Assembly (NCBI RefSeq): GCF_011801125.1
Contig: NZ_CP046171.1
Span: 6,076,001 to 6,140,000, forward strand
DNA from: Nocardia brasiliensis
Lineage (GTDB): Bacteria > Actinomycetota > Actinomycetes > Mycobacteriales > Mycobacteriaceae
Length of the DNA: 64,000 bases
Direction: 5' to 3'
Shown here: positions 1-64,000 of the stretch, one piece after another
Numbering within the stretch: position 1 is the stretch's first letter
How the letters are laid out: every line of letters begins with the position of its first letter
Position numbers and translations under genes: made by a program
The notes under the pieces: model-generated
What the model was told of the DNA's origin: nothing
The model's database searches: none
Seen by the model: the letters and a program-made list of their open reading frames with translations, nothing else

Positions 1-22
1 GGTGCTCGGTAGCGTGCGAAAT

Positions 23-1525
23 ATGAAGAATCATCTCGTCCGCACCCACCGCTCCGCCGAGCAGTTCCCGCGCACAGAGCATCTCGCCTGGCGCATCGCC
101 GAGGTCGCCGCCGACCCGGTCGAGGTGGCGCCGCAGACCGCGGAGATGATCGTCAACCGGATCATCGACAACGCCGCGGTCGCGGCCGCGTCGCTCACCC
201 GGCGACCGGTCGCCAACGCGCGCGCCCAGGCACTGGCCCATCCCTATCGGCCCGGCGCCGCCGTGTTCGGCGTCGGCGGCGCCTACTCCCCCGAGTGGGC
301 GGCCTGGGCCAACGGCGTCGCCGTGCGCGAGCTCGACTTCCACGACACCTTTCTCGCCGCGGAGTACTCCCACCCCGGTGACAACATCGCGCCGATCCTG
401 GCGGTGGCGCAGCACGCCGGGCGGAGCGGGGCGGAGCTGATCCGCGGCCTGGCAACGGGTTACGAGATCCAGATCGACCTGGTGCGGGCCATCTGCCTGC
501 ACCAGCACAAGATCGACCACGTCGCCCATCTCGGACCGTCGGCCGCGGCGGGCATCGGCACGTTGCTCGGGCTCGACCCCGAGACCATCTACCAGGCGGT
601 CGGGCAGGCACTGCACACCACCACCGCGACGCGGCAATCCCGCAAGGGCGAGATCTCCAGCTGGAAGGCCTACGCGCCGGCCTTCGCGGGCAAGATGGCG
701 GTCGAGGCCGTCGATCGCGCGCTGCGCGGCGAGGGCGCGCCGTCGCCGATCTGGGAGGGCGAGGACGGTGTGATCGCCTGGCTGCTCGGCGGCCCCGAGA
801 CCGAATACTCGGTGCCGCTGCCCGGCCCCGGTGAGCCGAAGCGGGCGATCCTGGACTCCTACACCAAGGAACATTCCGCGGAGTATCAGAGTCAGGCGCC
901 GATCGACCTGGCCTGCCGCCTGCGCGAGCGGATCGGCGACCTGACCCAGATCGCCTCGATCGTGCTGCACACCAGCCACCACACGCACTACGTGATCGGC
1001 ACCGGATCCAACGATCCGCAGAAGTTCGACCCCGGCGCCTCGCGGGAAACCCTCGACCACTCGATCATGTACATCTTCGCGGTCGCCCTGCAGGACGGTA
1101 CCTGGCATCACGAGCGTTCCTACGCGCCAGAACGCGCCGCGCGCCCCGACACCGTCGAGCTGTGGCGCAAGATCTCCACCGCCGAGGATCCGGAGTGGAC
1201 GCGCCGCTACCACAGCACCGACCCGAATGAGAAGGCGTTCGGTGCCCGCGCCGAAATCACCTTGAAGAGCGGCGAAATCATCACCGACGAGCTCGCCGTC
1301 GCCGACGCGCACCCGCTCGGCGCCCGCCCGTTCGCGCGCGCGCAGTACATCGCGAAGTTCCGCACCCTCGCCGAGGGCGTGATCGATCCCGCCGAGCAGG
1401 ACCGGTTCCTCGAGGTCGCGCAGCGCACCGCCGAGCTGTCCCCCGCCGAGCTCGGCGGACTCACCTTCACCGTCTCCGACGACGTGCTCGCGCGTTCGCC
1501 GCGCTCGCCCCGAGGGCTGTTCTGA
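23..1525 (+). CDS. prpD: 2-methylcitrate dehydratase PrpD
   Basis: MmgE/PrpD family enzyme of about 500 residues. It dehydrates 2-methylcitrate to 2-methyl-cis-aconitate in the cytosolic methylcitrate cycle that consumes propionyl-CoA from odd-chain fatty acids, branched amino acids and cholesterol. The family N-terminus is visible around residues 8-50, including the segment [14 protein letters not shown], which matches actinobacterial PrpD as I know it. The ATG at 23 is preferred over in-frame GTGs at 2 and 14 because it fits the usual N-terminus, although no strong ribosome binding site precedes it. The stop overlaps the prpB start (TGATG), so the two are translationally coupled. No PrpR-type regulator is in view; it may lie left of the window. 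Confidence 0.9.
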
Positions 1526-2439
1526 TGACGGGCCTGCTCGCGGCGGCGACGTCGGCCGCGGACAAGCGCGCGGCCCTGCGTGCGGGCTTGGCCTCCGGAC
1601 GGATCCAGCGCCTGCCAGGTGCCTTCAATCCGTTGGTGGCCAAGCTGATCCAGGAAATCGGCTTCGAAGGCGTCTATGTCTCCGGCGCGGTGGTCTCCGC
1701 CGAACTCGCACTGCCCGATATCGGACTCACCACGCTCAGCGAGGTGTCCGAGCGCGGGCGGCAGATCGCGCGGGTCACCGATCTGCCCGTGCTCATCGAC
1801 GCCGACACCGGCTTCGGCGAACCGATGAACGCCGCACGCACCGTGACGCTGCTCGAGGACGCCGGAATCGCGGGCTGCCACCTCGAAGACCAGGTGAATC
1901 CGAAACGTTGCGGGCACCTCGACGGTAAGGCCGTGGTGCCGACACAGGAGATGGTGCGCCGCCTCCGCGCGGCCGTATCGGCAAGGCGTGACCCGAATTT
2001 CGTGATCTGCGCGCGCACCGACGCGGCCGGGATCGAAGGCATCGACGCCGCCGTCGAACGGGCGAAGGCCTACGCCGACGCCGGTGCCGACCTGATCTTC
2101 ACCGAGGCGCTGCGCGACGCGGCCGAGTTCGCGAAGTTCCGTGCCGCGGTCTCGATCCCGTTGCTGGCCAACATGACCGAGTTCGGCAAGTCCGAACTGC
2201 TCACCGCCGAGACGCTGGAATCGCTCGGCTACAACGCGGTGATCTACCCGGTATCCACACTGCGCCTTGCCATGTGGGCCGCCGAGGCAGGCCTGCGCGA
2301 GATCTTCGCCGCGGGCACCCAGGCCGGGCTGCTCGACCGGATGCAGCACCGCGGCAGGCTCTACGAACTGCTCGAGTACGAGCGCTACAACGACTTCGAT
2401 GCCGACATCTTCACTTTCCGGCTGGGGAAGGACCAGTAA
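1525..2439 (+). CDS. prpB: Methylisocitrate lyase PrpB
   Basis: Member of the isocitrate lyase/PEP mutase superfamily, 304 residues, the usual PrpB length. It cleaves 2-methylisocitrate to pyruvate and succinate. The active-site loop KRCGH is at residues 127-131 with the catalytic cysteine at 129. The metal-binding strand LIDADTGFG is at about 90-98 and CARTDA lies further on. It starts on the ATG that overlaps the prpD stop, and its own TAA overlaps the prpC ATG. Mycobacterium tuberculosis lacks a dedicated PrpB and uses isocitrate lyase, so this complete cycle points to a Nocardia/Rhodococcus-like background rather than M. tuberculosis. Confidence 0.92.
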   Translation: MTGLLAAATSAADKRAALRAGLASGRIQRLPGAFNPLVAKLIQEIGFEGVYVSGAVVSAELALPDIGLTTLSEVSERGRQIARVTDLPVLIDADTGFGEPMNAARTVTLLEDAGIAGCHLEDQVNPKRCGHLDGKAVVPTQEMVRRLRAAVSARRDPNFVICARTDAAGIEGIDAAVERAKAYADAGADLIFTEALRDAAEFAKFRAAVSIPLLANMTEFGKSELLTAETLESLGYNAVIYPVSTLRLAMWAAEAGLREIFAAGTQAGLLDRMQHRGRLYELLEYERYNDFDADIFTFRLGKDQ

Positions 2440-3563
2440 TGCCCGAGATCGCCATACCCACGATCTACAAGGGTCTCGCCGGCGTCGTCGTGGACACCAC
2501 CGCGGTGTCCAAGGTGGTGCCGGAAACCAATTCGCTCACCTATCGCGGCTACGCCGTGCAGGATCTGGCGGGGCACTGCGGCTTCGAGCAGGTCGCCTAC
2601 CTGCTGTGGCACGGTGAGCTGCCCAATGACGCTCAGCTGGAACGGTTCTGCCAGCAGGAGCGGGCCGCTCGCCGGGCCGACCGCTCGCTGCTGTCGCTGG
2701 TGGCCAAGATGCCCGACAACTGCCACCCGATGGACGTGGTGCGCACCGCGATCAGCTACCTCGGCGCCGAGGACCCCGCCGAGGACGACAACAGCCCGGC
2801 GGCCAACCGCGCCAAGGCATTACGGATGATGGCGGTGCTGCCGACCATCGTCGCCGCCGATCACCGCCGCAGGCACGGCCAGGATCCGATCGCGCCGCAT
2901 TCGCACCTGGGCTTCGCCGAGAACTTCCTGCACATGTGCTTCGGCAACATCCCGTCCCGGGAACTGGTGCACGCGTTCGAGGTGTCGTTGATCCTCTACG
3001 CCGAGCACAGCTTCAACGCCTCGACCTTCGCCGCACGGGTGGTCACCTCGACGCTGTCCGACATCTACAGCGCGGTGACCGCGGCCATCGGCGCGCTCAA
3101 AGGACCGTTGCACGGCGGCGCCAACGAGGCCGTCATGCACGACATGCTGGCGATCGGCGATCCCGACCTGGCCGAGCAGTGGCTGCGCGCCAAGCTCGCG
3201 AACAAGGAAAAGGTGATGGGCTTCGGCCACCGTGTCTACAAGAACGGTGATTCCCGGGTGCCGACGATGAAGCAGGCCTTCCTCGACATCGCCGCCGCGA
3301 CCGACGGGCAGCGGTGGGTGCGCATGTACGAGATCCTCGAGCGCACCATGGCCGAGACCACCGGCATCAAACCCAACCTCGATTTCCCGACCGGGCCCGC
3401 GTACTACCTGCTCGGCTTCGACATCGAGGTGTTCACGCCGATCTTCGTGCTGAGCCGGATCACCGGCTGGACGGCGCACATCATCGAGCAGGGCGCGTCC
3501 AACGCGCTGATCCGCCCGCTGAGCGAATACGTCGGCGTGCCACAGCGTTCGGTCGTCGCCTGA
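2439..3563 (+). CDS. prpC: 2-methylcitrate synthase PrpC
   Basis: Citrate synthase superfamily enzyme, 374 residues, condensing propionyl-CoA with oxaloacetate to open the methylcitrate cycle. The family signatures KGPLHGGANEAV and GFGHRVYK carry the two catalytic histidines, and PNLDFPTGPAYY near the C-terminus belongs to the substrate-binding region. The ATG at 2439 overlaps the prpB stop (TAATG), so earlier in-frame ATGs inside prpB are rejected. Length and operon position favour methylcitrate synthase over the longer housekeeping citrate synthase. It is the last gene of the prpDBC operon. Confidence 0.92.
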   Translation: MPEIAIPTIYKGLAGVVVDTTAVSKVVPETNSLTYRGYAVQDLAGHCGFEQVAYLLWHGELPNDAQLERFCQQERAARRADRSLLSLVAKMPDNCHPMDVVRTAISYLGAEDPAEDDNSPAANRAKALRMMAVLPTIVAADHRRRHGQDPIAPHSHLGFAENFLHMCFGNIPSRELVHAFEVSLILYAEHSFNASTFAARVVTSTLSDIYSAVTAAIGALKGPLHGGANEAVMHDMLAIGDPDLAEQWLRAKLANKEKVMGFGHRVYKNGDSRVPTMKQAFLDIAAATDGQRWVRMYEILERTMAETTGIKPNLDFPTGPAYYLLGFDIEVFTPIFVLSRITGWTAHIIEQGASNALIRPLSEYVGVPQRSVVA

Positions 3564-3612
3564 GCCCGCTCGCACGAAACCGCCAGGTCCTGCCCTGCGG
3601 CGGGAACCCATC

Positions 3613-4320
3613 GTGGAAGATGGATGGATGCCCCCAGCAGCACGTCGTGCCAAGAGCGCGGGGCGCCCGCCACGGTTGTCCCTGGAGGCGGTCGTCGCCG
3701 CGGCCACCCGGATCCTGGAGTCCGAAGGGTCGGAGAAGCTGTCCATGCGCCGCCTGGCGAACGAGCTCGGCAGCGCGCCCATGGCGCCGTACTACTACGT
3801 GCGGGACAAGGACGAGCTGCTCCTGCTCGTCCTGGAGACCCACGCGAAAAGCCTGCCGCGCCCGCCGCTTCCGGCCGACCCACGGGAGCGGCTCATCGCC
3901 ACGGCGACGCTGCTGTACGAATTGCTCGCCGAGCGGTCCTGGATCGTCGAGGTATTGACCGGCGACGACCTGGTGGCCGACTCGGCGCTGTGGTTCGTCG
4001 AGATGATGCTGGGGGCGGCGGTCGACTACGGGTGCACGCCGGAAGAAGCCGTGACCGTGTACCGCACGATCTGGTTCTACATCGTCGGCAACCTGACCGT
4101 GCGCGTGCACCGGGAACGGCGCCGCGCCAGGGGTACCGAGGTCTACGAGGAGCACGCCATCGGCGCCGTCCCCGCAAGCACCCACCCGCACCTCGCGACG
4201 GTCGCACAGCGCTGGGCCGAACTCACCGCGCGCGATTCGCACCGCGAGGGCTTGACCGCGATCGTCGACGGCATGCTCACCGCCCGCCGCGCCGCACCGG
4301 GCGACGCGGCGGCGGACTAG
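3613..4320 (+). CDS. TetR family transcriptional regulator
   Basis: TetR-type repressor of up to 235 residues. The N-terminal helix-turn-helix spans about residues 20-70 (RLSLEAVVAAATRIL, then MRRLANELG and MAPYYYVRDKDELL, the usual recognition-helix region). The rest is the all-helical ligand-binding domain. The start may be the GTG at 3613 or the ATG at 3628 (MPPAARRAK). It runs towards the ABC transporter genes, its stop lying 10 bases from theirs. A 16-bp palindrome in the transporter promoter is a plausible operator for it, though that link is inference. Confidence 0.85.
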   Translation: MEDGWMPPAARRAKSAGRPPRLSLEAVVAAATRILESEGSEKLSMRRLANELGSAPMAPYYYVRDKDELLLLVLETHAKSLPRPPLPADPRERLIATATLLYELLAERSWIVEVLTGDDLVADSALWFVEMMLGAAVDYGCTPEEAVTVYRTIWFYIVGNLTVRVHRERRRARGTEVYEEHAIGAVPASTHPHLATVAQRWAELTARDSHREGLTAIVDGMLTARRAAPGDAAAD

Positions 4321-4329
4321 GCACCGGCC

Positions 4330-6045
4330 TTACGCACCCCCGGCCGGAGTAAGCGCGAGGTTCCAGAACTCGGCGTAGCGGCCACCACGGCGCAGCAGTT
4401 CGTCGTGCGTGCCCCGCTCCACGATCCGGCCGCCGTCGACGAAGACGATCTGGTCGGCCCGGCGCACGGTGCGCAGCCGATGGGCCACCAGCACCACGGT
4501 CCGTCCCGTCAGCAGGCGCTCGATGCCCTCGTGCACGGCCGCCTCGTTCATCGGGTCCAACGCCGAACTGACCTCGTCCAGCAGCACGATGGGGGCGTCC
4601 TTCAGCAGCGCGCGGGCGATCGAAACCCGTTGGCGCTCACCACCGGAGAGCAACGCACCGCCCTCGCCCACCGGTGTCGTCCAGCCCTCGGGCAGGCGCT
4701 CGACCACCTCGTCCAAGCGTGCCGCGCGCGCTGCCGCCCGCACGTCGGCGGGGTCGGCGTCGGGGCGGCCCAGCCGGACGTTGTCCTCGATGGTGCCGTC
4801 GAACAGGTAGACGTCCTGGAAGACGACGGCGATCTGATCCATGAGCACCTCGCTGCGCATCGAGCGCACGTCGACGCCGCCGACGCGCACGACCCCGGCG
4901 TCCACGTCGTAGCACCGGGCGAGCAGTTGCAGCAGCGTGCTCTTGCCCGCGCCGGAGGGGCCGACCACCGCGAGCCGCTGCCCGGTCGGCACCGACAGCG
5001 ACAGCTCGTCGATCAGGGTGCGGCCCTGCTGACGGAACGTCACCGTGTCGAACTCCAGATCATGGTTGCGCGGCGGAACGGGAGTCGCCGGTTCCGGGAG
5101 CGGCGCGGTACGCAACACGGCGTCGAGCCGGGCCAGCTCGGCCTTGGCCGCGCGCATCTTGCCGCCGATCTCGGCCAGCGCGAGCAGCGGGTCGGCACAG
5201 CGCGCGGCCAGCACCAGAATCACCAGAACCTCGGCCGCACCGACCTTTCCATGCAGCGCGAGATAGGCGCCCAACGCCAGCAGCGCGGTGAAGAAGGCCT
5301 GCACCGTGAGCGTCAGACCGAGAATGCCGGGCAACGCCGACAGGGTCGCGCGGCGCGCCGCGCGCCGCACGCCGGACAGCGCCGCGTCGAGCGAGCGGAA
5401 GCGTTCGCCGGTCCGCCCGCCCGCCCGCAATACCGGCTGCGCCTGCAGGTATTCGACGACCCGCGCGGTCGACTCGGCGCCGCGCTCGGCGCGCTCGGCG
5501 TCCGTCGCGGCCATGGCGCGTCCGGTCCACACCTGTACCGCCACCACGACCGGCGCGGCGAGCAGCGCGGCAATGCCGAGTTGCCAGTTGAACGCGAACA
5601 TCACGACCACGATCGTCAGCGGCGTCACCAGCGCGGAGATGAAGGGCGACAACATATGTGCCGCCACGCTCATCGCCTGCAGTACCCCCTCTCCGGCCAG
5701 CGTCGACACCTCGCCGACGCGGCGCGCGGTGAACCAGCCGAGCGGCAGCCGGGCCAGATGATCACCGAAGCGGTGGTACACACCGCTCAGCATCGCCGTC
5801 GCGACCCGGAATCCGGAGAGGTCACTGCGATAGCGCAGCAGCGCGTAGACCGCGACCGCGGCGGCGAACGCGATCAGCCACGGCCAGGCCTGGGCGGGGT
5901 CGCTGCCGAACAAGGCCCGCAGCACCGGAACCAGCAGTGCGTAGGACAGCCCCTCGACCACCGCGGTCAAGGTCATCAGCGCGATGGTGCGCCGCATCGG
6001 CGCGGCGTACTCGTTGCCGAGCAGGTGTAACAGCATGCGGATCAT
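4330..6045 (-). CDS. ABC transporter, fused permease/ATPase, second subunit
   Basis: ABC exporter-fold half-transporter of 571 residues. Six membrane segments occupy about residues 15-290, followed by a nucleotide-binding domain with Walker A GPSGAGKST, Q-loop FQDVYLFDG, signature LSGGERQR, Walker B IVLLDEVSSALD and switch histidine in VAHR. All ATPase motifs look intact. Its start overlaps the stop of the upstream half-transporter by 4 bases, so the two probably form a heterodimer in the cytoplasmic membrane. Substrate cannot be read from sequence. Siderophore transporters of the IrtAB type share this paired architecture, but no FAD-binding siderophore-reductase domain is present here. Confidence 0.88.
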   Translation of the reverse strand: MIRMLLHLLGNEYAAPMRRTIALMTLTAVVEGLSYALLVPVLRALFGSDPAQAWPWLIAFAAAVAVYALLRYRSDLSGFRVATAMLSGVYHRFGDHLARLPLGWFTARRVGEVSTLAGEGVLQAMSVAAHMLSPFISALVTPLTIVVVMFAFNWQLGIAALLAAPVVVAVQVWTGRAMAATDAERAERGAESTARVVEYLQAQPVLRAGGRTGERFRSLDAALSGVRRAARRATLSALPGILGLTLTVQAFFTALLALGAYLALHGKVGAAEVLVILVLAARCADPLLALAEIGGKMRAAKAELARLDAVLRTAPLPEPATPVPPRNHDLEFDTVTFRQQGRTLIDELSLSVPTGQRLAVVGPSGAGKSTLLQLLARCYDVDAGVVRVGGVDVRSMRSEVLMDQIAVVFQDVYLFDGTIEDNVRLGRPDADPADVRAAARAARLDEVVERLPEGWTTPVGEGGALLSGGERQRVSIARALLKDAPIVLLDEVSSALDPMNEAAVHEGIERLLTGRTVVLVAHRLRTVRRADQIVFVDGGRIVERGTHDELLRRGGRYAEFWNLALTPAGGA

Positions 6046-7877
6046 CGCGGTTCTTCTCCTTGCAGTACGCCACCGAAGGTGTCGATCTCGTCGGCGAGCG
6101 CGGCTCGGTGGGATCGCCAGAACTCGGCGAATCTGCCGTTCTGGTCCAGTAATTCGGCCGGACGGCCGCGCTCGACGATCGCGCCGTCGTCGAGTACCAC
6201 GACGGTGTCGGCGTCGGCGACGGTCTCCAGCCGGTGCGCGATGACCAGGATCGTCCGGTCACCACCCAGCGCCGCCAGCGCACCGCGCACCGCCTGTTCG
6301 GTCTGCGGGTCGGCGAAGGCCGTCGCCTCGTCCAGCACCAGCACCGGCGCGGCGGACAGCAGCGCGCGTGCGATCGAGATCCGTTGCGCCTCACCGCCGG
6401 ACAGCTTGACGTCCACGCCGACCACCGAGTCGTAGCCGCGCGGCAGCTCGAGAATCCGGTCGTGGATGTTCGCCAGCCGCGCGACGCGAACCACCTCCGC
6501 GTGGTCGGCGTGCGGCACGGCCAGCGCGATGTTGTCCGCGATCGAGGCCCGCAGCATCCGGACGTCCTGGAAGACGAAGGCGACCTTGCCGTACAGCTCC
6601 GCGCTGCTCAGCTCGCGCAGGTCGACACCGCCCAGCATGACCGAACCGTGCGTCGGATCGAAGAACCGCGGCAGCAGCTGCACCAGCGTGGACTTGCCGC
6701 TGCCCGAGGGGCCGACGAGCGCGGTGACCGTCCCCGGTTCGAGCACCAGGTCGATGCCGCGCAGCACCTCGCGGTCGGCGTCGTAGCCGAACCGCACGTT
6801 CCGCAGTTCCACCCGGTGCCCTTGCGGCACAATCGGATTCACCGGCTCGGGCAGCGGGCGCACCGCGAGCACGTCCTTGATCCGGCCGACCGCCCGCCCG
6901 GCGGCCCGCAGGTCGTCGAAGCCGTGCCCCAGCGCCGCCACCGGCGCGGTCAGGCCGAGTCCGAGCAGCAGGAACGGGAGCAGGTCCGCCGGAACCAATG
7001 AGCCGTTCGTGATCAACACGGCGCCGCCGAACAACAGCACCAGCAATACGAACGGTGGCGAGAGCACCAGTTGCATGCTCGCCGCGATGCCGGAGAGGCC
7101 GAACACCCACCGCCGGAACGTCTCGGTGAAATCGGCCGTCGCGGCGCGGAACGCGCGGTGCGCACGCGCACCGCCGCCGAACGCCTTGACCACCGCGATG
7201 CCCTGCACGAATTCGACGGCGGCACTGGCGATCCGACCCATCGCCGCGTCCACCTCGGCCTGTTCGCGCTCGCGTGCGGCGGTCATGAACAGCGGCACGT
7301 GCGCCACCGCGAGCAGCACCGGGATCATCGCGATCAGCGTGAGCCGCCAGTCGATGGTGAACAGATAGACCAGCGACACCAGCGGCACCACGAACGCGGC
7401 GACCAGCTCGCCAGGGGCATGGGCGATGAGCGGGTGCACCGCGCTCACGTCCGGCCCCACCACCTTTGCCAGCTCACCTGTGCGCCTGCGGGCGAACCAT
7501 CCGATCGGCACCCGGCCCAGCCGCGCGGCCAGCAGACGCCGCAACGACAGCTGCACCCGCGCGTCCAGCAGATGCCCGACACCCGAGGACGCCCCGGTGA
7601 ACAGCAGCCGGGTCAGCAGGCCACCGGCGCCGACGAGCACCACCGCCCACACGTGCCCCGTGTCGACCAGCCCGGGCGACAACAGCGTTCGCCCCAGCTC
7701 CACCACCGCGAGCAACGGCGCGAGCCCCGCCACCGCCCCGACGATCTGCAAGACCACGACCACCGCGAAGGTAGGCACGTAGGGCCGCAACAGCTCGGCC
7801 ACGCTCACTTCCGGTTCGTCGCCGTCCGCCACCGTCGTAGGTCGCTCTTTCGCCGCAGCGAGGTCGATGGCGTCCAT
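6042..7877 (-). CDS. ABC transporter, fused permease/ATPase, first subunit
   Basis: ABC exporter-fold half-transporter, 611 residues. An N-terminal cytosolic stretch of about 30 residues leads into six membrane helices. The ATPase domain has Walker A GPSGSGKST, Q-loop FQDVRMLRA, signature LSGGEAQR, Walker B VLVLDEATAFAD and a switch histidine in IAHR. The ATG at 7877 is chosen over upstream in-frame codons because GGAGGAGG lies just before it and a promoter-like region with a palindrome precedes it. It is the first gene of a two-gene operon with the half-transporter at 4330-6045. The presence of complete motifs in both subunits suggests both ATPase sites can work. Confidence 0.88.
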   Translation of the reverse strand: MDAIDLAAAKERPTTVADGDEPEVSVAELLRPYVPTFAVVVVLQIVGAVAGLAPLLAVVELGRTLLSPGLVDTGHVWAVVLVGAGGLLTRLLFTGASSGVGHLLDARVQLSLRRLLAARLGRVPIGWFARRRTGELAKVVGPDVSAVHPLIAHAPGELVAAFVVPLVSLVYLFTIDWRLTLIAMIPVLLAVAHVPLFMTAAREREQAEVDAAMGRIASAAVEFVQGIAVVKAFGGGARAHRAFRAATADFTETFRRWVFGLSGIAASMQLVLSPPFVLLVLLFGGAVLITNGSLVPADLLPFLLLGLGLTAPVAALGHGFDDLRAAGRAVGRIKDVLAVRPLPEPVNPIVPQGHRVELRNVRFGYDADREVLRGIDLVLEPGTVTALVGPSGSGKSTLVQLLPRFFDPTHGSVMLGGVDLRELSSAELYGKVAFVFQDVRMLRASIADNIALAVPHADHAEVVRVARLANIHDRILELPRGYDSVVGVDVKLSGGEAQRISIARALLSAAPVLVLDEATAFADPQTEQAVRGALAALGGDRTILVIAHRLETVADADTVVVLDDGAIVERGRPAELLDQNGRFAEFWRSHRAALADEIDTFGGVLQGEEPR

Positions 7878-7892
7878 CCCGCCTCCTCCATT

Positions 7893-7908
7893 TTCGTACG
7901 CGTACGAA
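7893..7908. promoter_or_regulatory. 16-bp palindromic operator upstream of the ABC operon
   Basis: The sequence TTCGTACGCGTACGAA is a perfect 16-bp palindrome lying just before the ribosome binding site of the ABC transporter operon. Dyads of this size and position are typical TetR-family operators. The TetR gene convergent with this operon is the obvious candidate, but the pairing is inferred from proximity only. Confidence 0.6.
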
Positions 7909-7990
7909 CAAGGGTACATCGCGTCCCCGTGCACAGCGACACCGATTTCCGCGCGCCCCGGTCCTGAATCGGCGGCAGCGGCGCTGGAGG

Positions 7991-8641
7991 TCAGGTCATC
8001 AAGCCGCTCTGGTAGGCGAGCACGACGGCCTGGGTGCGGTCGCGGGAGCCGGTCTTGGCGATCACGTGGGCGACGTGGGTGCGGGTGGTCGCCGGGCTGA
8101 TGAACAGCTCGGCGCTGATCTCGGCGTTGGAACGACCAGAAGCCATGAGCACGAGCACTTCTCGCTCTCGGGCGGTCAACGCGGCGAGCGCGGCCGGAGC
8201 GGTGACCGCGCGCGGGCCCGCGCGGCGGAGCGCGCCGAGAACGCTCCCGACGATGGCGGGGTCGAGCCAGCCGTCGCCCGCCGCGCAGCGGCGCACGGCC
8301 TGCGCCAGGTCGGCCGGCGCGGCGTGTTTGAGCAGGAACCCACTCGCGCCCGCGGCGAGCGCCTCCTGCACGGCGGTGTCCTCGTGAAAGGTGGTGAGCA
8401 CCAGCACGGCCGGGGCGTCGGGCGTGCCGGTGATCGCCCTGGTGGCCTCGATGCCGTTCAGGACCGGCATCCGCAGGTCCATCAGAACCACCTGTGGCGC
8501 CAGCGTTTTCACCGCCTCGACGGCGGCGGCCCCGTCGGCCGCCTCGCCGACCACCTCGATATCCGGGACGGTGCTCAAGAGCATGACGCAGCCCGCCCGC
8601 ACGAGCGCCTCGTCCTCGGCAACGACCACGGTGATCGTCAT
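7991..8641 (-). CDS. NarL/LuxR family response regulator
   Basis: Response regulator of 216 residues. The receiver domain (about 1-120) contains the acidic pair ED at 10-11, the phospho-acceptor Asp55 in VVLMDLRMP and the conserved lysine in FLLKHAAP. A LuxR-type helix-turn-helix occupies about 150-210 (LTAREREVLVLMASGRSNAEI and the recognition helix SPATTRTHVAHVIAK). The ATG at 8641 overlaps the stop of the sensor kinase (ATGA), so kinase and regulator are coupled and form one two-component system. Target genes are unknown; the ABC operon lies just downstream on the same strand and could be one. Confidence 0.92.
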   Translation of the reverse strand: MTITVVVAEDEALVRAGCVMLLSTVPDIEVVGEAADGAAAVEAVKTLAPQVVLMDLRMPVLNGIEATRAITGTPDAPAVLVLTTFHEDTAVQEALAAGASGFLLKHAAPADLAQAVRRCAAGDGWLDPAIVGSVLGALRRAGPRAVTAPAALAALTAREREVLVLMASGRSNAEISAELFISPATTRTHVAHVIAKTGSRDRTQAVVLAYQSGLMT

Positions 8642-9810
8642 GGCACCTCGCTCGGCGCGGGCACGGTGGCATGCACGCACCAGCCGTCCGCCGCCGGCCC
8701 CGAGGTCAGCTCGCCACCCAGCGCGCCGAGCCGCTCCCCCAGGCCGCGCAGCCCGGCACCGGTGGACAGGGCCGCGGTGGCGGGCGGTGCGGTGCCGCCG
8801 TGGCTGCGCACGGTGAGATCAAGCGCCTGCTCGGTCCAGACGACACCGAGCGTGACGGTCGCGCCGCGGCCCGCGTGTTTGGTGACGTTGGTCAGCGATT
8901 CCTGCACGATCCGATAGGCCGCGAGGTCGGCCTCGGGCGCCAGCGGCCGCGCGGTGCCGGTGACGTCGAGACGAACGTCCAGGTCGGCGCGCCGGGCGGC
9001 GTCGAGCAACCGCTCGACATCGGCGAACCGGACCCGCGCCGCGCCGTCGGGTTCGGTCGAGCGCAAGAGCCCGAGCATGGAGTGCAGTTCGGTCATCGCC
9101 TGGGTACCGGCCTGTTCGATCACCTCCAGCGCCTGCCGCACCCGCCGGTCGGCATCGGCGGCGAAGACCCGCGCCGCCCCCGCGTGCAGGATAATTCCGG
9201 CCACGGCGCCGGTGACACTGTCGTGCAATTCGTGCGCGAGCCGCAAACGCTGTGCGGCGAGCTCCTTTTCGGCCGCAGCGGCAAGCCGCTCGCGCTCGGC
9301 GCGCGCATGCTCCTCTCGGGTGTGCGCGAATCTGCCCAGGCCCCAGGCGATCCCGAGGAAGACAAGCCACGCCAGCAACGCCGCGAGGAAGCCGCGCAGC
9401 TGGGACTGCGCCGGCTCGGCCTGCGCGAAACGATAGCTGAACAGTGCGAACGGCACGGCGGTGGCGACGAGCACCAGCCGAGCCGTGCGGCCGGGCGCGC
9501 CGCTGGCCACCGCATAGCTCGCGACCAACAGGAAGGCGAACGGATAGTACGCTGGGACAACGAGATTGACGCCGGTGTAGAGCCATGCCGCCAGCCACAC
9601 CCGCAGTGGAAACCGGCGGCGAAACAGCAGCGCCGAACACAGTCCGGCCACGGCGAGCGGTATCACCCACGGCGGCAGCGTCGCACCACCGACGAGATCC
9701 CGATCCCCCTGCCAGAACGCCAGATCCACCGCACCGGTGACCGCGACCAGCACCAGGTCGACGGCGCGGGCCCGCCGCGACGCGCTCCCGGATTGCTGCG
9801 ACTCGGTCAC
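8638..9810 (-). CDS. Two-component sensor histidine kinase (HisKA_3 type)
   Basis: Sensor kinase of about 390 residues. Four to six hydrophobic helices fill residues 15-170, then a short coiled segment rich in Arg/Glu/Ala leads into the HisKA_3 dimerisation motif LAHELHDSV, whose HD histidine is the phosphorylation site. The ATPase domain follows, with the N-box region VQESLTNVTKHAG and the G-box GAGLRGLGERL. The GTG at 9810 is favoured because GGGGAGG precedes it and it overlaps the stop of a short upstream ORF (GTGA). There is no large extracellular sensor domain, so the signal is probably sensed in or at the membrane. Confidence 0.88.
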   Translation of the reverse strand: MTESQQSGSASRRARAVDLVLVAVTGAVDLAFWQGDRDLVGGATLPPWVIPLAVAGLCSALLFRRRFPLRVWLAAWLYTGVNLVVPAYYPFAFLLVASYAVASGAPGRTARLVLVATAVPFALFSYRFAQAEPAQSQLRGFLAALLAWLVFLGIAWGLGRFAHTREEHARAERERLAAAAEKELAAQRLRLAHELHDSVTGAVAGIILHAGAARVFAADADRRVRQALEVIEQAGTQAMTELHSMLGLLRSTEPDGAARVRFADVERLLDAARRADLDVRLDVTGTARPLAPEADLAAYRIVQESLTNVTKHAGRGATVTLGVVWTEQALDLTVRSHGGTAPPATAALSTGAGLRGLGERLGALGGELTSGPAADGWCVHATVPAPSEVP

Positions 9811-9905
9811 GACCGCGCGACCTCCCCGGCCCCGGGTGCGCCGGGCGCGACCGCTCGATACCGGTCGCCGCACACCGCTCGGCTCGCCGCTGTTCGCCGC
9901 GTCAT
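9807..9905 (-). CDS. Possible 32-codon leader ORF coupled to the sensor kinase
   Basis: A short ORF beginning MTRRTAASR ends exactly at the kinase start with a GTGA overlap. Its first codons and 5' flank match those of the unrelated gene at 10000-10455 (see the duplicated segment). It may be a real upstream peptide that couples kinase translation, or simply the duplicated initiation region running on until a stop. The peptide has no recognisable domain. Confidence 0.35.
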   Translation of the reverse strand: MTRRTAASRAVCGDRYRAVAPGAPGAGEVARS

Positions 9906-9933
9906 GAGCAGCAGTTTCCCACGAATCAGGTCG
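9901..9933. repeat. Duplicated translation-initiation segment, copy 1
   Basis: 33 bases here match 10451-10483 with 4 mismatches by eye, exactly 550 bases apart and in the same orientation. On the minus strand each copy contains the ATG and the MTRRT codons of a reading frame and the leader directly before it. This looks like a local duplication of a promoter/start region. Confidence 0.6.
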
Positions 9934-9999
9934 GCAGGTCTGCTGTTCTACCGGCTCTCACCAGCCGAGATGCCGTTCGGGACGGGCGAATTCGTAGGA

Positions 10000-10455
10000 T
10001 CAGCCGCCGAATAGCCGGAAGATGAACCGCAGCGGGTCCTCCACCGGGATCTCGGGCGGTCGCGGCGGCGGCGCCTCGGCGAGCACCACGCGCACGGCCG
10101 CGATGATCTCCGCGGTGCTCGGCTGCACGAACGGCGGGAAGCCGAACCGATCCTCCCGCAACGTGATCGGCACGCCACGCACCGGCGCGGTGGAGAACGC
10201 GGTGAGCTCGAGCAGCACCAGCTCGGGGGCGTCGGGCACCACCCGCACCCGCGCGACATCGATGACCTCGGCGACGCCGTCCTCGGCCGCGAACACACCG
10301 ACCCGCAGTGCCCGTGACTGATTCGCGAGCGCCTCGTTCAGCGGCGGATCGACCAGCACGAACTCCGGCTCGACCAGGGTGCCCGCGCCGAGGGCCTCCC
10401 CCGTGGCGCCTGCCGCATCGACCGCGTAGACCACGACCAAGGTCCGCCTCGTCAT
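10000..10455 (-). CDS. Hypothetical protein, possible degenerate trypsin-like fold
   Basis: A 151-residue protein with no signal peptide or membrane helix. Near the N-terminus the segment GAGTLVEPEFVLVDPPL resembles the start of chymotrypsin-like proteases (strand, then the loop where the catalytic histidine normally stands), but the histidine-containing motif is absent. The C-terminus is rich in proline and ends in PLRFIFRLFGG. I do not recognise a family with confidence. It sits alone between the two-component system and the divergent lanthipeptide genes. The ATG at 10455 lies within a segment duplicated upstream of the sensor kinase. Confidence 0.55.
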   Translation of the reverse strand: MTRRTLVVVYAVDAAGATGEALGAGTLVEPEFVLVDPPLNEALANQSRALRVGVFAAEDGVAEVIDVARVRVVPDAPELVLLELTAFSTAPVRGVPITLREDRFGFPPFVQPSTAEIIAAVRVVLAEAPPPRPPEIPVEDPLRFIFRLFGG

Positions 10456-10483
10456 GGGCAGCAGTGTCGCACGAATCAGGCCG
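10451..10483. repeat. Duplicated translation-initiation segment, copy 2
   Basis: Partner of the copy at 9901-9933 (29 of 33 bases identical by eye). This copy contains the start of the 151-residue protein gene on the minus strand. Confidence 0.6.
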
Positions 10484-10630
10484 CTACGGCGGCGCGATGA
10501 CGTTTCTCATCGCCCTGTCGTAGGCGCGGAACACCGCGTGGAGCCGATTCGCCGCCGGGGGTCGCCGAGCCATTCTCTAGTCATTCGATTTCCCCGCCGA
10601 CCAGGCCGAATCCGAGAGGACGTGACTCCA

Positions 10631-13249
10631 ATGGCACAGGACGCGGCGTTCACGTTCGCCCACCCCGACTATTACGAGCCCTTCGAGCGCACCGACCCGG
10701 GCAGGCGCTACAACCCCACCCGGCCGCCGCGGGGCTGGACCCGCGGCGAGTCGGAGGTGTGGACGTATTGGACGCCACCGGCGGCCGAACTGCCCGCGCA
10801 GGGCTGGAAGGTGCACGTCTCGGCGGCACTCGGCACGGCCGACCAGGTACTCGACGTGGTGAGCACGGTCTGCGCCGATCTCGGCGTCGCCTTCAAGCAT
10901 CTCACCGGCAAGCAGTACTTCCTGTGGCTGCACGGCAAGCACGGCAGCCGGGTGCAGAGCGGCAAGTTCTGCGCGCTCTACCCGCCGACACCACAGCTGG
11001 CCTACGCCCTGCTCGAACGGCTGGAACGCGAATTGTCCGGTGTCGCTGGACCGTACGTGCTCACCGACCGGCGCTTCGGCTCCTCCCGGTGCGTGTCCTA
11101 CCGCTACGGGGCGTTCCGCCCGCGGCATCGGCTGCGCGCCGACGGCACCAGGGAACCGACCATGCTCGCCCTCGACGGCACCGAGGTGCCCGACGAACGC
11201 CGCCCCGGCTTTCTGCTGCCCGCGGGCATCGACGATCCGTTCGGGACCGTGGCCGACGCCGAGGGCGAGCAGGACGTCACCTTTCACGGCTACACCTTCG
11301 AAACCGTCCTGCAGCCCAGCAACGCAGGCGGCGCCTATCGCGCCCGGCGCGCGGACGGCACACCGGTCTTCGTGAAAGAGGCGCGCGCCCATAACGGTTA
11401 CGCGGGCCACGAGGACGCCAAGACCCGGCTCGAGCGCGAGTATCTGACGCTGCGCGCCCTGCACGCCGCCGCACCGGGGCTGGCGCCCGCGCCGGTCGAG
11501 CTCTTCACCGAATGGGAACACACCTATCTCGTCACCGAATTCGTGCCGGGTCGCACGCTCAGCAAGTGGATGGTCGCGACGAACCCGCTGATCCACGCCG
11601 GGGCCGAGCCCGCCGCCTGCGCCGCCTACTACCGGCGCTGCACCCACCTGCTCACCCAGCTCGCGGCGCAGTTGGCCGCGCTGCACGAGCTCGGCTACGC
11701 CTTCGTCGACGTCTCGCCGGGCAATGTCCTGGTCGATGCCGACGACACGGTGCGGCTCATCGACTTCGAGGCCACCCAGCCGGTGGATCATCCGCTCGGC
11801 CTCTTGGGCACGCCCGGGTACGAGCCGCCGGAATCGCGGGCGCCCGGTGCCCGCGCCACGATCGATCCCCTGCACGTCGACGCCTACGGGCTGCACGCCA
11901 TCGCGCAGCTGCTGGTGTTCCCGATGCACGAGGCCGCGCGCCGCAGCCCCGAGACACTGGAGCACCTGTACGCCGAGCTCGCCGAATCATGCCCGCCCCC
12001 GGCGGATCTGTGGGCGGCGGTGCGCAACGGCAGGACGCCGCCACCGATGCGGCGCCTGCCCGCGCCCGAGGAGGTCCGCGACACACCGGCGGAAGCGGTG
12101 CGCTGGTTGCGCGATCGCACGGCCGACGCGCTCGAGCGCATGGCCGAGCCCGCGAATCCACGCTGGGTGTATCCCACTGCGCCGGAGGGACATCGCACCA
12201 ACACCAGCTGCGTGGCCTACGGCACCGCAGGCGTGCTGCACGCCTTGCGCGCCGCCGGGCGGGAGATCGATCCGGCGATCGTCGAACGGCTGCGCACCAC
12301 GGCACTGCGCGATCGGCACCGGGTCGGGCCCGGCCTGCTGTACGGCAATGCCGGAATCGCCTGGGTGCTGGACGATCTCGGCGAACGCGACGCGGCGCTG
12401 ACCCTGCTGGCCACGGCGAGCGGGCACCGCCTGAGCACCGAAGCACCCGGCTGGGGCGGCGGCGCGGCGGGCATCGCGATGACCCACCTGTCGTTCTTCC
12501 ACCGCACCGGCGACCCCGACCATCTCGACCAGGCGCAACGACTGCTCGACGCGATACCCGACGGCGCGCTGCTGCGCCCCGCGCTCGGCCCGGACCACCC
12601 GTCCGGTCTCGCGCACGGCAGGCCAGGCATCGCCCTCGCGCTCTATTACCTGTCGAAGTACACCGGCTCGGCCGAACCGTTCGACCGCGGACTGCGGCTG
12701 CTGCGCGCCGAACTCGGGCACACCGAGCCGATCCCGGTCGGCGCCTTGGGTTTCCGGGTGTCGGACACCGATCGGCGCAACATGCCGTATCTGGCATGCG
12801 GCAGCGCGGGCTACGCCCACGTCCTGGCCCGGTATCTGCGCCACCGGCCCGACCACGAACTCGGTGCGGTGCTGCGCGGTTGTGTTCGGGCCGTAGGCAT
12901 TCGGTTCACGGCGGCACCCGGGTTGTTCCAGGGCCAGGCCGGCCTGGTGCTCACGCACGCCGACCTCGCGGCCCGCTTCCCGACCGAGCACTCCCTGTTC
13001 GACCCGTCCCGCAGGGCGAGCGCGCTGTTCAAATACGCGATCGCGGACAAGACCGGTGTCCGCTGGCTCGGCGGCCCGGGACAGCGTCTCAGCGCCGATC
13101 TGGCCTCGGGCGCCGCGGGCATCCTGCTGGCCCTCCAGCACGCCACCGCGGGCGTCGCGGATCCGCTCTTCACCCTCGACCGCTGCCCCGCCGAGCACCT
13201 CGCCCGGCCCCAGACCACCGGTACACGAAGCGATTTCGAGAGGAGGTGA
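10631..13249 (+). CDS. Class III lanthionine synthetase (LanKC)
   Basis: Trifunctional lanthipeptide synthetase of 872 residues. An N-terminal lyase-like region (about 1-220) precedes a Ser/Thr kinase-like domain (about 225-500) with VFVKEA as the lysine strand, the catalytic-loop equivalent VDVSPGNVLVD and the metal motif RLIDFEA. A LanC-like cyclase fills the C-terminal half. In zinc-dependent cyclases the motifs contain Cys and Cys-His. Here the first site reads YLACGSAG but the CHG position reads FQG, so the zinc site is incomplete, as in class III rather than class IV enzymes. The ATG at 10631 has GAGAGGA upstream; the longer frame is rejected. Three precursor genes follow at once. It would phosphorylate Ser residues, eliminate phosphate and form labionin/lanthionine rings. 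Confidence 0.9.
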   Translation: MAQDAAFTFAHPDYYEPFERTDPGRRYNPTRPPRGWTRGESEVWTYWTPPAAELPAQGWKVHVSAALGTADQVLDVVSTVCADLGVAFKHLTGKQYFLWLHGKHGSRVQSGKFCALYPPTPQLAYALLERLERELSGVAGPYVLTDRRFGSSRCVSYRYGAFRPRHRLRADGTREPTMLALDGTEVPDERRPGFLLPAGIDDPFGTVADAEGEQDVTFHGYTFETVLQPSNAGGAYRARRADGTPVFVKEARAHNGYAGHEDAKTRLEREYLTLRALHAAAPGLAPAPVELFTEWEHTYLVTEFVPGRTLSKWMVATNPLIHAGAEPAACAAYYRRCTHLLTQLAAQLAALHELGYAFVDVSPGNVLVDADDTVRLIDFEATQPVDHPLGLLGTPGYEPPESRAPGARATIDPLHVDAYGLHAIAQLLVFPMHEAARRSPETLEHLYAELAESCPPPADLWAAVRNGRTPPPMRRLPAPEEVRDTPAEAVRWLRDRTADALERMAEPANPRWVYPTAPEGHRTNTSCVAYGTAGVLHALRAAGREIDPAIVERLRTTALRDRHRVGPGLLYGNAGIAWVLDDLGERDAALTLLATASGHRLSTEAPGWGGGAAGIAMTHLSFFHRTGDPDHLDQAQRLLDAIPDGALLRPALGPDHPSGLAHGRPGIALALYYLSKYTGSAEPFDRGLRLLRAELGHTEPIPVGALGFRVSDTDRRNMPYLACGSAGYAHVLARYLRHRPDHELGAVLRGCVRAVGIRFTAAPGLFQGQAGLVLTHADLAARFPTEHSLFDPSRRASALFKYAIADKTGVRWLGGPGQRLSADLASGAAGILLALQHATAGVADPLFTLDRCPAEHLARPQTTGTRSDFERR

Positions 13250-13254
13250 CCCCC

Positions 13255-13365
13255 ATGACCAAGGTACTCAAGCTCCAGCTGCAGTCCGACCCCGAACTCG
13301 GCGACGACGCCCCGCTCAGCTCCTACAGCGAACACCACTGCAACCAGGAAGCCGAGGTCATCTGA
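13255..13365 (+). CDS. Class III lanthipeptide precursor 1
   Basis: A 36-residue precursor with a strong AGGAGGTGA site before the ATG. The leader contains the hydrophobic LKLQLQ stretch, comparable to the leader helix needed by class III synthetases, and ends in GDDAP. The core holds Ser22, Ser25 and Cys29, an exact Ser-x2-Ser-x3-Cys labionin motif (residues SSYSEHHC at 22-29). The tail after Cys29 is NQEAEVI. The first 29 residues are identical to those of precursor 2. It starts 6 bases after the synthetase stop, on the same transcript. Confidence 0.88.
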   Translation: MTKVLKLQLQSDPELGDDAPLSSYSEHHCNQEAEVI

Positions 13366-13409
13366 GCCTCGCTCGACGCACCCGACGAAAGACAGAGGAG
13401 GTGAACATC

Positions 13410-13532
13410 ATGACCAAGGTACTGAAGCTCCAGCTGCAGTCCGACCCCGAACTCGGCGACGACGCCCCGCTCAGCTCCTACAGCGAACACCACTGCGGCG
13501 GCCAGGGCGGCGGCTCGGAAGAGGTGCTGTAG
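13410..13532 (+). CDS. Class III lanthipeptide precursor 2
   Basis: A 40-residue twin of precursor 1: residues 1-29, including the LQLQ leader and the Ser22/Ser25/Cys29 labionin motif, are the same. The tail differs (GGQGGGSEEVL). An AGAGGAGGTGA site precedes the ATG. The duplicated gene suggests either higher dose of one product or two products that differ only outside the ring. A strong hairpin follows directly. Confidence 0.88.
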   Translation: MTKVLKLQLQSDPELGDDAPLSSYSEHHCGGQGGGSEEVL

Positions 13533-13542
13533 TCCGATCGAT

Positions 13543-13573
13543 CGCCGGGCGCGGGTGCTACCCGCGCCCGGCG
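13543..13573 (+). terminator. GC-rich hairpin between precursor genes 2 and 3
   Basis: Perfect 13-bp stem (CGCCGGGCGCGGG and its complement) with a 5-base loop. There is no long T run after it. The position, after two abundant-product genes and before the exporter, suggests an attenuator or mRNA-stabilising 3' end that sets higher precursor than exporter expression. Confidence 0.6.
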
Positions 13574-13601
13574 AAATCTCTTGTATCCCAAAGGAAGAAT
13601 C

Positions 13602-13718
13602 ATGGAAGACCAGAACATGGTCGCGCTGGCGACCATGCACGCCCACGACGATCTGATCGACGACGCGCCGATCAGCGTGTTCTCCGTCGTCTACTGCGAC
13701 GACGCGTATTTCGGGTGA
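13602..13718 (+). CDS. Class III lanthipeptide precursor 3, divergent leader
   Basis: A 38-residue ORF with AAAGGAAG before its ATG. The leader (MEDQNMVALATMHAHDDL) is unlike that of precursors 1 and 2, but it ends in the same IDDAP/DDAP signature and the core again has Ser25-x2-Ser28-x3-Cys32 (SVFSVVYC), the labionin motif. The tail is DDAYFG. The hydrophobic core (V, F, V, V, Y) would give a product quite different from the His-containing core of its neighbours. Position between the twin precursors and the exporter supports a real gene. Confidence 0.75.
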   Translation: MEDQNMVALATMHAHDDLIDDAPISVFSVVYCDDAYFG

Positions 13719-13722
13719 AACG

Positions 13723-14988
13723 ATGAGTACCTCGGCTACCGTGGTCTCGCCCGAGGCCGATCTGCGCCGGTACCGGGTCGCCCAGGCGGCCTCGACGTTC
13801 GGCAGCACCCTCACCGGCACCGCGGCCTCCGTGGTCGCGGTCCTCGGATTGGGTGCGGGGCCACAGGCGGTTTCGCTCATCGTGACCAGCGCGATGATCC
13901 CGCCGCTGGTGCTCGGCCCGGCGGCAGGGGTGCTCCTCGACCGGGTGCGCCGACCACGCCGCCTGCTCATCGCGGCCGACCTGGTCGCCGCCGCGGCGGT
14001 GCTGTGCTGCGCCGCCACGATGGGCGCGGGTGTGCTGACCGTGGCCGGGCTCGCCGCGCTGTCTTTTATGCTCGGTCTGTCCAGGGTGGTGCTCGAAGGC
14101 CTGTACTTCGTCCATCTGGGCACGCTCGGTGTCACCGATCTGGGCCGGGCACGCGCCGGATTGCAGTCCACCACGATGCTCAGCCGCTCGGTCGGCGCTT
14201 CGGTCGCCGGGCCGCTGGTCGCGACGGTCGGTGCGGCGACGATGTTCGCCTGCGACGCGATCACCTATCTGTTCAGCGCCTACTGCCTGACCAGACTCGG
14301 CGCACCGGATCGGCGCCGGACCGCGCCGCGGCGGGGCTTCGGCCGCGAATTCCTCGACGGCGTAAGGGCTTTGCGCGGCCACTCCCTGCTGGCAGCATTG
14401 GCGATGTACCTGCTTGTGGGTGGGGCCGCCTCGGGTGGCACGACGGCACTGCGGGCGGTGTTCCTGCTCGACGAGGTCGCGCTACCCGTTGCGGTGTACG
14501 GCATTCCGGCCGTGGTGGCGACGCTGTTCGCCGCGGCGGGCGCGCTGCTGGCCCCGCGACTGCACGCCGCGGCCGTGCCCGCTCGGCGCGTGCTCGCGGT
14601 CACCGTGCTCGGTGGCGCGCTCGGCACAACCGTGCTGCCGCTGGCCACCGGGCCGACGGCGGTGCTGCTGCTCGCCGCCTGCCTCGGTGCGGCGGTGCCG
14701 ATGTTCTTCGGCGCGATACTCAACATCGCGCTGGTGACGGTGCTGGGCGAGGGCGTCGGCGACGGGTACTTCGCCCGCATCGGCGCGCTGCTTGCCACCG
14801 GAACCACGGCGGCGAATCTGCTCGGCGCGCTGCTGGGCGGCGCGCTCGGCGAGCGGTTCGGCGCCCGCGGCGGGATCTGGGCGTTCGTCGCCGCCGATCT
14901 CGTGGCGTCCCTGGTGTTCCTGCTGTGCGTCGGCCGCGCGCCCGCCGGCCGCGACAGCGGTGTCGATTCGATGGCGAGCGTGGCGTGA
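13723..14988 (+). CDS. MFS transporter, probable lanthipeptide exporter
   Basis: Major facilitator superfamily protein, 421 residues with about twelve hydrophobic helices and the loop LLDRVRRPRRLLIAADL between helices 2 and 3, matching the family motif DRxGRR/K. It starts 4 bases after precursor 3 and its stop overlaps the oligopeptidase start (TGATG). The context makes export of the mature lanthipeptide the likely role. Most class III clusters use ABC exporters, so an MFS exporter is a less common choice, and self-resistance is an alternative role. Confidence 0.82.
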   Translation: MSTSATVVSPEADLRRYRVAQAASTFGSTLTGTAASVVAVLGLGAGPQAVSLIVTSAMIPPLVLGPAAGVLLDRVRRPRRLLIAADLVAAAAVLCCAATMGAGVLTVAGLAALSFMLGLSRVVLEGLYFVHLGTLGVTDLGRARAGLQSTTMLSRSVGASVAGPLVATVGAATMFACDAITYLFSAYCLTRLGAPDRRRTAPRRGFGREFLDGVRALRGHSLLAALAMYLLVGGAASGGTTALRAVFLLDEVALPVAVYGIPAVVATLFAAAGALLAPRLHAAAVPARRVLAVTVLGGALGTTVLPLATGPTAVLLLAACLGAAVPMFFGAILNIALVTVLGEGVGDGYFARIGALLATGTTAANLLGALLGGALGERFGARGGIWAFVAADLVASLVFLLCVGRAPAGRDSGVDSMASVA

Positions 14989-17021
14989 TGACAACCGAAT
15001 ACCCCTACATCGGCCCGTCCGATACGTGGGACATACTGCACGGCAACCGGATTCCCGATCCGTTCCGCCGGCTGGAGGACCCCGCCGACCCAGACAATCG
15101 CGCCTGGGTGCGCTCTCAGCGCCAATTGGCCGAGAGCTATCTCGACGCGCTGCCCGGCCAGGACCGATTGCGGGAAGTGTTGCGCGGCATCATCGTCGCG
15201 GGCCCGACCGCGTCGCCGGTGAAATCCGGTGGCTCGCGCCGCTTCCGGGTGGGCCGCGAGCACGCCGCGGGACCGTGGCGGCTGGAGGTCGCCGACGGCC
15301 CTCGGGCCCAATGGCGGACGCTGCTCGACGCGGCGACGCTCGGGGACGGGGCGATCCTGCGGCGCTGGACGCCCGCGCCCGACGGTCGATTCGTCGCCGT
15401 GCAGGCCAGCGTCGGCGGTTGCGAGGACAGCACGCCGCTGGTGCTGCTCGACGCCGCCACCGGCACGGTGCTGCACACCTGCGGGCTGACCCGGTACGCA
15501 CCGGTGGAGTGGCTGGCCGACGGTAGCGCCTACTTCTACGTCCGCCGCCACGAGAACGGTTGCGGCAGTGGGGTGTACCGGCATCGGGTCGGCACCGAGA
15601 TCGCCGACGACGAGCTCCTCGTCGGCGACGACAATCCCGTCGGCCGCTATCACCTAGCCTTCTGGCACGACCGCTGGCTCATCGTCACCGGGCGCGCAGG
15701 CACCAGCCGCAGCACCCGTGTCTCGATCGCCGATCTGCGCGAAGGCACCGCGTTGCGCCCGCTCGAACTCGGCGGGCTCTCCTCGGCCGGGGTCGTGCTC
15801 GACCGCGCAGGCCGCATCCTGGCGATCTCCACCGCCACCAGCGAATTCGGCCAGTTGCTGGTCGCCGAACCGCTGCCGTCGGGCGGCTGGGGGCCGTGGC
15901 GGGTACTGGTCAGCGCCGAGGCGCCCGCGGTGCTCGCCGCGTTCGCGCTGGCCCCGGCCGACGGCACGGACCGGCTCCTGGTCCTGCGCACCAGAGACGG
16001 CTACGCCGAACTGTCGGTGCACGACGCGGTGCACGGTGACTGGCTGCTCGATGCCGAATTGCCCGGTGCCGGAACGGTGGCCGGCATCAGATCCACCGAC
16101 GAACCCGGCGTCCTGGTCTTGAGCTATACCGACTGGATCCGTCCGCTCGGCGCCTGGCGGCTCGACCTGCGGACCGGTCGGGTGCACCCGACCGAGTCCG
16201 CGGCCCGCGAGCTGCCCGGCATCACCGTCACCCGCACGACCTACCGCTCCGCCGACGACACCGAGGTGCCCGTGACCGTGCTCGCCCCGAGCGGGCCGCC
16301 GATGCCGCGACCCACGATCCTCAGTTGCTACGGCGGCTTCGGCATCACCTTCCGGCCCGGCTATCAACCGGACGGACTGACCTGGGTGCTGGCCGGTGGC
16401 GTGATGGCCATCGCCGGGGTGCGCGGCGGCGGCGAGCGCGGGCGACGCTGGCACCGCGACGGTGCGGGCGCGCGCAAGCTCAACGCGTTCGCCGACCTGC
16501 ACGCGGCGGGCGACTGGCTGGTCGAGACCGGCTGGACCCGGCGGGGTTCGCTCGCCCTGCTCGGCGGCAGCAACGGCGGGCTGATGGCGGTCGGCGCCAT
16601 GGTGCAGCGGCCCGCGGACTACGCCGCGGTCGTCAGCGCTGGCGCGCCACTGGACATGGTGCGCTACGAACGCTGGGGACTCGGCCCCGCGTGGCGCGAG
16701 GAGTATGGCTCGGCCGCGGACCCGGCAGCGCTTCCGGTGCTGCTGCGCTACTCCCCGTATTACAACGTCACCGCGCACCGCGACGAGGCACCGCGCCGCT
16801 GGCCGCCCGCCCTGTTCACCACCGGTGACAGTGACACCCGCGTGCCGCCGGTGCACTCGTGCAAGATGGTCGCCGCGCTACAGCGCGACACCGGTGGGCC
16901 GGTCCTGCTCGACGTGATCGTCGGCAAGGGCCATGCGGGCGGCGGACCGTCGTCCGACCGCGCCCTCATCTGCCTGCTCGCCTTCCTCGCCCGGCACACC
17001 GGATTGCCGCTCGAGGCATGA
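14988..17021 (+). CDS. Prolyl oligopeptidase family leader peptidase
   Basis: S9A prolyl oligopeptidase of 677 residues. The N-terminal half forms the seven-bladed propeller, and the C-terminal alpha/beta-hydrolase carries the catalytic triad: Ser528 in GGSNGG, Asp616 in GDSDTRVP and His649 in GKGHAGG. There is no signal peptide, so it acts in the cytosol. The ATG overlaps the MFS stop. Prolyl oligopeptidases are known to trim leader peptides in class III lanthipeptide pathways. All three precursors here have a proline directly before the core (DDAP), which fits cleavage after proline. Confidence 0.9.
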   Translation: MTTEYPYIGPSDTWDILHGNRIPDPFRRLEDPADPDNRAWVRSQRQLAESYLDALPGQDRLREVLRGIIVAGPTASPVKSGGSRRFRVGREHAAGPWRLEVADGPRAQWRTLLDAATLGDGAILRRWTPAPDGRFVAVQASVGGCEDSTPLVLLDAATGTVLHTCGLTRYAPVEWLADGSAYFYVRRHENGCGSGVYRHRVGTEIADDELLVGDDNPVGRYHLAFWHDRWLIVTGRAGTSRSTRVSIADLREGTALRPLELGGLSSAGVVLDRAGRILAISTATSEFGQLLVAEPLPSGGWGPWRVLVSAEAPAVLAAFALAPADGTDRLLVLRTRDGYAELSVHDAVHGDWLLDAELPGAGTVAGIRSTDEPGVLVLSYTDWIRPLGAWRLDLRTGRVHPTESAARELPGITVTRTTYRSADDTEVPVTVLAPSGPPMPRPTILSCYGGFGITFRPGYQPDGLTWVLAGGVMAIAGVRGGGERGRRWHRDGAGARKLNAFADLHAAGDWLVETGWTRRGSLALLGGSNGGLMAVGAMVQRPADYAAVVSAGAPLDMVRYERWGLGPAWREEYGSAADPAALPVLLRYSPYYNVTAHRDEAPRRWPPALFTTGDSDTRVPPVHSCKMVAALQRDTGGPVLLDVIVGKGHAGGGPSSDRALICLLAFLARHTGLPLEA

Positions 17022-17028
17022 ACGGCAC

Positions 17029-17062
17029 GGCGGCCGTCGTCACGATCCCGACGACGGCCGCC
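17029..17062. terminator. Hairpin between lanthipeptide operon and TetR gene
   Basis: A 13-bp perfect stem (GGCGGCCGTCGTC) with an 8-base loop lies between the convergent oligopeptidase and TetR genes and overlaps the 3' end of the latter. It can serve as a terminator in both directions. No T run is visible. Confidence 0.6.
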
Positions 17063-17615
17063 CCGGCGCGGGGTCGAGCAGGATGGCGCAGGCGCGGGCC
17101 AACACCTCGTCCCGGGTGCGGCCGTTGTGGTCGGCGGCGAGGAACTGGTTGCCGATGGCCGCGCAGAAGGCGAGCAGACTGCGCGCCTCGATCTCGTCCG
17201 GGTCGGTGCAGAACAGCCCGATCGTGCTGCGCAACAACTCCATTCGCCGGTTGTCCACCCGCCGCAGGCGCTCGGCCACCGCGTCGTCGCGGCGCGCCCA
17301 GGCACGGATCGCCAGGTCGATGGCCAGCAGCCGTTCCCTGGAGAGGGTCAACTGCCCGGCCAGCACGATCCGCACGCGCGGGTCGTCCTCGCTCTCGACC
17401 CGGTCGAGCACGTCATCGATGCTTTCCCGCTCCCAGGTGTCGAGCATCTCCGTCAGCAGCGCGTCGCGGTCGGCGAAGTAGCCGTAGAAGCCGCCCTTGG
17501 TCACACCGAGCGCCTTGGCGAGCGCCTCGATGCGCACCGCGTCCACGCCGCTCGCGCCGAGCGTGCGCAACCCTTGCTCGATCCACGCCTGACGCGGCGT
17601 GCGGGCCAGCGCCAC
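17040..17615 (-). CDS. TetR family transcriptional regulator
   Basis: TetR-type repressor of about 191 residues. The DNA-binding domain at residues 5-55 includes IEALAKALGVTKGGFYGYFADRDALL, a textbook TetR helix-turn-helix; the remainder is helical. The GTG at 17615 has GAGGAG eight bases upstream and is preferred to the GTG at 17630. It diverges from the VOC-protein gene, and a 6-4-6 dyad sits between the two starts, so it probably controls itself and that gene. Confidence 0.87.
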   Translation of the reverse strand: MALARTPRQAWIEQGLRTLGASGVDAVRIEALAKALGVTKGGFYGYFADRDALLTEMLDTWERESIDDVLDRVESEDDPRVRIVLAGQLTLSRERLLAIDLAIRAWARRDDAVAERLRRVDNRRMELLRSTIGLFCTDPDEIEARSLLAFCAAIGNQFLAADHNGRTRDEVLARACAILLDPAPGRPSSGS

Positions 17616-17644
17616 TTCGCATCTCCTCACTCCGCCCTCAGCTG

Positions 17645-17660
17645 TATACGTGACCGTATA
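17645..17660. promoter_or_regulatory. Inverted-repeat operator between TetR and VOC genes
   Basis: TATACG-TGAC-CGTATA is a perfect 6-4-6 inverted repeat in the 75-base gap between the divergent starts at 17615 and 17691. It is the probable TetR operator for both genes. Confidence 0.6.
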
Positions 17661-17690
17661 TCAACGCCGGACTGTGGCAGGGTTGGCGGC

Positions 17691-18044
17691 ATGACGAATC
17701 GCTGGGTCGGTGTGACCATCGATTGCCTCGACGTGGAGAAGGTGGCGGAGTTCTGGAGCGCGCTGCTCGATCGCCCGCGCGGGCCCTCGCGTCCGGGGTG
17801 GGTGTATCTCGGCGAGCGCGACGACGCACTGCCCCGCCTCGTCTTCCAACCGGTACGCGCGCCGAAGCGGGAGAAGGTGCGGCTGCACCTCGACATCGCG
17901 GTCGAGGAGATCGAGCAGGGCATCGCCCAGGTCGTCGCGCTCGGCGGCCGCGCGACCGGGGAACGACACGAGTACGACCAGGGCGTGGTCGTCGTGCTCG
18001 CCGATCCGGAGGACCACGAATTCTGTCTGGTCCAGTACTACTGA
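17691..18044 (+). CDS. VOC (glyoxalase/dioxygenase fold) family protein
   Basis: A 117-residue single-domain protein of the vicinal oxygen chelate superfamily. The fold is suggested by the N-terminal strand GVTIDCLDVEKVAEFWSALL and the C-terminal VLADPEDHEFCLVQ motif, in which the glutamate is a usual metal ligand. Reaction and substrate cannot be told. It lies opposite a TetR gene with a shared operator-like dyad, suggesting induction by a small molecule. Confidence 0.8.
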   Translation: MTNRWVGVTIDCLDVEKVAEFWSALLDRPRGPSRPGWVYLGERDDALPRLVFQPVRAPKREKVRLHLDIAVEEIEQGIAQVVALGGRATGERHEYDQGVVVVLADPEDHEFCLVQYY

Positions 18045-18121
18045 AACGCCGGTCGGTCACCGGTCATCCACCGATCACCGCAGGTTCAGCAGGTGGCCGG
18101 AACCCGCTGTTACCGTCGGAC

Positions 18122-19150
18122 ATGACCTCCGAAGTGATCGCCAAGGCGAATTACCCCGGCGGAGCCGCGGTGGCCCGGCGCTCGATCGCGGACCGCGTGC
18201 GCGGTGGGACCGAACTGCTGCTGGCCGCGATGCCGTCCGCCGCGGTGTTGACCGTCTTGCTCTACGGCCTCGGACGGGCCGCCGGGGTCGGCGTGCCCGG
18301 CGCGCTCGCCGCCGCATGGTTCATGGTGTGCGCCGCGTGCGCCGCGGCGCGGTTGCTGATCCCCGACCAGCGCTGGCTGCTGCGGATTTTCGGGCTGCGG
18401 CCGCCCACCGACGAGGAGCGAGTCCGGCTGGCCCCGGCTTGGGAGCACGCCGCGCACAAGGTCGGCGTGCCCGCGGCCGACTACACGGTGTGGGTCCAGG
18501 AGGTGGACCGGCAGTTCGTGGTGTCCGACCGGATGATCACCGTGGCGCCCGAAGCACTGGAGCGGTTGCGCCGCGCGGAACTCGAGGCGGTGCTCATCCA
18601 TCAGCTCGCGCAGCGCGTGCAGGGACGAATGACCTTCTGGCAGCTGATCTTGCGGCACTACAATCTGCCCATCGTCTGGATCGAACGGGCGCTGACCTCC
18701 GGCGTCGGGTTGCGCACCCTCGGCGAGGCGATCACCGAGGCACTGCCCGCGCGCGGGGCCCGCGTCTTCTCGATCGGCTGGACGGTGTTCAGCAGGACGC
18801 TCGTCGCCTGCCCCGCCGTCGCGGCGGCCACGGTGATCATCGGTCTGGCACCGGCGCTGCTGCTGCGACTGCTGCCCGAGGTCGCGGTGTTCGCGCTGCG
18901 GCCGATCGCCGACCGCGTCGAATATCGCACCGACCAGATCACCGTGGATCTGGGCTACGGTCCAGAGCTCGGCGGCATCCTGCAGTACCGGCACGTGCCC
19001 GAACCCGCCCACACGCTGCCCGATCTGCTGTCGGTTTCCCAGTTCTCCGTGCGCACGCCGCCCGGCAAACGAATCGGGCGCATCCGCGACCGCCTCGATG
19101 AACTGGCCAGGCGCTGGCATCCCGGCAGCACGAGCCACCCACCGGCGTGA
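18122..19150 (+). CDS. M48-like membrane protein with degenerate metal site
   Basis: A 342-residue protein with two N-terminal membrane helices (about 30-80) and two more around 255-300. The segment RRAELEAVLIHQLAQRVQGRM (start near residue 151) lines up with the M48 peptidase helix LEAVLAHELGH, but the HExxH zinc motif reads HQLAQ (160-164). The first His remains, while the catalytic Glu and second His are lost. A later EYRTDQ (M48 enzymes have an E-x2-AD-like third ligand) is recognisable. It is therefore probably not a protease; a scaffold or regulatory role is possible. It stands alone, transcribed away from the VOC gene. Confidence 0.65.
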   Translation: MTSEVIAKANYPGGAAVARRSIADRVRGGTELLLAAMPSAAVLTVLLYGLGRAAGVGVPGALAAAWFMVCAACAAARLLIPDQRWLLRIFGLRPPTDEERVRLAPAWEHAAHKVGVPAADYTVWVQEVDRQFVVSDRMITVAPEALERLRRAELEAVLIHQLAQRVQGRMTFWQLILRHYNLPIVWIERALTSGVGLRTLGEAITEALPARGARVFSIGWTVFSRTLVACPAVAAATVIIGLAPALLLRLLPEVAVFALRPIADRVEYRTDQITVDLGYGPELGGILQYRHVPEPAHTLPDLLSVSQFSVRTPPGKRIGRIRDRLDELARRWHPGSTSHPPA

Positions 19151-19156
19151 GCCGGG

Positions 19157-19184
19157 CGTAACCGTTGCGCGCCAGGCGGTTACG
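19157..19184. terminator. Hairpin at convergent gene ends
   Basis: CGTAACCG and its complement are separated by 12 bases, between the convergent genes ending at 19150 and 19180. It is a weak bidirectional terminator candidate. Confidence 0.4.
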
Positions 19185-19614
19185 GAACCAGCAGATACCA
19201 CTCGACGAACGTGCCCTGGATCGGCCAGGAGGCCGCCATCACCTTGGCAGGCCCCATCCCGACCCACAGGTCGGCAGTGACCGTGTCACCCGGCTCCGCG
19301 TCGCTGCCGACATACACGTCCTGGGTCCGCGCACCCGCCGAACCCACCCAGCCCAGCTTCACCCGGTTACCGCAGGGACCGAGTAGATAGCCGCGCGGCG
19401 TCACGTGCGCCAGCACATGTCCGGGCCTGCGCGGTGCCGCCTCGAGCGCGATATCGATCGCCCCCGCACAGAAATTCGCGTCACCGAACGTGTACAGCGT
19501 GGTGCCGATCGTCGTCACCTGCGGCAACGGATCCGCCTGCGCGGGCGCGGCCACCCCGATCCCCAACCCGGCCACCGCCGCCAGCAAACCCATCAGCATC
19601 CGCCACACCCGCAT
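19180..19614 (-). CDS. Secreted protein of unknown function
   Basis: A 144-residue protein with a clear Sec signal peptide: a positive start (MRVWR), a hydrophobic core LMGLLAAVAGLGIGVAAP and a probable cut after AQA near residue 27. The mature part is about 117 residues with two cysteines (in ANFCAGA and GPCGNRV) that could form one disulfide. I do not recognise a domain, although small beta-rich secreted proteins of this shape are common in Nocardia and mycobacteria. Confidence 0.75.
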   Translation of the reverse strand: MRVWRMLMGLLAAVAGLGIGVAAPAQADPLPQVTTIGTTLYTFGDANFCAGAIDIALEAAPRRPGHVLAHVTPRGYLLGPCGNRVKLGWVGSAGARTQDVYVGSDAEPGDTVTADLWVGMGPAKVMAASWPIQGTFVEWYLLVP

Positions 19615-19825
19615 CCTTCGACTTCCCTTTCACACACGAAACTTCTACGGCCACACCAGACCCCGGCAACCCCCACGACGACGCGTCATCGCGCTGCTCC
19701 CCCGTCCGGAGTCAGCGTAGCCACCCGGCTCCCGCCACGCCGCCTGCTTAAGCCGCACCTAATCGCCGTGAAGCTTTCTTGCCCAAGGCAATTCGCGCAT
19801 AGAGCAGCGGAACGACGCCGGGCGG

Positions 19826-20773
19826 CTACCGCTGCTCCGGTGCGACGCCACCCGGGCCGATCGCCGCGGTCAGCGCGTCGTCCACCCAGCCGAGTGCGCG
19901 GCCGACGGTGATCCTCGCGCCGAGCAACTGCGCGGTCAGCGCCCAGTAGTGGCGAATCCGACGATCACTGTCGGTCGCGCCGGCCAGCAGCCGCGTACGG
20001 AAGTCCCACGAGTCGCGCCGGCCGCGCGCACCGGCGTGGGCGGCGACGAACCGATCGAGTTCGCTGCCGCCGCGCGGTCGCGCCCCCTCCGCGACCCTGG
20101 CCACGACATCCACCATCACGTCCTCGACCGCGGCATACAACCCACGATGGTCCCGAATCAGATCCGCCTGCCCACGCCAGAGATGCTGTCGCACAACACT
20201 CTTCATTTCCGGATCGGCGGTCAGCGCGGCGAGCCCCGCATAGGCGACCACCTCGTCAGCCGACGGGACCACCGACGGCTCCGGAATGTTCCACCCGACG
20301 TAGATGTCGAAATCGGCACCGGAGATCGGGGCGAGCACACGCCGCCAGAACCGCACGAGATGCTCGTGCGCCGCACCGCCGTCCGCCGCGGCGGCCAGCA
20401 GCGCGAGCCGCTGCCCGCGCCGCGCGGGACCTGCCGTCTCGACCGCCCGCAACGCCGCCCGCCGCCACGCCAGCGACCGGAACTCGCGATCCAGGCGCGC
20501 GCCTTCGGTGGCGACGACCTCCGCGATCGACCGCTGCTCCCGCAACACCTCGACGATCGAACCGAGTCCGAGGCCGAGCGCACGCAAGCGCCGGATCAGC
20601 AGCAGTCGTTCGATCGCGCTGTCGGCCTCGAACATTCGATGCCCGCCCGCGCTGCGCCGCGATTCCAGGATGCCCTCGTCGCAGTAGAACCGGATGGTCC
20701 GCACGGCGAGACCGGTGCTGCGCGCCAACTCGCCGATGCTCACCAGCGCTGTCGCGCGTATGTCGTCCGTCAC
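19826..20773 (-). CDS. MerR family transcriptional regulator
   Basis: About 315 residues from the GTG at 20773. The MerR DNA-binding domain is at 10-80: SIGELARSTGLAVRTIRFYCDEGIL followed by GGHRMF. A dimerisation helix and a large C-terminal region of unknown ligand type follow. There are few cysteines, so metal sensing of the classic MerR type is unlikely. It diverges from the acyl carrier protein gene, and the gap holds a promoter with a 20-base spacer covered by a dyad, the classic MerR arrangement. Confidence 0.85.
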   Translation of the reverse strand: MTDDIRATALVSIGELARSTGLAVRTIRFYCDEGILESRRSAGGHRMFEADSAIERLLLIRRLRALGLGLGSIVEVLREQRSIAEVVATEGARLDREFRSLAWRRAALRAVETAGPARRGQRLALLAAAADGGAAHEHLVRFWRRVLAPISGADFDIYVGWNIPEPSVVPSADEVVAYAGLAALTADPEMKSVVRQHLWRGQADLIRDHRGLYAAVEDVMVDVVARVAEGARPRGGSELDRFVAAHAGARGRRDSWDFRTRLLAGATDSDRRIRHYWALTAQLLGARITVGRALGWVDDALTAAIGPGGVAPEQR

Positions 20774-20779
20774 AAGGTC

Positions 20780-20811
20780 TTGAACCTCCACCCCGGTGGA
20801 GCTTTTAGCGT
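20780..20811 (+). promoter_or_regulatory. MerR-type promoter/operator for the carrier protein gene
   Basis: TTGAAC (-35, 20780-20785) and TAGCGT (-10, 20806-20811) are separated by 20 bases, longer than the usual 17. The spacer contains the inverted repeat CTCCACC-CC-GGTGGAG. Over-long spacers with a central dyad are the hallmark of MerR-activated promoters, and the MerR gene is directly divergent. Confidence 0.6.
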
Positions 20812-20889
20812 ACTGGCACTGCTGCTCGACCATCCACGCCCGACCGGCGCGGGCGAGCAGCGCGGATCATATCGAGGAGAGGACATTTG

Positions 20890-21195
20890 GTGGCGACCAC
20901 ACAAGCCGAAATCGTCGCGGGCATCGCGGAGATCATCGAAGAGGTGACCGGTATCGACGCCGCGGAGGTGACGATCGAGAAGTCCTTCGTCGAGGATCTG
21001 GAGATCGACTCGCTGTCCCTGGTGGAGATCGCCGTGCAGCTCGAGGACCGCTACGAGGTGAAGGTGCCCGACGAAGACCTGGCGAGCCTGCGATCGGTCG
21101 GCGACGCGGTAGCGTATGTGCGGAGGATGGCACAGGCCGAACCAGGGTTGGCCGCCGAGATGGCGGCGAAACACGCTGCCGCCGAGCAGGACTGA
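20890..21195 (+). CDS. AcpM-like acyl carrier protein
   Basis: Acyl carrier protein of 101 residues, counted from the GTG at 20890, which is better spaced from GAGGAGAGG than the TTG at 20887. The phosphopantetheine site is Ser41 in LEIDSLSLVEIAV. The whole protein follows mycobacterial AcpM (I-x-AGIAEIIEEVTGI near the start and a short charged C-terminal tail), the carrier of meromycolate chains. AcpM is normally encoded with fabD and kasA/kasB. Here it stands alone opposite a MerR gene, so it is probably a paralogue with a special lipid role. Confidence 0.88.
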   Translation: MATTQAEIVAGIAEIIEEVTGIDAAEVTIEKSFVEDLEIDSLSLVEIAVQLEDRYEVKVPDEDLASLRSVGDAVAYVRRMAQAEPGLAAEMAAKHAAAEQD

Positions 21196-21238
21196 TACCG
21201 GCTGGCCGCGCAGCGTCACCCGGGCGAGACCACCGGCC

Positions 21239-21709
21239 TCAAGGCTTGTCGTCCTGGTCGATCCTGCGCGGTTTGGCCACCCGCCGGATACCACCGGCCG
21301 GCGCATCGGCGGCCCGCTTGCGGCGCAGGGCGGCGAGATCGACAACGCTCGCGTCCTGAACTCCATCACCCGAACCGTCCGCGTCGTGCCGCACCGGATG
21401 GGCGTCGATGGGCCATTCGCCGGTCTCGCGCTGCAATTCCGAGCGCATCACCGGCCTGGTCGGCGCCGGGTCGAAGGCCGAGCCCTCCGTTTGCCACGGT
21501 TTGCGGGAAGGTCCCCCCGCACCCTTTTTCATGCGTCGCGGGCGGTGCGGTAGCCGGATGAGCTTCGGGTCACCGTCGCCCGGATCAGGCCGATCCGGCT
21601 CGGCCGCCCGCAGATCTTCCAACTTCTTGCGTACCCGTTCCACCGCATCGAACCTGTTTTCGCCGGGTTCCGGCGGGGATCCCCGGTCCGGCACGTCCCG
21701 GTCCGACAT
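21239..21709 (-). CDS. Hypothetical charged, disordered protein
   Basis: About 156 residues from the ATG at 21709, rich in Asp, Arg, Pro and Gly with no hydrophobic segment. It has an N-terminal helix-like stretch ENRFDAVERVRKKLEDLRAA and a C-terminal VVDLAALRRKRAADAP. It is convergent with the carrier-protein gene. I recognise no family, and the reading frame is supported mainly by its length and codon pattern. It is not an ATP synthase subunit although it lies downstream of the F0 genes. Confidence 0.5.
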   Translation of the reverse strand: MSDRDVPDRGSPPEPGENRFDAVERVRKKLEDLRAAEPDRPDPGDGDPKLIRLPHRPRRMKKGAGGPSRKPWQTEGSAFDPAPTRPVMRSELQRETGEWPIDAHPVRHDADGSGDGVQDASVVDLAALRRKRAADAPAGGIRRVAKPRRIDQDDKP

Positions 21710-21739
21710 CGTCCTAGCAGCCCAAGGCCGCGGCGGCAC

Positions 21740-22059
21740 CCGTCGACACCACTGCTCGAGCTCTGAAATTATCGCTGATCACGTCACTCACGCTCACATT
21801 CTCTCTCAGGACGGCCGGGCGTGTCGCTCACCCTCGCGTTCAGGGTTGGCCGGGCCGGCGCCGGCCGAAGCACACTCCCCGCCGCACATCGCGGCGCAGC
21901 TCCCGTATGACCGAGACCGCGGCGATGGTTGCGCCGCATTTGCTAACGCCGGGCCCCAACCGCCGCGAACGCCTCGCCCGGCATCGGTACCGGCCGAGCC
22001 CGCCCGAGCCCCGCCTGCTCGGCAACCCGAGCCGCGCCAGGCCCGCCCTCTCGAGCAGG
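21740..22059. other. Gap between hypothetical gene and F0 operon
   Basis: About 320 bases in which I see no convincing gene, RNA or repeat. This is where delta/alpha-encoding sequence would follow in a complete mycobacterial-type ATP synthase operon; none is recognisable in any frame. Confidence 0.5.
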
Positions 22060-22563
22060 TCAGGCGGCGGGGAGGGTATCCAGTTCGTCCAGGAAGCGGT
22101 TGGTGCCTGTGGATTTGGCTTCGGGGGTGGCCAGGTGGATGCGGACGTGGTGTTCGGTGCGGTCGAGGACCGCGGCGTGCAGGGTGGTGCGGAGTTCGCG
22201 GGCGAGGTCGGTGCGGAGGCGGGCCAGACGTTCGCGGCCTTGGTGGTGTTGCCGCGCCGCCTCCGCCTCGGCGGCCGCTCGCGCCTGCTCGAGGATGTGT
22301 TCGGCGTCGGCATCGGCGTCTTGGGCGAGATACCGTGCGGCGGTGGCTATTTGCGCCACCGCCGCCTCTTCCGCCTCGGCCGCCGCGACGAGCCGGTTCG
22401 CCGCCCGCTCGCTGTTCAACAGTTGCACTCGAACGGTGTCGCGCGCCTTCGCCATCGCCGTGGACAACGGCGGCACAACCCATTTGACGAGCACCGACAC
22501 GATAACGCCGAAGCCGAACAGCTGACTCAGGAAAACCGGCCAGTCCCAGACGATCTCATGCAA
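22060..22563 (-). CDS. atpH: b-like half of a b-delta fusion subunit, delta domain missing
   Basis: A 167-residue protein with one N-terminal membrane helix (LFGFGVIVSVLVKWVVPPL) and a long Ala/Glu/Arg-rich coiled coil. It lines up with the first third of mycobacterial AtpH, the b-delta fusion of about 446 residues. Shared points are QLFGF-VIV, DTVR-QL, AA-RL and the closing RFLDELD, which in AtpH is the border between the b-like and delta parts. The stop comes right after that border, so the delta domain that grips the F1 head is absent. It is the last gene of the F0 operon and overlaps the b-subunit gene by 8 bases. The gene symbol is given by homology only. Confidence 0.75.
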   Translation of the reverse strand: MHEIVWDWPVFLSQLFGFGVIVSVLVKWVVPPLSTAMAKARDTVRVQLLNSERAANRLVAAAEAEEAAVAQIATAARYLAQDADADAEHILEQARAAAEAEAARQHHQGRERLARLRTDLARELRTTLHAAVLDRTEHHVRIHLATPEAKSTGTNRFLDELDTLPAA

Positions 22564-23038
22564 TTGCGCTACCCCTCCCGACCTGAGCAGGGTCCGCGAT
22601 CACGCGATCGGCGAGCGTTCGGGCGAGCGGTTCGACGCCCTCACGCAGGCGTGCGCCGACCCGGTCCGCCTCGACACGCAGCTCGACGGCCGCCGCCGCC
22701 ACCAGCGCATCGGCCGCCTCTCGCGCTTCGTCCCTGCGCTGCTTGATGAGCGAATAGCCTTGCGCCCGAGCCTGTTTCCGGATCTCGGCGGCCGCGACGC
22801 GCGCCTCGGCCAGCCCCGCCTGGTAGCGCAGTTCGACCTCGGCGCGCAACGCCGCGGCCGCCCGTTCGTCCGCTTCGGTCTTGGCCACCCGCGCTTCGCG
22901 CTCCTCCAGCGCGCGATTGATCGGCGGTACCACGAAGCGCCAGATGACGCCGAGCACGGTCACGAAGATGAGCAACTCGGCGAAGAAGGTGCCGTTGGGA
23001 AGCAGAAAGTTCTCTCCGGCAGTATTTTTCGTCGACAT
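22556..23038 (-). CDS. atpF: ATP synthase F0 subunit b
   Basis: A 160-residue F0 b subunit. A short N-terminal segment NFLLPNGTFFAELLIFVTVLG begins the single membrane helix, and RFVVPPINRALEEREARV starts the stator helix, the typical b-subunit pattern. The remainder is a charged helix. Together with the neighbouring b-like protein it would form a heterodimeric stalk, as in mycobacteria. It starts 5 bases after the c-subunit stop. Confidence 0.88.
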   Translation of the reverse strand: MSTKNTAGENFLLPNGTFFAELLIFVTVLGVIWRFVVPPINRALEEREARVAKTEADERAAAALRAEVELRYQAGLAEARVAAAEIRKQARAQGYSLIKQRRDEAREAADALVAAAAVELRVEADRVGARLREGVEPLARTLADRVIADPAQVGRGSAIA

Positions 23039-23043
23039 GGCGC

Positions 23044-24042
<999 letters not shown>

Positions 24043-24046
<4 letters not shown>

Positions 24047-24324
24047 GTCTGCCCCTGCGGCACCGGTCGCGCGACCCGGAACAATCGCGCGGCGTGGAAT
24101 ACCGCGAGCCCGAAGCAGACGCCGACACCGGGAGCTCCGGCCAGGAAGACGAACGCGATCGAAACCACGGTCAGCACAAGCAATCTCGTCATCGACAGCA
24201 AGACCAGGCGGCCGCGGCTCAGGTCGTCGTCCACGATGCGGGTGATCGCCCGCCTGGTCCACAGGGCATTTCCCCAACCGAGCGCGAGTCCCGCGCAGAA
24301 GTACATCGCCATTGGCAGCATCAC
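24043..24324 (-). CDS. AtpI-like small membrane protein
   Basis: A 93-residue protein with two to three hydrophobic segments ([45 protein letters not shown]). Position at the head of an F0 operon and the membrane topology match the AtpI/Rv1303-type accessory proteins that help assemble the c-ring. Sequence similarity is weak, so the call rests on context. AtpR of N-type ATPases is another small first-gene membrane protein and cannot be excluded. Confidence 0.65.
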
Positions 24325-24355
24325 CGGCGCCTCCCCTTCGAGGTCGTTCTACTAC

Positions 24356-24371
24356 GTAGCATAGTTGCTAC
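24356..24371. promoter_or_regulatory. Dyad upstream of the F0 operon
   Basis: GTAGCA-TAGT-TGCTAC is a perfect 6-4-6 inverted repeat 32 bases upstream of the AtpI-like start, with CTACGTAG overlapping its left arm. It lies where an operator should be. TAC/GTA half-sites of this kind are seen in BlaI/CopY-type operators, but no such regulator is in the window. Confidence 0.45.
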
Positions 24372-24586
24372 ATTTCGTCATGACAACGCTATTGACACGG
24401 GGTAGCGCGCCGCGATGAGATAGAGGGATGCGCACTCTGTAGCCCGCGTCATGCGGCCGGAGGCTGTCGCGACTACCGCATCTGCAGTACGGTCTCACCG
24501 ACGAACCGGTCACCAGGCGGTTGCGGTCAGTGATGCACTAGATACGGTGATGTCCGATCAGTATTCGCGCGATGAGGGAAGATCAC

Positions 24587-25906
24587 ATGGTGTCGGTGGA
24601 TCCCAATGCGGCTGTTCCCGTTCACGTTCCAGAACCTGGCTGGAAGGTGTTGTGGAAGACGCTGTTCGGGATGGTCTTGACGTTCGCGTTCGCGCTACCT
24701 GTGTTGATGGTGGCGGTGCGGTTGATCGACGGCGGTGGCCCGTGGTGGCTGACCGGCCATCACCTCGACACGGCGCAGTGGTACGAGGCGATCCGCGACA
24801 CCGTCGCGATCGTGGCGCTCACCGCGGCGGGCGGTGCCGCGTATCTGACCTATCGCAGGCAGCGCACCGCGGACCTGACGCAGTACACCGCGGCCCAAGC
24901 CGTGGCGCTCACCGCGGAAGCGAACAAACTCGCCGCCACCGCGCACGAGATCGCGGCGCAGGCGCAGCACACCTCGGCCGAGGCGCTGGTCGTCAGCAAC
25001 AAGCAATACGAGTTGGCGGCCGCGCAGCACGACGCGGCGGCCATCCGCGACCTGCGGGCCAGGTTCACCACCACCTCGGGCCAGCTCGCCCACGCCTCGC
25101 CCGCCGTACGGATGGCCGGCGTGTACGCGATGGCCGCGCTCGCCGACGACTGGCACGCCCGCGGCAACCATGCCGAAGTGCAGGTCTGCGTCGACGTGCT
25201 CTGCGGTTACCTGCGCCTGCCCTACAAGCCCGACCCCGACTGCGAACGCAGCCAGAACGGGCTGGAGGTGCGCAAGACGATCGTCCGGGTGATCGCCGCG
25301 CACCTGGTACCCGCCGCCGAGCACTCGTGGTCGGATCGCGACTTCGATCTGACCGGCGCGTACCTGGCCGACGCCGACTTCAGTTCGTCGCAGTTCCGCG
25401 GCCGAAACACCTTCAACGACATGGTGTTCGCCGGCAAGTACGCCTCGTTCAACGGCGCCCGGTTCTACGACAAGACCTGGTTCGAAGGGGTGACCTTCGG
25501 CGCGCCCGCCGACTTCGGCGGCGCCCGATTCGACGAAGAGGTCTCCTATCGCAACGCCACCTTCGCCGGGCTGACCCGCTTCTCCGAAACCGAGTTCGCC
25601 GGCTCGAACACCTGGTTCGACGGCGCGACCCTGGATGGCGCGACGAGTTTCGCCGACGCGACCTTCGGCGGTGAGGGAGTCTCGTTCCACAAGACCAAAT
25701 TCCTGAAGCACACCTCGTTCATCGGCGCCGCGTTCACCGGCTGGCACACCAGCTTCGACGCCGCCGTCTTCACCGGTCCCACCATCTCGTTCGAGCGCCC
25801 CACCGCATGGCGCATGCTCACCTTCGACTGGGACCACACGCCTGCCGCCCAGCCCCCCAACGTGCTCCCGAGCAAGTGGCCCCCGGTCGTGCAACCGACC
25901 GCGTAA
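24587..25906 (+). CDS. Pentapeptide-repeat membrane protein
   Basis: About 439 residues. The ATG at 24587 has GAGGGA at the right distance; an earlier in-frame ATG at 24572 lacks one. Two membrane helices lie at about 20-45 and 70-95, then an Ala/Gln-rich coiled stretch (100-160). The C-terminal 170 residues repeat every five positions with Phe or Leu at the centre (for example ADFSS, TFNDM, ASFNG, ARFYD, VTFGA, ADFGG), the right-handed quadrilateral beta-helix of pentapeptide repeat proteins. Such proteins are often membrane-tethered in actinobacteria. Function is unknown; DNA mimicry is known only for a subset. Confidence 0.75.
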   Translation: MVSVDPNAAVPVHVPEPGWKVLWKTLFGMVLTFAFALPVLMVAVRLIDGGGPWWLTGHHLDTAQWYEAIRDTVAIVALTAAGGAAYLTYRRQRTADLTQYTAAQAVALTAEANKLAATAHEIAAQAQHTSAEALVVSNKQYELAAAQHDAAAIRDLRARFTTTSGQLAHASPAVRMAGVYAMAALADDWHARGNHAEVQVCVDVLCGYLRLPYKPDPDCERSQNGLEVRKTIVRVIAAHLVPAAEHSWSDRDFDLTGAYLADADFSSSQFRGRNTFNDMVFAGKYASFNGARFYDKTWFEGVTFGAPADFGGARFDEEVSYRNATFAGLTRFSETEFAGSNTWFDGATLDGATSFADATFGGEGVSFHKTKFLKHTSFIGAAFTGWHTSFDAAVFTGPTISFERPTAWRMLTFDWDHTPAAQPPNVLPSKWPPVVQPTA

Positions 25907-26071
25907 CGAACGAGCCGAGTGCCCGTGGATGGTGGCGAGGCCGCACCACCGAGGGTGGCGAACGTCCACACCTGCGGGGCAATCGATCACTCCTGGGGTG
26001 CATGGCCCGGGGTCTGTCCGGTGCGTTGAATTGCGCCAAGAGGCAAACCCCCAGCCACCGTAGGAGCACCG

Positions 26072-26539
26072 TTGTCCGCATTCACCGTCAAGAAGTCCGT
26101 CGCGACAGTCCTGCTCGCGACCGGATGCACAGCGGCGTTCGCCATCACCACACCCGCCGCGCACGCGTCCAACGGGGTCGAGGGCAGCATCAGCAGTCCT
26201 GCCCCGGGCACGGTGACGCTCGGCTGGCGGGTCTACCTCCCCGCGGGCAGCACGGCCGCCTGCGACATGGTCGTCGAGAACAGCGTGAATACCACCGGGA
26301 CCTACCGAGAATTCGACTACACCGCCATCGGCGGCTCGGCCAATCACCAGGGACGCTGGGTCAGTGGCTCGTTGCAGGCCGCGGCACCCCCTGGCAGCAC
26401 CGCCTACGGCGACGTCTACTGCACGATCCTGAATTCCAGCGGTCAGGCAGGCACCGGCGGCTGGCAGGGCAGCACCGCGGTCAAGATCCTGACCCGAGGT
26501 GACACGCCGACCATCCCGCCCGTCGGCGGTGTGGGCTGA
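26072..26539 (+). CDS. Secreted protein of unknown function
   Basis: A 155-residue protein beginning at a TTG with GGAG five bases upstream. The N-terminus is a signal peptide (VKKSVATVLLATG, then AAFAITTPAAHA and a probable cut after AHA). The mature part of about 120 residues has two cysteines (AACDMVVEN and DVYCTILN) and is rich in Gly, Thr and Ser, suggesting a small beta-sandwich. I recognise no named family. Confidence 0.7.
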   Translation: MSAFTVKKSVATVLLATGCTAAFAITTPAAHASNGVEGSISSPAPGTVTLGWRVYLPAGSTAACDMVVENSVNTTGTYREFDYTAIGGSANHQGRWVSGSLQAAAPPGSTAYGDVYCTILNSSGQAGTGGWQGSTAVKILTRGDTPTIPPVGGVG

Positions 26540-26676
26540 CCGATAGAAGGCGTTGAAATCAGCCGAATTTCCGGTCCAGGGGACGGATTTCGAGGACAGC
26601 AACGCACGACATGGCTACTCTCCGAAGAAATTACGAGGGCCAGGGGTGACCCGGCCGCTCGAGGTCGGAGGGCATT

Positions 26677-28281
26677 GTGAAATCCAGCAGATGGGCAGCG
26701 TTGTTGGTGGCGGCCGTTGTGGCGATGGGCCTGACGGCCTGTACGTCCGACGGTGGCGATGCGGCGGAGGGCGTGGTCACCGCGAACGGCGGTGAGCCGC
26801 AACATCCGCTCGTACCGACGAACACCAACGAGAACCAGGGCGGGCGCGTGGTCGACCGCTTGTTCGCCGGACTGAAGTACTACGACGCCGACGGCAAAGC
26901 TCACAATGAGGTCGCCGAGACGATCGAGTCGACCGACCGGCAGCACTATCGGATCACCCTCGAACCGGACTGGAAGTTCACCGACGGCACCCCGGTAACG
27001 GCGAAGTCGTTCGTCGACGCGTGGAACTACGGCGCGCTGAGCAGCAACGCGCAACTGCAGAGCTGGATCTTCGCCGCCATCGTCGGCTACGACGAAGTCT
27101 CGGTGGATCCGCCCAAGGCACAGACAATGTCGGGGCTGAAGGTGGTCGACGATCGCACGTTCACCGTCGATCTCACTCGCCCGTCGATCGATTTCGAACT
27201 CTCCCTGGGCTTTACGCCGTTCTTCCCGCTGCCCGAGGCGGCCTACCGGGACATGAAGGCGTTCGGCGAGAACCCGATCGGCAACGGCCCGTACAAGTTC
27301 GCGCACGACAACGCCTGGCAGCACAACGTACAGATCGATCTCGTGCCCAACCCTGACTATCGCGGCAACCGCCCGGCCAAGAACAAGGGGCTGCGGTTCG
27401 TGATGTACGCGACCTATGAGACCGCCTACGCGGACCTGCTGGCAGGCAACCTCGACCTGCTCGACACCATCCCGGACAACGCGCTGACCAGCTTCGCCGC
27501 CGATCTCGGCGACCGCGCCATCAAGAAGGCGACCGCGCGCTACGAGCACATCGGATTCCAGCCCACCGTGCCGCATTTCGGCGGTGAGGAGGGCGTGCTG
27601 CGGCGCAAGGCGATCTCGCTTGCCATCAACCGCAAGCAGATCGCCGAGACCATCTGGCACGGAACCAAGGTTCCGGCAAGGGATTTCACCTCCGCCAGCC
27701 TGCCCGGCTATAAGGCCGATCTGCCCGGGGTCGACCTGCTGGCCTACAACCCGGACGAGGCAAAGCGGCTGTGGGAGCAGGCCAATGCCATCACGCCGTG
27801 GACCGGCCGCTTCGAGATCGCCTACAACGCCGACGGTGGCCATCAGGCCTGGATCGAGGCCGTGGCGAACAGCGTCAAGAACACCCTCGGCATCGATGCC
27901 CTCGGCGCGCCCTACCCCACCTTCAAGCCGCTGCGCGACGCGATCACCGGCAAATCCATCCGCACCGCCTTCCGCAACGCCTGGCAGGGCGACTACCCGA
28001 CGATGCTGAACTTCCTTATGCCGCAGTATCTCTCCGATTCGGCGAGCAATGACATCGGCTACGTCAATCCGGAGTTCGACAAGATCATCGCGACCGCGTT
28101 GGCCGCACCGACCCCGGAGGAGTCCTACGCGCACATCGCGCGGGCTCAAGCGATCCTGTTCCAGGACATGCCCGATATCCCGGTGTTCGACGACAACAAC
28201 AACGCGGGCCATTCGGACCGGGTGCGCCAGGCGAAGCTGACCTGGAACGGTCTGTTCGCCTACGAGGGCGTCGAGAAGTAG
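26677..28281 (+). CDS. Peptide/solute-binding lipoprotein (ABC family 5, OppA-like)
   Basis: A 534-residue extracellular solute-binding protein. The signal peptide ends in a lipobox (MGLTAC, Cys near residue 22), so it is anchored outside the membrane. Family 5 features include GGRVVDRLFAGL near the N-terminus, KFTDGTPVTAKSFVDAW and NGPYKFA. The GTG start has GGAGGG five bases upstream. No permease or ATPase gene adjoins it, so it either serves a transporter encoded elsewhere or has a binding-only role. A fragment of a close paralogue lies at 57291-57653. A strong hairpin follows the stop. Confidence 0.9.
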   Translation: MKSSRWAALLVAAVVAMGLTACTSDGGDAAEGVVTANGGEPQHPLVPTNTNENQGGRVVDRLFAGLKYYDADGKAHNEVAETIESTDRQHYRITLEPDWKFTDGTPVTAKSFVDAWNYGALSSNAQLQSWIFAAIVGYDEVSVDPPKAQTMSGLKVVDDRTFTVDLTRPSIDFELSLGFTPFFPLPEAAYRDMKAFGENPIGNGPYKFAHDNAWQHNVQIDLVPNPDYRGNRPAKNKGLRFVMYATYETAYADLLAGNLDLLDTIPDNALTSFAADLGDRAIKKATARYEHIGFQPTVPHFGGEEGVLRRKAISLAINRKQIAETIWHGTKVPARDFTSASLPGYKADLPGVDLLAYNPDEAKRLWEQANAITPWTGRFEIAYNADGGHQAWIEAVANSVKNTLGIDALGAPYPTFKPLRDAITGKSIRTAFRNAWQGDYPTMLNFLMPQYLSDSASNDIGYVNPEFDKIIATALAAPTPEESYAHIARAQAILFQDMPDIPVFDDNNNAGHSDRVRQAKLTWNGLFAYEGVEK

Positions 28282-28289
28282 CAGGCGAC

Positions 28290-28320
28290 GGCCGGTCGGT
28301 GCCATCGACACCGACCGGCC
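28290..28320. terminator. Terminator hairpin after the binding-protein gene
   Basis: Perfect 12-bp stem (GGCCGGTCGGTG with its complement) and a 7-base loop, 9 bases after the stop. It lies between convergent genes and can serve both. Confidence 0.7.
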
Positions 28321-28335
28321 TGATCCGACTCGATA

Positions 28336-28542
28336 TCAGAAAGTGCAGTCCGTGGCGCGACCCGCCCAGCCGCCCTTCAGGAATCGGATCACGGCGCAGA
28401 AGATGTCCGCCGACGAGGAACCCTGCACGTCCGTCGCGGTCGCGGCGGTAGCGGTAGGCGCGGCAACCGGTTCCGCGGCGGCCAGGCCGGCCGGCGCGAG
28501 CAGACCCGCCGTCAGCGCGGCGACAACGATGAGCTTCTTCAC
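28336..28542 (-). CDS. Small secreted peptide
   Basis: A 68-residue product if translation starts at the GTG at 28542, which is well spaced from AGAGGA; the ATG at 28548 is closer to it. The signal peptide (KKLIVVAALTAGLLAPAGLAAAEP) is followed by a mature part of about 43 residues with two cysteines, in DIFCAVIRF and ATDCTF. Such short two-cysteine secreted peptides are common in Nocardia and have no known function. It lies directly downstream of the AraC-type regulator. Confidence 0.6.
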   Translation of the reverse strand: MKKLIVVAALTAGLLAPAGLAAAEPVAAPTATAATATDVQGSSSADIFCAVIRFLKGGWAGRATDCTF

Positions 28543-28558
28543 AAGCATGTCCTCTTCT

Positions 28559-29464
28559 TCAAGTGACTGAACGTGTTCCATCATCGCGAGTGCCCGCGCA
28601 ATGGTCTTCATCCGGGGCATCCGAACGTTCCTCGCGACTCGGGAGTTCGGGAAGGTAGCGCTCGTCGGCGCTGCGCGCGTACGCCCCTGGTGTGGTGCCC
28701 AGAATGCGCTTGAAATGGCGGATCAGGTGCGGCTGATCGTGAAACCCGGTGGTGGCCGCCACGTCTCGGGCGGGCATGCCGCCGAGCAGCAGTGGACGGG
28801 CCAGGTCGACCCGGCGCGAGATCAGATACTGGTGTGGCGGCATCCCGAACTCGCGACTGAACGCGCGAATGAGATGGGTGGCGTCGGCATGCAACACCGC
28901 GGCCGCCTCGGTGAGCGAAACCCCCTCGGTGGTACGGGAATCGAGCAGCTCGCGCAGCCGGTGCGCCAGCCCGGGGTCGGCGCGGCGCGGCGGCGGGTCG
29001 GTGCCACGCAGCAGGTCACGCAAACGGTCGTGGATGAGCGCGAGGCGACTTGCCGCCTCGAATTCCGCGTCGACATGCGTGAGGGCGGTGTGCAATTGGT
29101 GAATGCGGCGATGCAGTAGCGGGTCGGCGAAGGTGGGAGTATCGACGGCCCGACCGATCATCGCCTCGGTCAGATGCTCGTCGTCGAGGTAAAGCACCCG
29201 CTTGCGGAACCCCCGGGCGGTCGCCGCCTGACCGTTGTGCGGAACATGCGGCGGCAAAAGCGAAACCACCGAACCCAGGGCACCGTGCTCGTGCCGGTCC
29301 AGGTCGTAGCGCACCGCCCCGTAGTCGACGATCAACAGCGTCCAGGAATCGTGAGCGTGCATCGGGTAGACGTGCTCGACGAACCGCGCATGAAAGACCT
29401 CGACGATCCCCGGTACCCGCGGCTGCCAGGCGCTGACCCGCTCCACCACACCACCGGCAACCAT
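28559..29464 (-). CDS. AraC family transcriptional regulator
   Basis: About 301 residues from the ATG at 29464. The N-terminal cupin-type sensing domain has HAHDSWTLLIVDYGAV and PPHVPHNG. The C-terminal pair of helix-turn-helix motifs includes LTEAAAVLHADATHLIRAFSREFG and RDVAATTGFHDQPHLIRHFKRILG, diagnostic for AraC/XylS. It is divergent from the DUF2000 gene with only about 50 bases between the starts, a pairing often seen for this family, so it probably regulates that gene. Confidence 0.88.
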   Translation of the reverse strand: MVAGGVVERVSAWQPRVPGIVEVFHARFVEHVYPMHAHDSWTLLIVDYGAVRYDLDRHEHGALGSVVSLLPPHVPHNGQAATARGFRKRVLYLDDEHLTEAMIGRAVDTPTFADPLLHRRIHQLHTALTHVDAEFEAASRLALIHDRLRDLLRGTDPPPRRADPGLAHRLRELLDSRTTEGVSLTEAAAVLHADATHLIRAFSREFGMPPHQYLISRRVDLARPLLLGGMPARDVAATTGFHDQPHLIRHFKRILGTTPGAYARSADERYLPELPSREERSDAPDEDHCAGTRDDGTRSVT

Positions 29465-29514
29465 GCCAGGATCGTACAAGCCTTTCCCGGCAGGTCAGCG
29501 GGAGAGTGAACGCC

Positions 29515-29934
29515 ATGGAGAACGTACGTTTCGATACCAAGATCGCGGTACTGCTGCGGGAAGACCTGCAGACTTGGCAACGGCTGAACGTGACAGCCTT
29601 TCTGGTGAGCGGTCTCGGCACGGCAGAATCCGAGGTGATCGGCGAGCCCTACGAAGACGCGGACGCGACCGTCTACCTGCCGATGTTCCGGCAGCCGGTG
29701 CTCGTCTTCGAAGGCAGTAAAGAGGTGCTGCGCACCGCGCACGGCAAGGCGCTGGCGCGGGAATTGCACACGTCGATATTCACTTCCGACCTGTTCACCA
29801 CCGGGAACGACCGGGACAACCGGGCGGCCGTGCGCACGGTCAGCACCGCGAACCTCGACCTCGTCGGCATCGCCGTCTACGGACCGCGCAATGTGGTGGA
29901 CAAGGTGCTCAAGGGTGCTCGGATGCATCCATGA
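29515..29934 (+). CDS. DUF2000 family protein
   Basis: A 139-residue protein; the ATG at 29515 is better spaced from GGGAG than the GTG at 29506. It matches the DUF2000 pattern as I know it: an N-terminal KIAVLLREDLQTWQ strand-helix, the central YLPMFRQPVLVFEG and a C-terminal VGIAVYGPRNVVDKVLKG. The fold resembles peptidyl-tRNA hydrolase 2-like proteins. The biochemical role is unknown. Divergent pairing with the AraC gene suggests induced expression. Confidence 0.8.
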   Translation: MENVRFDTKIAVLLREDLQTWQRLNVTAFLVSGLGTAESEVIGEPYEDADATVYLPMFRQPVLVFEGSKEVLRTAHGKALARELHTSIFTSDLFTTGNDRDNRAAVRTVSTANLDLVGIAVYGPRNVVDKVLKGARMHP

Positions 29935-29961
29935 GCCAGAATGGCTGCGCCGCTGGCGGTT

Positions 29962-31023
29962 TCAATTCCGCAGCATCCGGTTCAGCCAGCCGGTCAGGTA
30001 ATCGAGCACGGCCGGGTCGATAGTTGTCGCTATTCTCGCGTATTCGTCCGGCATGCCGGTCTCCGCGGCTTGCATGAGGTGGTTGGCGCCCTCGAAGGTA
30101 TGCACCGTCGACTTCGGATCGGCCGCCAGGAATTCGCGCATCAGCGGTTCGTTGATCGCGGCCTCGACCTGCACGTCCTTGGTGCCGAAGAGCGCCAGCA
30201 CCGGGATGCGGAGTGCCCGCAACGCAGGTTCCGGGTCGTGCGTCGCTTGGGCCGCGTACTCCCGGTTGATCGCCCGGTCGATGTCCTCATCAGAAGCCTG
30301 CTCGGCTTCCGGCAGCCGCTGGTTCGCCGCGCGCGCATTCTTGCGTGCTTGGTCGAAATTGCCGACCCGGAGCAGATCGCACTCGGTTTGCACGGCAGCG
30401 TCGCTGGCGGCCAACCGATCGGCCGCGCTCGTTCCGGTCGCCTGGAGTTGCACCCGCATCTGATGCTTCAGCACCTCGCATCCCGTCTGCGCCGGCCCCG
30501 CCATGAGCACGGCGAATGCCACCTTGTCGGGCGCTTTCTCGGCTACCAGCGGCGCCAAGGATCCACCCTGACTGTGTCCGAGAACGCCGATGCGCGCGCG
30601 GTCGATATCAGCCCGGTCGCCCAGGTAGGAGATCTGCGCGAGAACATCCGACACCAAGTCCGCATAGGAGGCCTCACTCTTGTCCCCGGTCGTCGCGCCG
30701 ACCCCTCGATCATCGGCGCGCAGGACCGCATATCCCGCCTTGGTCAAAGCGTCGGCGAGCACCAGGAACGGCTTGTGCTCGGCAAAAGACTCGTCCCGAT
30801 TCTGTTTTCCTCCGCCGGGCACCAAAACCACCGCGGGGAAAGGGCCATCCCGGTTCGGGGTGGTCAGCGTGCCGCCGATGGTGATATCACCATTGCTTAT
30901 GCGCACTTCCGTCGACCGATAAGGCTCGTCGGAGCCGTTCCGCGTCGGCCCACATCCCGCCACCACGACCGACAACAGCAATACCGCGAGGGCGAACCCA
31001 CCACGCTCAGCGATGAAACCCAC
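29962..31023 (-). CDS. Alpha/beta-hydrolase lipoprotein
   Basis: A 353-residue serine hydrolase of the dienelactone hydrolase/S33 type. From the GTG at 31023 (AGGTA upstream) the protein has a signal peptide with lipobox VVVAGCG, so it is exported and lipid-anchored. The nucleophile is in LGHSQGGSLAPL, the acid probably in LFGTKDVQVE and the histidine in EGANHLMQ. The substrate, an ester or peptide, is unknown. The longer upstream frame is rejected because it would bury the signal peptide. Confidence 0.82.
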   Translation of the reverse strand: MGFIAERGGFALAVLLLSVVVAGCGPTRNGSDEPYRSTEVRISNGDITIGGTLTTPNRDGPFPAVVLVPGGGKQNRDESFAEHKPFLVLADALTKAGYAVLRADDRGVGATTGDKSEASYADLVSDVLAQISYLGDRADIDRARIGVLGHSQGGSLAPLVAEKAPDKVAFAVLMAGPAQTGCEVLKHQMRVQLQATGTSAADRLAASDAAVQTECDLLRVGNFDQARKNARAANQRLPEAEQASDEDIDRAINREYAAQATHDPEPALRALRIPVLALFGTKDVQVEAAINEPLMREFLAADPKSTVHTFEGANHLMQAAETGMPDEYARIATTIDPAVLDYLTGWLNRMLRN

Positions 31024-31451
31024 GTCTACCTGCCGTCCATTCTCGTTGGGAGACAGCCCTTGCCAGGGACTGTATGCGTGAGAATGCGACCGCACATCGG
31101 GGAACACCCGGAGATTTCCCCGGGACACCGGGGCATCAACGCACTTGGCGCGATCAACCCAAATCCGAACCGCCCCAAGGGATCACGCCTGCGCCGCCCC
31201 ACTGCAGGCGTTCAAAACCCCCGAGGCTTCACCGCGGATAGGCGCCGATCAGGCGATGGTGACAGGGACGGGGTCGCCGTCGATCCTCTCGTCGGGCGGG
31301 ATCGGCCGCACGCCGTAGTCCTTGCCCGTCCGATGCGCCTCGCATGGTCAACACCAGTACCGCGCCGTCACTCGAGGGAATCGACATGTTGGCGCTGGTG
31401 TGGCCCGTGGTGGGCATTTCGACCGATCGCCACATCCCTTACCGGCGTGCA
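31024..31451. other. Intergenic region with decayed coding sequence
   Basis: No intact gene. On the minus strand around 31249-31340 a short frame ends GKDYGVRPIPPDERIDGDPVPVTIA and looks like the end of a lost protein; the frames upstream are broken. I cannot name the original gene. Confidence 0.35.
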
Positions 31452-31820
31452 CTATTCGGACGACCCCGCGATGAGTTCGGCAAGCACCGCCGCTTCGCTG
31501 ATGTCGGCATTCTTGGTGCCGGTGAGCAGCGTCAGATCGTTCCGTTCAGCCAGTTCTCGTAGATGAGCGAGTGCTTCGGCACGTTCGGGCTCGGTCAGTT
31601 CGGCGTGGTAGCGGCGGGTGAATTCGTCGAAGAGTTCCGGGTCGTGGTGGTACCACTGGCGGAGCTCGGTCGATGGGGCGATGTGTTTGCACCACTCGTC
31701 GAGGTGGGCGCGGGCCTTGCTGACCCCACGGGGCCAGAGCCGGTCCACCAGGACACGGGTGCCATCGCGCGGAGTCGGGTCGTCGTAGATCCTGCGAACC
31801 CGCACAGTGTGCCGTGCCAT
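31452..31820 (-). CDS. DUF488 family protein
   Basis: A 122-residue protein of the YeaO-like DUF488 family: RVRRIYDD near the start, [29 protein letters not shown] and LTLLTGTKN are family hallmarks. Its function is unknown, though structural relatives suggest nucleic-acid or nucleotide binding. It stands alone beside the broken folE. Confidence 0.85.
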
Positions 31821-31863
31821 CTGGACCTCCCTGTTCGCTCCTCCTCGACGCTAACCCGCTCGG

Positions 31864-32339
31864 TCAGGATTTGACGCCGGCGAGCGCGAAGAATTCTTGA
31901 CAAGAACGCGGACCCTGGCGCAGGGCGCCCAGCAACGCGGAGGTGACCGTGGCCGATTCGGTCGATCGCACGCCCCGCAGGGTCATGCATCTGTGTTCGG
32001 CCTCGATGACCACGCCGACACCACCCGGCCGCAGATGTTCGGCGAGCCAGTCCGCGATCTGCTTGGTAAGCCGTTCTTGCGGCTGTGGCCGGTCGGCGAA
32101 TGCTCGGCCACCCAGGCAGTTTGGCCAGCCCGATGATGCGTTCACCGGGCAGATAGCCGATGTGCGCGGTACCGACGAACGGCAGCAGGTGATGCTCGCA
32201 CCCCGAGCGCAGCGGCACAATTGCGCACCAGGATCAATTCGTCGTCGATCCCCAGAGCCTCGAGAAACGCGGCCGCCGCACTTTCGGCGGCCGTCATATC
32301 CCGGCCCGACGCTTGCGACAGAACCCGCAACGAACCCAT
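31864..32339 (-). pseudogene. folE: Decayed GTP cyclohydrolase I gene
   Basis: Pieces of FolE, the enzyme making dihydroneopterin triphosphate from GTP, appear in three frames. A start at 32339 leads to TAAESAAAAFLEALGIDDE, then jumps straight to LILVR, omitting roughly 60 residues of the usual sequence. A shift near 32222 leads to [25 protein letters not shown] (zinc ligands Cys-His-His present). A second shift near 32110 leads to the C-terminal end from [11 protein letters not shown] to FALAGVKS. At least three lesions make this a true pseudogene. A working copy must exist elsewhere if folate is made. Confidence 0.85.
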
Positions 32340-32425
32340 GTGATGTTCTTCCGGAGAACAGTGCCGCACTCCACCCGGCGAAGCCAGGGCCTGGCCGGGT
32401 GGAGTGAACGAACTCGCGCGACTCG

Positions 32426-32911
32426 CTAAGCGGCGCTGAGGTTGCGAGCGGCGACGGTGTGGCGATGCCACGCCGGGTCATAGGCGAGGGCCAACCGCCC
32501 CAAGGTGAGCGCGGCGAGCATGAGCCCGAAGTCACGCAGCGCCACATCGTAGAAGCCCGGGTAGCTCAGCAAATTGATCACGATTCCGGCCAACCACGCG
32601 GCGACCACGAAGGCCGCGTAGCGCGGCTTGACCGCGACGGCCAGGCCCGCGACGATCTCGATCACCCCGACCACCCACATCGTCTGATGCGCACTGAAGG
32701 GCGACAGGTCCGCGATCCACGGCGCCAGATAGTTCTCCCAGGTCGTGAGCACATTGGTGAACTTGTCGAGACCGAAGGCGATCGGCAGCACGGTAAAACC
32801 GATGCGCAACAGCAGAAATGCCCCGTATCCGGGGTCGCTGCGCGCGCGTTGCACAGCCTCGCCGAAGGTGCGAGGAGCAGGAGCCAGGGGGTGCGAGGTC
32901 GAAGCGTTCAT
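32426..32911 (-). CDS. DoxX family membrane protein
   Basis: A 161-residue protein with four hydrophobic helices and the DoxX pattern: LLLRIGFTVLPIAFGLDKF in the first helix, then GVIEIVAGLAVAVKPRYAAFV. DoxX-type proteins are linked to redox homeostasis and sulfur or disulfide stress in actinobacteria, though the chemistry is unclear. It is divergent from a cysteine-containing ArsR-like regulator, with an AT-rich dyad between the two. Confidence 0.85.
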   Translation of the reverse strand: MNASTSHPLAPAPRTFGEAVQRARSDPGYGAFLLLRIGFTVLPIAFGLDKFTNVLTTWENYLAPWIADLSPFSAHQTMWVVGVIEIVAGLAVAVKPRYAAFVVAAWLAGIVINLLSYPGFYDVALRDFGLMLAALTLGRLALAYDPAWHRHTVAARNLSAA

Positions 32912-32936
32912 CTGGAAACCCTTCTGTAAGACTAAT

Positions 32937-32956
32937 GAATTCTATTTTTAGAATCC
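32937..32956. promoter_or_regulatory. AT-rich dyad between DoxX and regulator genes
   Basis: GAATTCTA-TTTT-TAGAATCC is an 8-4-8 inverted repeat with one mismatch, 26 bases upstream of the DoxX start and 49 upstream of the regulator start. It stands out in GC-rich DNA and is a good operator candidate. Confidence 0.55.
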
Positions 32957-33004
32957 CCTCCGGCTACCTATTTGTCAATACCGTTTGGTGTTAGAGTCGG
33001 GGAC

Positions 33005-33691
33005 ATGCCCACTCCCCGTTCCACCACCCCGGCGGTACTGGCAGCGCTGAGCAACCTGGACGACCCGTTGCGGCGCAAGCTCTACGAGTACGTGACCGAG
33101 AGCGACACCCCGGTCTCGCGGGAGCAGGGCGCGGCCGCCGCCGGCATCAGCCGCACCCTCGCCGCCTACCACCTCGACAAACTGGCCGAAGCCGACCTGG
33201 TGACCGTCAGCTACCAACGCCCACCCGGCCGCGGCGGCCCCGGCGCCGGCCGCCCGGCGAAGTTCTACGCCCGCGCCACCAAGGAAATGGCGGTCAGCGT
33301 CCCGCCGCGCGACTACGAACTCCTCGCCCGCCTGCTCGTCTCCTCGGTCGAACGCGACGACAGCGGAACGGTCCAAGCCGCAGTACACGAAGCCGCCCGC
33401 GAAGCCGGAAAACACGCGGCCACCAACGCAAATGGCGACCTACTCACAGCACTGCGCAGCTGCGGCTACCTCCCCCATGTAGCGGACGGCTGTATCCGCC
33501 TCCGCAACTGCCCTTTTCACCTAGTCGCCCAAAACCACCGCGACCTGGTCTGCGGCCTCAACCTACGACTCGTCGAAGGCGCGATCACCGCAAGCACCCA
33601 CCCCGAAGCACGAGCCGAACTATCCCCACAACCAGACCAATGCTGTGTTGTGGTGCACCACAGTGAGTTTGCGCCGCGGGCGCAGGAGTAG
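33005..33691 (+). CDS. ArsR-like winged-helix regulator with C-terminal cysteines
   Basis: About 228 residues from the ATG at 33005. The winged helix covers residues 10-75 (LDDPLRRKLYEYV, VSREQGAAAAGISRTLAAYHLDKLAEADLV). The C-terminal half has cysteines in LRSCGYL, DGCIRLRNCPFH, LVCGLN and QCCVV. This spacing recalls SufR-type regulators, whose cysteines bind an iron-sulfur cluster. The gene diverges from doxX across a dyad, so a redox-sensing regulator of DoxX is a reasonable inference. Confidence 0.78.
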   Translation: MPTPRSTTPAVLAALSNLDDPLRRKLYEYVTESDTPVSREQGAAAAGISRTLAAYHLDKLAEADLVTVSYQRPPGRGGPGAGRPAKFYARATKEMAVSVPPRDYELLARLLVSSVERDDSGTVQAAVHEAAREAGKHAATNANGDLLTALRSCGYLPHVADGCIRLRNCPFHLVAQNHRDLVCGLNLRLVEGAITASTHPEARAELSPQPDQCCVVVHHSEFAPRAQE

Positions 33692-34189
33692 CCGCTGAAC
33701 CCGTAGCGCGGGGCTTCCATTCGCCGAACGCTCGACGTCCAGTAAATACTCAGTCGGTGAGATCCCGATTATGGTGACGGGCCGGATGGTTCGCCTCGCC
33801 AGGTGATTCCACGCGGATCGAGGACAACGAGTCCAGGTAGGACCCCAACGCGGGTTGACGATAAAGAAGATCAACACCATGAACGGCAGGGCGAGCCTGG
33901 TCAAGCTCAGCCATCCCGACCAAGCGATGAATCCGGCGTAAAGATAGATCGGGACACCGGCAGCGAATGCCGCGCTCCAAAACGCCCGCGGCCGTGTGTA
34001 CCGGAATGACGTCACACCCCACCAGGCGTACGCGAACACCAGCGCGAAAACCGCATAGTTGCCGATGACCGGCAATAATCCCGCCGATCGCAGGTTCTCG
34101 GAGAGCCAAGCGACGGGCGGCGCCAGCGACAGCACGATCCACACGACAAGAAAGCCCAGGTTGAACGCCTTTTCTTTACGATTGAGCAT
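33620..34189 (-). CDS. Hypothetical membrane protein
   Basis: About 189 residues from the ATG at 34189, with four strong hydrophobic helices in the first 120 (LGFLVVWIVLSLAPPVAWL, FALVFAYAWWG, FWSAAFAAGVPIYLYAG, LALPFMVLIFFIV). The C-terminal third is basic and overlaps the 3' end of the regulator gene on the other strand by about 70 bases, so the real stop may have been lost earlier. No family is recognised. Confidence 0.55.
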   Translation of the reverse strand: MLNRKEKAFNLGFLVVWIVLSLAPPVAWLSENLRSAGLLPVIGNYAVFALVFAYAWWGVTSFRYTRPRAFWSAAFAAGVPIYLYAGFIAWSGWLSLTRLALPFMVLIFFIVNPRWGPTWTRCPRSAWNHLARRTIRPVTIIGISPTEYLLDVERSANGSPALRVQRLLLRPRRKLTVVHHNTALVWLWG

Positions 34190-34401
34190 TGCAACAGCAC
34201 CCCACGATGTCGTGTTCCCGGTCAGCGCGATCACCTATAACCAGCCGAACACTACCCGTGTGCCGAGCGGCCGCCGCACCGACAACCATGCGGCAGTCGG
34301 AATACAGCGAAAGACATTGCAACTACGCATGTTCGGGCAGTAGCGTCCCTGCCGACAACGGCGACTGCGCCGAACACGGCCGACGGACGGGGGACGCACT
34401 G

Positions 34402-34491
34402 ATGACCAACACACCGGACAACAACTTTATCGAGGGCTTGACCTGGGACCGGCAGGCAAACGCCGCCTATCTCACCATCCGGTCCGACTGA
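34402..34491 (+). pseudogene. N-terminal fragment of a DUF2283-like gene cut by an IS element
   Basis: The frame starts at 34402 and its segment LTWDRQANAAYLTIRSD resembles the start of DUF2283 proteins (YDPEADALYI pattern). It ends at a TGA that is the first three bases of the adjacent IS3-family element. The rest of the gene is not found beyond the far end of the element, so the insertion was followed by deletion or the gene was already incomplete. Confidence 0.5.
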
Positions 34492-34518
34492 GGTTCCCCC
34501 GCTAATCCGGAGAGCGGA

Positions 34519-35412
34519 TTATCTGATTCCGGCCGGAACCTGTTGATGGTAACTGGATTCGAACTCATCCGGTGATCGCCAACCCAGCTTCTTCTGGATC
34601 CGCTGGGAGTTGTACCAACCATCGATGTAGGCGAACAACGCGTTCTCGGCCTCGTCACGGGTCCGCCAAGACCTCCGGTAAACCAACTCGGTCTTCAGGG
34701 TGGAGAAGAAGTTCTCCATCAACGCGTTGTCGTAGGAATCGCCAACCGACCCCATCGACTGCGCAATCCCGTTGTCGGCCAACCGATTCACGAACCGGAT
34801 AGCCGTGTAGGTCGAGCCTCTGCCGGAATGGTGAATCAGCTCACCATCGCGAACATCGCGGGACCAGACGCCGTATTCCAGAGCGCCGAGGACGAGGTCG
34901 GTGTCGCAGCGGTCAGAGGTCTTCCAGCCCACGATCCGGTTGGAGAAGGCATCGCGGACCGCGGCCAGCCAGAACACACCTTCCCCGACCGGGATTCGGG
35001 TCGCGTCGGCGACCCACAGCTTGTTCGGGGCGTCGGCGGTGAAGTTCCGCTCGACCAGATCCGGTGCCGGTCTGGCCCGCGGATCTTGTCTGGTGGAACC
35101 GATCCGCCACTTGCGGCGCAGGTACGCACCCTGCAATCCCGCCTGACCCATCAGCCGCTCCACCCGTTTGAGGCCGACCCCGATCCCTCTCCGCTCCAGC
35201 ATCGCGTGCACACGCGCAGAGCCGTAGGTGCCGCCGGAACTGGCATGGATATCGACGATCTCGGCCAGCAACCGCCCCTCGGCGAGATGGCGTGCCGAGG
35301 GTTCGACCGCCCGTTTCTTCCACTCGTAGAACGTCGATGACGCGATCTCGAGCACCCGTAATACGAGCTCGACCGGGTACTGCGGATGGTCTTTGACGAA
35401 CCGCACGATCAC
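34519..35412 (-). CDS. IS3-family transposase OrfB with a lost catalytic residue
   Basis: A 297-residue integrase-core protein from a GTG that overlaps the orfA stop. The first DDE aspartate is in LWVADATRIP. The second motif, usually HHSDRGS, reads HHSGRGS, so the catalytic Asp is replaced by Gly. The glutamate is in NALMENFFSTLKTEL. The N-terminal HTH_21-like part includes YGSARVHAMLERRGI. The replaced aspartate should abolish transposition. Confidence 0.85.
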   Translation of the reverse strand: MIVRFVKDHPQYPVELVLRVLEIASSTFYEWKKRAVEPSARHLAEGRLLAEIVDIHASSGGTYGSARVHAMLERRGIGVGLKRVERLMGQAGLQGAYLRRKWRIGSTRQDPRARPAPDLVERNFTADAPNKLWVADATRIPVGEGVFWLAAVRDAFSNRIVGWKTSDRCDTDLVLGALEYGVWSRDVRDGELIHHSGRGSTYTAIRFVNRLADNGIAQSMGSVGDSYDNALMENFFSTLKTELVYRRSWRTRDEAENALFAYIDGWYNSQRIQKKLGWRSPDEFESSYHQQVPAGIR

Positions 35413-35714
35413 CTCCGGGTCTGGTCGGGCTCCGAGGCGAAATACGCACTCGCAGAGCGCAACACCGCATTCACTCGCTCCAGTTCGGCGACCTTCTTCT
35501 TCAACGCCCGGTTCTCCGCGGCCACGTCGGTGGTCGGTCAGTCAGCCCGTTCGCCGGCATCGGCCTCGGCTTGACGGATCCAGTTCCGCAACGCTTCGTG
35601 ATGCACGCGCAGTTGCGCGGCGAGCTTGCGGACCGTCGGCTTGGGATCGGACTCGCGATACAGCCGGACCGCTCGCGCCTTCAACTCGTCGGGGTACTTC
35701 GTCGGTGCTGCCAC
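35409..35714 (-). pseudogene. IS3-family orfA interrupted by a stop codon
   Basis: From the GTG at 35714 (AAGGAG upstream) the frame encodes an HTH_Tnp_1 protein: KYPDELKARAVRLYRES, then VHHEALRNWIRQAEADAG. A TGA at 35538-35540 breaks it after ERAD. The same frame then continues to the natural end with AAENRALKKKVAELERVN and SASAYFASEPDQ, so the TGA is a nonsense mutation and not a frameshift. Confidence 0.75.
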
Positions 35715-35776
35715 AAGGGACTCCTTCCAGGCCCTATCGGACCATGCTCAGAGCCCTCCGAGAAAGCAGGGGAACC

Positions 35777-36169
35777 TCAACCCGAACCGCGGCCCCGATT
35801 CTGTTCGTTGCCGCCATGGTATGCACCGGCTTCAAGCTCCTGCGCGTGGTTGTGCCATGGGTTTCGATCGATATCCAGGTCGAAAAGTGGTTCCGGCTCG
35901 GCATCGGTGCACCGCACCTGCCAGCCCCCGAGGCCGATGAACAACGGCGAGAGGGTGATGACGATGGTGGCGACCGGCCGCCGCGTGATCGGCAGATCCG
36001 GGGTGTGTAGACGCAGTGCGGATCCGAATGGCTCGGGACACCGACTGCACCCGTTGGCCGACCCGTCGGCGGTCAGGGTTCGAGCACTGCCCGCGTACCG
36101 TTGCTCCAGCTCTGGGATGTGTTTGTGGAGCGTCGAGCGCGAGACGCCGAGCAAGGGGTTGAGGAGCAT
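35777..36169 (-). pseudogene. Remnant of a serine recombinase and unknown sequence
   Basis: A frame that opens with LLGVSRSTLHKHIPELEQ, the typical C-terminal helix-turn-helix of serine resolvases, then runs into an unrelated hydrophobic stretch ATIVITLSPLFIGLGG and stops inside the IS end. No catalytic recombinase domain is present upstream (36170-36417 has no clear gene). This is debris of earlier mobile elements. Confidence 0.45.
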
Positions 36170-36417
36170 CCGGGAGGAAAGTCACGCTAAGCCGACAAGG
36201 TGAATCCTGGTGTTGTGCTGGTGATTTCATGTCGGCGTGACTGATGAGGGCGTGCCCCCGAGCCTTTTCGACTCCGGTGTAGGGAACAACCAGGAGAAAG
36301 TCTCTGTAGCGAGATGCGACCCATATCGGTTCCTACGGACGGCGGGCGCAGACCCGCACCGGGTATCTTCCGTCGCTGTCCGAGCGGAGTCCCCTGGCGC
36401 GCCTTTTGGAGCCAGGT

Positions 36418-36975
36418 TTATGGCTTCTGCGAAAGGTTGATGCCATTCCAGCCGTTGTGGCACTCGCTGCTGTCATATCTTCCGTCGCGCATCCGGGGCA
36501 GCTCGCTGTCGTGGAACTGCTCCGGCGCCTTGGCTGTGATCCGCACCTTGTAATCGGGGGTAAAGCAGGCTCCTACGATCCGCCAGCTCTCGGTGCTGGC
36601 AGTGTCAGGAGCAGGCTGACCGGGGCTGGTGCTGACATATGTGCCTTCCAGGATCTCCGGCTTCCACGACCCTGACGACAGCAACTCGCGGGCACCGGCA
36701 ACGGTGTTCCCGATCAGCTGGTCGCGGGTGACGACGACATCGCCCGGACTCGACGGTGTGTTGCGATAGACCGGTGGTGACCAGGCCACTGTGGTTTGCA
36801 CTGTCGGCGTGGTCGGTGCCGCGCTGGCTGGCGAGGGCTGCTCTGTCGAACTGCACGCGGCAACAATCAGCACAGTCGTCGCCCCAGCGACACCGGCGAC
36901 CATTCGCGTGGCGTTCACGCTGAATGCCTTCGTGCACAAGCGATTGCGGTGTCCGATCATCGACATTCCGTTCAC
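36418..36975 (-). CDS. Lipoprotein of the porin/aerolysin-like operon
   Basis: About 185 residues from the GTG at 36975, which overlaps the stop of the gene before it (GTGA). A positive N-region is followed by a hydrophobic stretch and lipobox VAACSS, then a Pro/Thr-rich spacer and a domain of about 110 residues with GTYVSTSPGQ and WRIVGACFTPDYKVRI. It ends SSECHNGWNG, echoing CGNGWNG in its neighbour. The fold is unknown. Translational coupling to the aerolysin-like gene suggests a shared surface complex or a protective partner. Confidence 0.7.
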   Translation of the reverse strand: MNGMSMIGHRNRLCTKAFSVNATRMVAGVAGATTVLIVAACSSTEQPSPASAAPTTPTVQTTVAWSPPVYRNTPSSPGDVVVTRDQLIGNTVAGARELLSSGSWKPEILEGTYVSTSPGQPAPDTASTESWRIVGACFTPDYKVRITAKAPEQFHDSELPRMRDGRYDSSECHNGWNGINLSQKP

Positions 36976-38087
36976 CTACCTGGAGGAGTGCAGTTAGCGG
37001 GGGCTTCGAACGCACCATAGCTGTCGGGTTCGGCGATATAGGTGTGCCCGTCTGTCACCTTCTGATGGGAGTACTTGCGGACGATCTCCCACGAAACATC
37101 GGTGTACTGGGTGTATACGGTCAGCTCTTTACCCGGGGCGGTGGTGAACTCCTTGGAGCTCGAGTCGGTCAGGGTCTGCTGCTGGGTGTTCGTGTCGATC
37201 CAGGTGGTGTCGGTCTTCTGCTGGTTTTGGTAGTTCCCCTCGACTGTCGCCTTGATAGTGCCGACGAGTGGCACACCGCCTTCACCTTCGACCTTCACAC
37301 TGCCGCCGACTGTGTTCTGGGTAGATTCCATCTGGCTGTTGGTATTGGTGATCGTCGTGGAACTGGTCCATGTTTCGTTCTTGGTCCACTTCGCCGGGCT
37401 CGAGGTGCAGTTCTTCTGCCGAGTCTTGGGCTGTGAGCCTTCGGGCACCACGCCGGGTGTGATGCTGCGGACCCCGAAGCAGAGGTTTCCCTGGATGCTG
37501 TATCCAGGTGGGCATTCCTGAATGTTCGCACACGGTGGCCCATTCCAGCCGTTGCCGCACGATCCCTCATCCGACACATCGTCAGCCTGTTTGCGCACCG
37601 GTTGAGTGGTCACCGGCGGTGAGGGACGCGCTGCGGGCTGCGTTAGAGGCGGTGGCGTAGGCCCGGGAACGATGTCGGTGCCGTTGCCTTCGGGTAGTCG
37701 TCCGGGGGCGTTGCCAGCTCGGCCTTGGACGCCCGCGCCGGGTGTTTGAGTCGGCGCCAGCCCGGGTGCGGGCGGTGGTGGCGGTGCCGTGGTAGTGGCC
37801 GGCGGGGTGCCGGGGTCGACGCACACGTAAGGCACTGGCGGTGGTGGCGGTGGGCCGGGGTTGCCGGGATTGGCTGTCCGCCAAGAGGATTCCCACGCAC
37901 TGTTGTAGGCGGCGGTCTCGCGGGCGCAGCGTTGCTCGGGGGTTTCCTGCCCGGCCGCGGTACCGGCGTTCATCGCGATGAACGTCGCTGTCGCGGCCAG
38001 CAGCATGGCGACCGCGGCGAACGATGTCCTGCCGCGCTTTCGTGGCCTCGGTCGAAGTTCTGGACGCACGTCGTTGTTCCCCCGCAT
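36972..38087 (-). CDS. Secreted proline-rich protein with aerolysin-like domain
   Basis: A 371-residue exported protein. A twin-basic N-region (RPRPRKRGR) precedes a signal or anchor helix and an AAG-type cut site. Next come a proline-rich spacer (about 75-190) and a cysteine cluster (GSCGNGWNGPPCANIQEC, about 195-225). The last 140 residues show alternating Ser/Thr strands (ETWTSSTTITNTNSQ), an amphipathic Gly-rich hairpin (GGSVKVEGEGGVPLVGTIKA), then TAPGKELTVYTQYTDVSWEI. This is the pattern of the ETX/MTX2/aerolysin pore-forming module, where that hairpin enters the membrane. The assignment is by pattern only. It starts on the stop of the MspA-like gene (TGATG). Confidence 0.65.
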   Translation of the reverse strand: MRGNNDVRPELRPRPRKRGRTSFAAVAMLLAATATFIAMNAGTAAGQETPEQRCARETAAYNSAWESSWRTANPGNPGPPPPPPVPYVCVDPGTPPATTTAPPPPPAPGLAPTQTPGAGVQGRAGNAPGRLPEGNGTDIVPGPTPPPLTQPAARPSPPVTTQPVRKQADDVSDEGSCGNGWNGPPCANIQECPPGYSIQGNLCFGVRSITPGVVPEGSQPKTRQKNCTSSPAKWTKNETWTSSTTITNTNSQMESTQNTVGGSVKVEGEGGVPLVGTIKATVEGNYQNQQKTDTTWIDTNTQQQTLTDSSSKEFTTAPGKELTVYTQYTDVSWEIVRKYSHQKVTDGHTYIAEPDSYGAFEAPANCTPPGR

Positions 38088-38725
38088 CAGATGGTGGTCG
38101 GGTCGGAGTAGACGGTCACCGTGGTGTCGGAGACGTGGCTCGATATCGAGAGCTGGGTGTAGACGCGCACCGAGACCGGACCCAGGCAGTTGTCGACGTG
38201 GACCTGGATACCGGTCAGATCCGAGGCCCCGAGCGCGCCTTCCAGGATCCGTTCACCGAGCGGGATCACCGTGATCGCACCGGGTTTGATGGTGGTCTGA
38301 ATCTGGGGCGACACCGTCGCACTCCCACCGAGACTGGCCGAGGGCAATTGCGAGATCGACACCGACGCGTTCGGCCCGACACTTGCCGAGGACCCGGCCT
38401 GCAAACCCGAGGACACATCGGTGTTGCACCCCAACTGCAACCCCGAACGCAACACACCGGACTTGATCCCGGTGGAACCTTGACCGGTGACCTGTCCGAG
38501 CGCGGTGGCATCGATGAACGCTTCCCGCGACCAGGGAGACTGGGCCAGGTTCGGCACCGTGTTCACCACGACGTTGACCAGCGAGGCCTGAGCGACCCAT
38601 CCGTCGACCGTGGGCTTGGTAACCACGTGATCAGGACTTCGCACCAACTCCGCCGAAGCACCCCCCGCGCCAGCGCAGGCAATAGTCAGCAAACCGCTGC
38701 AGATAGCAAGAAATCTCAACTTCAA
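38087..38725 (-). CDS. MspA-like porin family protein
   Basis: A 212-residue exported protein with a signal peptide (FLAICSGLLTIACAGAGGASA). Mature features match the MspA family: an N-terminal VTKPTVDGWVAQ, SREAFIDATALGQVTG (compare the LTREWF/LTREAF region), then SGVLRSGLQLGCN and a C-terminal beta-rich part ending in VRVYTQLSISS. MspA proteins form octameric channels in the mycolic-acid outer membrane. The cysteines in LGCN and DNCLG are typical of Nocardia-type members. It is the first gene of an operon of three. The start codon is a TTG with weak ribosome binding site. Confidence 0.72.
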   Translation of the reverse strand: MKLRFLAICSGLLTIACAGAGGASAELVRSPDHVVTKPTVDGWVAQASLVNVVVNTVPNLAQSPWSREAFIDATALGQVTGQGSTGIKSGVLRSGLQLGCNTDVSSGLQAGSSASVGPNASVSISQLPSASLGGSATVSPQIQTTIKPGAITVIPLGERILEGALGASDLTGIQVHVDNCLGPVSVRVYTQLSISSHVSDTTVTVYSDPTTI

Positions 38726-39128
38726 CGTGAACCCACCCCAATGAACAGCGATCGAATCGACCTTCCGACCCCCTCACCACAACAAAACCTTCGCGTAATC
38801 GCAATCTTTCAGCTACCTATGTGGCGAGGGTCACTGCTCGGGTGGTGGAGGTTCTGTACCTCGGGCCTGGAACTGTCTACCCCCGGGTGCCTCGGGCTGC
38901 GGTCGAGGCACGCAATTCGATCCGCCCGGGCTGGTGGTGCCGCCGGGATCGGCCTCCAGGCGCTCGGGAAGTAGCGCGGCAGGTCGACCAGGCGAATCGG
39001 GGTCGAAGTGAACATTCGCGCGGGAGCCGGAGCTAACGAGTTATCGCGCATAGCCGCGCACTATGCAGTCGAGACTCGGGACCCTCGGTGGAAGCAAGTC
39101 TGTTTGGCGACGGACTCCACCACAGACC
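38726..39128. other. Upstream region of the porin operon
   Basis: About 400 bases with no convincing gene. Short frames on both strands have no recognisable features. The promoter of the minus-strand porin operon should lie near its left end. Confidence 0.4.
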
Positions 39129-39184
39129 GAGGGCCTCAGAGCGCCGAACGAACACATCATTCTCGATGGCGCTCTGAGGCCCTC
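39129..39184. repeat. Long perfect inverted repeat (17-bp stem)
   Basis: GAGGGCCTCAGAGCGCC at 39129-39145 is repeated as its exact complement at 39168-39184 with a 22-base loop. No T run follows either arm. It could be an RNA hairpin, a protein binding site or a mobile-element end. Confidence 0.7.
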
Positions 39185-39195
39185 AACCAAAACCT

Positions 39196-39722
39196 TGTGT
39201 ACGGCGGCGGCCGCCGCGGTGGGGCTTGTGCTGGCCGTGGTCGCAGGGTGCACGACGCAATCGCCGGCAGCCCAGGCCGACCGGGAACGCAAGGCCGCGG
39301 GTGTGGTCCTGTTCAAGCTCCACATGAACAGCGACCTGTGGAGCCGGACCAATCAGGAAAAAGCCATGTTCCACACGCTGAAGATCGAGAAACCGAAGAA
39401 CATCGCGGCACCCGAGATCACCATTCACGCCGGACCGGCGTCCACGCCGACACCTTCGGGGCCCGCTACGTCGACTCCGCCTCGTCGGGTTGATGCTGTT
39501 CTACAGCGAATACCTCGCCGCAGCCGGATGATCCGACCCGTACCGAAGAGCTACGGATCTTGGTTGCGATTGCATGTGAATGCCCCTCGTCACCCCCGCC
39601 ACCTGGCAGCAGGAAACCATCGCCATATTCCGCTGCGAGTCACAGCACGCCGGGGGCGGTGTACGCGCATCCGTAGCCTGGACGGGGTCGAACCAGCCAT
39701 GCGATTGAGGGGGACGTGTTGA
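39196..39722 (+). CDS. Possible lipoprotein, partly decayed
   Basis: From a TTG at 39196 the frame opens with a hydrophobic stretch and lipobox (GLVLAVVAGC), then about 60 plausible residues (VVLFKLHMNSDLWSRTNQ and FHTLKIEKPKN). After about residue 80 the composition turns basic and repetitive and looks non-coding, so a frameshift near 39430 is likely. No ribosome binding site is clear. It ends 7 bases inside the MurJ-like gene. Confidence 0.35.
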
Positions 39723-41407
39723 ACGACTACGGCAGCTTTGCGACACAGCCGTTGCCGATCCAACGACTACCGCGCGCCGTCGCCGAGCCGGTCAAGTTGA
39801 AAGGCGTTGGCGGCGAAGGGCGTACGGATGCCGCGGGCCTCGCCCGTGCGGGCGGGCATGTGGCTCTGGCCGGCGTGGTCAGCAGGGTTTCAGGATTCGC
39901 TCGAACGATCGTGGTGGCTGCGGTGCTCGGGACCGCAGCGGTCGGCGACGCCTACAACGGCGCGAGCAATCTGCCGAACATGCTCTACGAACTGCTTCTC
40001 GGGGGCGTCCTGGCCAGCGCTGTCGTGCCCATATTGACCAGGGCTCGACGCCAAGGCCGCAAGCGGTCCCGCGAGTTCACCCAGCGGATGATGGTCGCGG
40101 CAGTGCTGGCTTTGGCAGTGGTCACCGTGCTCACGGTGGCGTGCGCTCCGCTGATCGTCCGAGTGTTCGTGGCCGACCCCGAACAACGGCATCTCGCTAC
40201 CTGGTTGGCATACCTGCTGCTGCCGCAGATCTTCTTCTACGGGGTATCGGTCGTCGTGGGCGCAGTGCTCAATGTCCGCGACAGCTTCACCACCGCGGCA
40301 TGGGCACCGGTGATCAACAACGTGATCGTGCTGGCTACGTGCGGGGTGTTCGTTCTGCTTCCGGGGGCGGTCACCCTGACGCCTGCCTCGATGACCGCCG
40401 CTCAGGTGCTGACCATAGGGGTCGGTACGACCGCGGGGATCGCGGGGCAAGCCGCCTGGATTGTTGCGGCGTTGCGGCGCAACGGTTTCGCGTGGAGCTG
40501 GCGAGTACGGCCACTGCCCTACACGTGGCGTCCGGTCTGCTCAGGACTGCCGATCCTGGGGTGGCTGCTGGTGTATGCCGCGATCAGCCAGATCGGCGTC
40601 GCGATCACCATGCGGGTCGCCTTCGACCACGGCGGTGTATCCATCTACACCTACGCCGAATTGTTGTTCCAGGTTCCCTACGGCATTCTTGCTGCCTCTG
40701 TACTGACGGTGCTGATGCCACGCATCTCCCGCGCCGCTGCGATGGGCGATCACGCCGCGGTGATTGCCGATCTCTCCCGCGGTGCCCGCTACCTGTCTGT
40801 GGCGCTGATCCCGGTCACCATGGCAATGAGCCTGCTGGGCCCCGGATTCGCCGCGTTGGTTTTCACCGGTCGAGTTGATGCCGACGCCGCCCGGCTGATC
40901 GGCACGGCAGTGGCATGCTCGGCGTTCGGGCTAGCGCCGTTCGCGCTGGTCATGCTGCAAATGCGAGTGTTCTACGCCTACAACGACACTCGAACTCCCA
41001 CCGTGATCAACATAGTCATGGTGGTGACCAAGGTAGCCGTCCTGGTGCTGACGGCGACTGTCCTGACCAGCCACGTCGTGATCGTGATGCTCAGCGTCGC
41101 GAGTTCGCTTGCCTATGTCGCCGGTGCGGTGACCGGGCACATCTTGTTGCGTCGCCGGTACGGGTTGCTCGGCTTCTCCGCCGTCGCTGCTGCCGTCGGC
41201 CGCGTCATGTGGGCGACCGTGCTCGCCGGCGCCGCTGGACTGGCCGCGATCGCACTCACCCACCGGACAATCGGGACGCCGACCATCGAACAGCTCATCA
41301 CCCTCGCCGCAGGAGCTACGGTCGGTACAGCGGTGTTCCTGCTCGCTGCACGAGTGATCGGAATTCCTGAAATCCGCACAGCGCGAACCATGCTGATTCG
41401 TTCGTGA
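39716..41407 (+). CDS. MurJ-like lipid II flippase
   Basis: A 563-residue membrane protein of the MurJ/MviN family in the MOP superfamily with about 14 helices. Helix 1 carries SRVSGFARTIVVAAVLG and loop 2 NLPNMLYELLLGGVLASAVVPI, both typical. MurJ flips the peptidoglycan precursor across the membrane. The GTG at 39716 has GAGGGGG upstream. The long C-terminal pseudokinase extension of mycobacterial MviN is absent. As it lies among mobile-element debris, it is probably a second copy rather than the essential housekeeping gene. Confidence 0.85.
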   Translation: MLNDYGSFATQPLPIQRLPRAVAEPVKLKGVGGEGRTDAAGLARAGGHVALAGVVSRVSGFARTIVVAAVLGTAAVGDAYNGASNLPNMLYELLLGGVLASAVVPILTRARRQGRKRSREFTQRMMVAAVLALAVVTVLTVACAPLIVRVFVADPEQRHLATWLAYLLLPQIFFYGVSVVVGAVLNVRDSFTTAAWAPVINNVIVLATCGVFVLLPGAVTLTPASMTAAQVLTIGVGTTAGIAGQAAWIVAALRRNGFAWSWRVRPLPYTWRPVCSGLPILGWLLVYAAISQIGVAITMRVAFDHGGVSIYTYAELLFQVPYGILAASVLTVLMPRISRAAAMGDHAAVIADLSRGARYLSVALIPVTMAMSLLGPGFAALVFTGRVDADAARLIGTAVACSAFGLAPFALVMLQMRVFYAYNDTRTPTVINIVMVVTKVAVLVLTATVLTSHVVIVMLSVASSLAYVAGAVTGHILLRRRYGLLGFSAVAAAVGRVMWATVLAGAAGLAAIALTHRTIGTPTIEQLITLAAGATVGTAVFLLAARVIGIPEIRTARTMLIRS

Positions 41408-41438
41408 CGCCCCGGAGGTAGGCCGTGCCGAACACCCT

Positions 41439-41750
41439 CTAGAACAGAGTGTCGCGGACTCGTAGTGGCCGGTACCCGGTCGGCCCGAGCTGAGCCAACT
41501 CAGCGTCGATATCGACCTCGATCGCGCCGAAGAAATTGATGTTCTCCGAGTGCCCGGGCGAGATATGGGCCAGCACATCAGCGTCTATGCGGCGACCCTG
41601 CCGACGCATCTGGTCCACCGCGAGCCCGTAATACTCTGTGGTCCAGGCGATTACCGCGTTCGTTGCCAGGGTCAGGCACCAGGCTTGTTCGGTCTGGGCT
41701 TCCAGGTGCCGGGCGCGGAAGGTGAGGTTGCCCCGGATTCCCGGACGGAT
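41439..41750 (-). pseudogene. C-terminal remnant of a Tn3-family transposase
   Basis: The minus-strand frame reads LATNAVIAWTTEYYGLAVDQMRR, AHISPGHSENINFFGAI and ends ELAQLGPTGYRPLRVRDTLF, the known end of Tn3-family TnpA proteins. About 100 residues remain of nearly 1000. The left end is the natural stop; the right end is cut by the IS3-family element at 41751. No Tn3 inverted repeat is recognised. Confidence 0.8.
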
Positions 41751-42935
41751 TGATCTCCCCCCGGTTTTCCGGAATCAGCGGTGAGGCGATGCGGGCTGGA
41801 GGGTGAACGTTTTCTCGAAGTCTAGGGGTGAGTGCCAACCCAGGGCAGAGTGACGTCGGCGGCGGTTATGGAAGCCCTCGATGTACTCGAAGATGGCGTT
41901 CGCCAACTCGACTTGAGTGTTCCATCGCTGTCGGTTGAGCAGCTCGACTTGCATTCTGGCCCAGAATGACTCGACAACAGCATTGTCATAGGCATCGCCG
42001 ATCGTGCCGAGTGAGGGCAGCAGCCCGGCGCTCCGAGCGCGTTGGGTGAAGGTCGGGGAGGTGAACTGAGCGCCGTGATCGCCGTGGATGATCGCCCCCG
42101 CGACGTTCCCTCGGGAGTCGATCGCCATTCCCAGCGCGTTGGTCGCTAGGTCGGCCGTTGCCGCGAGTCGATGGCCCAGTCGACGACGCGGCGGGAGAAC
42201 ACGTCCAGGACCACACAGCAGTAGAGCTTGCCTTCCCGTGCCAGGTCGGTCACGGTGACCCCTGCGGGCACTTTTTCGCCTTGCGCCGCAGCGGAAGTCC
42301 GGACAGTCCGGCCCGGCTCATCAACAACTGGACAGTATTGCGACCCACCGTGATTCCATGGGCGTGCACCAGCTCGGCGTGAACGCGCGGACCGCCATAG
42401 GTTTGGCGGGAGGCCAGATGGATCTGCCCGATGAGGTCGGTCAGCCAGGCATGCCGAACCGCTCGCCTGGACGGCGCCCGGTCGCGCCACTCATAGTAGC
42501 CAGATGCGGACACACCCAGGTCGTGGCAGGCTCGTCGGACTCGGACGCCGTCATCGTGGAGTTCGGCCACGAGACGGTACCGGTCTTTTGGGGGCACCAC
42601 CTGCTCGACGGCCGCGGCGGCCTTACCCAGGATCTCGACCTCTTCCTCGAGATCGAGGATACGACGTTTGGCAGCGGCCAACTCCTCCGATTCGGGCCGG
42701 CTGACACCGTCCTTCAGTCCCTGGTCGATGAAATCCTGCTTTTCCAGTTGTACAGGCACGACTCGGCGATCCCCAGCGACGCGGCGACGTCTACAACCGT
42801 ACGCCCAGACGTGACCAACGCCAGCGCTTGGCGGCGGAACTCCGCCGGATACGGCTCCGGCACAGATGACTCCTTCAGATACCAAGGCAGCCAGCATCTC
42901 TCAACAAACCGTTCCGGAAAACCGGGGGAAGATCA
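41751..42935 (-). mobile_element. Second IS3-family insertion sequence, decayed
   Basis: A 1185-bp element with 24-bp terminal inverted repeats (41751-41774 and 42912-42935) that differ at one base. It inserted next to the Tn3 transposase remnant. The transposase reading frame inside is broken several times. No target duplication is visible. Confidence 0.85.
41775..42863 (-). pseudogene. Broken IS3-family transposase genes
   Basis: OrfA starts at the GTG at 42863 (AAGGAG upstream) with PYPAEFRRQALALVTSG, then shifts frame after SCLYNW. The next frame carries KDRYRLVAELHDDG, YYEWRDRAPS and RQTYGGPRVHAELVHAHG. It stops near 42250, where about 20 residues before the first catalytic aspartate are missing. 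Further frames hold REGKLYCCVVLDVFSRRVVDW and then HGDHGAQFTS and NAVVESFWARMQVEL. At least three lesions make it inactive. Confidence 0.82.
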
Positions 42936-43148
42936 CGGTGTCCGAAAGACCGAGGCAACCTCAATTCGCGACCAACGTGTGCCGAGATTCGCGATCAGAA
43001 CCAGCGATCGATCCCAACGTCTCGACAGCCGCGTCCGCTGCTACATCGACGTTGCAGTGCATCAGAACTGTGACCGGGTGTGTTCACAGGCTGCGGCGAT
43101 CAAATAACACAGCCAAAACGGGGGGTAAACGGGGGCCCGACACAAAAA

Positions 43149-43183
43149 CAGGTCAGGCCCGGTCTTAGACCGGGCCTGACCTG
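43149..43183. terminator. Strong bidirectional terminator hairpin
   Basis: CAGGTCAGGCCCGGTC is followed after a 3-base loop by its exact complement: a 16-bp perfect stem. It is flanked by an A run on the left (ACAAAAA) and a T-rich run on the right (TAATTTTG), so it can stop transcription from both sides. Confidence 0.8.
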
Positions 43184-43191
43184 CTAATTTT

Positions 43192-43638
43192 GTGGGCCCG
43201 ACGTGTCAGCATACGAACCGAACCGTGCTGGTAGACGGCCCCGAAATCGCAGTTCGCCCCGTCGACACTCAACGCGCACAGAACAGTGACCGGCACACGA
43301 ACGTCCGGTCCCTCGGCCACTCGCCCCAACCGCACGCCCTACGACGGCGGCTCACAGCCACCGACAGAACCCGGATTATCGCGGCGTACGAAGCCGGCTC
43401 ATCCACAAACAAGCTTGCCAACGAATGGCAACTCGCCAAAGGCAGCATCCTCACCATCCTGCGTGACAGCGGCACAACTATCCGCCAGCAGCGACGCCTA
43501 ACCCCCGACGAGATCGACCATGCCATCACCAGCTACCACAACGGCGAGTCACTCGAACGAATCGGCAAACGCCTCGGCGTCGCACACACCACCATCCGCA
43601 CCACACTCCAACGCCGCGGAATCCCCCGCCGCAACTAA
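43192..43638 (+). CDS. Small helix-turn-helix protein (resolvase-type HTH)
   Basis: Up to 148 residues; the real start is probably downstream, near LTATDRTRII. Two tandem helix-turn-helix units are visible: IIAAYEAGSSTNKLANEWQL and AITSYHNGESLERIGKRLGV with AHTTIRTTLQRRGIPRR. This is the C-terminal pattern of invertase/resolvase DNA-binding domains, without the catalytic part. Such stand-alone proteins are common near recombinases in actinobacteria. It sits between the IS debris and the CRISPR array. Confidence 0.55.
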   Translation: MGPTCQHTNRTVLVDGPEIAVRPVDTQRAQNSDRHTNVRSLGHSPQPHALRRRLTATDRTRIIAAYEAGSSTNKLANEWQLAKGSILTILRDSGTTIRQQRRLTPDEIDHAITSYHNGESLERIGKRLGVAHTTIRTTLQRRGIPRRN

Positions 43639-43832
43639 CGCCCGGACCGAGCCGTGACACTGCGTGTGTCGGTTCGAGCCCCAGCACGGCTCGTACAGGA
43701 TCTACACCGCATTCTCGCCCCCTCGAGCTGCTCATATCCGCTGACGCCGAGCTGGTAGTCCGACGACACCGTCATCGTGGCTGACGACGGTCAGTTATGA
43801 ACCGCGCTGGCGGCGCGAAGCGCCGCGCCCGC

Positions 43833-45150
43833 AGATCATCCCAGCGTCCGGCGGGGGATTGGCTGCCGTGCCCGCACCACGGTGGTGAGGCGAATCATCC
43901 CCGCGTACGCGGGGAGCACGCGACATTCTGTCCTTGCATGTTCTGCTCATGAGGATCATCCCCGCGTGCGCGGGGAGCACAGACCAGCTGTTCAAATGGG
44001 CTGGGGCACAAACGGATCATCCCCGCGTGCGCGGGGAGCACGACCCGGATCCAGCCTGCCCGGCTTGGCCGCCGGGATCATCCCCGCGTGCGCGGGGAGC
44101 ACCGCGTGGCGCGTGCTGGCCGATCGTTCCGTATCGGATCATCCCCGCGTGCGCGGGGAGCACTCCACCCGAGGCGATCGTTCGCCATCCTGGCGGCGGA
44201 TCATCCCCGCGTGCGCGGGGAGCACGGCCCGCGCCCGGCTGGCCCGATCGCCCGCGGCGGATCATCCCCGCGTGCGCGGGGAGCACGCTACCGGCACGTC
44301 GACGTCGACGATCACGAACGGATCATCCCCGCGTGCGCGGGGAGCACCCCGATGCGGCCGCGCTGGTGGCCGAGCTGGCCGGATCATCCCCGCGTGCGCG
44401 GGGAGCACGCGCCTCCCCCTCCCCCCTTGAGATTCAACTAGTACTTAAAGGATCATCCCCGCGTGCGCGGGGAGCACGCCGTCACGGCCCAGATGGAAGG
44501 GCTCAACACCGGATCATCCCCGCGTGCGCGGGGAGCACGAAGGGTTTTCACTCGATCTTTATCCACAGGGTGGATCATCCCCGCGTGCGCGGGGAGCACG
44601 TCGCAGGAGTGGGCGAACATGGCGTCCAAGACGGATCATCCCCGCGTGCGCGGGGAGCACCGCGCCTTGATCCGCGCCAGCGGCTCGCCCTGCGGATCAT
44701 CCCCGCGTGCGCGGGGAGCACGGGTTCAGCTCCTCCTGCACGTCCAGGATGGTCGGATCATCCCCGCGTGCGCGGGGAGCACTCGCTGAGCCGGGGGGGA
44801 GGCGGCGTAATGGATCGGGATCATCCCCGCGTGCGCGGGGAGCACTGAACTCTGGGGTGGTGTCGTCCACGATGTCACGGATCATCCCCGCGTGCGCGGG
44901 GAGCACGATTCAGGACCATCGAGCTCACCTCCTCACAAAGGATCATCCCCGCGTGCGCGGGGAGCACGTCAACCGCGGGTCCAGGCGCCCGGCCGGGTCG
45001 GGATCATCCCCGCGTGCGCGGGGAGCACGACAAGCGGTACCGGCCCCCGGTCTAAGACATCGGATCATCCCCGCGTGCGCGGGGAGCACATGATGCTCGG
45101 GCACAGGTGGGTGACCATCGCCGGATCATCCCCGCGTGCGCGGGGAGCAC
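43833..45150 (-). CRISPR. Type I-E CRISPR array, 20 spacers plus a decayed end
   Basis: Twenty-one 28-base repeats run from 43892 to 45150 at a period of 61-62. Read on the minus strand the repeat begins GTGCTCCCCGCGCACGCGGG, a classic actinobacterial I-E form with the hairpin CCCCGCG/CGCGGGG. Nineteen of the 20 spacers are 33-35 bases; the one at 44409-44449 is 41. The leader-distal repeat (43892-43919) has two changes, and a further, badly decayed repeat lies at 43833-43860. The newest end is at 45150, next to the leader and cas2. Transcription is leftwards. Confidence 0.97.
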
Positions 45151-45242
45151 ACTTGTTGACCTGGCGGTTCACAACCGCCGGGCCCATTTTTGATTCGGTT
45201 TGTATTTGGTCTGTGCTGGGTGCGGGGGCATCCCCGGAACCG
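45151..45242 (-). promoter_or_regulatory. CRISPR leader
   Basis: 92 bases between the cas2 stop and the first repeat. The ten bases next to the repeat (GTCAACAAGT on the minus strand) are the same as those next to the mini-array at 55660-55810, showing they share the leader anchor. An AT-richer stretch follows. It should hold the array promoter and the integration signal. Confidence 0.7.
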
Positions 45243-45644
45243 CTATTTGGGTTTGAACTTGCGTCGGGCTGTGCGGCGGCGCCAAACAGTCTCGGATTGG
45301 TGTTCGGCTTGGTTGGATGTGCCGCGGGTTTTGGCGGAGGAAGGTGCTTGGGCGGCAGGGATGTAGTCCGGGACTGTCATGCGACGCATCAATGTCAGGC
45401 CGTCGTAATCCACCGGTGTCCAGTCGTGGCCGTGGACCTTGAATGCGAGGCGTTGTTCGTTGCGGGCGGTGTACACCATGATCGCTCGTCCTTCGGCAAC
45501 GAATTCGATGATGCGCTGCCACATGAGTTCCCGGACACGCGGGGAGATGTTCCCGACGAACACGCCGGGACTGATTTCGAGGAGCCATCGGGTGAGGTGT
45601 CCGCGCAGTCCCGGGGGGACGGCAGTGAGAACGACGGTGGTCAA
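45243..45644 (-). CDS. cas2: CRISPR-associated protein Cas2e
   Basis: A 133-residue Cas2 of the I-E type. From the TTG at 45644 (overlapping the cas1 stop) it starts TTVVLTAVPPGLRGHLTRWL, continues EISPGVFVGNIS and EGRAIMVYTARNEQRL, all standard for Cas2e, with an Arg/Lys-rich tail. With Cas1 it forms the complex that inserts new spacers. This protein looks intact, unlike its partner. Confidence 0.9.
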   Translation of the reverse strand: MTTVVLTAVPPGLRGHLTRWLLEISPGVFVGNISPRVRELMWQRIIEFVAEGRAIMVYTARNEQRLAFKVHGHDWTPVDYDGLTLMRRMTVPDYIPAAQAPSSAKTRGTSNQAEHQSETVWRRRTARRKFKPK

Positions 45645-46447
45645 AAGTCGTCTCCGTATCCGACTCCGCCAGCCACCGAGGCGTCTCGGTCGTCCCATAG
45701 CGAGATTACGTCGAAGTCGAGTTCTTCGAAATCTGTTGTTTCGAGGCTGCTTTCATCACGGAGCAGCTTTTGTATGTCTCGTGCGCATCGTTCCAGGAGC
45801 TTGCCGTTGTAGATCGCGTCGCGTACTCGCCGGCGAGTCGCCGCGCTGAGTTCTTCGGGCTCTTCGGCAGCGATATCGAATGCGATGGGGATGGTCAGTT
45901 CGGCTTTGTAGAGGTCTGCGATGTCGTAGACGAAGGAGCGGTGGTGGCCGGTGTGGACGAACCCGAGGGCGGGTGAGCATCCGAGGGCGACGATGACCGA
46001 GTGCACGAGCCCGTAGAGGGCGGAGTTCGCTGCGGAGAGCGCTTGGTTGATGGGCTCACCCGCGTCCCAGTCGTCTTTGTCGTAGTTTCGCCGATTCCAT
46101 TCGACGCCGGTGCGTTCGGCGTGCTGGCGATAGACCGTTCGTACCCGGGCGCCTTCGCGTCCACGTAGCTGTTGCATCAGCAGCCCTGACACGTCTTCGT
46201 TGGGGAAGCGCATGGCATACATCGCTCGGGCGACCTGCAAGCGTGCCCGGGTGTTGGTCACCGCCCGAGCTTGCGCTTCGAGTAACCGTGATGAGCGTGC
46301 GAGCGAGACGCCGTGCGCGTAGTAGCGCACGCCGCGCTCACCGACCCACACCACGGCCGATCCGTTGTCGGACATCAACAGTGTTGTACGGCGGGGCATC
46401 ATGCAAGACAGCCTGTTTCGGGGGAACGTCAGGCGACGCGGTGTCAC
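45641..46447 (-). CDS. cas1: Cas1e with a deleted N-terminal domain
   Basis: Integrase of spacer acquisition, 268 residues. The catalytic core is complete: Glu in QQLRGREGARVR, His in LGFVHTGHH and both Asp in FVYDIADLYK. The N-terminus is abnormal. After NRLSC at about 15 it jumps to LLMSDNGSAVVWVGERG, which in E. coli Cas1 starts near residue 60, so about 40 residues of the N-terminal beta domain are missing. Only about 75 bases lie between the cas6 stop and this motif, so the sequence is deleted and not hidden in another frame. That domain forms the Cas1 dimer interface, so acquisition is probably lost. The GTG start overlaps the cas6 stop. Confidence 0.88.
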   Translation of the reverse strand: MTPRRLTFPRNRLSCMMPRRTTLLMSDNGSAVVWVGERGVRYYAHGVSLARSSRLLEAQARAVTNTRARLQVARAMYAMRFPNEDVSGLLMQQLRGREGARVRTVYRQHAERTGVEWNRRNYDKDDWDAGEPINQALSAANSALYGLVHSVIVALGCSPALGFVHTGHHRSFVYDIADLYKAELTIPIAFDIAAEEPEELSAATRRRVRDAIYNGKLLERCARDIQKLLRDESSLETTDFEELDFDVISLWDDRDASVAGGVGYGDDF

Positions 46448-47115
46448 GGTTGACGTACCGGTGCCAATGTAATCAGCCCGCAGCCGTAGCCTTTCGCTCT
46501 CCCGATACCGCTGATCAATGTGTGACGAAGCCTTTCTGCGTCCGAAATGACCAGCACGCCTTGAAATGTAGCGATTGATAGTGAGACTTTGGCCCGGTCG
46601 CGTTTGAATTGCAGACCTTGCCGACCCTGTATCGTGACATCCTCGATGCCGTGGGGTTCAGATTTGGCCAGTTCGAAGCCAAGTCCTTCGGCGCGGTTTC
46701 GGAGCCAGTCGAGCTGTTCGGGTTCTTTGAGTCCGCGGGGCTTGGTATCTTTGTCGGGTGCGGTTCGAACGTTGCGGACGGGGTTTGCGGTGAGACGGAA
46801 GTGCCAGACTTGCCCGTTGGCTAGGCGGTCAAGCAGCGGCGTGTAGCACCGTGTGACCCAGGTGTCGGTCGTGGGCCAGCCTGCTTGTTCGACGATGTGG
46901 GTGAAGTCCGGCTGCGCCGGGCTGACTACATACAATTCGGCCTTGTGCTCGCGTATATCGGTGCGCCACAGCACTCTTCCGCCCGTTGGTGTGGTCAGCG
47001 GCGCGGTCGGCGGGAACGACGACATTACCGCGGCGTGCATGACTTGCGGAGATGATAAGAGTTTCGAGGTACCGCGGCGGGCTTGGTTAAGCGCAATTCT
47101 GGACAGGTACATCAT
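46444..47115 (-). CDS. cas6: CRISPR RNA endonuclease Cas6e (CasE)
   Basis: A 223-residue Cas6e. It cuts the repeat hairpin to give crRNAs and stays bound to the 3' end in Cascade. The probable catalytic histidine is His27 in VMHAAVMSSFP, and the C-terminal glycine-rich loop GIGRAKGYGCGL is typical. The start overlaps the cas5 stop by 4 bases and the stop overlaps cas1. Intact. Confidence 0.92.
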   Translation of the reverse strand: MMYLSRIALNQARRGTSKLLSSPQVMHAAVMSSFPPTAPLTTPTGGRVLWRTDIREHKAELYVVSPAQPDFTHIVEQAGWPTTDTWVTRCYTPLLDRLANGQVWHFRLTANPVRNVRTAPDKDTKPRGLKEPEQLDWLRNRAEGLGFELAKSEPHGIEDVTIQGRQGLQFKRDRAKVSLSIATFQGVLVISDAERLRHTLISGIGRAKGYGCGLITLAPVRQP

Positions 47116-47822
47116 TCGCCTTCCAGTACAGCGAACGGATCGTGCAGATAGCTTTCGTTACCGTCCGGGTTACGAACTGTTGCTGTGTCGTGGATTATGT
47201 TGCGCCACTCGTACTTACGCTGTTCTGGGTCGAAACTGATCGGCAGATCGCGGATCCGTTCGCCGAGCGATTCGGGGTGTTCTCCGTCGATCGTGTCTCG
47301 AAAGATCTCGAGGTGCAGCGTTTTGGGTTGGCGGCGGCGGTACCAGGACGCGGCCAGCCACGACGTCGTGCGCAATGTGTCGACAAGCGTGGCCTCTTGG
47401 ATCTGGTCCAGTACGAGCGGGCCGGCGACTGGGCAAGATCGCCTGCCCAGATAGAGCGGAAACGCGGGTCGCAGAAGAGCTTGGCGCAGCCCATCGAGGA
47501 CATCTCGAGGCCCTTCGAGCACGGCGAGGAACGCTGCGTCGGCGAGGTAATACCGTTGCGAGAGCGGGTATTGAACTGTTTCATCCAAGCTGACGGCGGT
47601 TTGGAAGTCCCTGAGCATGGTGCCGCGTTGGTCCACCCGGACACCGAATCGCAATGCAGCCAAGTCTTCGAGCGGCTCGGTGCGCCGTCGGCCAAGAGCT
47701 GCCGCGATCAGCCCCAATACGCCGCTCTTTGTAGGGAATTGGAGCGTCTCGCGACGCGCGAATCGGCTCCGATGACCCCATGCTTGTAGAGGTGCGGCCA
47801 GACGCAGTTGCAGAACGCTCAT
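47112..47822 (-). CDS. cas5: Cascade subunit Cas5e (CasD)
   Basis: A 236-residue Cas5e from the ATG at 47822 that overlaps the cas7 stop (ATGA). The N-terminal RAMP strand LQLRLAAPLQAWG and the following ETLQFPTKSGVLGLIAAALG are standard for the family. It binds the 5' handle of the crRNA. Intact. Confidence 0.93.
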   Translation of the reverse strand: MSVLQLRLAAPLQAWGHRSRFARRETLQFPTKSGVLGLIAAALGRRRTEPLEDLAALRFGVRVDQRGTMLRDFQTAVSLDETVQYPLSQRYYLADAAFLAVLEGPRDVLDGLRQALLRPAFPLYLGRRSCPVAGPLVLDQIQEATLVDTLRTTSWLAASWYRRRQPKTLHLEIFRDTIDGEHPESLGERIRDLPISFDPEQRKYEWRNIIHDTATVRNPDGNESYLHDPFAVLEGE

Positions 47823-48934
47823 TTCATCGCGCCGAGATAGTCCTCGACCTTCGCGGCTACGGCGTCCACTGCGCTGCACAGGGACTGCGGTTCGCTCAGC
47901 TCTGACAGACTGGTGCTGGTCGAGTTCGAGACGACCACGTAGTTGGTGGCGGAACCATCGCCGTAGGAGTTCTCGATCGAGGTAAAGGTATCCACCAGTC
48001 TCCGGGTTGCTGCGGTCGAGCGTGCTGTGCCTGGTTGGTCTACGGGGTCTTCGAAGGCGTTCACCAGATTGATTGGCTGGTCTGTGCGCAAACTGATGAG
48101 GACGGCGTCAGGCAGTGTCCGGTTGGCGAAGGTGTTCTGTTTGCCGGTGGGCATGCTCTTGACGAAGGCATCGAGAAATGTTGCCACCGAGTGCTTTGTG
48201 ACGACGTCGTCGCCGATGTTCTCCCGCAGTAGGGCAACGTTTACGGTGGCATACCGGTACAGGGTAGATGAGTTGAACTCGACTACTCCGATCATGCCTG
48301 CTCCGGCGTTGTCCGCGGGGGCCATGTCGTCGACAGCGGTGAAGTAGTCGAACTCGTTGTCCACGGCGTGGACGCTGATCGCATGCGCGACCTGCGCGGC
48401 GGCGTCGATATTGAGATCGGAAGCGTCTGCGACCATACGCCCGAACAGCGCGACGTCGATGCTGTTGGCGCCGGTCGCGGCCTTCTTGGCGGCCGCCTTG
48501 GGGATTGGGGATCCTGTGGTCGCGGATTCGGCTGCCAGCGCCGCGAGTCGGTCGATCTGCGAGGAGCTGAGAAACAGGAGGTATTTCGACTGTTCGACGT
48601 CTTCCGGTGCGCCCTTGGCCCGCTTTTCGACGGTGATTCCTGCTGCCGACAATGCCTGTGCGGCAAGCTTTTCCGGTTCGGGAAGGGCGTCATCGAGTTT
48701 GGCGATGCGGTCGGCGACCAGCTCGACTATCCGTTTGGTTCGAACCCCCAGGGTCGCGGGATCGAGCAATCGGCGGAACTCTTGGCGGGTGGCCCGCTTC
48801 CACGCTTGGCTGGACACTCGCGCTCGACGGACACCTCCGTAGGTCGCGGTCTTGGGGCTACCGGTGTCGTCGCGGTTGATGTTGCTCGGGGGAACTGTCT
48901 GCAGAATATGTACGTCGACGAACAATCTATTCAC
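47819..48934 (-). CDS. cas7: Cascade backbone subunit Cas7e (CasC)
   Basis: A 371-residue Cas7/CasC. The N-terminal FVDVHILQTVPPSNINRDDTGSPKT and RVSSQAWKRATR are diagnostic. Six copies form the backbone along the crRNA spacer. Its start overlaps the cse2 stop by 8 bases. Intact. Confidence 0.95.
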   Translation of the reverse strand: MNRLFVDVHILQTVPPSNINRDDTGSPKTATYGGVRRARVSSQAWKRATRQEFRRLLDPATLGVRTKRIVELVADRIAKLDDALPEPEKLAAQALSAAGITVEKRAKGAPEDVEQSKYLLFLSSSQIDRLAALAAESATTGSPIPKAAAKKAATGANSIDVALFGRMVADASDLNIDAAAQVAHAISVHAVDNEFDYFTAVDDMAPADNAGAGMIGVVEFNSSTLYRYATVNVALLRENIGDDVVTKHSVATFLDAFVKSMPTGKQNTFANRTLPDAVLISLRTDQPINLVNAFEDPVDQPGTARSTAATRRLVDTFTSIENSYGDGSATNYVVVSNSTSTSLSELSEPQSLCSAVDAVAAKVEDYLGAMK

Positions 48935-49565
48935 TGCTGGCTCCTGTCGAGTCGGTCAGGTCGGACGCTGAGAGCGGTTCGGGCTTGCGCCGCTGATGGT
49001 GGTATCCCCGTCCCCATTCGAGGCGGACTTGGTCGGCTTGTTTGTGGTCTTGTAGGCGGCGGAGATCGCGAGCCAGGCGTCCGTAGTCGAGTGGTATTGC
49101 GGCGGATCGGAATTGCCTGATCAGCCCTCGTAGGTGGATCAGGCCGCTGGACAGGCTGGATGCCGCGATCAGGGCGTGGAACCGGGCCTGCACGGCGGCG
49201 TCGTTGGCGGTGGTGAGGCCGAGGCGGTAGACCGCGTGTCCGATATTGTTGCCCTCGCGATGTGTTCTGATCCGACTCGATTGCTGATGTAGCGCGTGCA
49301 GAGTGATCGCATAGTGGGCTGCGCATTCCCATTGCGTCGGGTCGGCATCCAGCGGTGCGATCAGGGTCTGAGGGAGATCTTTGAGCGTGTACTCCCAGAC
49401 CTCCTGGCGGCTACCCGGCGCCGCGGTGACAGCGCGACGTAGTTTCGCAAGTGCTGCGGCTGCTCGGGTATCGTCATTCAAGTGTCTCGACTGCATCATC
49501 GAGACCGTTCGCCGAACAAATGCCGCCAAATCGTCGTCCAGTTCCACCATGGTGGGTCTGGTCAT
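48927..49565 (-). CDS. cse2: Cascade small subunit Cse2 (CasB)
   Basis: A 212-residue helical Cse2/CasB. Recognisable parts are the N-terminal helix region with AALAKLRRAV, a central YAITLHALHQQ and the basic C-terminal end (LEWGRGYH). Two copies stabilise the R-loop. It overlaps the cse1 stop by 4 bases. The C-terminal tail is longer and more charged than in E. coli. Confidence 0.88.
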   Translation of the reverse strand: MTRPTMVELDDDLAAFVRRTVSMMQSRHLNDDTRAAAALAKLRRAVTAAPGSRQEVWEYTLKDLPQTLIAPLDADPTQWECAAHYAITLHALHQQSSRIRTHREGNNIGHAVYRLGLTTANDAAVQARFHALIAASSLSSGLIHLRGLIRQFRSAAIPLDYGRLARDLRRLQDHKQADQVRLEWGRGYHHQRRKPEPLSASDLTDSTGASSE

Positions 49566-51241
49566 TGCTTCTCCTCTTTGCCGAGCACTGGTCGATGAAA
49601 TGCCGCCGGAAGCGCGGACCGAAGCAGATAGAAGAACCGCCCTTCCGCACGGGCCGCATCCATGTAGCGATCCCCGATTCGCCGCCCGACCCGTGCTGGC
49701 GTTCCGGCGGTATCGATGAGTTCTCTAGCGATTCGCACAACTTCCCGCCGCACGGCCTCCTGCCAGTTCCGGTCATAGAGTTCGACATCTGCAGCCGAGG
49801 CAAGCCCGGCAAGCCATCTCCGGTAGGAAGATTCGAGGATGAAATAGCCGCGCTCGCGTGCATGGCTGCGCGCGAGGGTCGGCTCTCCGCCCGCCGCGAG
49901 CGCTAGATCCCCGGCCAGCGAGGCGAGGATACCGACGGAGTTCTCCGCTGTCTTGATCGCGTCGAGCGCGCACATCCGTAGATGCGGGTCGCTCGACAAC
50001 AACGCGACGCGGAATGTCAGCGAGTCGTCGACAACCTCACCGACTACGGCCTGGTTGTTCACGTACTCCATCCCGGTCGCGTGCAACCGAATTAACTGGG
50101 TCACATCGAGTTTGCCGTCCTCGACCAGTCTCGACGCCCACTGCACGAGGCCTGGCTGCACCGGAGCTCCGCGGTCATTCTTTGATTGCCCCTGGGACAG
50201 TAGGGACGCGAGGCTGCGCCACAGCCCTCTCTCCACGTGGTGAGTCAAGGGGTAGTGGCGATCCCTACCGGACTTCTTGGTCTGCACCTGGCTGAACCGC
50301 CAGGCTGTCATAGGCTCGAATCGCTGTTTATTGAACGGTTCCAGCGGATCACCGTTGCACAAGACAACGCCGGTGACTGCCTTCTCCTCGGCGACGAGAC
50401 GGATCCGTCTGCTCTGCCAGGTGAACAGATCCGCAGGGCCTGATGGCTCGGGGTCAAGCCGGACCGTCGGCCCTGCAGGTGGACGTTCCCACGCTGGTTT
50501 GTCTTCTTTCGGGTATGGGTTGTCATCGAGACCGGCGAGTGCGGTATTGAGAATGAGAGTCTCGGCGAGATTCGCGCCCTCCCAATAGATCCCGCCGAGT
50601 TGGCCGGTCCACGCGACCCCGATCGGATATCCTCGTCCGCCTTTCGCTCTCGGGTCGCCATCAGCGCCCGATTTGATCCCGGATGGATCAAATGCTTGGG
50701 CGTGCACGAGCCATCTCGCTGCCTCGGCAAAGGTGATGGCCTCCATGTGTCGGCCGCCACGTGAGGTGAAGTACTTGTGCCCGTTGGGGACATCGGCGAT
50801 CAGGACATCAAGTGTGCTGGCGCCCTTGTTGATACGGAGGTCAGCTACCTGGAAGAACGGCGCGACGGGATCGAACAGGTTGAATCGAGTCTTGTGATCG
50901 TCGAGGTATTGGTCGATCTCGGCCAAGGGCAGGGCATCATCGGTCCACAAGGACTTCCACACATCGGTCGGCCGTCCCGATCTGTCCCTGATGCTTCGAC
51001 GCAGGATGGCCAGCAGCAACCGCAGGATCGCGAATGTCTGTGTTGGGATCTCGCCGCTGAGCGTCAAAACTTGAGGGGCGTCGCGGAATACGGCACGAAG
51101 CGATAATTCGCGGGCCCTCGGCTCCAATTGACTACCGGAGCTGGCAGTGCTGCCAGTGTCGTGGTAGATCACTGGAATCCAAGGGTCATTGAGCAGGTCG
51201 AAGCGAGGAGGATTTGATTCCGGTGCCGACTCGACAGTCAC
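49562..51241 (-). CDS. cse1: Cascade large subunit Cse1 (CasA)
   Basis: A 559-residue Cse1/CasA, which reads the PAM and recruits Cas3. The N-terminal FDLLNDPWIPVI and the ALREVF-like SLRAVFRDAPQV, then QTFAILRLLLAIL, are the standard opening of the family; GGRGYPIGVAWTG lies centrally. Start and stop overlap cas3 and cse2 by 4 bases each, so all Cascade genes are translationally coupled. Confidence 0.93.
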   Translation of the reverse strand: MTVESAPESNPPRFDLLNDPWIPVIYHDTGSTASSGSQLEPRARELSLRAVFRDAPQVLTLSGEIPTQTFAILRLLLAILRRSIRDRSGRPTDVWKSLWTDDALPLAEIDQYLDDHKTRFNLFDPVAPFFQVADLRINKGASTLDVLIADVPNGHKYFTSRGGRHMEAITFAEAARWLVHAQAFDPSGIKSGADGDPRAKGGRGYPIGVAWTGQLGGIYWEGANLAETLILNTALAGLDDNPYPKEDKPAWERPPAGPTVRLDPEPSGPADLFTWQSRRIRLVAEEKAVTGVVLCNGDPLEPFNKQRFEPMTAWRFSQVQTKKSGRDRHYPLTHHVERGLWRSLASLLSQGQSKNDRGAPVQPGLVQWASRLVEDGKLDVTQLIRLHATGMEYVNNQAVVGEVVDDSLTFRVALLSSDPHLRMCALDAIKTAENSVGILASLAGDLALAAGGEPTLARSHARERGYFILESSYRRWLAGLASAADVELYDRNWQEAVRREVVRIARELIDTAGTPARVGRRIGDRYMDAARAEGRFFYLLRSALPAAFHRPVLGKEEKQ

Positions 51242-53988
51242 TCGGGCCCACTCTCTGAAGTTACCGTCAGCCCCAGCAGCGGATCGTAGTGCAACCGACG
51301 TCCGGCAACCTTTGCTTGAAACTGCTCATCGAGCACGAGTGCCAGCTCGTTCCGCAGCCACGGCGAGTAGCGCCAACCGCGAGGACGGTTCTGTTCCAGC
51401 TCTGTTTCCACCCTGCTGATTCGCCCGTAGTTGGTCAATGAGTTCGGAAGCCGGATCGTGCATCCCGCCAAGGCTTTTGCCATCGCCGCAGATGGAGCAC
51501 GATCTGTAGGAATCGGATCTGCGCCAAAATCTGCAATGTTGGGAAGCATCCGGATCCTGCTTCCGGCTCGCTGCACAACGATCGCCTCGACGCTCTCGTC
51601 GGTGTCGCGGACCTGAGCCTGACCACCAGCGCCATCCGCGTCCCTCGCCGGCGCATCCAATATTCCCGACAGGGACACCCGGTCGACCACCGAGGGCAGC
51701 AAGTAGTCGCGAGCACGGGCGACCTGATCCTGGATATATGCCGCCCACCGCTCATCAGCTTGGGCGATGGCTTCTTCCCACGATTCAGGAGCCGCCAACT
51801 TCTGTGCATAAGCGTCAGCAACGAGCGTGGGGACATCTCCTGGCAGCGTCACCAACTTTCCAGCGAAATGCTCGTCAAGAACGGCTGCAGCTCGCAGAAG
51901 ACGCGACGCGCCGTACACCGCGACCGATCCCTGAACCAGCGGCGGCAGATTCGCCCCTCCGACAACCCCCCGAATCAGGCAGATCGGTGCCGCGACTCGG
52001 GCAGGCCGCCGAGGTCGATCGTGGCGATGCAAACGACCCATACGCTGCAGTATCAGGTCTACCGGCGCCAAGTCGGTGATCAGGAGGTCGAAGTCGATGT
52101 CGAGAGATTGCTCGACCACCTGGGTAGCGACCACGATCAGTCGCGTCGGCCGTTTCCCCTTTCCTGGCGGGCCCAACAGCTTGCGCAGTCTCGCCTCGAG
52201 CCGGGTGCGATCAGCAGCAATGAATCTCGAGTGCAGCAACATCAGCTGGGAATCAGCAAAGACACGCTTCCCGAACTGCTTGGCGCGCAGCGCAGTAAAC
52301 ATTGCTTGGGCCCGGGCAACTGTGTTGCAGACAATTCCTACGCAACCGCCCTCGGTGAGGAGGTCCCGCAGCTTTTCCACGACAACGTCCGGGTCGTCCT
52401 CGAGTCGGTCGAGCGAAACCCTTAGCGAACGATCTGAGGGCTCGACAGCGACCGTGCGGACGTCGACAGCTGAGCAGACAGTCAGGCACGGGTAGGACGA
52501 GTCGATTTCCACCGGCTGCGCAGAACCCTTTGACGCACCCCGTCGATACGCGTCGATCAACGTATTCCTCTGCGCTGGTGGCAATGTCGCCGACAGCAGC
52601 AATACGGGCACCTGATAGGCGCCGAGCCATTCCAGGCATCGCGCGAGGTAGGTAGACATGTAGCTGTCGGCCGCATGTACCTCGTCGATGACAACGACCT
52701 TGTTCGCCAATGCCAGGTGACGCAGCATCACGTGCCGCACCTTTAGTGCCGCGGTGAGGACTTGATCGATCGTGCCGACAACGAAGTTCGACAGCGGCCC
52801 CTTCTTTCTGCCGGCCAGCCACTCATGCACGACCACCGCGTCCTCAGCGCAATCAATACCGATCGCATCCAGATGCCCTTGCCCGAGCCGGACGAACGCG
52901 TCGTTCAGTGCAGCCTTTCCGTGCGCAAGGAAGACACTTCCCGCAGGATCCGGAAGCCGACCGGCCCACTCCAGCACGCGACCGAACATCGCATCCGAGG
53001 TCGCCATCGTCGGCAGCGCCACGAAGACACCTCCGAATCCGAATCTGCGCGCCAAGATCTCGGCCGCCAACAACGCCGCCTCGGTCTTGCCCTCCCCCAT
53101 CGGCGCCTCAATGATCATCAACCCAGGCTCGGACACCCGCGCGGCCAGTCGAACAACCTCGAGCTGTAACGGGTGCGCCGTGGCACCTGGCGGCAACTTG
53201 AACCGCTTGGAGAGTAGGTCCGCTTCGCCTACATCGCAGTGTGGCTGCCACGGCGCCGGAAGCCCCAGGTCCTTCCAGACTCGATCCGCCGTCAAAGGAT
53301 CGCGCCCCTCCACCAACGGAAACAGACTGTCATTGCTGGCCAGCCAATCCGCGACGATCACCGCGGCCGTCAACAACATCTGCACACCAACCGGCAGCGG
53401 CGTTCCTCTCCAATCAGGGAAACGCTCAGCGGCCCCAACTGCGCAGGCCATGTACCAGAGCAACTCCGAACGACTCGTCACCCAGGCACCAGAACCCAGC
53501 TTTGATGTCGCATACCGAGCCATTACGGCCTCCGAGCCCGGCGGAACACCGTGATGGCTGCCTGCAACAGTGGCAAACGTTGCAGCGACTTCCACCGCCC
53601 ACCCACACTCATCAACCAGAAACTGCTCCAGCACAACCTGACTGGCCAAGTTGTGCGGCAGATCCCGGCGATTGGCCACCGGATACTTCAATGGCAGCCC
53701 GCTGCGATCCATCCGCTCGGCCAACGGCCACACCTGACAAGCAAACGCGGGCGTCAACTTCCCGACGTCATGCACACCAGCCAGCCAACTCAACAAGATC
53801 CGTCCGTCCACCTCACCACCCGGCAAAGCCTCCGCAAGCACCCGTCGTGTCGCCGTCGGCAACCACCGATCCCACACCAAAGCGCCCACCGCTGCCGCAT
53901 CCAGCGAATGCTGAACCAACGACAGACTGCTCCCCTGCCGCTCCTCACTCTTGGCCCACGCCGACCGCGTGGCCGCGCTCAACCCCAA
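51238..53988 (-). CDS. cas3: CRISPR nuclease-helicase Cas3
   Basis: A 916-residue Cas3, the effector that degrades target DNA. The N-terminal HD nuclease has HSLDAAAVGALVWDRWL, AGVHDVGKLTP and GSHHGVPPG. The helicase has Walker A MGEGKTEAALLAAE, the DEAH-like box VIDEVHAADSYM, motif III LLSATLPP and motif VI QRMGRLHRHD. All catalytic motifs look intact. The TTG start at 53988 has GAGGGGG upstream. It leads the cas operon and overlaps cse1 by 4 bases. Confidence 0.95.
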   Translation of the reverse strand: MGLSAATRSAWAKSEERQGSSLSLVQHSLDAAAVGALVWDRWLPTATRRVLAEALPGGEVDGRILLSWLAGVHDVGKLTPAFACQVWPLAERMDRSGLPLKYPVANRRDLPHNLASQVVLEQFLVDECGWAVEVAATFATVAGSHHGVPPGSEAVMARYATSKLGSGAWVTSRSELLWYMACAVGAAERFPDWRGTPLPVGVQMLLTAAVIVADWLASNDSLFPLVEGRDPLTADRVWKDLGLPAPWQPHCDVGEADLLSKRFKLPPGATAHPLQLEVVRLAARVSEPGLMIIEAPMGEGKTEAALLAAEILARRFGFGGVFVALPTMATSDAMFGRVLEWAGRLPDPAGSVFLAHGKAALNDAFVRLGQGHLDAIGIDCAEDAVVVHEWLAGRKKGPLSNFVVGTIDQVLTAALKVRHVMLRHLALANKVVVIDEVHAADSYMSTYLARCLEWLGAYQVPVLLLSATLPPAQRNTLIDAYRRGASKGSAQPVEIDSSYPCLTVCSAVDVRTVAVEPSDRSLRVSLDRLEDDPDVVVEKLRDLLTEGGCVGIVCNTVARAQAMFTALRAKQFGKRVFADSQLMLLHSRFIAADRTRLEARLRKLLGPPGKGKRPTRLIVVATQVVEQSLDIDFDLLITDLAPVDLILQRMGRLHRHDRPRRPARVAAPICLIRGVVGGANLPPLVQGSVAVYGASRLLRAAAVLDEHFAGKLVTLPGDVPTLVADAYAQKLAAPESWEEAIAQADERWAAYIQDQVARARDYLLPSVVDRVSLSGILDAPARDADGAGGQAQVRDTDESVEAIVVQRAGSRIRMLPNIADFGADPIPTDRAPSAAMAKALAGCTIRLPNSLTNYGRISRVETELEQNRPRGWRYSPWLRNELALVLDEQFQAKVAGRRLHYDPLLGLTVTSESGPE

Positions 53989-54354
53989 ACCGACACCCCC
54001 TCTTCGATGTTCGCGGAACCCAAGGACAGCTCAACCACCTTCGCATCCCCCACTGACACGTTCTGCGCGCGAACCGGCAGCAAGAATATGTGACACAGAT
54101 CGAGATCGACTACATATTCACGACTTTCGGATGTAGATCAACAATTGACAGCGGCAGATGGGCTGACCAATCACCAGACACCCCCGGCCAGGAACTCGAA
54201 TCTGTTGCCTAGGTGCGCTTTCGAGCAAAGAGGAACCCGTAAGGTCGGTTTCTTGCTTCTAGTACGGAGGGTCCGTAGCGTACGCGGCGCTCAGGAAGCG
54301 ATGAATGTCTAAGGATTTGAAGTCGTAGGGAAGCGGGGGACGGTGAGGCCCAAC
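53989..54354. promoter_or_regulatory. Divergent promoter region of the cas operon
   Basis: 366 bases between cas3 and the DUF3800-like gene, lower in GC than its surroundings. No gene is seen. The first 100 bases upstream of cas3 resemble the region upstream of the cas3 remnant at 55202-55363, so the promoter was duplicated along with it. Confidence 0.5.
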
Positions 54355-54858
54355 ATGTACGTGGACGAGACAAAGAACGGCGCGTTCAGATTGGCCGCTC
54401 TGGTCACTGCACCGGACCGCCACGACTTTCTATGCAAGATGCTGCGGCCGCAGTCGTCCCGCAGCCCCAGCACAGTTCATTTCTTCCGCATGGAACCCAA
54501 GGCTCGACGGGCGTTCGTCACACTCATCGTGTCGCTGAGGCTGGACTGCCGCGTCTATGAGTGCTGGCAAGGATCAGACGTCCAGGCCCGCTCAGACTGC
54601 CTCAGCGCGCTGGCAGCCGACGCAGTCGATCTCAACGCCCGTGAGATCGTCCTCGAACGTGACGATTCGAATGTCAAGCGAGACCAGAGAGTACTTCGGA
54701 CTACGCTCAGAGACTCCGACATCTTCTTCCGCCACGCTCGCGCCCGCGAGGAACGCCTTCTCTGGGTTCCCGACGCAGTGGCGTGGTGCTGGCAGAAGGG
54801 AGGGGAATGGAGAACACGGGTGGAACCGATTGTTTCCGACGTCCGCCAAGTTGAGTAA
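54355..54858 (+). CDS. DUF3800-like protein
   Basis: A 167-residue protein from the ATG at 54355 (GTGAGG upstream; the GTG at 54343 is less likely). It begins MYVDETKNGAFRLAALV and contains TVHFFRME, AADAVDLNAREIVLERDDS near the middle. This is the DUF3800 pattern (Asp-Glu at the start and LERDDS), predicted to have an RNase H-like fold with acidic residues at the active site. The role is unknown. It diverges from cas3 and is followed by decayed CRISPR repeats, so a link to defence is possible. Confidence 0.7.
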   Translation: MYVDETKNGAFRLAALVTAPDRHDFLCKMLRPQSSRSPSTVHFFRMEPKARRAFVTLIVSLRLDCRVYECWQGSDVQARSDCLSALAADAVDLNAREIVLERDDSNVKRDQRVLRTTLRDSDIFFRHARAREERLLWVPDAVAWCWQKGGEWRTRVEPIVSDVRQVE

Positions 54859-54882
54859 TGGATCGCACCAGATCTAGATTGG

Positions 54883-54959
54883 GGTCTCCCCGATCACACG
54901 GGGATGATCCGGTCTACGGAATCGAAGTGGTTGATTCCCCGCGTATGCGGGGTTGCAAG
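54883..54959 (+). repeat. Two decayed CRISPR repeats in reverse orientation
   Basis: 54883-54910 matches the I-E repeat at 23 of 28 bases by eye but on the plus strand, opposite to the main array. After a gap of 22 bases, 54933-54959 keeps only the hairpin core CCCCGCG...GCGGGG. They look like the remains of an inverted array fragment. Confidence 0.55.
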
Positions 54960-55201
54960 TCGACCTGCCATGGAGGGCAGGTCGGATACGTCGTCTTTTC
55001 ACAGCGCGACGACGCAGAGTCCGCGCAGAACGCTCCGCCTGCTGGGTCACACCGGTGCTCGACTCCAATGTCGAGCACCGGTCACACATTTGGCGTGCCG
55101 GTGCCTTCGTACTGAACCGGCCGGGGGTGGCTTGGCCTCCAAGATCATGCCCCGCTAGGAATCGCACGGCGCACCGAGCCGCGTCTGGCGCACACACCGC
55201 G

Positions 55202-55363
55202 CTACTCCACCAACAGCTCGACAACACTCGGCGCAAGCCACCGATCGAACAGATGACCGGCAACATCAGCGGAGTCGTCCATGTGCTGCCACAGCGGCAA
55301 CCACTCACCAACAGCGTTCGGCGACTTCGCCCACACCGATCGAGCAGCCTCGCTCAACACCAA
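55202..55363 (-). pseudogene. N-terminal remnant of a second cas3
   Basis: A 53-residue frame starts at a TTG with AAGGGAG upstream and reads LSEAARSVWAKSPNAVGEWL, then WQHMDDSADVAGHLFDRWL. It is plainly the start of a Cas3 HD domain and parallels the intact Cas3 (LSAATRSAWAKS and HSLDAAAVGALVWDRWL). It ends at a stop after ELLVE and the rest of cas3 is absent. It is more like other I-E Cas3 proteins than a recent copy of the neighbour, so it is probably the rest of a separate locus. Confidence 0.8.
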
Positions 55364-55659
55364 GACCGACTCCCTTACGAAAGAATCCGCCCCGAATCCC
55401 GGGAACGCACAACACTGTCGCATCTCCCACTGATAAGTTTGCTGCGCCTCCGGAATAGCGAGAAGCTCAACAACTTCCAGCAAACGCTACTCGCGAAACC
55501 ACCTACATGAGCGCACTTCCAGCAATGCACAACAGAAACATCGAAATGACCAACTGACCGGTTCTCCAACCTCGGCAACCGACGTCTACCAAGCACAGCA
55601 CGCGCTACACCCAACACGGCGAGCACAAATTCGCAAACTCGCCCCCATCAGCCAGGTAT
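55364..55659. other. Gap between cas3 remnant and mini-array
   Basis: About 300 bases with no gene. Its left third resembles the region upstream of the intact cas3, as expected for a relic cas promoter. Confidence 0.45.
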
Positions 55660-55810
55660 GGATTGCCCGCGTGCGCAGGCAGCACGCACGCGACATCTCG
55701 GCGACCGACCATCTCTTGATCGGATCATCCCCGCGTGCGCGGGGAGCACGCTCACGGTCGCGATCCGGTGATCCGTTTCCCCGGATCATCCCCGCGTGCG
55801 CGGGGAGCAC
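55660..55810 (-). CRISPR. Mini CRISPR array with two spacers
   Basis: Two perfect I-E repeats (55722-55749 and 55783-55810) and one decayed repeat (55660-55685) enclose spacers of 36 and 33 bases. Orientation is the same as in the main array. The bases after 55810 begin with the same ten-base leader anchor as the main array. The repeats match those of the main array, so the intact Cas proteins could process its transcript. Confidence 0.85.
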
Positions 55811-56023
55811 ACTTGTTGACTGGGAGTTCTCTTCGAGTCGGCCGACTTTTCGATCGGTTTCTCCCGGCGACCAGAGTCCACAGACTTGGTCACGTCTCGC
55901 CTTCTTCTCCGCTAGCTCATCGGGCTTGGGCCCATTCTCGTTCGAACTCGTCTTGTGGTATTTCGACGGCGTCGAATTCGGGCTGGCTTGCGATCTCTTC
56001 GACTGGGGCGATGGGTATCCCGG

Positions 56024-56943
56024 CTAGGTCATGTCTCCCAATAGTTTGAGCCATTCAACTACAAGGGCGATGACGATCCCGGCGCGGTAGGTCAAGGCGA
56101 GTTTGTCGTAGCGGGTGGCGACTGCGCGCCAGTGTTTGGCCTTGTTGAAGGCGCGTTCGACGACATTGCGGCCCTTGTAGGCAGTCGAGTTGAACGCTGG
56201 TGGTCGCCCACCGGCACGACCGCGGCGTTTCCGGTGGGCGACCTGATCGCTTCGTTCGGGAATAACGCAACAGATACCTTTGCCACGCAACAGAGTTCGG
56301 TTGCTTGCTGAGGAATATGCCTTGTCCGCGAGCACCTGGTCTGGATTGCGGCGCGGTGGGCCGCCACCCAGCCGCGGCACGGCGATCGCCTCGGGCACCG
56401 CTGGCATCATCGGTGAATCACCTGCCTGGCCCGCACTGAGCAACACCGCCAGACCTCGGCCGTTGCCGTCACTAGCCAGATGAGCCTTCGTCGTCAGCCC
56501 GCCCCTGGACCGGCCGACCGCGTGATCAGCCGGCTCATAACTCACCATCCGGGCTGGGGCTCGTGTCCTTGCCACGAGAGGAATTGGCTCCGTGCTGATG
56601 CACCCGCATGATCGAAGAGTCCACCGACACAACCCAATCCAGATTCCCGGTCGCGTCCGCGAGCGCGGTCAACGCAACCAGCACCCGATCCCCAGGTTCC
56701 GTCACCGGCATACCGGCGATGCCGCTTCCACACCGTCTGCCAGGGCCCGAATACCTCGGGCAGATCCCGCCACGGCACCCCGGTCCGCAACCGGAACAAC
56801 ATTCCTTCCACCACCAGGCGATTGTTGGTGAAGTTGCGGCCCACCCGGCCATCGGATGTCGGCAGTAACAACTCGAGCAGCTCCCACTGCTTGTCCGTCA
56901 GAATCCGATATCGGTCACCAACCGCTGTCACCACGGCGAACAT
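56024..56943 (-). CDS. IS5-family transposase in two overlapping frames
   Basis: Frame 1 (56943-56542) encodes the N-terminal part (YRILTDKQWELLELLLP, GVPWRDLPEVFGPWQTVW). Frame 2 (56632-56024) encodes the DDE core: GRSRGGLTTKAHLASDGNG, DQVLADKAYSS and RNVVERAFNKAKHWR. In this group the two are joined by programmed frameshifting, probably in the overlap near 56560-56632. The first aspartate is in VSVDSSIMRVHQHG. The stop codon of frame 2 uses the target duplication. Confidence 0.8.
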
Positions 56944-57003
56944 GATGCCCGACCCGACGACCTACCGGGACTCGATCCGCGAAACCCGATTGGGAGACAT
57001 GAC
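56028..57003 (-). mobile_element. IS5-family insertion sequence with CTAG target duplication
   Basis: A 976-bp element with 15-bp perfect inverted repeats (GTCATGTCTCCCAAT and its complement), flanked by CTAG at 56024-56027 and 57004-57007. A 4-base CTAG duplication is typical for part of the IS5 family. It carries one transposase in two overlapping frames and seems complete, so it is the youngest mobile element in the window. Confidence 0.9.
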
Positions 57004-57170
57004 CTAGTCCCGCGGTAGCTGTTTCGTGGTTGTCGTCTGCCCATTCTCGGTGCCCGTCGCGGTAGAGCTGGACTCGGCGGTCTCGTAGTTGTCGTCGCCG
57101 ACTTCGTGGAAGTAGGTGATGGGTTCTTCGTCGAAGTCGTGGTGCCAGTTGACTTTTACGTACCTCATGG

Positions 57171-57299
57171 TCAGTTCCTTCCCGATCGAACGATTCGTCC
57201 TGAGAGGTCGAGGGGCTCGGTGTTGGGGACGACGAAGACGCCAGGGCGTCCCTGGACGACGGTGAGTCCTGTGACGTCGATTTCCAGGAAGTGCGAGAA
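57171..57299 (-). pseudogene. C-terminal fragment of an unknown gene upstream of the DUF6881-like gene
   Basis: A frame of about 42 residues (FLEIDVTGLTVVQGRPGVFV to LSGRIVRSGRN) ends two bases before the DUF6881-like start, so the two were once an operon. Its upstream part is replaced by the binding-protein fragment. The protein is not identified; a toxin with the DUF6881 protein as immunity partner is a guess from gene order only. Confidence 0.4.
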
Positions 57300-57653
57300 C
57301 TGTTGCGCGACGCGATCACCGGCAAGACCATCCGCACCGCGTTCCGCAACGCCTGGCAGGACGACTACCCCGCCATGCTGAATTTCCTGATGCCGCAATA
57401 TCTTTCCGATTCGGGAAGCAACGACATCGGCTACGTCAACACCGAATTCGACAAGGTGATCGCCACCGCGCTGGCCGCGCAGACTCCCGAGGAGTCCTAC
57501 GCACTCATCGGCCAGGCGCAAGCCTTCCTGTACCAGGACATGCCCGACGTCCCGGTGTTCAACGACAACAACAACGCCGGACATTCGGACACGGTGCGCC
57601 AGGTGAAACTGACCTGGAACGGCCTCTTCGCCTACGAGGGCGTCGAAAAGTAG
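57291..57653 (+). pseudogene. C-terminal fragment of a second OppA-like binding protein
   Basis: The last 116 codons of a family 5 binding protein. Aligned by eye to the intact lipoprotein at 26677-28281 there are 16 differences in 116 residues, and both end in LTWNGLFAYEGVEK. No signal peptide, start region or N-terminal two thirds remain. The junction with the unrelated fragment lies near 57295. It is followed by its own terminator-like hairpin. Confidence 0.85.
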
Positions 57654-57667
57654 TCGCCGATGAGGCG

Positions 57668-57693
57668 GGTAAGGTCGCAGACGCGACCTTACC
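57668..57693. terminator. Hairpin between binding-protein fragment and lipid cluster
   Basis: GGTAAGGTCGC and its exact complement form an 11-bp stem with a 4-base loop, followed by a pyrimidine-rich stretch. It lies between convergent units and probably ends the lipid operon transcript as well. Confidence 0.65.
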
Positions 57694-57743
57694 TGCTCTT
57701 CCGGGGCGGGCGGACCACCGTGCGCGTCCTCGCGTCCGGGATC

Positions 57744-59120
57744 TCATCGGCGAACCACCCGAAGCCGACCGAGCCAGGTCGGGAGCACGGTGCCGATTCG
57801 GCGGGCACGCGGGGCGGTGGCACCGACCACGGCGTGCGGGTTCGCCGCAACCCGCCGCAGTAAGGCAGTGAGTTCGGCCAGCACTTCAGTGACGGCGGAG
57901 TCGTCGTACTGAGTGGAATTCGCATCGATACGGATGCCGACCCGGCGGTCGCCCGGCAACTCGTACACCGAAACCAAAAGGTCGTCCACCGCCCCGTAAG
58001 ACAAGGGCTCCATCGCACTCGTCGCATCGCCGAAGCGCGGCGACTCCAGGAAAGGCACCAGATTTATCGCCGGACCCAGTGGATTACGCACGTGACCGGA
58101 CAGCCCCACGTCGGCAATGACATCGGACAAGGGGTAGCGCGAGTGCGTCATACATTTCGATACCTCGTCCAGGAACGCGGCGACGAAGCTGGAGAACCGG
58201 CGATCAGCCATGGTTGCCACTTTTACCGGGACCATGTTGGCCAGCATCCCCACTTCAGATCTCGCGAGCCCCGATCTGTTCGCCGCGACGTATCGCAGGA
58301 CGAATTCGGAGCTGCGCGCACAGGTCGAGAAGTACGCCGCGACTGCGGCGGAAACGAATTGCAGGACCCACACTCCCAGCTGATCCGCAGCCAGTCGCAC
58401 CGATTCCCCCGCCGCGTCGGACAGCACCAGCTCTTTGGTCTTCAGGCCGTCTTCGGTACCGTCACGCGCGGACGGGAGCGCGGGCGGCTCAGGAACAACG
58501 TCGAGATAGTCCGACCAGAATTGGCGATCCGCAATCCGCTCGGCGGAATCGAGATACTCCTCTTCTTCGCGCACGATCCTTTCCGGTCCGGCGAACGGGG
58601 TATCACCAACCGGGTCGCCTGCCAGCAAGGCAGCGTAGATCTGCGCCACCCGGCGGATGAAGATCATCGACCCGTAGCCGTCGATCACCAGGTGGTGCGC
58701 GGCCAGAAAGAGCAGGTGCCGGTCATCCGCGATCTTGATCAGGCCGACGCGGTGCAGCTGGTCCGCCGCCAGGTCCACCGGGGCGGCGAGGATGCCGCTG
58801 ACCAGGTCACGCCCGCTGCGCTCCGGATCCTCCGATCCGCTCAGGTCGTAGTGCGCGGGACAGCAGACCACGTCGGTACGCCTGCGCTGCACGACTCGCC
58901 AATCCGCGACCTCGAAATTCACATGGAGAGCGCCCGCTTCAGTTTCGGTTGCCGCTAGCGCTGCAGACATCAGATCGGAATCAATGGGCCCCGTCACCCC
59001 CCAGACCACGGAAATCACGTTCTGTAACCGCGGTGCCAGGGACTGGGCGAGCCATAATCCTTCCTGCGGGCGCGTGATCGGAAGCTCGCCCGCAACGGGC
59101 CTTCCCACACCGACTTCCAT
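57744..59120 (-). CDS. Free-standing condensation-domain protein
   Basis: A 458-residue protein of the NRPS condensation/PapA acyltransferase superfamily. The catalytic motif HHLVIDG is at 142-148, with the opening TRPQEGLWLAQ (motif C1) near residue 17 and NMVPVKV (motif resembling the C5 region) in the second half. Such enzymes join a carrier-bound acyl chain to an amine or alcohol. As the last gene of a fatty-acid activation and desaturation operon, it probably releases the finished chain as an ester or amide. No adenylation domain for an amino acid is nearby. Confidence 0.85.
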   Translation of the reverse strand: MEVGVGRPVAGELPITRPQEGLWLAQSLAPRLQNVISVVWGVTGPIDSDLMSAALAATETEAGALHVNFEVADWRVVQRRRTDVVCCPAHYDLSGSEDPERSGRDLVSGILAAPVDLAADQLHRVGLIKIADDRHLLFLAAHHLVIDGYGSMIFIRRVAQIYAALLAGDPVGDTPFAGPERIVREEEEYLDSAERIADRQFWSDYLDVVPEPPALPSARDGTEDGLKTKELVLSDAAGESVRLAADQLGVWVLQFVSAAVAAYFSTCARSSEFVLRYVAANRSGLARSEVGMLANMVPVKVATMADRRFSSFVAAFLDEVSKCMTHSRYPLSDVIADVGLSGHVRNPLGPAINLVPFLESPRFGDATSAMEPLSYGAVDDLLVSVYELPGDRRVGIRIDANSTQYDDSAVTEVLAELTALLRRVAANPHAVVGATAPRARRIGTVLPTWLGRLRVVRR

Positions 59121-59140
59121 CTCGTCCTCTTACTGTGTCG

Positions 59141-59329
59141 TCAGAGCTCGGTCATGACGAAATCTTCCTTTGCCGCGCCGCAGTCCGGGCACCGCCATTC
59201 GTCCGGAATATCTTCCCAGCGCGTTCCCGGCGCGATCCCTTCCGAGGGAACACCCAGGGTTTCGTAATATACCCAGCCGCACACTAAGCACATCCATGCT
59301 TTCGTAGCGGTCTGCTCGGACCGACCCAT
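59141..59329 (-). CDS. Rubredoxin
   Basis: A 62-residue rubredoxin from the ATG at 59329 with GAGGAG upstream. Iron ligands are Cys14, Cys17, Cys47 and Cys50 (CLVCGWVY and CPDCGAAK), with the usual GIAPGT-WEDIPD loop. It carries electrons to membrane alkane hydroxylases and desaturases. Here it directly follows a membrane desaturase gene and probably serves all three desaturases in the operon. Confidence 0.95.
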   Translation of the reverse strand: MGRSEQTATKAWMCLVCGWVYYETLGVPSEGIAPGTRWEDIPDEWRCPDCGAAKEDFVMTEL

Positions 59330-59372
59330 CGCGATCACTCCTCGATACGATGCGAATACGTGGTTGCCTGCG

Positions 59373-60440
59373 TTACCGGCGGCGCCGACGCCGCAGCACC
59401 GACGTGGCATAGAGTCCGGACACCGGATCGTAAAATCGGCATCTTTTCAATATCCGCCATAACGCCGATACCGTGGCCGGTTGTTCTCGGACCATGCCGG
59501 GATAGGCCTCTTTCAACGCCGCCTGCGCCTTGAGCAGGTTATGGGACGGAATTACCGGTGCCACATGGTGCGCGGTGTGGATAGAGATGTAGTGCGTCAG
59601 CAGCAGCAACCATCGCGAGTAGACGTAATCGGTGGTCACGAGTAGGCGGCTCGCGTTCCTGGTCCAATACTGGGCCGGTAGGAACGGAATATCCTCGGCG
59701 CTGTGATGCATCAGCGTCGTGATGCTGAACCACACATGCGTCAGGAACCACGGCGCGACGAAAAACAGCACCAAGCCGAGCCAGCCGCCTAAATATCCGA
59801 CGACCCCGAGATAGAGCGATCCGCCGAGCAGGACGAAGACGATGGAACGCCGGACGTCGCGTCGCATCTCCGCCTTGGGAAAGTAGGACGGACGGAACGC
59901 CGAGGTAGACCAGTAGTTGATACTGCCCGCCCAGACCGCCCACGTCCGGACACTGAGGTAGCCGAGCCTGCGCCACCACGGCAACCGCCGATACACTGCC
60001 TCGGAAATCGGACACCAGTCTCGATCCTCCGTCAGACTGTTGGTGTGGGAATGATGCATATTGTGTGCGTGCCGCCACGAGTGAAACGGGTACAGCAGCG
60101 GTATGGAAACGATATGGCCCACCACGAAATTGAGCTTTCGGTTCCGGGAGAACGAGCCGTGTCCGCATTCGTGCGCGACCAGATGCAACCCCCACCCGCC
60201 GAGTCCGGACAGGATGATGAGGACAGGGGTCACATACCAATTCATGAGTACCGCGGCCAGTACCAGCGGTCCGAAATATAAGCCCGCGCTCATCACCAGA
60301 CTCGCGATGCTTCGCGGCAACGAGGGCTCGAAATACGCTCGGGGAATCGCTGCCGCCAGCCGCTCGCCCTTGAGTTCCTCACTTTTCGCGACGAACTCGA
60401 GAAAGCGCGGGTCCGGCGCGGACGGTGTCACCTGGCTCAT
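59373..60440 (-). CDS. Membrane fatty acid desaturase (FADS type)
   Basis: A 355-residue integral membrane di-iron desaturase. The three histidine boxes are HECGH (in HLVAHECGHGSF), HNMHH (in HSWRHAHNMHHSHTN) and HTAHH. Four or more membrane helices frame them. This subfamily differs from the two stearoyl-CoA-type desaturases in the same operon and resembles Delta12-type desaturases and acetylenases. It lies between the carrier protein and rubredoxin genes. Confidence 0.9.
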   Translation of the reverse strand: MSQVTPSAPDPRFLEFVAKSEELKGERLAAAIPRAYFEPSLPRSIASLVMSAGLYFGPLVLAAVLMNWYVTPVLIILSGLGGWGLHLVAHECGHGSFSRNRKLNFVVGHIVSIPLLYPFHSWRHAHNMHHSHTNSLTEDRDWCPISEAVYRRLPWWRRLGYLSVRTWAVWAGSINYWSTSAFRPSYFPKAEMRRDVRRSIVFVLLGGSLYLGVVGYLGGWLGLVLFFVAPWFLTHVWFSITTLMHHSAEDIPFLPAQYWTRNASRLLVTTDYVYSRWLLLLTHYISIHTAHHVAPVIPSHNLLKAQAALKEAYPGMVREQPATVSALWRILKRCRFYDPVSGLYATSVLRRRRRR

Positions 60441-60462
60441 GACGGTCTGCCCTCCGCTCCGG

Positions 60463-60756
60463 TCATCGCGCCGACAGCTGCAGCCGGTCGGCGAGGTGGA
60501 CGGTCAGATCATCGATGGTCTGGTACTCGAACAGGATCGCCGGGGACAGCCGCTGCTCGACGAGCTTTTCGAGCTTGCCCGACAACTGCACCGCCGCACG
60601 GGAATCCAGCCCATAGTTCTCGAACGGCTGCGCACTGTCGATGTCGGCGGGCGAACAATTCACCCGCTCGGCTATCTGCTCCACCAACCAGCCGTGCAAC
60701 ACGGCCGCGGTGAGCGGCGGCCTGCCCCCTTCGGCGCGGCGGCGTTTGAACATCAT
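60463..60756 (-). CDS. Acyl carrier protein of the desaturase cluster
   Basis: A 97-residue carrier protein from the ATG at 60756 (GAAGGGA upstream). The phosphopantetheine site is Ser52 in YGLDSRAAVQL, with the typical DIDSAQPFENYGL helix before it. The sequence is nearer to polyketide/polyyne-type carriers than to housekeeping AcpP or AcpM. It would hold the chain activated by the fatty acyl-AMP ligase during desaturation. Confidence 0.9.
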   Translation of the reverse strand: MMFKRRRAEGGRPPLTAAVLHGWLVEQIAERVNCSPADIDSAQPFENYGLDSRAAVQLSGKLEKLVEQRLSPAILFEYQTIDDLTVHLADRLQLSAR

Positions 60757-60787
60757 CCACGTCCCTTCTTCGGTAACCGCGCGCGGT

Positions 60788-61765
60788 TCAGGCAGGCGCG
60801 TTCCGTCGTAGCTTGGATCCGACGGCGGACGCGCTCGGCGCCTTGAGATCCCAGACAATTCGCAGCTTCGCCAACAGCGCCAAGATCAACCCGCTGAGAT
60901 CGGGCTCCCACCACCGCATGGCGTGGCGGTAGGCGCCGGAAAAGGCGTGGTGGTTGTTCTGCAGTCCTTCACCGAAGGTGAAGATCGCGACCAGCCAATT
61001 GTTGGCGCTGTCGTCCTCGGTGGCGAACGGCCGGGTGCCGATCATGTGACTGATCGAGCCGACACACCAGGCCGCCTGATTCGCCACGAAGACTCGCGCC
61101 AGACCGCCGAAAATGAAGCCCGACCACGCGGACCCGGCACTGCCACCGACCAGATATCCGATGAGTGCGGGCAGCGCCAGGCTGGACATGGCCCACAGTG
61201 GATAGGTCCGGCTGTAGTTGAACAGCACGCGATCTCGGAGGATGTCCGGCGCGAAGACCTCGACCCGTGATTCCTTGTCACTGAACATCCACGGGATATG
61301 CGCGTACCAGAGGCCACGCAATTTTCCGCGCAGACCGGGCCCACTCATGTTCGGGGAGTGCGGATCGCCCAGCTCGTCCGCGAAACGATGGTGTCGGCGA
61401 TGAGTGATGACCCAGAAGAGCAGCGGTCCCTCGAGCGCCATCGAGCCGGCTATCATCATGACGCCTTCGAACACTCGCGACGTCTTGAACGACTTGTGCG
61501 CGGCGTAACGGTGGAATCCTATTGTGATGCCGAGCATCTGCACCGCGTACAGCACGGCGAAAAGAATCCAATCGAGGGCGGAGGCGCTGCCGGTCACCAC
61601 CAGGTAGACGGCGATCAGAAACCCGATTCCCGGAATCCCGATCGTGACAAGGGCGACGATCCGTTTTGCCCGTGCGCTCTTCGGATTGAGCTGCACGATC
61701 GCTCGAGCCACTGATTCCCGGTGCTCGGCCGTCGGGCCGGCGCCTCGGTTCGCGGAAGAATTCAC
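60788..61765 (-). CDS. Stearoyl-CoA-type desaturase with QxxHH third box
   Basis: A 325-residue membrane desaturase from the GTG at 61765 (AAAGGAGAG upstream), overlapping the stop of the next desaturase (GTGA). Boxes one and two are HRYAAH (85-90) and HRRHH (122-126). The third box reads QNNHH (269-273), with Gln in place of the first His of the usual HNxHH. The codon is clearly CAG. Gln at this site occurs in front-end desaturases, so altered regiochemistry or acetylenase activity is possible. Confidence 0.9.
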   Translation of the reverse strand: MNSSANRGAGPTAEHRESVARAIVQLNPKSARAKRIVALVTIGIPGIGFLIAVYLVVTGSASALDWILFAVLYAVQMLGITIGFHRYAAHKSFKTSRVFEGVMMIAGSMALEGPLLFWVITHRRHHRFADELGDPHSPNMSGPGLRGKLRGLWYAHIPWMFSDKESRVEVFAPDILRDRVLFNYSRTYPLWAMSSLALPALIGYLVGGSAGSAWSGFIFGGLARVFVANQAAWCVGSISHMIGTRPFATEDDSANNWLVAIFTFGEGLQNNHHAFSGAYRHAMRWWEPDLSGLILALLAKLRIVWDLKAPSASAVGSKLRRNAPA

Positions 61766-62688
61766 TTTCCCAACTCTCCTTTCGTCTCGGCGCGCACCCT
61801 GCTGACCAAGCCGAGGATGTTCAGAAGTCGAATGAAGTCGCCGGCCAGGTCCAACTGCCACCAATGGCGCCTGGTGCGCGCGAGACTCGGCCGCGCATGG
61901 TGGTTGTTGTGCCACGAGCCGCCGACCGAAGGGGGTGCGAGCAATGCGATATTCGTGCTGCCGTCCCGCGTCGGATATGGCCTGCTACCGATGGTGTGGC
62001 CCAGGGAGTTGACCATCCAGGTGACATGGTCGAGCACGAAGATGCGCGCGAATCCGCCCCACAGGATGCCACCGATCAGACCGCGCACACTCTGCGTCGC
62101 CGCGGCGGCAACCAGTCCGGGCAATACGATTCCGGCGAGCGCGATATGAAAGTAGTAGGCGTTCATCTTCATCACGCCGCGGTCCTGCAGCAGGTCTTTG
62201 CAGTGCCTGCTCCAGTCCATTCTTTCCACTCTGAACAACCAGCCGACGTGCCCGTGCCAGAGCCCTCGCCACCGCTTGGCCGGGCCGGAACCCCGTGGTC
62301 GCGGCGAATGCGGATCTCGTTCGGTGTCGGCGTAGGCGTGATGCACCCGGTGCGTGGCTACCCAGAAGATGATCGGACCCTGGAGCGCCATCGACCCCGA
62401 GATACCGAGAAAGACTTTGACCGGATTCACCGCCTCGAACGATCTGTGCGCGAAGTACCGATGGAAGCCCGCTTCGATGCCGAGGGCGGTCACTGCATAC
62501 ATGAGCACGAAGGCGACGACATCCGATGCGAACAGTCCGCTGGTCGACGCGTGGACTACGGCCGCAACGGCGCCGACCGTCGGCAGGCCCACCGTGAGAT
62601 AAGCGAGCCGCGACGCCGTGCGGTCGCGCTTCGCTGTGTGCCTGCTCGAATCGGTCGTCACGGGAGGCTTCGGAGATACGTCCGTCAT
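61762..62688 (-). CDS. Stearoyl-CoA-type acyl desaturase
   Basis: A 308-residue membrane desaturase with all three boxes intact: HRYFAH (76-81), HRVHH (113-117) and HNNHH in the C-terminal part (GSWHNNHHARPS). Four membrane helices are visible. The ATG overlaps the stop of the ligase gene (ATGA). It probably introduces the first double bond into the carrier-bound chain. It is a paralogue of the following gene. Confidence 0.92.
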   Translation of the reverse strand: MTDVSPKPPVTTDSSRHTAKRDRTASRLAYLTVGLPTVGAVAAVVHASTSGLFASDVVAFVLMYAVTALGIEAGFHRYFAHRSFEAVNPVKVFLGISGSMALQGPIIFWVATHRVHHAYADTERDPHSPRPRGSGPAKRWRGLWHGHVGWLFRVERMDWSRHCKDLLQDRGVMKMNAYYFHIALAGIVLPGLVAAAATQSVRGLIGGILWGGFARIFVLDHVTWMVNSLGHTIGSRPYPTRDGSTNIALLAPPSVGGSWHNNHHARPSLARTRRHWWQLDLAGDFIRLLNILGLVSRVRAETKGELGK

Positions 62689-64000
62689 AGGCGTACTTCT
62701 CTCTGGCGGATCGGCTGGAGTTTCGGAGCGAGGAGATCGGTGTTCGAGAGCAGCCGCCTTACTTCGTACCTACGCACCTTGCCGCTGGTCGTTGTCGGTA
62801 TCGCTCCTTTGGCGACGATCGCGAAGTGCGCGAGACGCAGCCCGAACGCTGTCGCAATATTCGCCCGAACTTCAGTAGTCAGTCGTTTGTGTGATCGCTC
62901 GTCCAGACCTGCGCCATCGAATTCGACCAGCACCCCGAGCTCCTCACCGCGAGCACCTTCGAGTGACACGGCCGCCGCGCGCCTGAAATTCTGGTCGAGC
63001 CCAGTGACGAGCAATTCGATATCGCTCGGAAATATATTGCGCGCATTGATGACGATCACGTCCTTGATGCGGCCTCTGACGTACAACTCTCCCTGTTCGA
63101 TGAACCCGAGATCGCCTGTGCGCAAGTAATTTTCGTCGCCGCCATGCAGGGAAGCAGCGAATGCGACTGCCGTCGACGCGGCGTCGCCATGGTAGCCCGC
63201 GGCCACGTTGCGGCCGGAGACCCATATTTCGCCCACGTCTCCTTGGGGCTGTTCGCGAAGCGATGTCGGATCGACGATCCGGACTCGATGCTCCTGATCT
63301 ACCACGCCGCAGCTGACGACCGCGTCATGGCCAGCCCCGCTCAACCGCAACGGCTGCCCCTTCCGTCGTCCGGAGATGAACAGCGTCGCCTCGGCCAAGC
63401 CGTAACACGGAATGATCGCATCGGGATCGAGGCCGCAATCGCCGAAGCGTTTCACGAAACGGGTGAGAGTGCCCGACCGGACCGGTTCGGCACCGCAATA
63501 CAGGTGGCGCACGCGCGACAGATCCAGCTCGTCCAGTTCCGCGTCGCGCACGGATTCGGCGCACAGATCGAGGGCGAAGTTCGGTCCTACTGTCGTCGTG
63601 GCACCGTAGTGCGTGAGCGCCGTGAGCCACCGCAGCGGGCGTTGGACGAAATGCAGCGGTGACATCGTGACCAAGGGCCAGCCGTAGAACATCGACAGGA
63701 TGATCGTGCCGATCAGGCCCATGTCGTGATATGGGGGCAGCCAGGAGACACCGACGCGCTCGGGATCGTCGCCCATATTGCGTCCGAGTACCCGGCAATT
63801 GCTGACCAGATTTGCGTGGGTGATCGCGACGCCCTTCGGCGAACCGGTCGATCCCGAGGTGTACTGGATCAACGCGAGACTGTCCGGTCGCGCGTGCACA
63901 CGAGGGACGGACGCGCCCTGCTCCAACTGCCTGCCGGTGACGATCGACGGCGCAGGCCGGTCACAGTCCAGGGCGGCCAGCTCTCGAACGCGGTGCTCGA
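62685..64000 (-). CDS. Fatty acyl-AMP ligase, N-terminus outside the window
   Basis: About 438 residues of an adenylate-forming enzyme that runs off the right edge in an open frame. Motifs are YTSGSTGSPKGV (phosphate loop), PPYHDMGLIG (typical of FAAL and FadD32-like enzymes), YGLAEATLFISG and YLRTGDLGFIEQGELYVRGR with DVIVINARNIFPSDIE. The order fits FAAL, which transfers the acyl-AMP to a carrier protein rather than to CoA. It leads the operon of desaturases and carrier protein. Confidence 0.9.
   Translation of the reverse strand, partial: EHRVRELAALDCDRPAPSIVTGRQLEQGASVPRVHARPDSLALIQYTSGSTGSPKGVAITHANLVSNCRVLGRNMGDDPERVGVSWLPPYHDMGLIGTIILSMFYGWPLVTMSPLHFVQRPLRWLTALTHYGATTTVGPNFALDLCAESVRDAELDELDLSRVRHLYCGAEPVRSGTLTRFVKRFGDCGLDPDAIIPCYGLAEATLFISGRRKGQPLRLSGAGHDAVVSCGVVDQEHRVRIVDPTSLREQPQGDVGEIWVSGRNVAAGYHGDAASTAVAFAASLHGGDENYLRTGDLGFIEQGELYVRGRIKDVIVINARNIFPSDIELLVTGLDQNFRRAAAVSLEGARGEELGVLVEFDGAGLDERSHKRLTTEVRANIATAFGLRLAHFAIVAKGAIPTTTSGKVRRYEVRRLLSNTDLLAPKLQPIRQREVRL

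Follow-up and report, generated by a model that had tools for sequence, protein, structure and literature searches.

A minus-strand gene run of Nocardia brasiliensis, at the right edge of the 64,000-nt stretch of DNA analysed here (the window), may be a bacterial polyyne operon of an established type with rewired chain release, in which a condensation (C) domain would transfer the chain to a carrier-bound cyclic amino acid and form an amide; we put the probability of this reading at roughly one half. Gene content, gene order, orthology, the absence of a thioesterase and intact motifs are observed, and from them we infer the reactions, the acceptor and the exit from the carrier protein. An unusual amide product is possible because the release enzyme is missing, a peptide-bond-forming enzyme lies in the operon, and genes for an N-N building block are close by.

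The run extends from 64355 to 57744 as a single series, FAAL-DesA-DesB-ACP-DesC-rubredoxin-C domain. FAAL (fatty acyl-AMP ligase; 64355-62685, thus reaching 355 bases beyond the window end at 64000; PF00501, E 7.4e-69) lies upstream of DesA and shares 36–52% identity with FAALs of polyyne loci; fatty acyl-AMP ligase models lead among its NCBIfam matches, none of them above its cut-off. The desaturases DesA (62688-61762) and DesB (61765-60788) are 68% and 75% identical to those of locus L071, and are followed by a dedicated acyl carrier protein (ACP; 60756-60463; PF00550, E 9.5e-13, LDS motif), which sits between DesB and DesC and is 41–60% identical to polyyne-locus ACPs. The third desaturase, DesC (PgnH/CayE type; 60440-59373), is 65% identical to that of Mycobacterium hubeiense and 51–65% identical to the DesC of 55 loci, P. 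protegens among them; all three desaturases match PF00487 and have visible His boxes. A rubredoxin (59329-59141; PF00301, E 3.3e-21) with 49–78% identity to the rubredoxins found in 42 of the 55 polyyne loci precedes the free C domain (59120-57744; PF00668, E 2.2e-43). Starts that differ from the ORF starts, such as those of ACP and rubredoxin, were picked by eye. The initial annotation had placed a FAAL, a carrier protein, three desaturases and a rubredoxin together here, and Pfam matches locate all of them on the minus strand; its overlapping operon holds for FAAL/DesA and DesA/DesB, with overlaps of 4 bases each, and not for the remaining junctions, which have gaps of 20–43 bases.

Judged from sequence, the first six genes, FAAL to rubredoxin, are a bacterial polyyne cassette in conserved order. 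DesC is at least 45% identical to the Nocardia protein in 53 of 66 loci from named genomes, and gene order in those 53 is the same as far as the contigs extend, with the exception of L066, where no separate DesA was found; because so many loci share this order, the cassette is not a chance assembly. The same order, FAAL, two related desaturases, ACP, third desaturase and rubredoxin, is described for the protegencin (pgn), caryoynencin (cay), collimonin, cepacin and massilin clusters in the accessible parts of PMC8406139 and PMC9098870. In a quick desaturase tree with SH-aLRT supports only, DesA falls in the polyyne A clade (support 97) and DesB in the polyyne B clade (100), and nine ordinary desaturases from the same genus or order branch apart from both. 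The closest cassettes are mycobacterial, the Nocardia cassette being their sister on a long branch (0.41). Gene order and the DesA/DesB trees support the polyyne reading. They also disfavour a membrane-lipid role for the desaturases, named at the outset as what would refute that reading: such a role would fit their membership of PF00487, a family with 12 matches in the genome, but given the separate clades and the conserved cassette order we consider it highly improbable.

The first proposal had covered both polyyne and terminal-alkyne pathways; the polyyne part stands, and the jamaicamide comparison does not. FAAL, a membrane desaturase and an ACP are common to jamABC and the Nocardia locus, but jamABC has one desaturase, according to the accessible text of PMC8406139, whereas the cassette here has three and a rubredoxin, and gene content sets the two apart.

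Compared with the seven-gene polyyne cassette of PMC8406139, FAAL, DesA/DesB, ACP, DesC and rubredoxin are present and the thioesterase is absent; we therefore regard the locus as a variant of that cassette. After DesC, 48 of the 55 related loci have a thioesterase and the other 7 a P450; the Nocardia locus has neither at this position. Two polyyne-type thioesterase queries gave no match in the whole 7.95 Mb genome, while as a control the second query matched M. hubeiense (61%, 9.8e-99) and P. protegens (37%, 2.6e-43). The known polyyne clusters listed above have a thioesterase, whereas the Nocardia run ends instead in the C domain, as the initial annotation had proposed. The nearest cassettes (L022, L023, L071) show the opposite arrangement, retaining the thioesterase with no rubredoxin match nearby. 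Seven P450-type actinobacterial loci (L061, L063, L064, L065, L066, L073 and L110) resemble Nocardia in being without a thioesterase, but they carry the P450 24–110 bases after DesC with no rubredoxin match, where Nocardia has rubredoxin and the C domain, and they group elsewhere in the tree; PMC8406139, in its accessible part, still assigns such loci to the polyyne clade. The same text reports from pgn and cay mutants that the desaturase triad is required for polyynes and, in cay, the thioesterase also. Since those mutants show the cay enzyme to be needed, a replacement is to be expected in Nocardia.

The C-domain gene starts 20 bases after the rubredoxin gene, as the last of the polyyne run, and its product keeps HHxxxDG as HHLVIDG. 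Among NCBIfam models MxcG is best and EntF next; in the PDB the best match is CDA peptide synthetase I (4jn3, 5.8e-38), and CDA PS1, EntF, ObiF1 and VibH (1l5a, PDB name amide synthase; 8.1e-24) outscore elongation domains such as TycC. By these matches the domain is closest to starter domains that accept acyl or aryl groups. CDA PS1 C1 and EntF share HHxxxDG with it and are, like VibH, among its best matches, and VibH is also free-standing. We presume acyl- or aryl-accepting roles, with the donors to match, for domains of the CDA PS1 C1, EntF and VibH type, whereas the donor proposed in Nocardia would be a polyynoyl-ACP. The closest relative detected for the Nocardia domain is the C domain at the N terminus of a Rhodococcus opacus NRPS (38%; tblastn on plasmids), and a protein search restricted to proteins of 0.55–1.75 times its length had two more among the matches listed, at 25% and 28%. 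No free C domain was seen in any of the 55 related polyyne loci with flanks of up to 10 kb. The missing polyyne thioesterase and the starter-like character of the domain support its having replaced the thioesterase, hence the ester or amide product suggested earlier, and we propose that it is an amide-forming offloading enzyme.

Sequence to the right of the window, pointed to at the outset as the place to look, contains the end of FAAL, an ORF termed TEx, a free A domain, a piperazate-synthase-like enzyme (PZS), an N-hydroxylase (NMO) and a free carrier protein (PCP). NMO, PZS, A and TEx are also on the minus strand, with overlaps or gaps of at most 29 bases, and the PCP gene is divergent, on the opposite strand; the known polyyne clusters differ in having no such upstream NMO, PZS, A and PCP genes. 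TEx (65306-64560, minus strand), upstream of FAAL, had no match in Pfam (up to E 10), NCBIfam or the PDB, and its AlphaFold2 single-sequence model has a mean pLDDT of 43.1. By eye it suggests a putative alpha/beta hydrolase with a Cys at the elbow. It was rejected as a diverged polyyne thioesterase, with no similarity to two L021 proteins by BLASTP, nor to polyyne loci by hhalign and phmmer.

Adjacent NMO and PZS genes are a feature of KtzI-KtzT type pairs, and the Nocardia proteins are 45% (NMO) and 42% (PZS) identical to the lunaemycin (lun) pair. Counted by hand in an alignment, PZS retains the haem ligand and catalytic residues of SbPZS listed in the accessible part of PMC13274692 (His61, Asn66, Thr102, Tyr150, Ile154, Lys173 and Lys178), with Asp177 replaced by Glu as in PipS; the same source notes that PaiB keeps several of these residues without piperazate synthase activity. 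Unlike the KtzI-KtzT type, NMO, which adjoins PZS, is matched better by MbtG, an enzyme for lysine, at 500 bits, KtzI reaching 393 bits, and the A-domain code is unlike known piperazate codes. This code reads DVQ(L/F)NAHMVK, the L/F reflecting a one-residue ambiguity at position 278; it is proline-like, and is neither identical nor close to the known piperazate code DVF(S/T)VAAYAK. Three lun domains read in the same alignment came out as DVFTVAAYAK, published as DVFSVAAYAK, and a further lun domain was recovered exactly as DAFFLGVTYK. At the piperazate-synthase loci of three congeners, neither an NMO nor a polyyne cassette lies within 19 kb, and C and A matches occur in two of the three.

A gap of 204 bases separates TEx from FAAL, so the NMO-TEx and FAAL-C halves could be separate transcripts. 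They could even be two adjacent pathways, with NMO-PZS-A-PCP and the C domain making another compound while another hydrolase frees the polyyne acid. The gap and the proline-like code fit this, and an unrelated hydrolase could supply polyyne-type thioesterase activity; yet the C domain closes the polyyne run directly behind rubredoxin, and no C domain was called within the NMO-PZS-A run itself; we consider this alternative unlikely.

To the right, at 10 kb, lies a DegT aminotransferase like L-glutamine:2-deoxy-scyllo-inosose aminotransferase, and aminocyclitol genes farther right may or may not belong to the pathway. VibH reportedly acts on a free amine. By analogy, the C domain might couple the polyynoyl chain of the ACP with a soluble small-molecule amine such as an aminocyclitol, without a PCP-bound acceptor, as the VibH match and this aminotransferase would allow. 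CDA, EntF and ObiF1 score higher than VibH, however, the free A domain and PCP are nearer than the aminocyclitol genes, and these two would otherwise be left without a partner C domain among the island's called genes; we give such a release a small chance.

Transposase-like ORFs, assigned by eye, lie close to both sides of the island, and an acyl-CoA dehydrogenase is cut to its first 222 residues, with the rest not seen right of the transposase. Together with the long branch of the cassette, these features could indicate a decayed island with no product, which we think improbable: compared with its family, each of FAAL, DesA-C, ACP, rubredoxin, C, A, PZS and NMO is complete in length, and the motifs that were checked are intact.

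In the reading that we prefer, release to a carrier-bound cyclic amino acid, FAAL would load a fatty acid onto the dedicated ACP, and DesA, DesB and DesC, with electrons delivered via rubredoxin, would convert it to a conjugated polyynoyl-ACP. The starter-type C domain would then move the polyynoyl group to an amine in place of thioesterase hydrolysis. We propose that NMO, PZS, the A domain and the PCP offer it an acceptor, most probably piperazate or proline, cyclic imino acids that the free A domain would activate and the PCP would carry, with NMO and PZS, at the head of the same gene run, supplying piperazate. The proline-like A code, an NMO nearer MbtG, a PCP on the other strand, the 204-base gap and a TEx of no assigned fold were counted against this pathway. 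More tentative, and rather doubtful at present, is a polyyne-NRPS hybrid in which C-domain release joins the polyyne to piperazate by an amide (hydrazide) bond, possibly with an aminocyclitol in addition, and in which the A domain carries a new, proline-like piperazate code.

Actinobacterial polyyne clusters have been reported from genomes, and as of 2021 no gene cluster had been assigned to any actinobacterial polyyne, according to the accessible part of PMC8406139; titles and abstracts of the open-licence literature gave no later assignment. That literature, which misses most subscription papers, yielded no paper on a polyyne together with piperazic acid, and nothing relevant, by titles and abstract starts, on a cluster combining alkyne, piperazic acid and fatty acid. 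DesC is followed by a thioesterase or a P450 in the 55 polyyne-type loci compared here, and the Nocardia locus ends in a putative amide-forming enzyme, which makes it directly testable whether the polyyne triad can pass its chain on to peptide-bond formation. Should it do so, the cassette could supply peptides and amines with conjugated alkynes.

The window covers bases 6076001–6140000 of the single contig (7,949,490 bases) that makes up the whole genome; adding 6076000 to the positions given here yields chromosome coordinates. A PrpB-like protein in the window, recognised by eye, shares 88% identity with one from Nocardia colli. The 16S rRNA is 94% identical to that of Mycobacterium hubeiense across 1.1 kb and 93% to that of Kibdelosporangium, while the N. 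colli assembly yielded no 16S gene. The host is most likely a Nocardia. Inspection of the sequence to the right of the window completed the FAAL gene, which extends beyond the window end (64355–62685). It is followed on the same minus strand by DesA (62688–61762), DesB (61765–60788), the ACP (60756–60463), DesC (60440–59373), a rubredoxin (59329–59141) and a free condensation (C) domain (59120–57744), with 4-base overlaps or 20–43-base gaps between neighbours. Upstream of FAAL, across 204 bases and still on the minus strand, lie the orphan ORF TEx (65306–64560), a free A domain (66908–65310), the piperazate-synthase-like gene PZS (67581–66877) and the Lys/Orn-type N-hydroxylase NMO (68891–67611), with overlaps or gaps of no more than 29 bases between neighbours. 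On the plus strand, a free PCP with a GGDS motif begins near 69005.

We scanned a genome collection with an alignment of 16 DesC homologues, seeded by two conserved peptides so that some loci may be missed, and obtained 66 loci. We kept 53 with DesC at least 45% identical and dropped 13 (11 with DesC at 24–31%, two without a match in our script); a Streptomyces goshikiensis plasmid locus (L021) and locus L110 brought the set to 55, near-copies included (L021/L042, L038/L039 and two from Pseudomonas protegens). Within contig limits, the order FAAL-DesA-DesB-ACP-DesC is common to all but the Nocardia colli locus (L066), where a separate DesA was not found. The set includes P. protegens, Collimonas and Burkholderia, from which polyynes have been characterised (PMC8406139, partial text). 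The architecture FAAL-2xFAD-ACP-FAD-H/TE-Rd is given for 56 clusters (PMC9098870, partial text), and a rule for polyynes is part of antiSMASH 8 (PMC12230676, partial text). In Streptomyces griseofuscus, two copies of the locus (L038, L039), identical in their tree rows, lie near both chromosome ends.

A concatenated DesA-DesB-DesC tree of our locus and 52 others (loci lacking DesB or with DesC near 30% excluded) grouped our cassette with those of M. hubeiense, a Mycolicibacterium MAG and MAG SZAS-8 (SH-aLRT 100), nested in an actinobacterial group (99), on a long branch (0.41). In a second tree, built from 24 polyyne loci chosen by hand together with nine ordinary desaturases from related genomes, DesA fell in a polyyne clade (97) and DesB in a separate one (100). 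Both trees are quick, with SH-aLRT support only, and each carries a long-branch warning. DesB of this kind (E ≤ 1e-85) occurred in two of 397 sampled genomes of the order, our own included. The polyyne reading of the initial annotation is supported, as a three-desaturase cassette, by gene order and by the separation of DesA and DesB from ordinary desaturases.

The slot after DesC is where our locus departs from the set. A thioesterase match follows the DesC match by 28–225 bases in 48 of the 55 loci and a P450 match by 24–110 bases in the other seven, which correspond to an exception described in PMC8406139 (partial text). Within six kb downstream, rubredoxin was matched in 42 loci and a C domain in none; nor was a C domain found in the available flanks of L021–L074 (up to 10 kb, often less). 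In our locus rubredoxin takes this place and is followed by the C domain. Neither of two thioesterase queries matched anything in the whole genome; as a positive control, the second recovered the enzyme of M. hubeiense at 61% (9.8e-99) and that of P. protegens at 37% (2.6e-43). This supports the earlier suggestion of a free C domain instead of the usual thioesterase. In published mutants, polyynes disappeared when any one of the three desaturases (pgn, cay) was lost, and likewise without the cay thioesterase (PMC8406139, partial text), so a thioesterase substitute is expected here. The three nearest cassettes (L022, L023, L071) have a thioesterase and, downstream, a second FAAL-like gene; no rubredoxin was matched within 6 kb, and two Mycobacteriaceae without rubredoxin are also noted in PMC8406139 (partial text). 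At two P450-type loci (L064, 5783–7612; L073, 12375–14204), a 609-residue ORF starting MCGIAGW, asparagine-synthetase-like by eye, adjoins the P450 and could indicate amide release there too.

The C domain has the motif HHLVIDG and best matched CDA peptide synthetase I (5.8e-38), NRPS 7c1k, EntF, ObiF1 and VibH in the PDB, with elongation domains lower. Domains of the CDA/EntF/VibH kind accept an acyl or aryl group that is borne on a separate carrier. In NCBIfam, MxcG and EntF ranked on top, both under their whole-protein cut-offs, and the nearest relative found, at 38%, was the N-terminal C domain of an NRPS encoded on a Rhodococcus opacus plasmid.

The likely acceptor is suggested by NMO, PZS and the A domain. 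PZS matched 9qlk (1.8e-62), 9ebk, 9kea and 9jn4, named SbPZS, PipS, LnzB and KtzT in PMC13274692 (partial text), ahead of NohD and PaiB. In alignment it retains the active-site residues listed there, except that Asp177 is Glu, as in PipS; PaiB shares several of them without bond-making (same source), so residues alone do not prove activity. Identity with the lunaemycin pair is 45% for NMO and 42% for PZS, and a Rhodococcus fascians plasmid (NZ_CP015236.1, 110425–112316) carries adjacent relatives on one strand (57% and 44%). Two observations count against a simple piperazate reading: the match of NMO to MbtG outscores that to KtzI, and the A domain has a proline-like code, DVQ(L/F)NAHMVK. The closest relatives of its code region are in tyrocidine synthase 2 and gramicidin S synthase 2, whose modules we take to accept proline (DVQLIAHVVK). 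Printed piperazate codes resemble DVFSVAAYAK (PMC9866976, PMC10888640, partial texts). Since piperazate is a ring-expanded proline analogue, it could fit a proline-like pocket with Asn replacing Ile. TEx (248 residues; 9560–10306 of L009, a stretch that extends beyond the window end) matched nothing in Pfam, NCBIfam or the PDB, and a protein search returned only itself. Elsewhere, an NMO relative (34%) lies downstream of the P450-type cassette of Amycolatopsis pithecellobii (L064), and at L066 the opposite strand gave weak matches for an A domain and a P450; PZS had no match in either locus.

Beyond the PCP lies a DegT aminotransferase of 2-deoxy-scyllo-inosose type (PDB 5w70, 3e-141), whose best matches among 150 congeners searched are 42–44%, in 16. 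Also there are a zinc alcohol dehydrogenase, an inositol-monophosphatase-family protein, an APH-like kinase (weak, 1.8e-7), a weakly GMC-like oxidoreductase, a xylose-isomerase-like protein, an SDR, a second ACP and FAAL, and a P450. At 78955–80589 (4955–6589 of L010, a stretch right of the window), a 222-residue acyl-CoA dehydrogenase with N and middle domains only precedes a transposase-like ORF, right of which its remainder was not seen.

The island sits between two repeat arrays: three copies at 55666–55817, and CRISPR-like repeats in a translated ORF (L010 9617–10609, about 83617–84609). Cas-like genes, named by eye, occupy 45243–55817 (Cas3-like, 51238–53988). Left of the operon we recognised, also by eye, a Cas3-like fragment (55202–55483), a transposase-like gene split across two frames (56024–56943) and, at 57291–57653, what remains of an ABC substrate-binding-like protein, its C-terminal part (full relative at 26677–28281).

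In the proposed route, FAAL would form the acyl-AMP and load the ACP, the three desaturases would build the polyyne, the A domain would load a cyclic amino acid onto the PCP and the C domain would make the amide; the product might exit via TEx, amine attack or another route. In the open-licence literature we found no precedent for a polyyne with piperazic acid, a condensation domain or Nocardia. Actinobacterial polyyne clusters are themselves already known from genomes (PMC8406139, partial text); the C-domain ending occurred in none of the 55 loci. We tentatively suggest, at a probability of roughly 0.3, that this Nocardia may make a polyyne amide-bonded (as a hydrazide) to piperazate and released by the C domain, possibly with an aminocyclitol.
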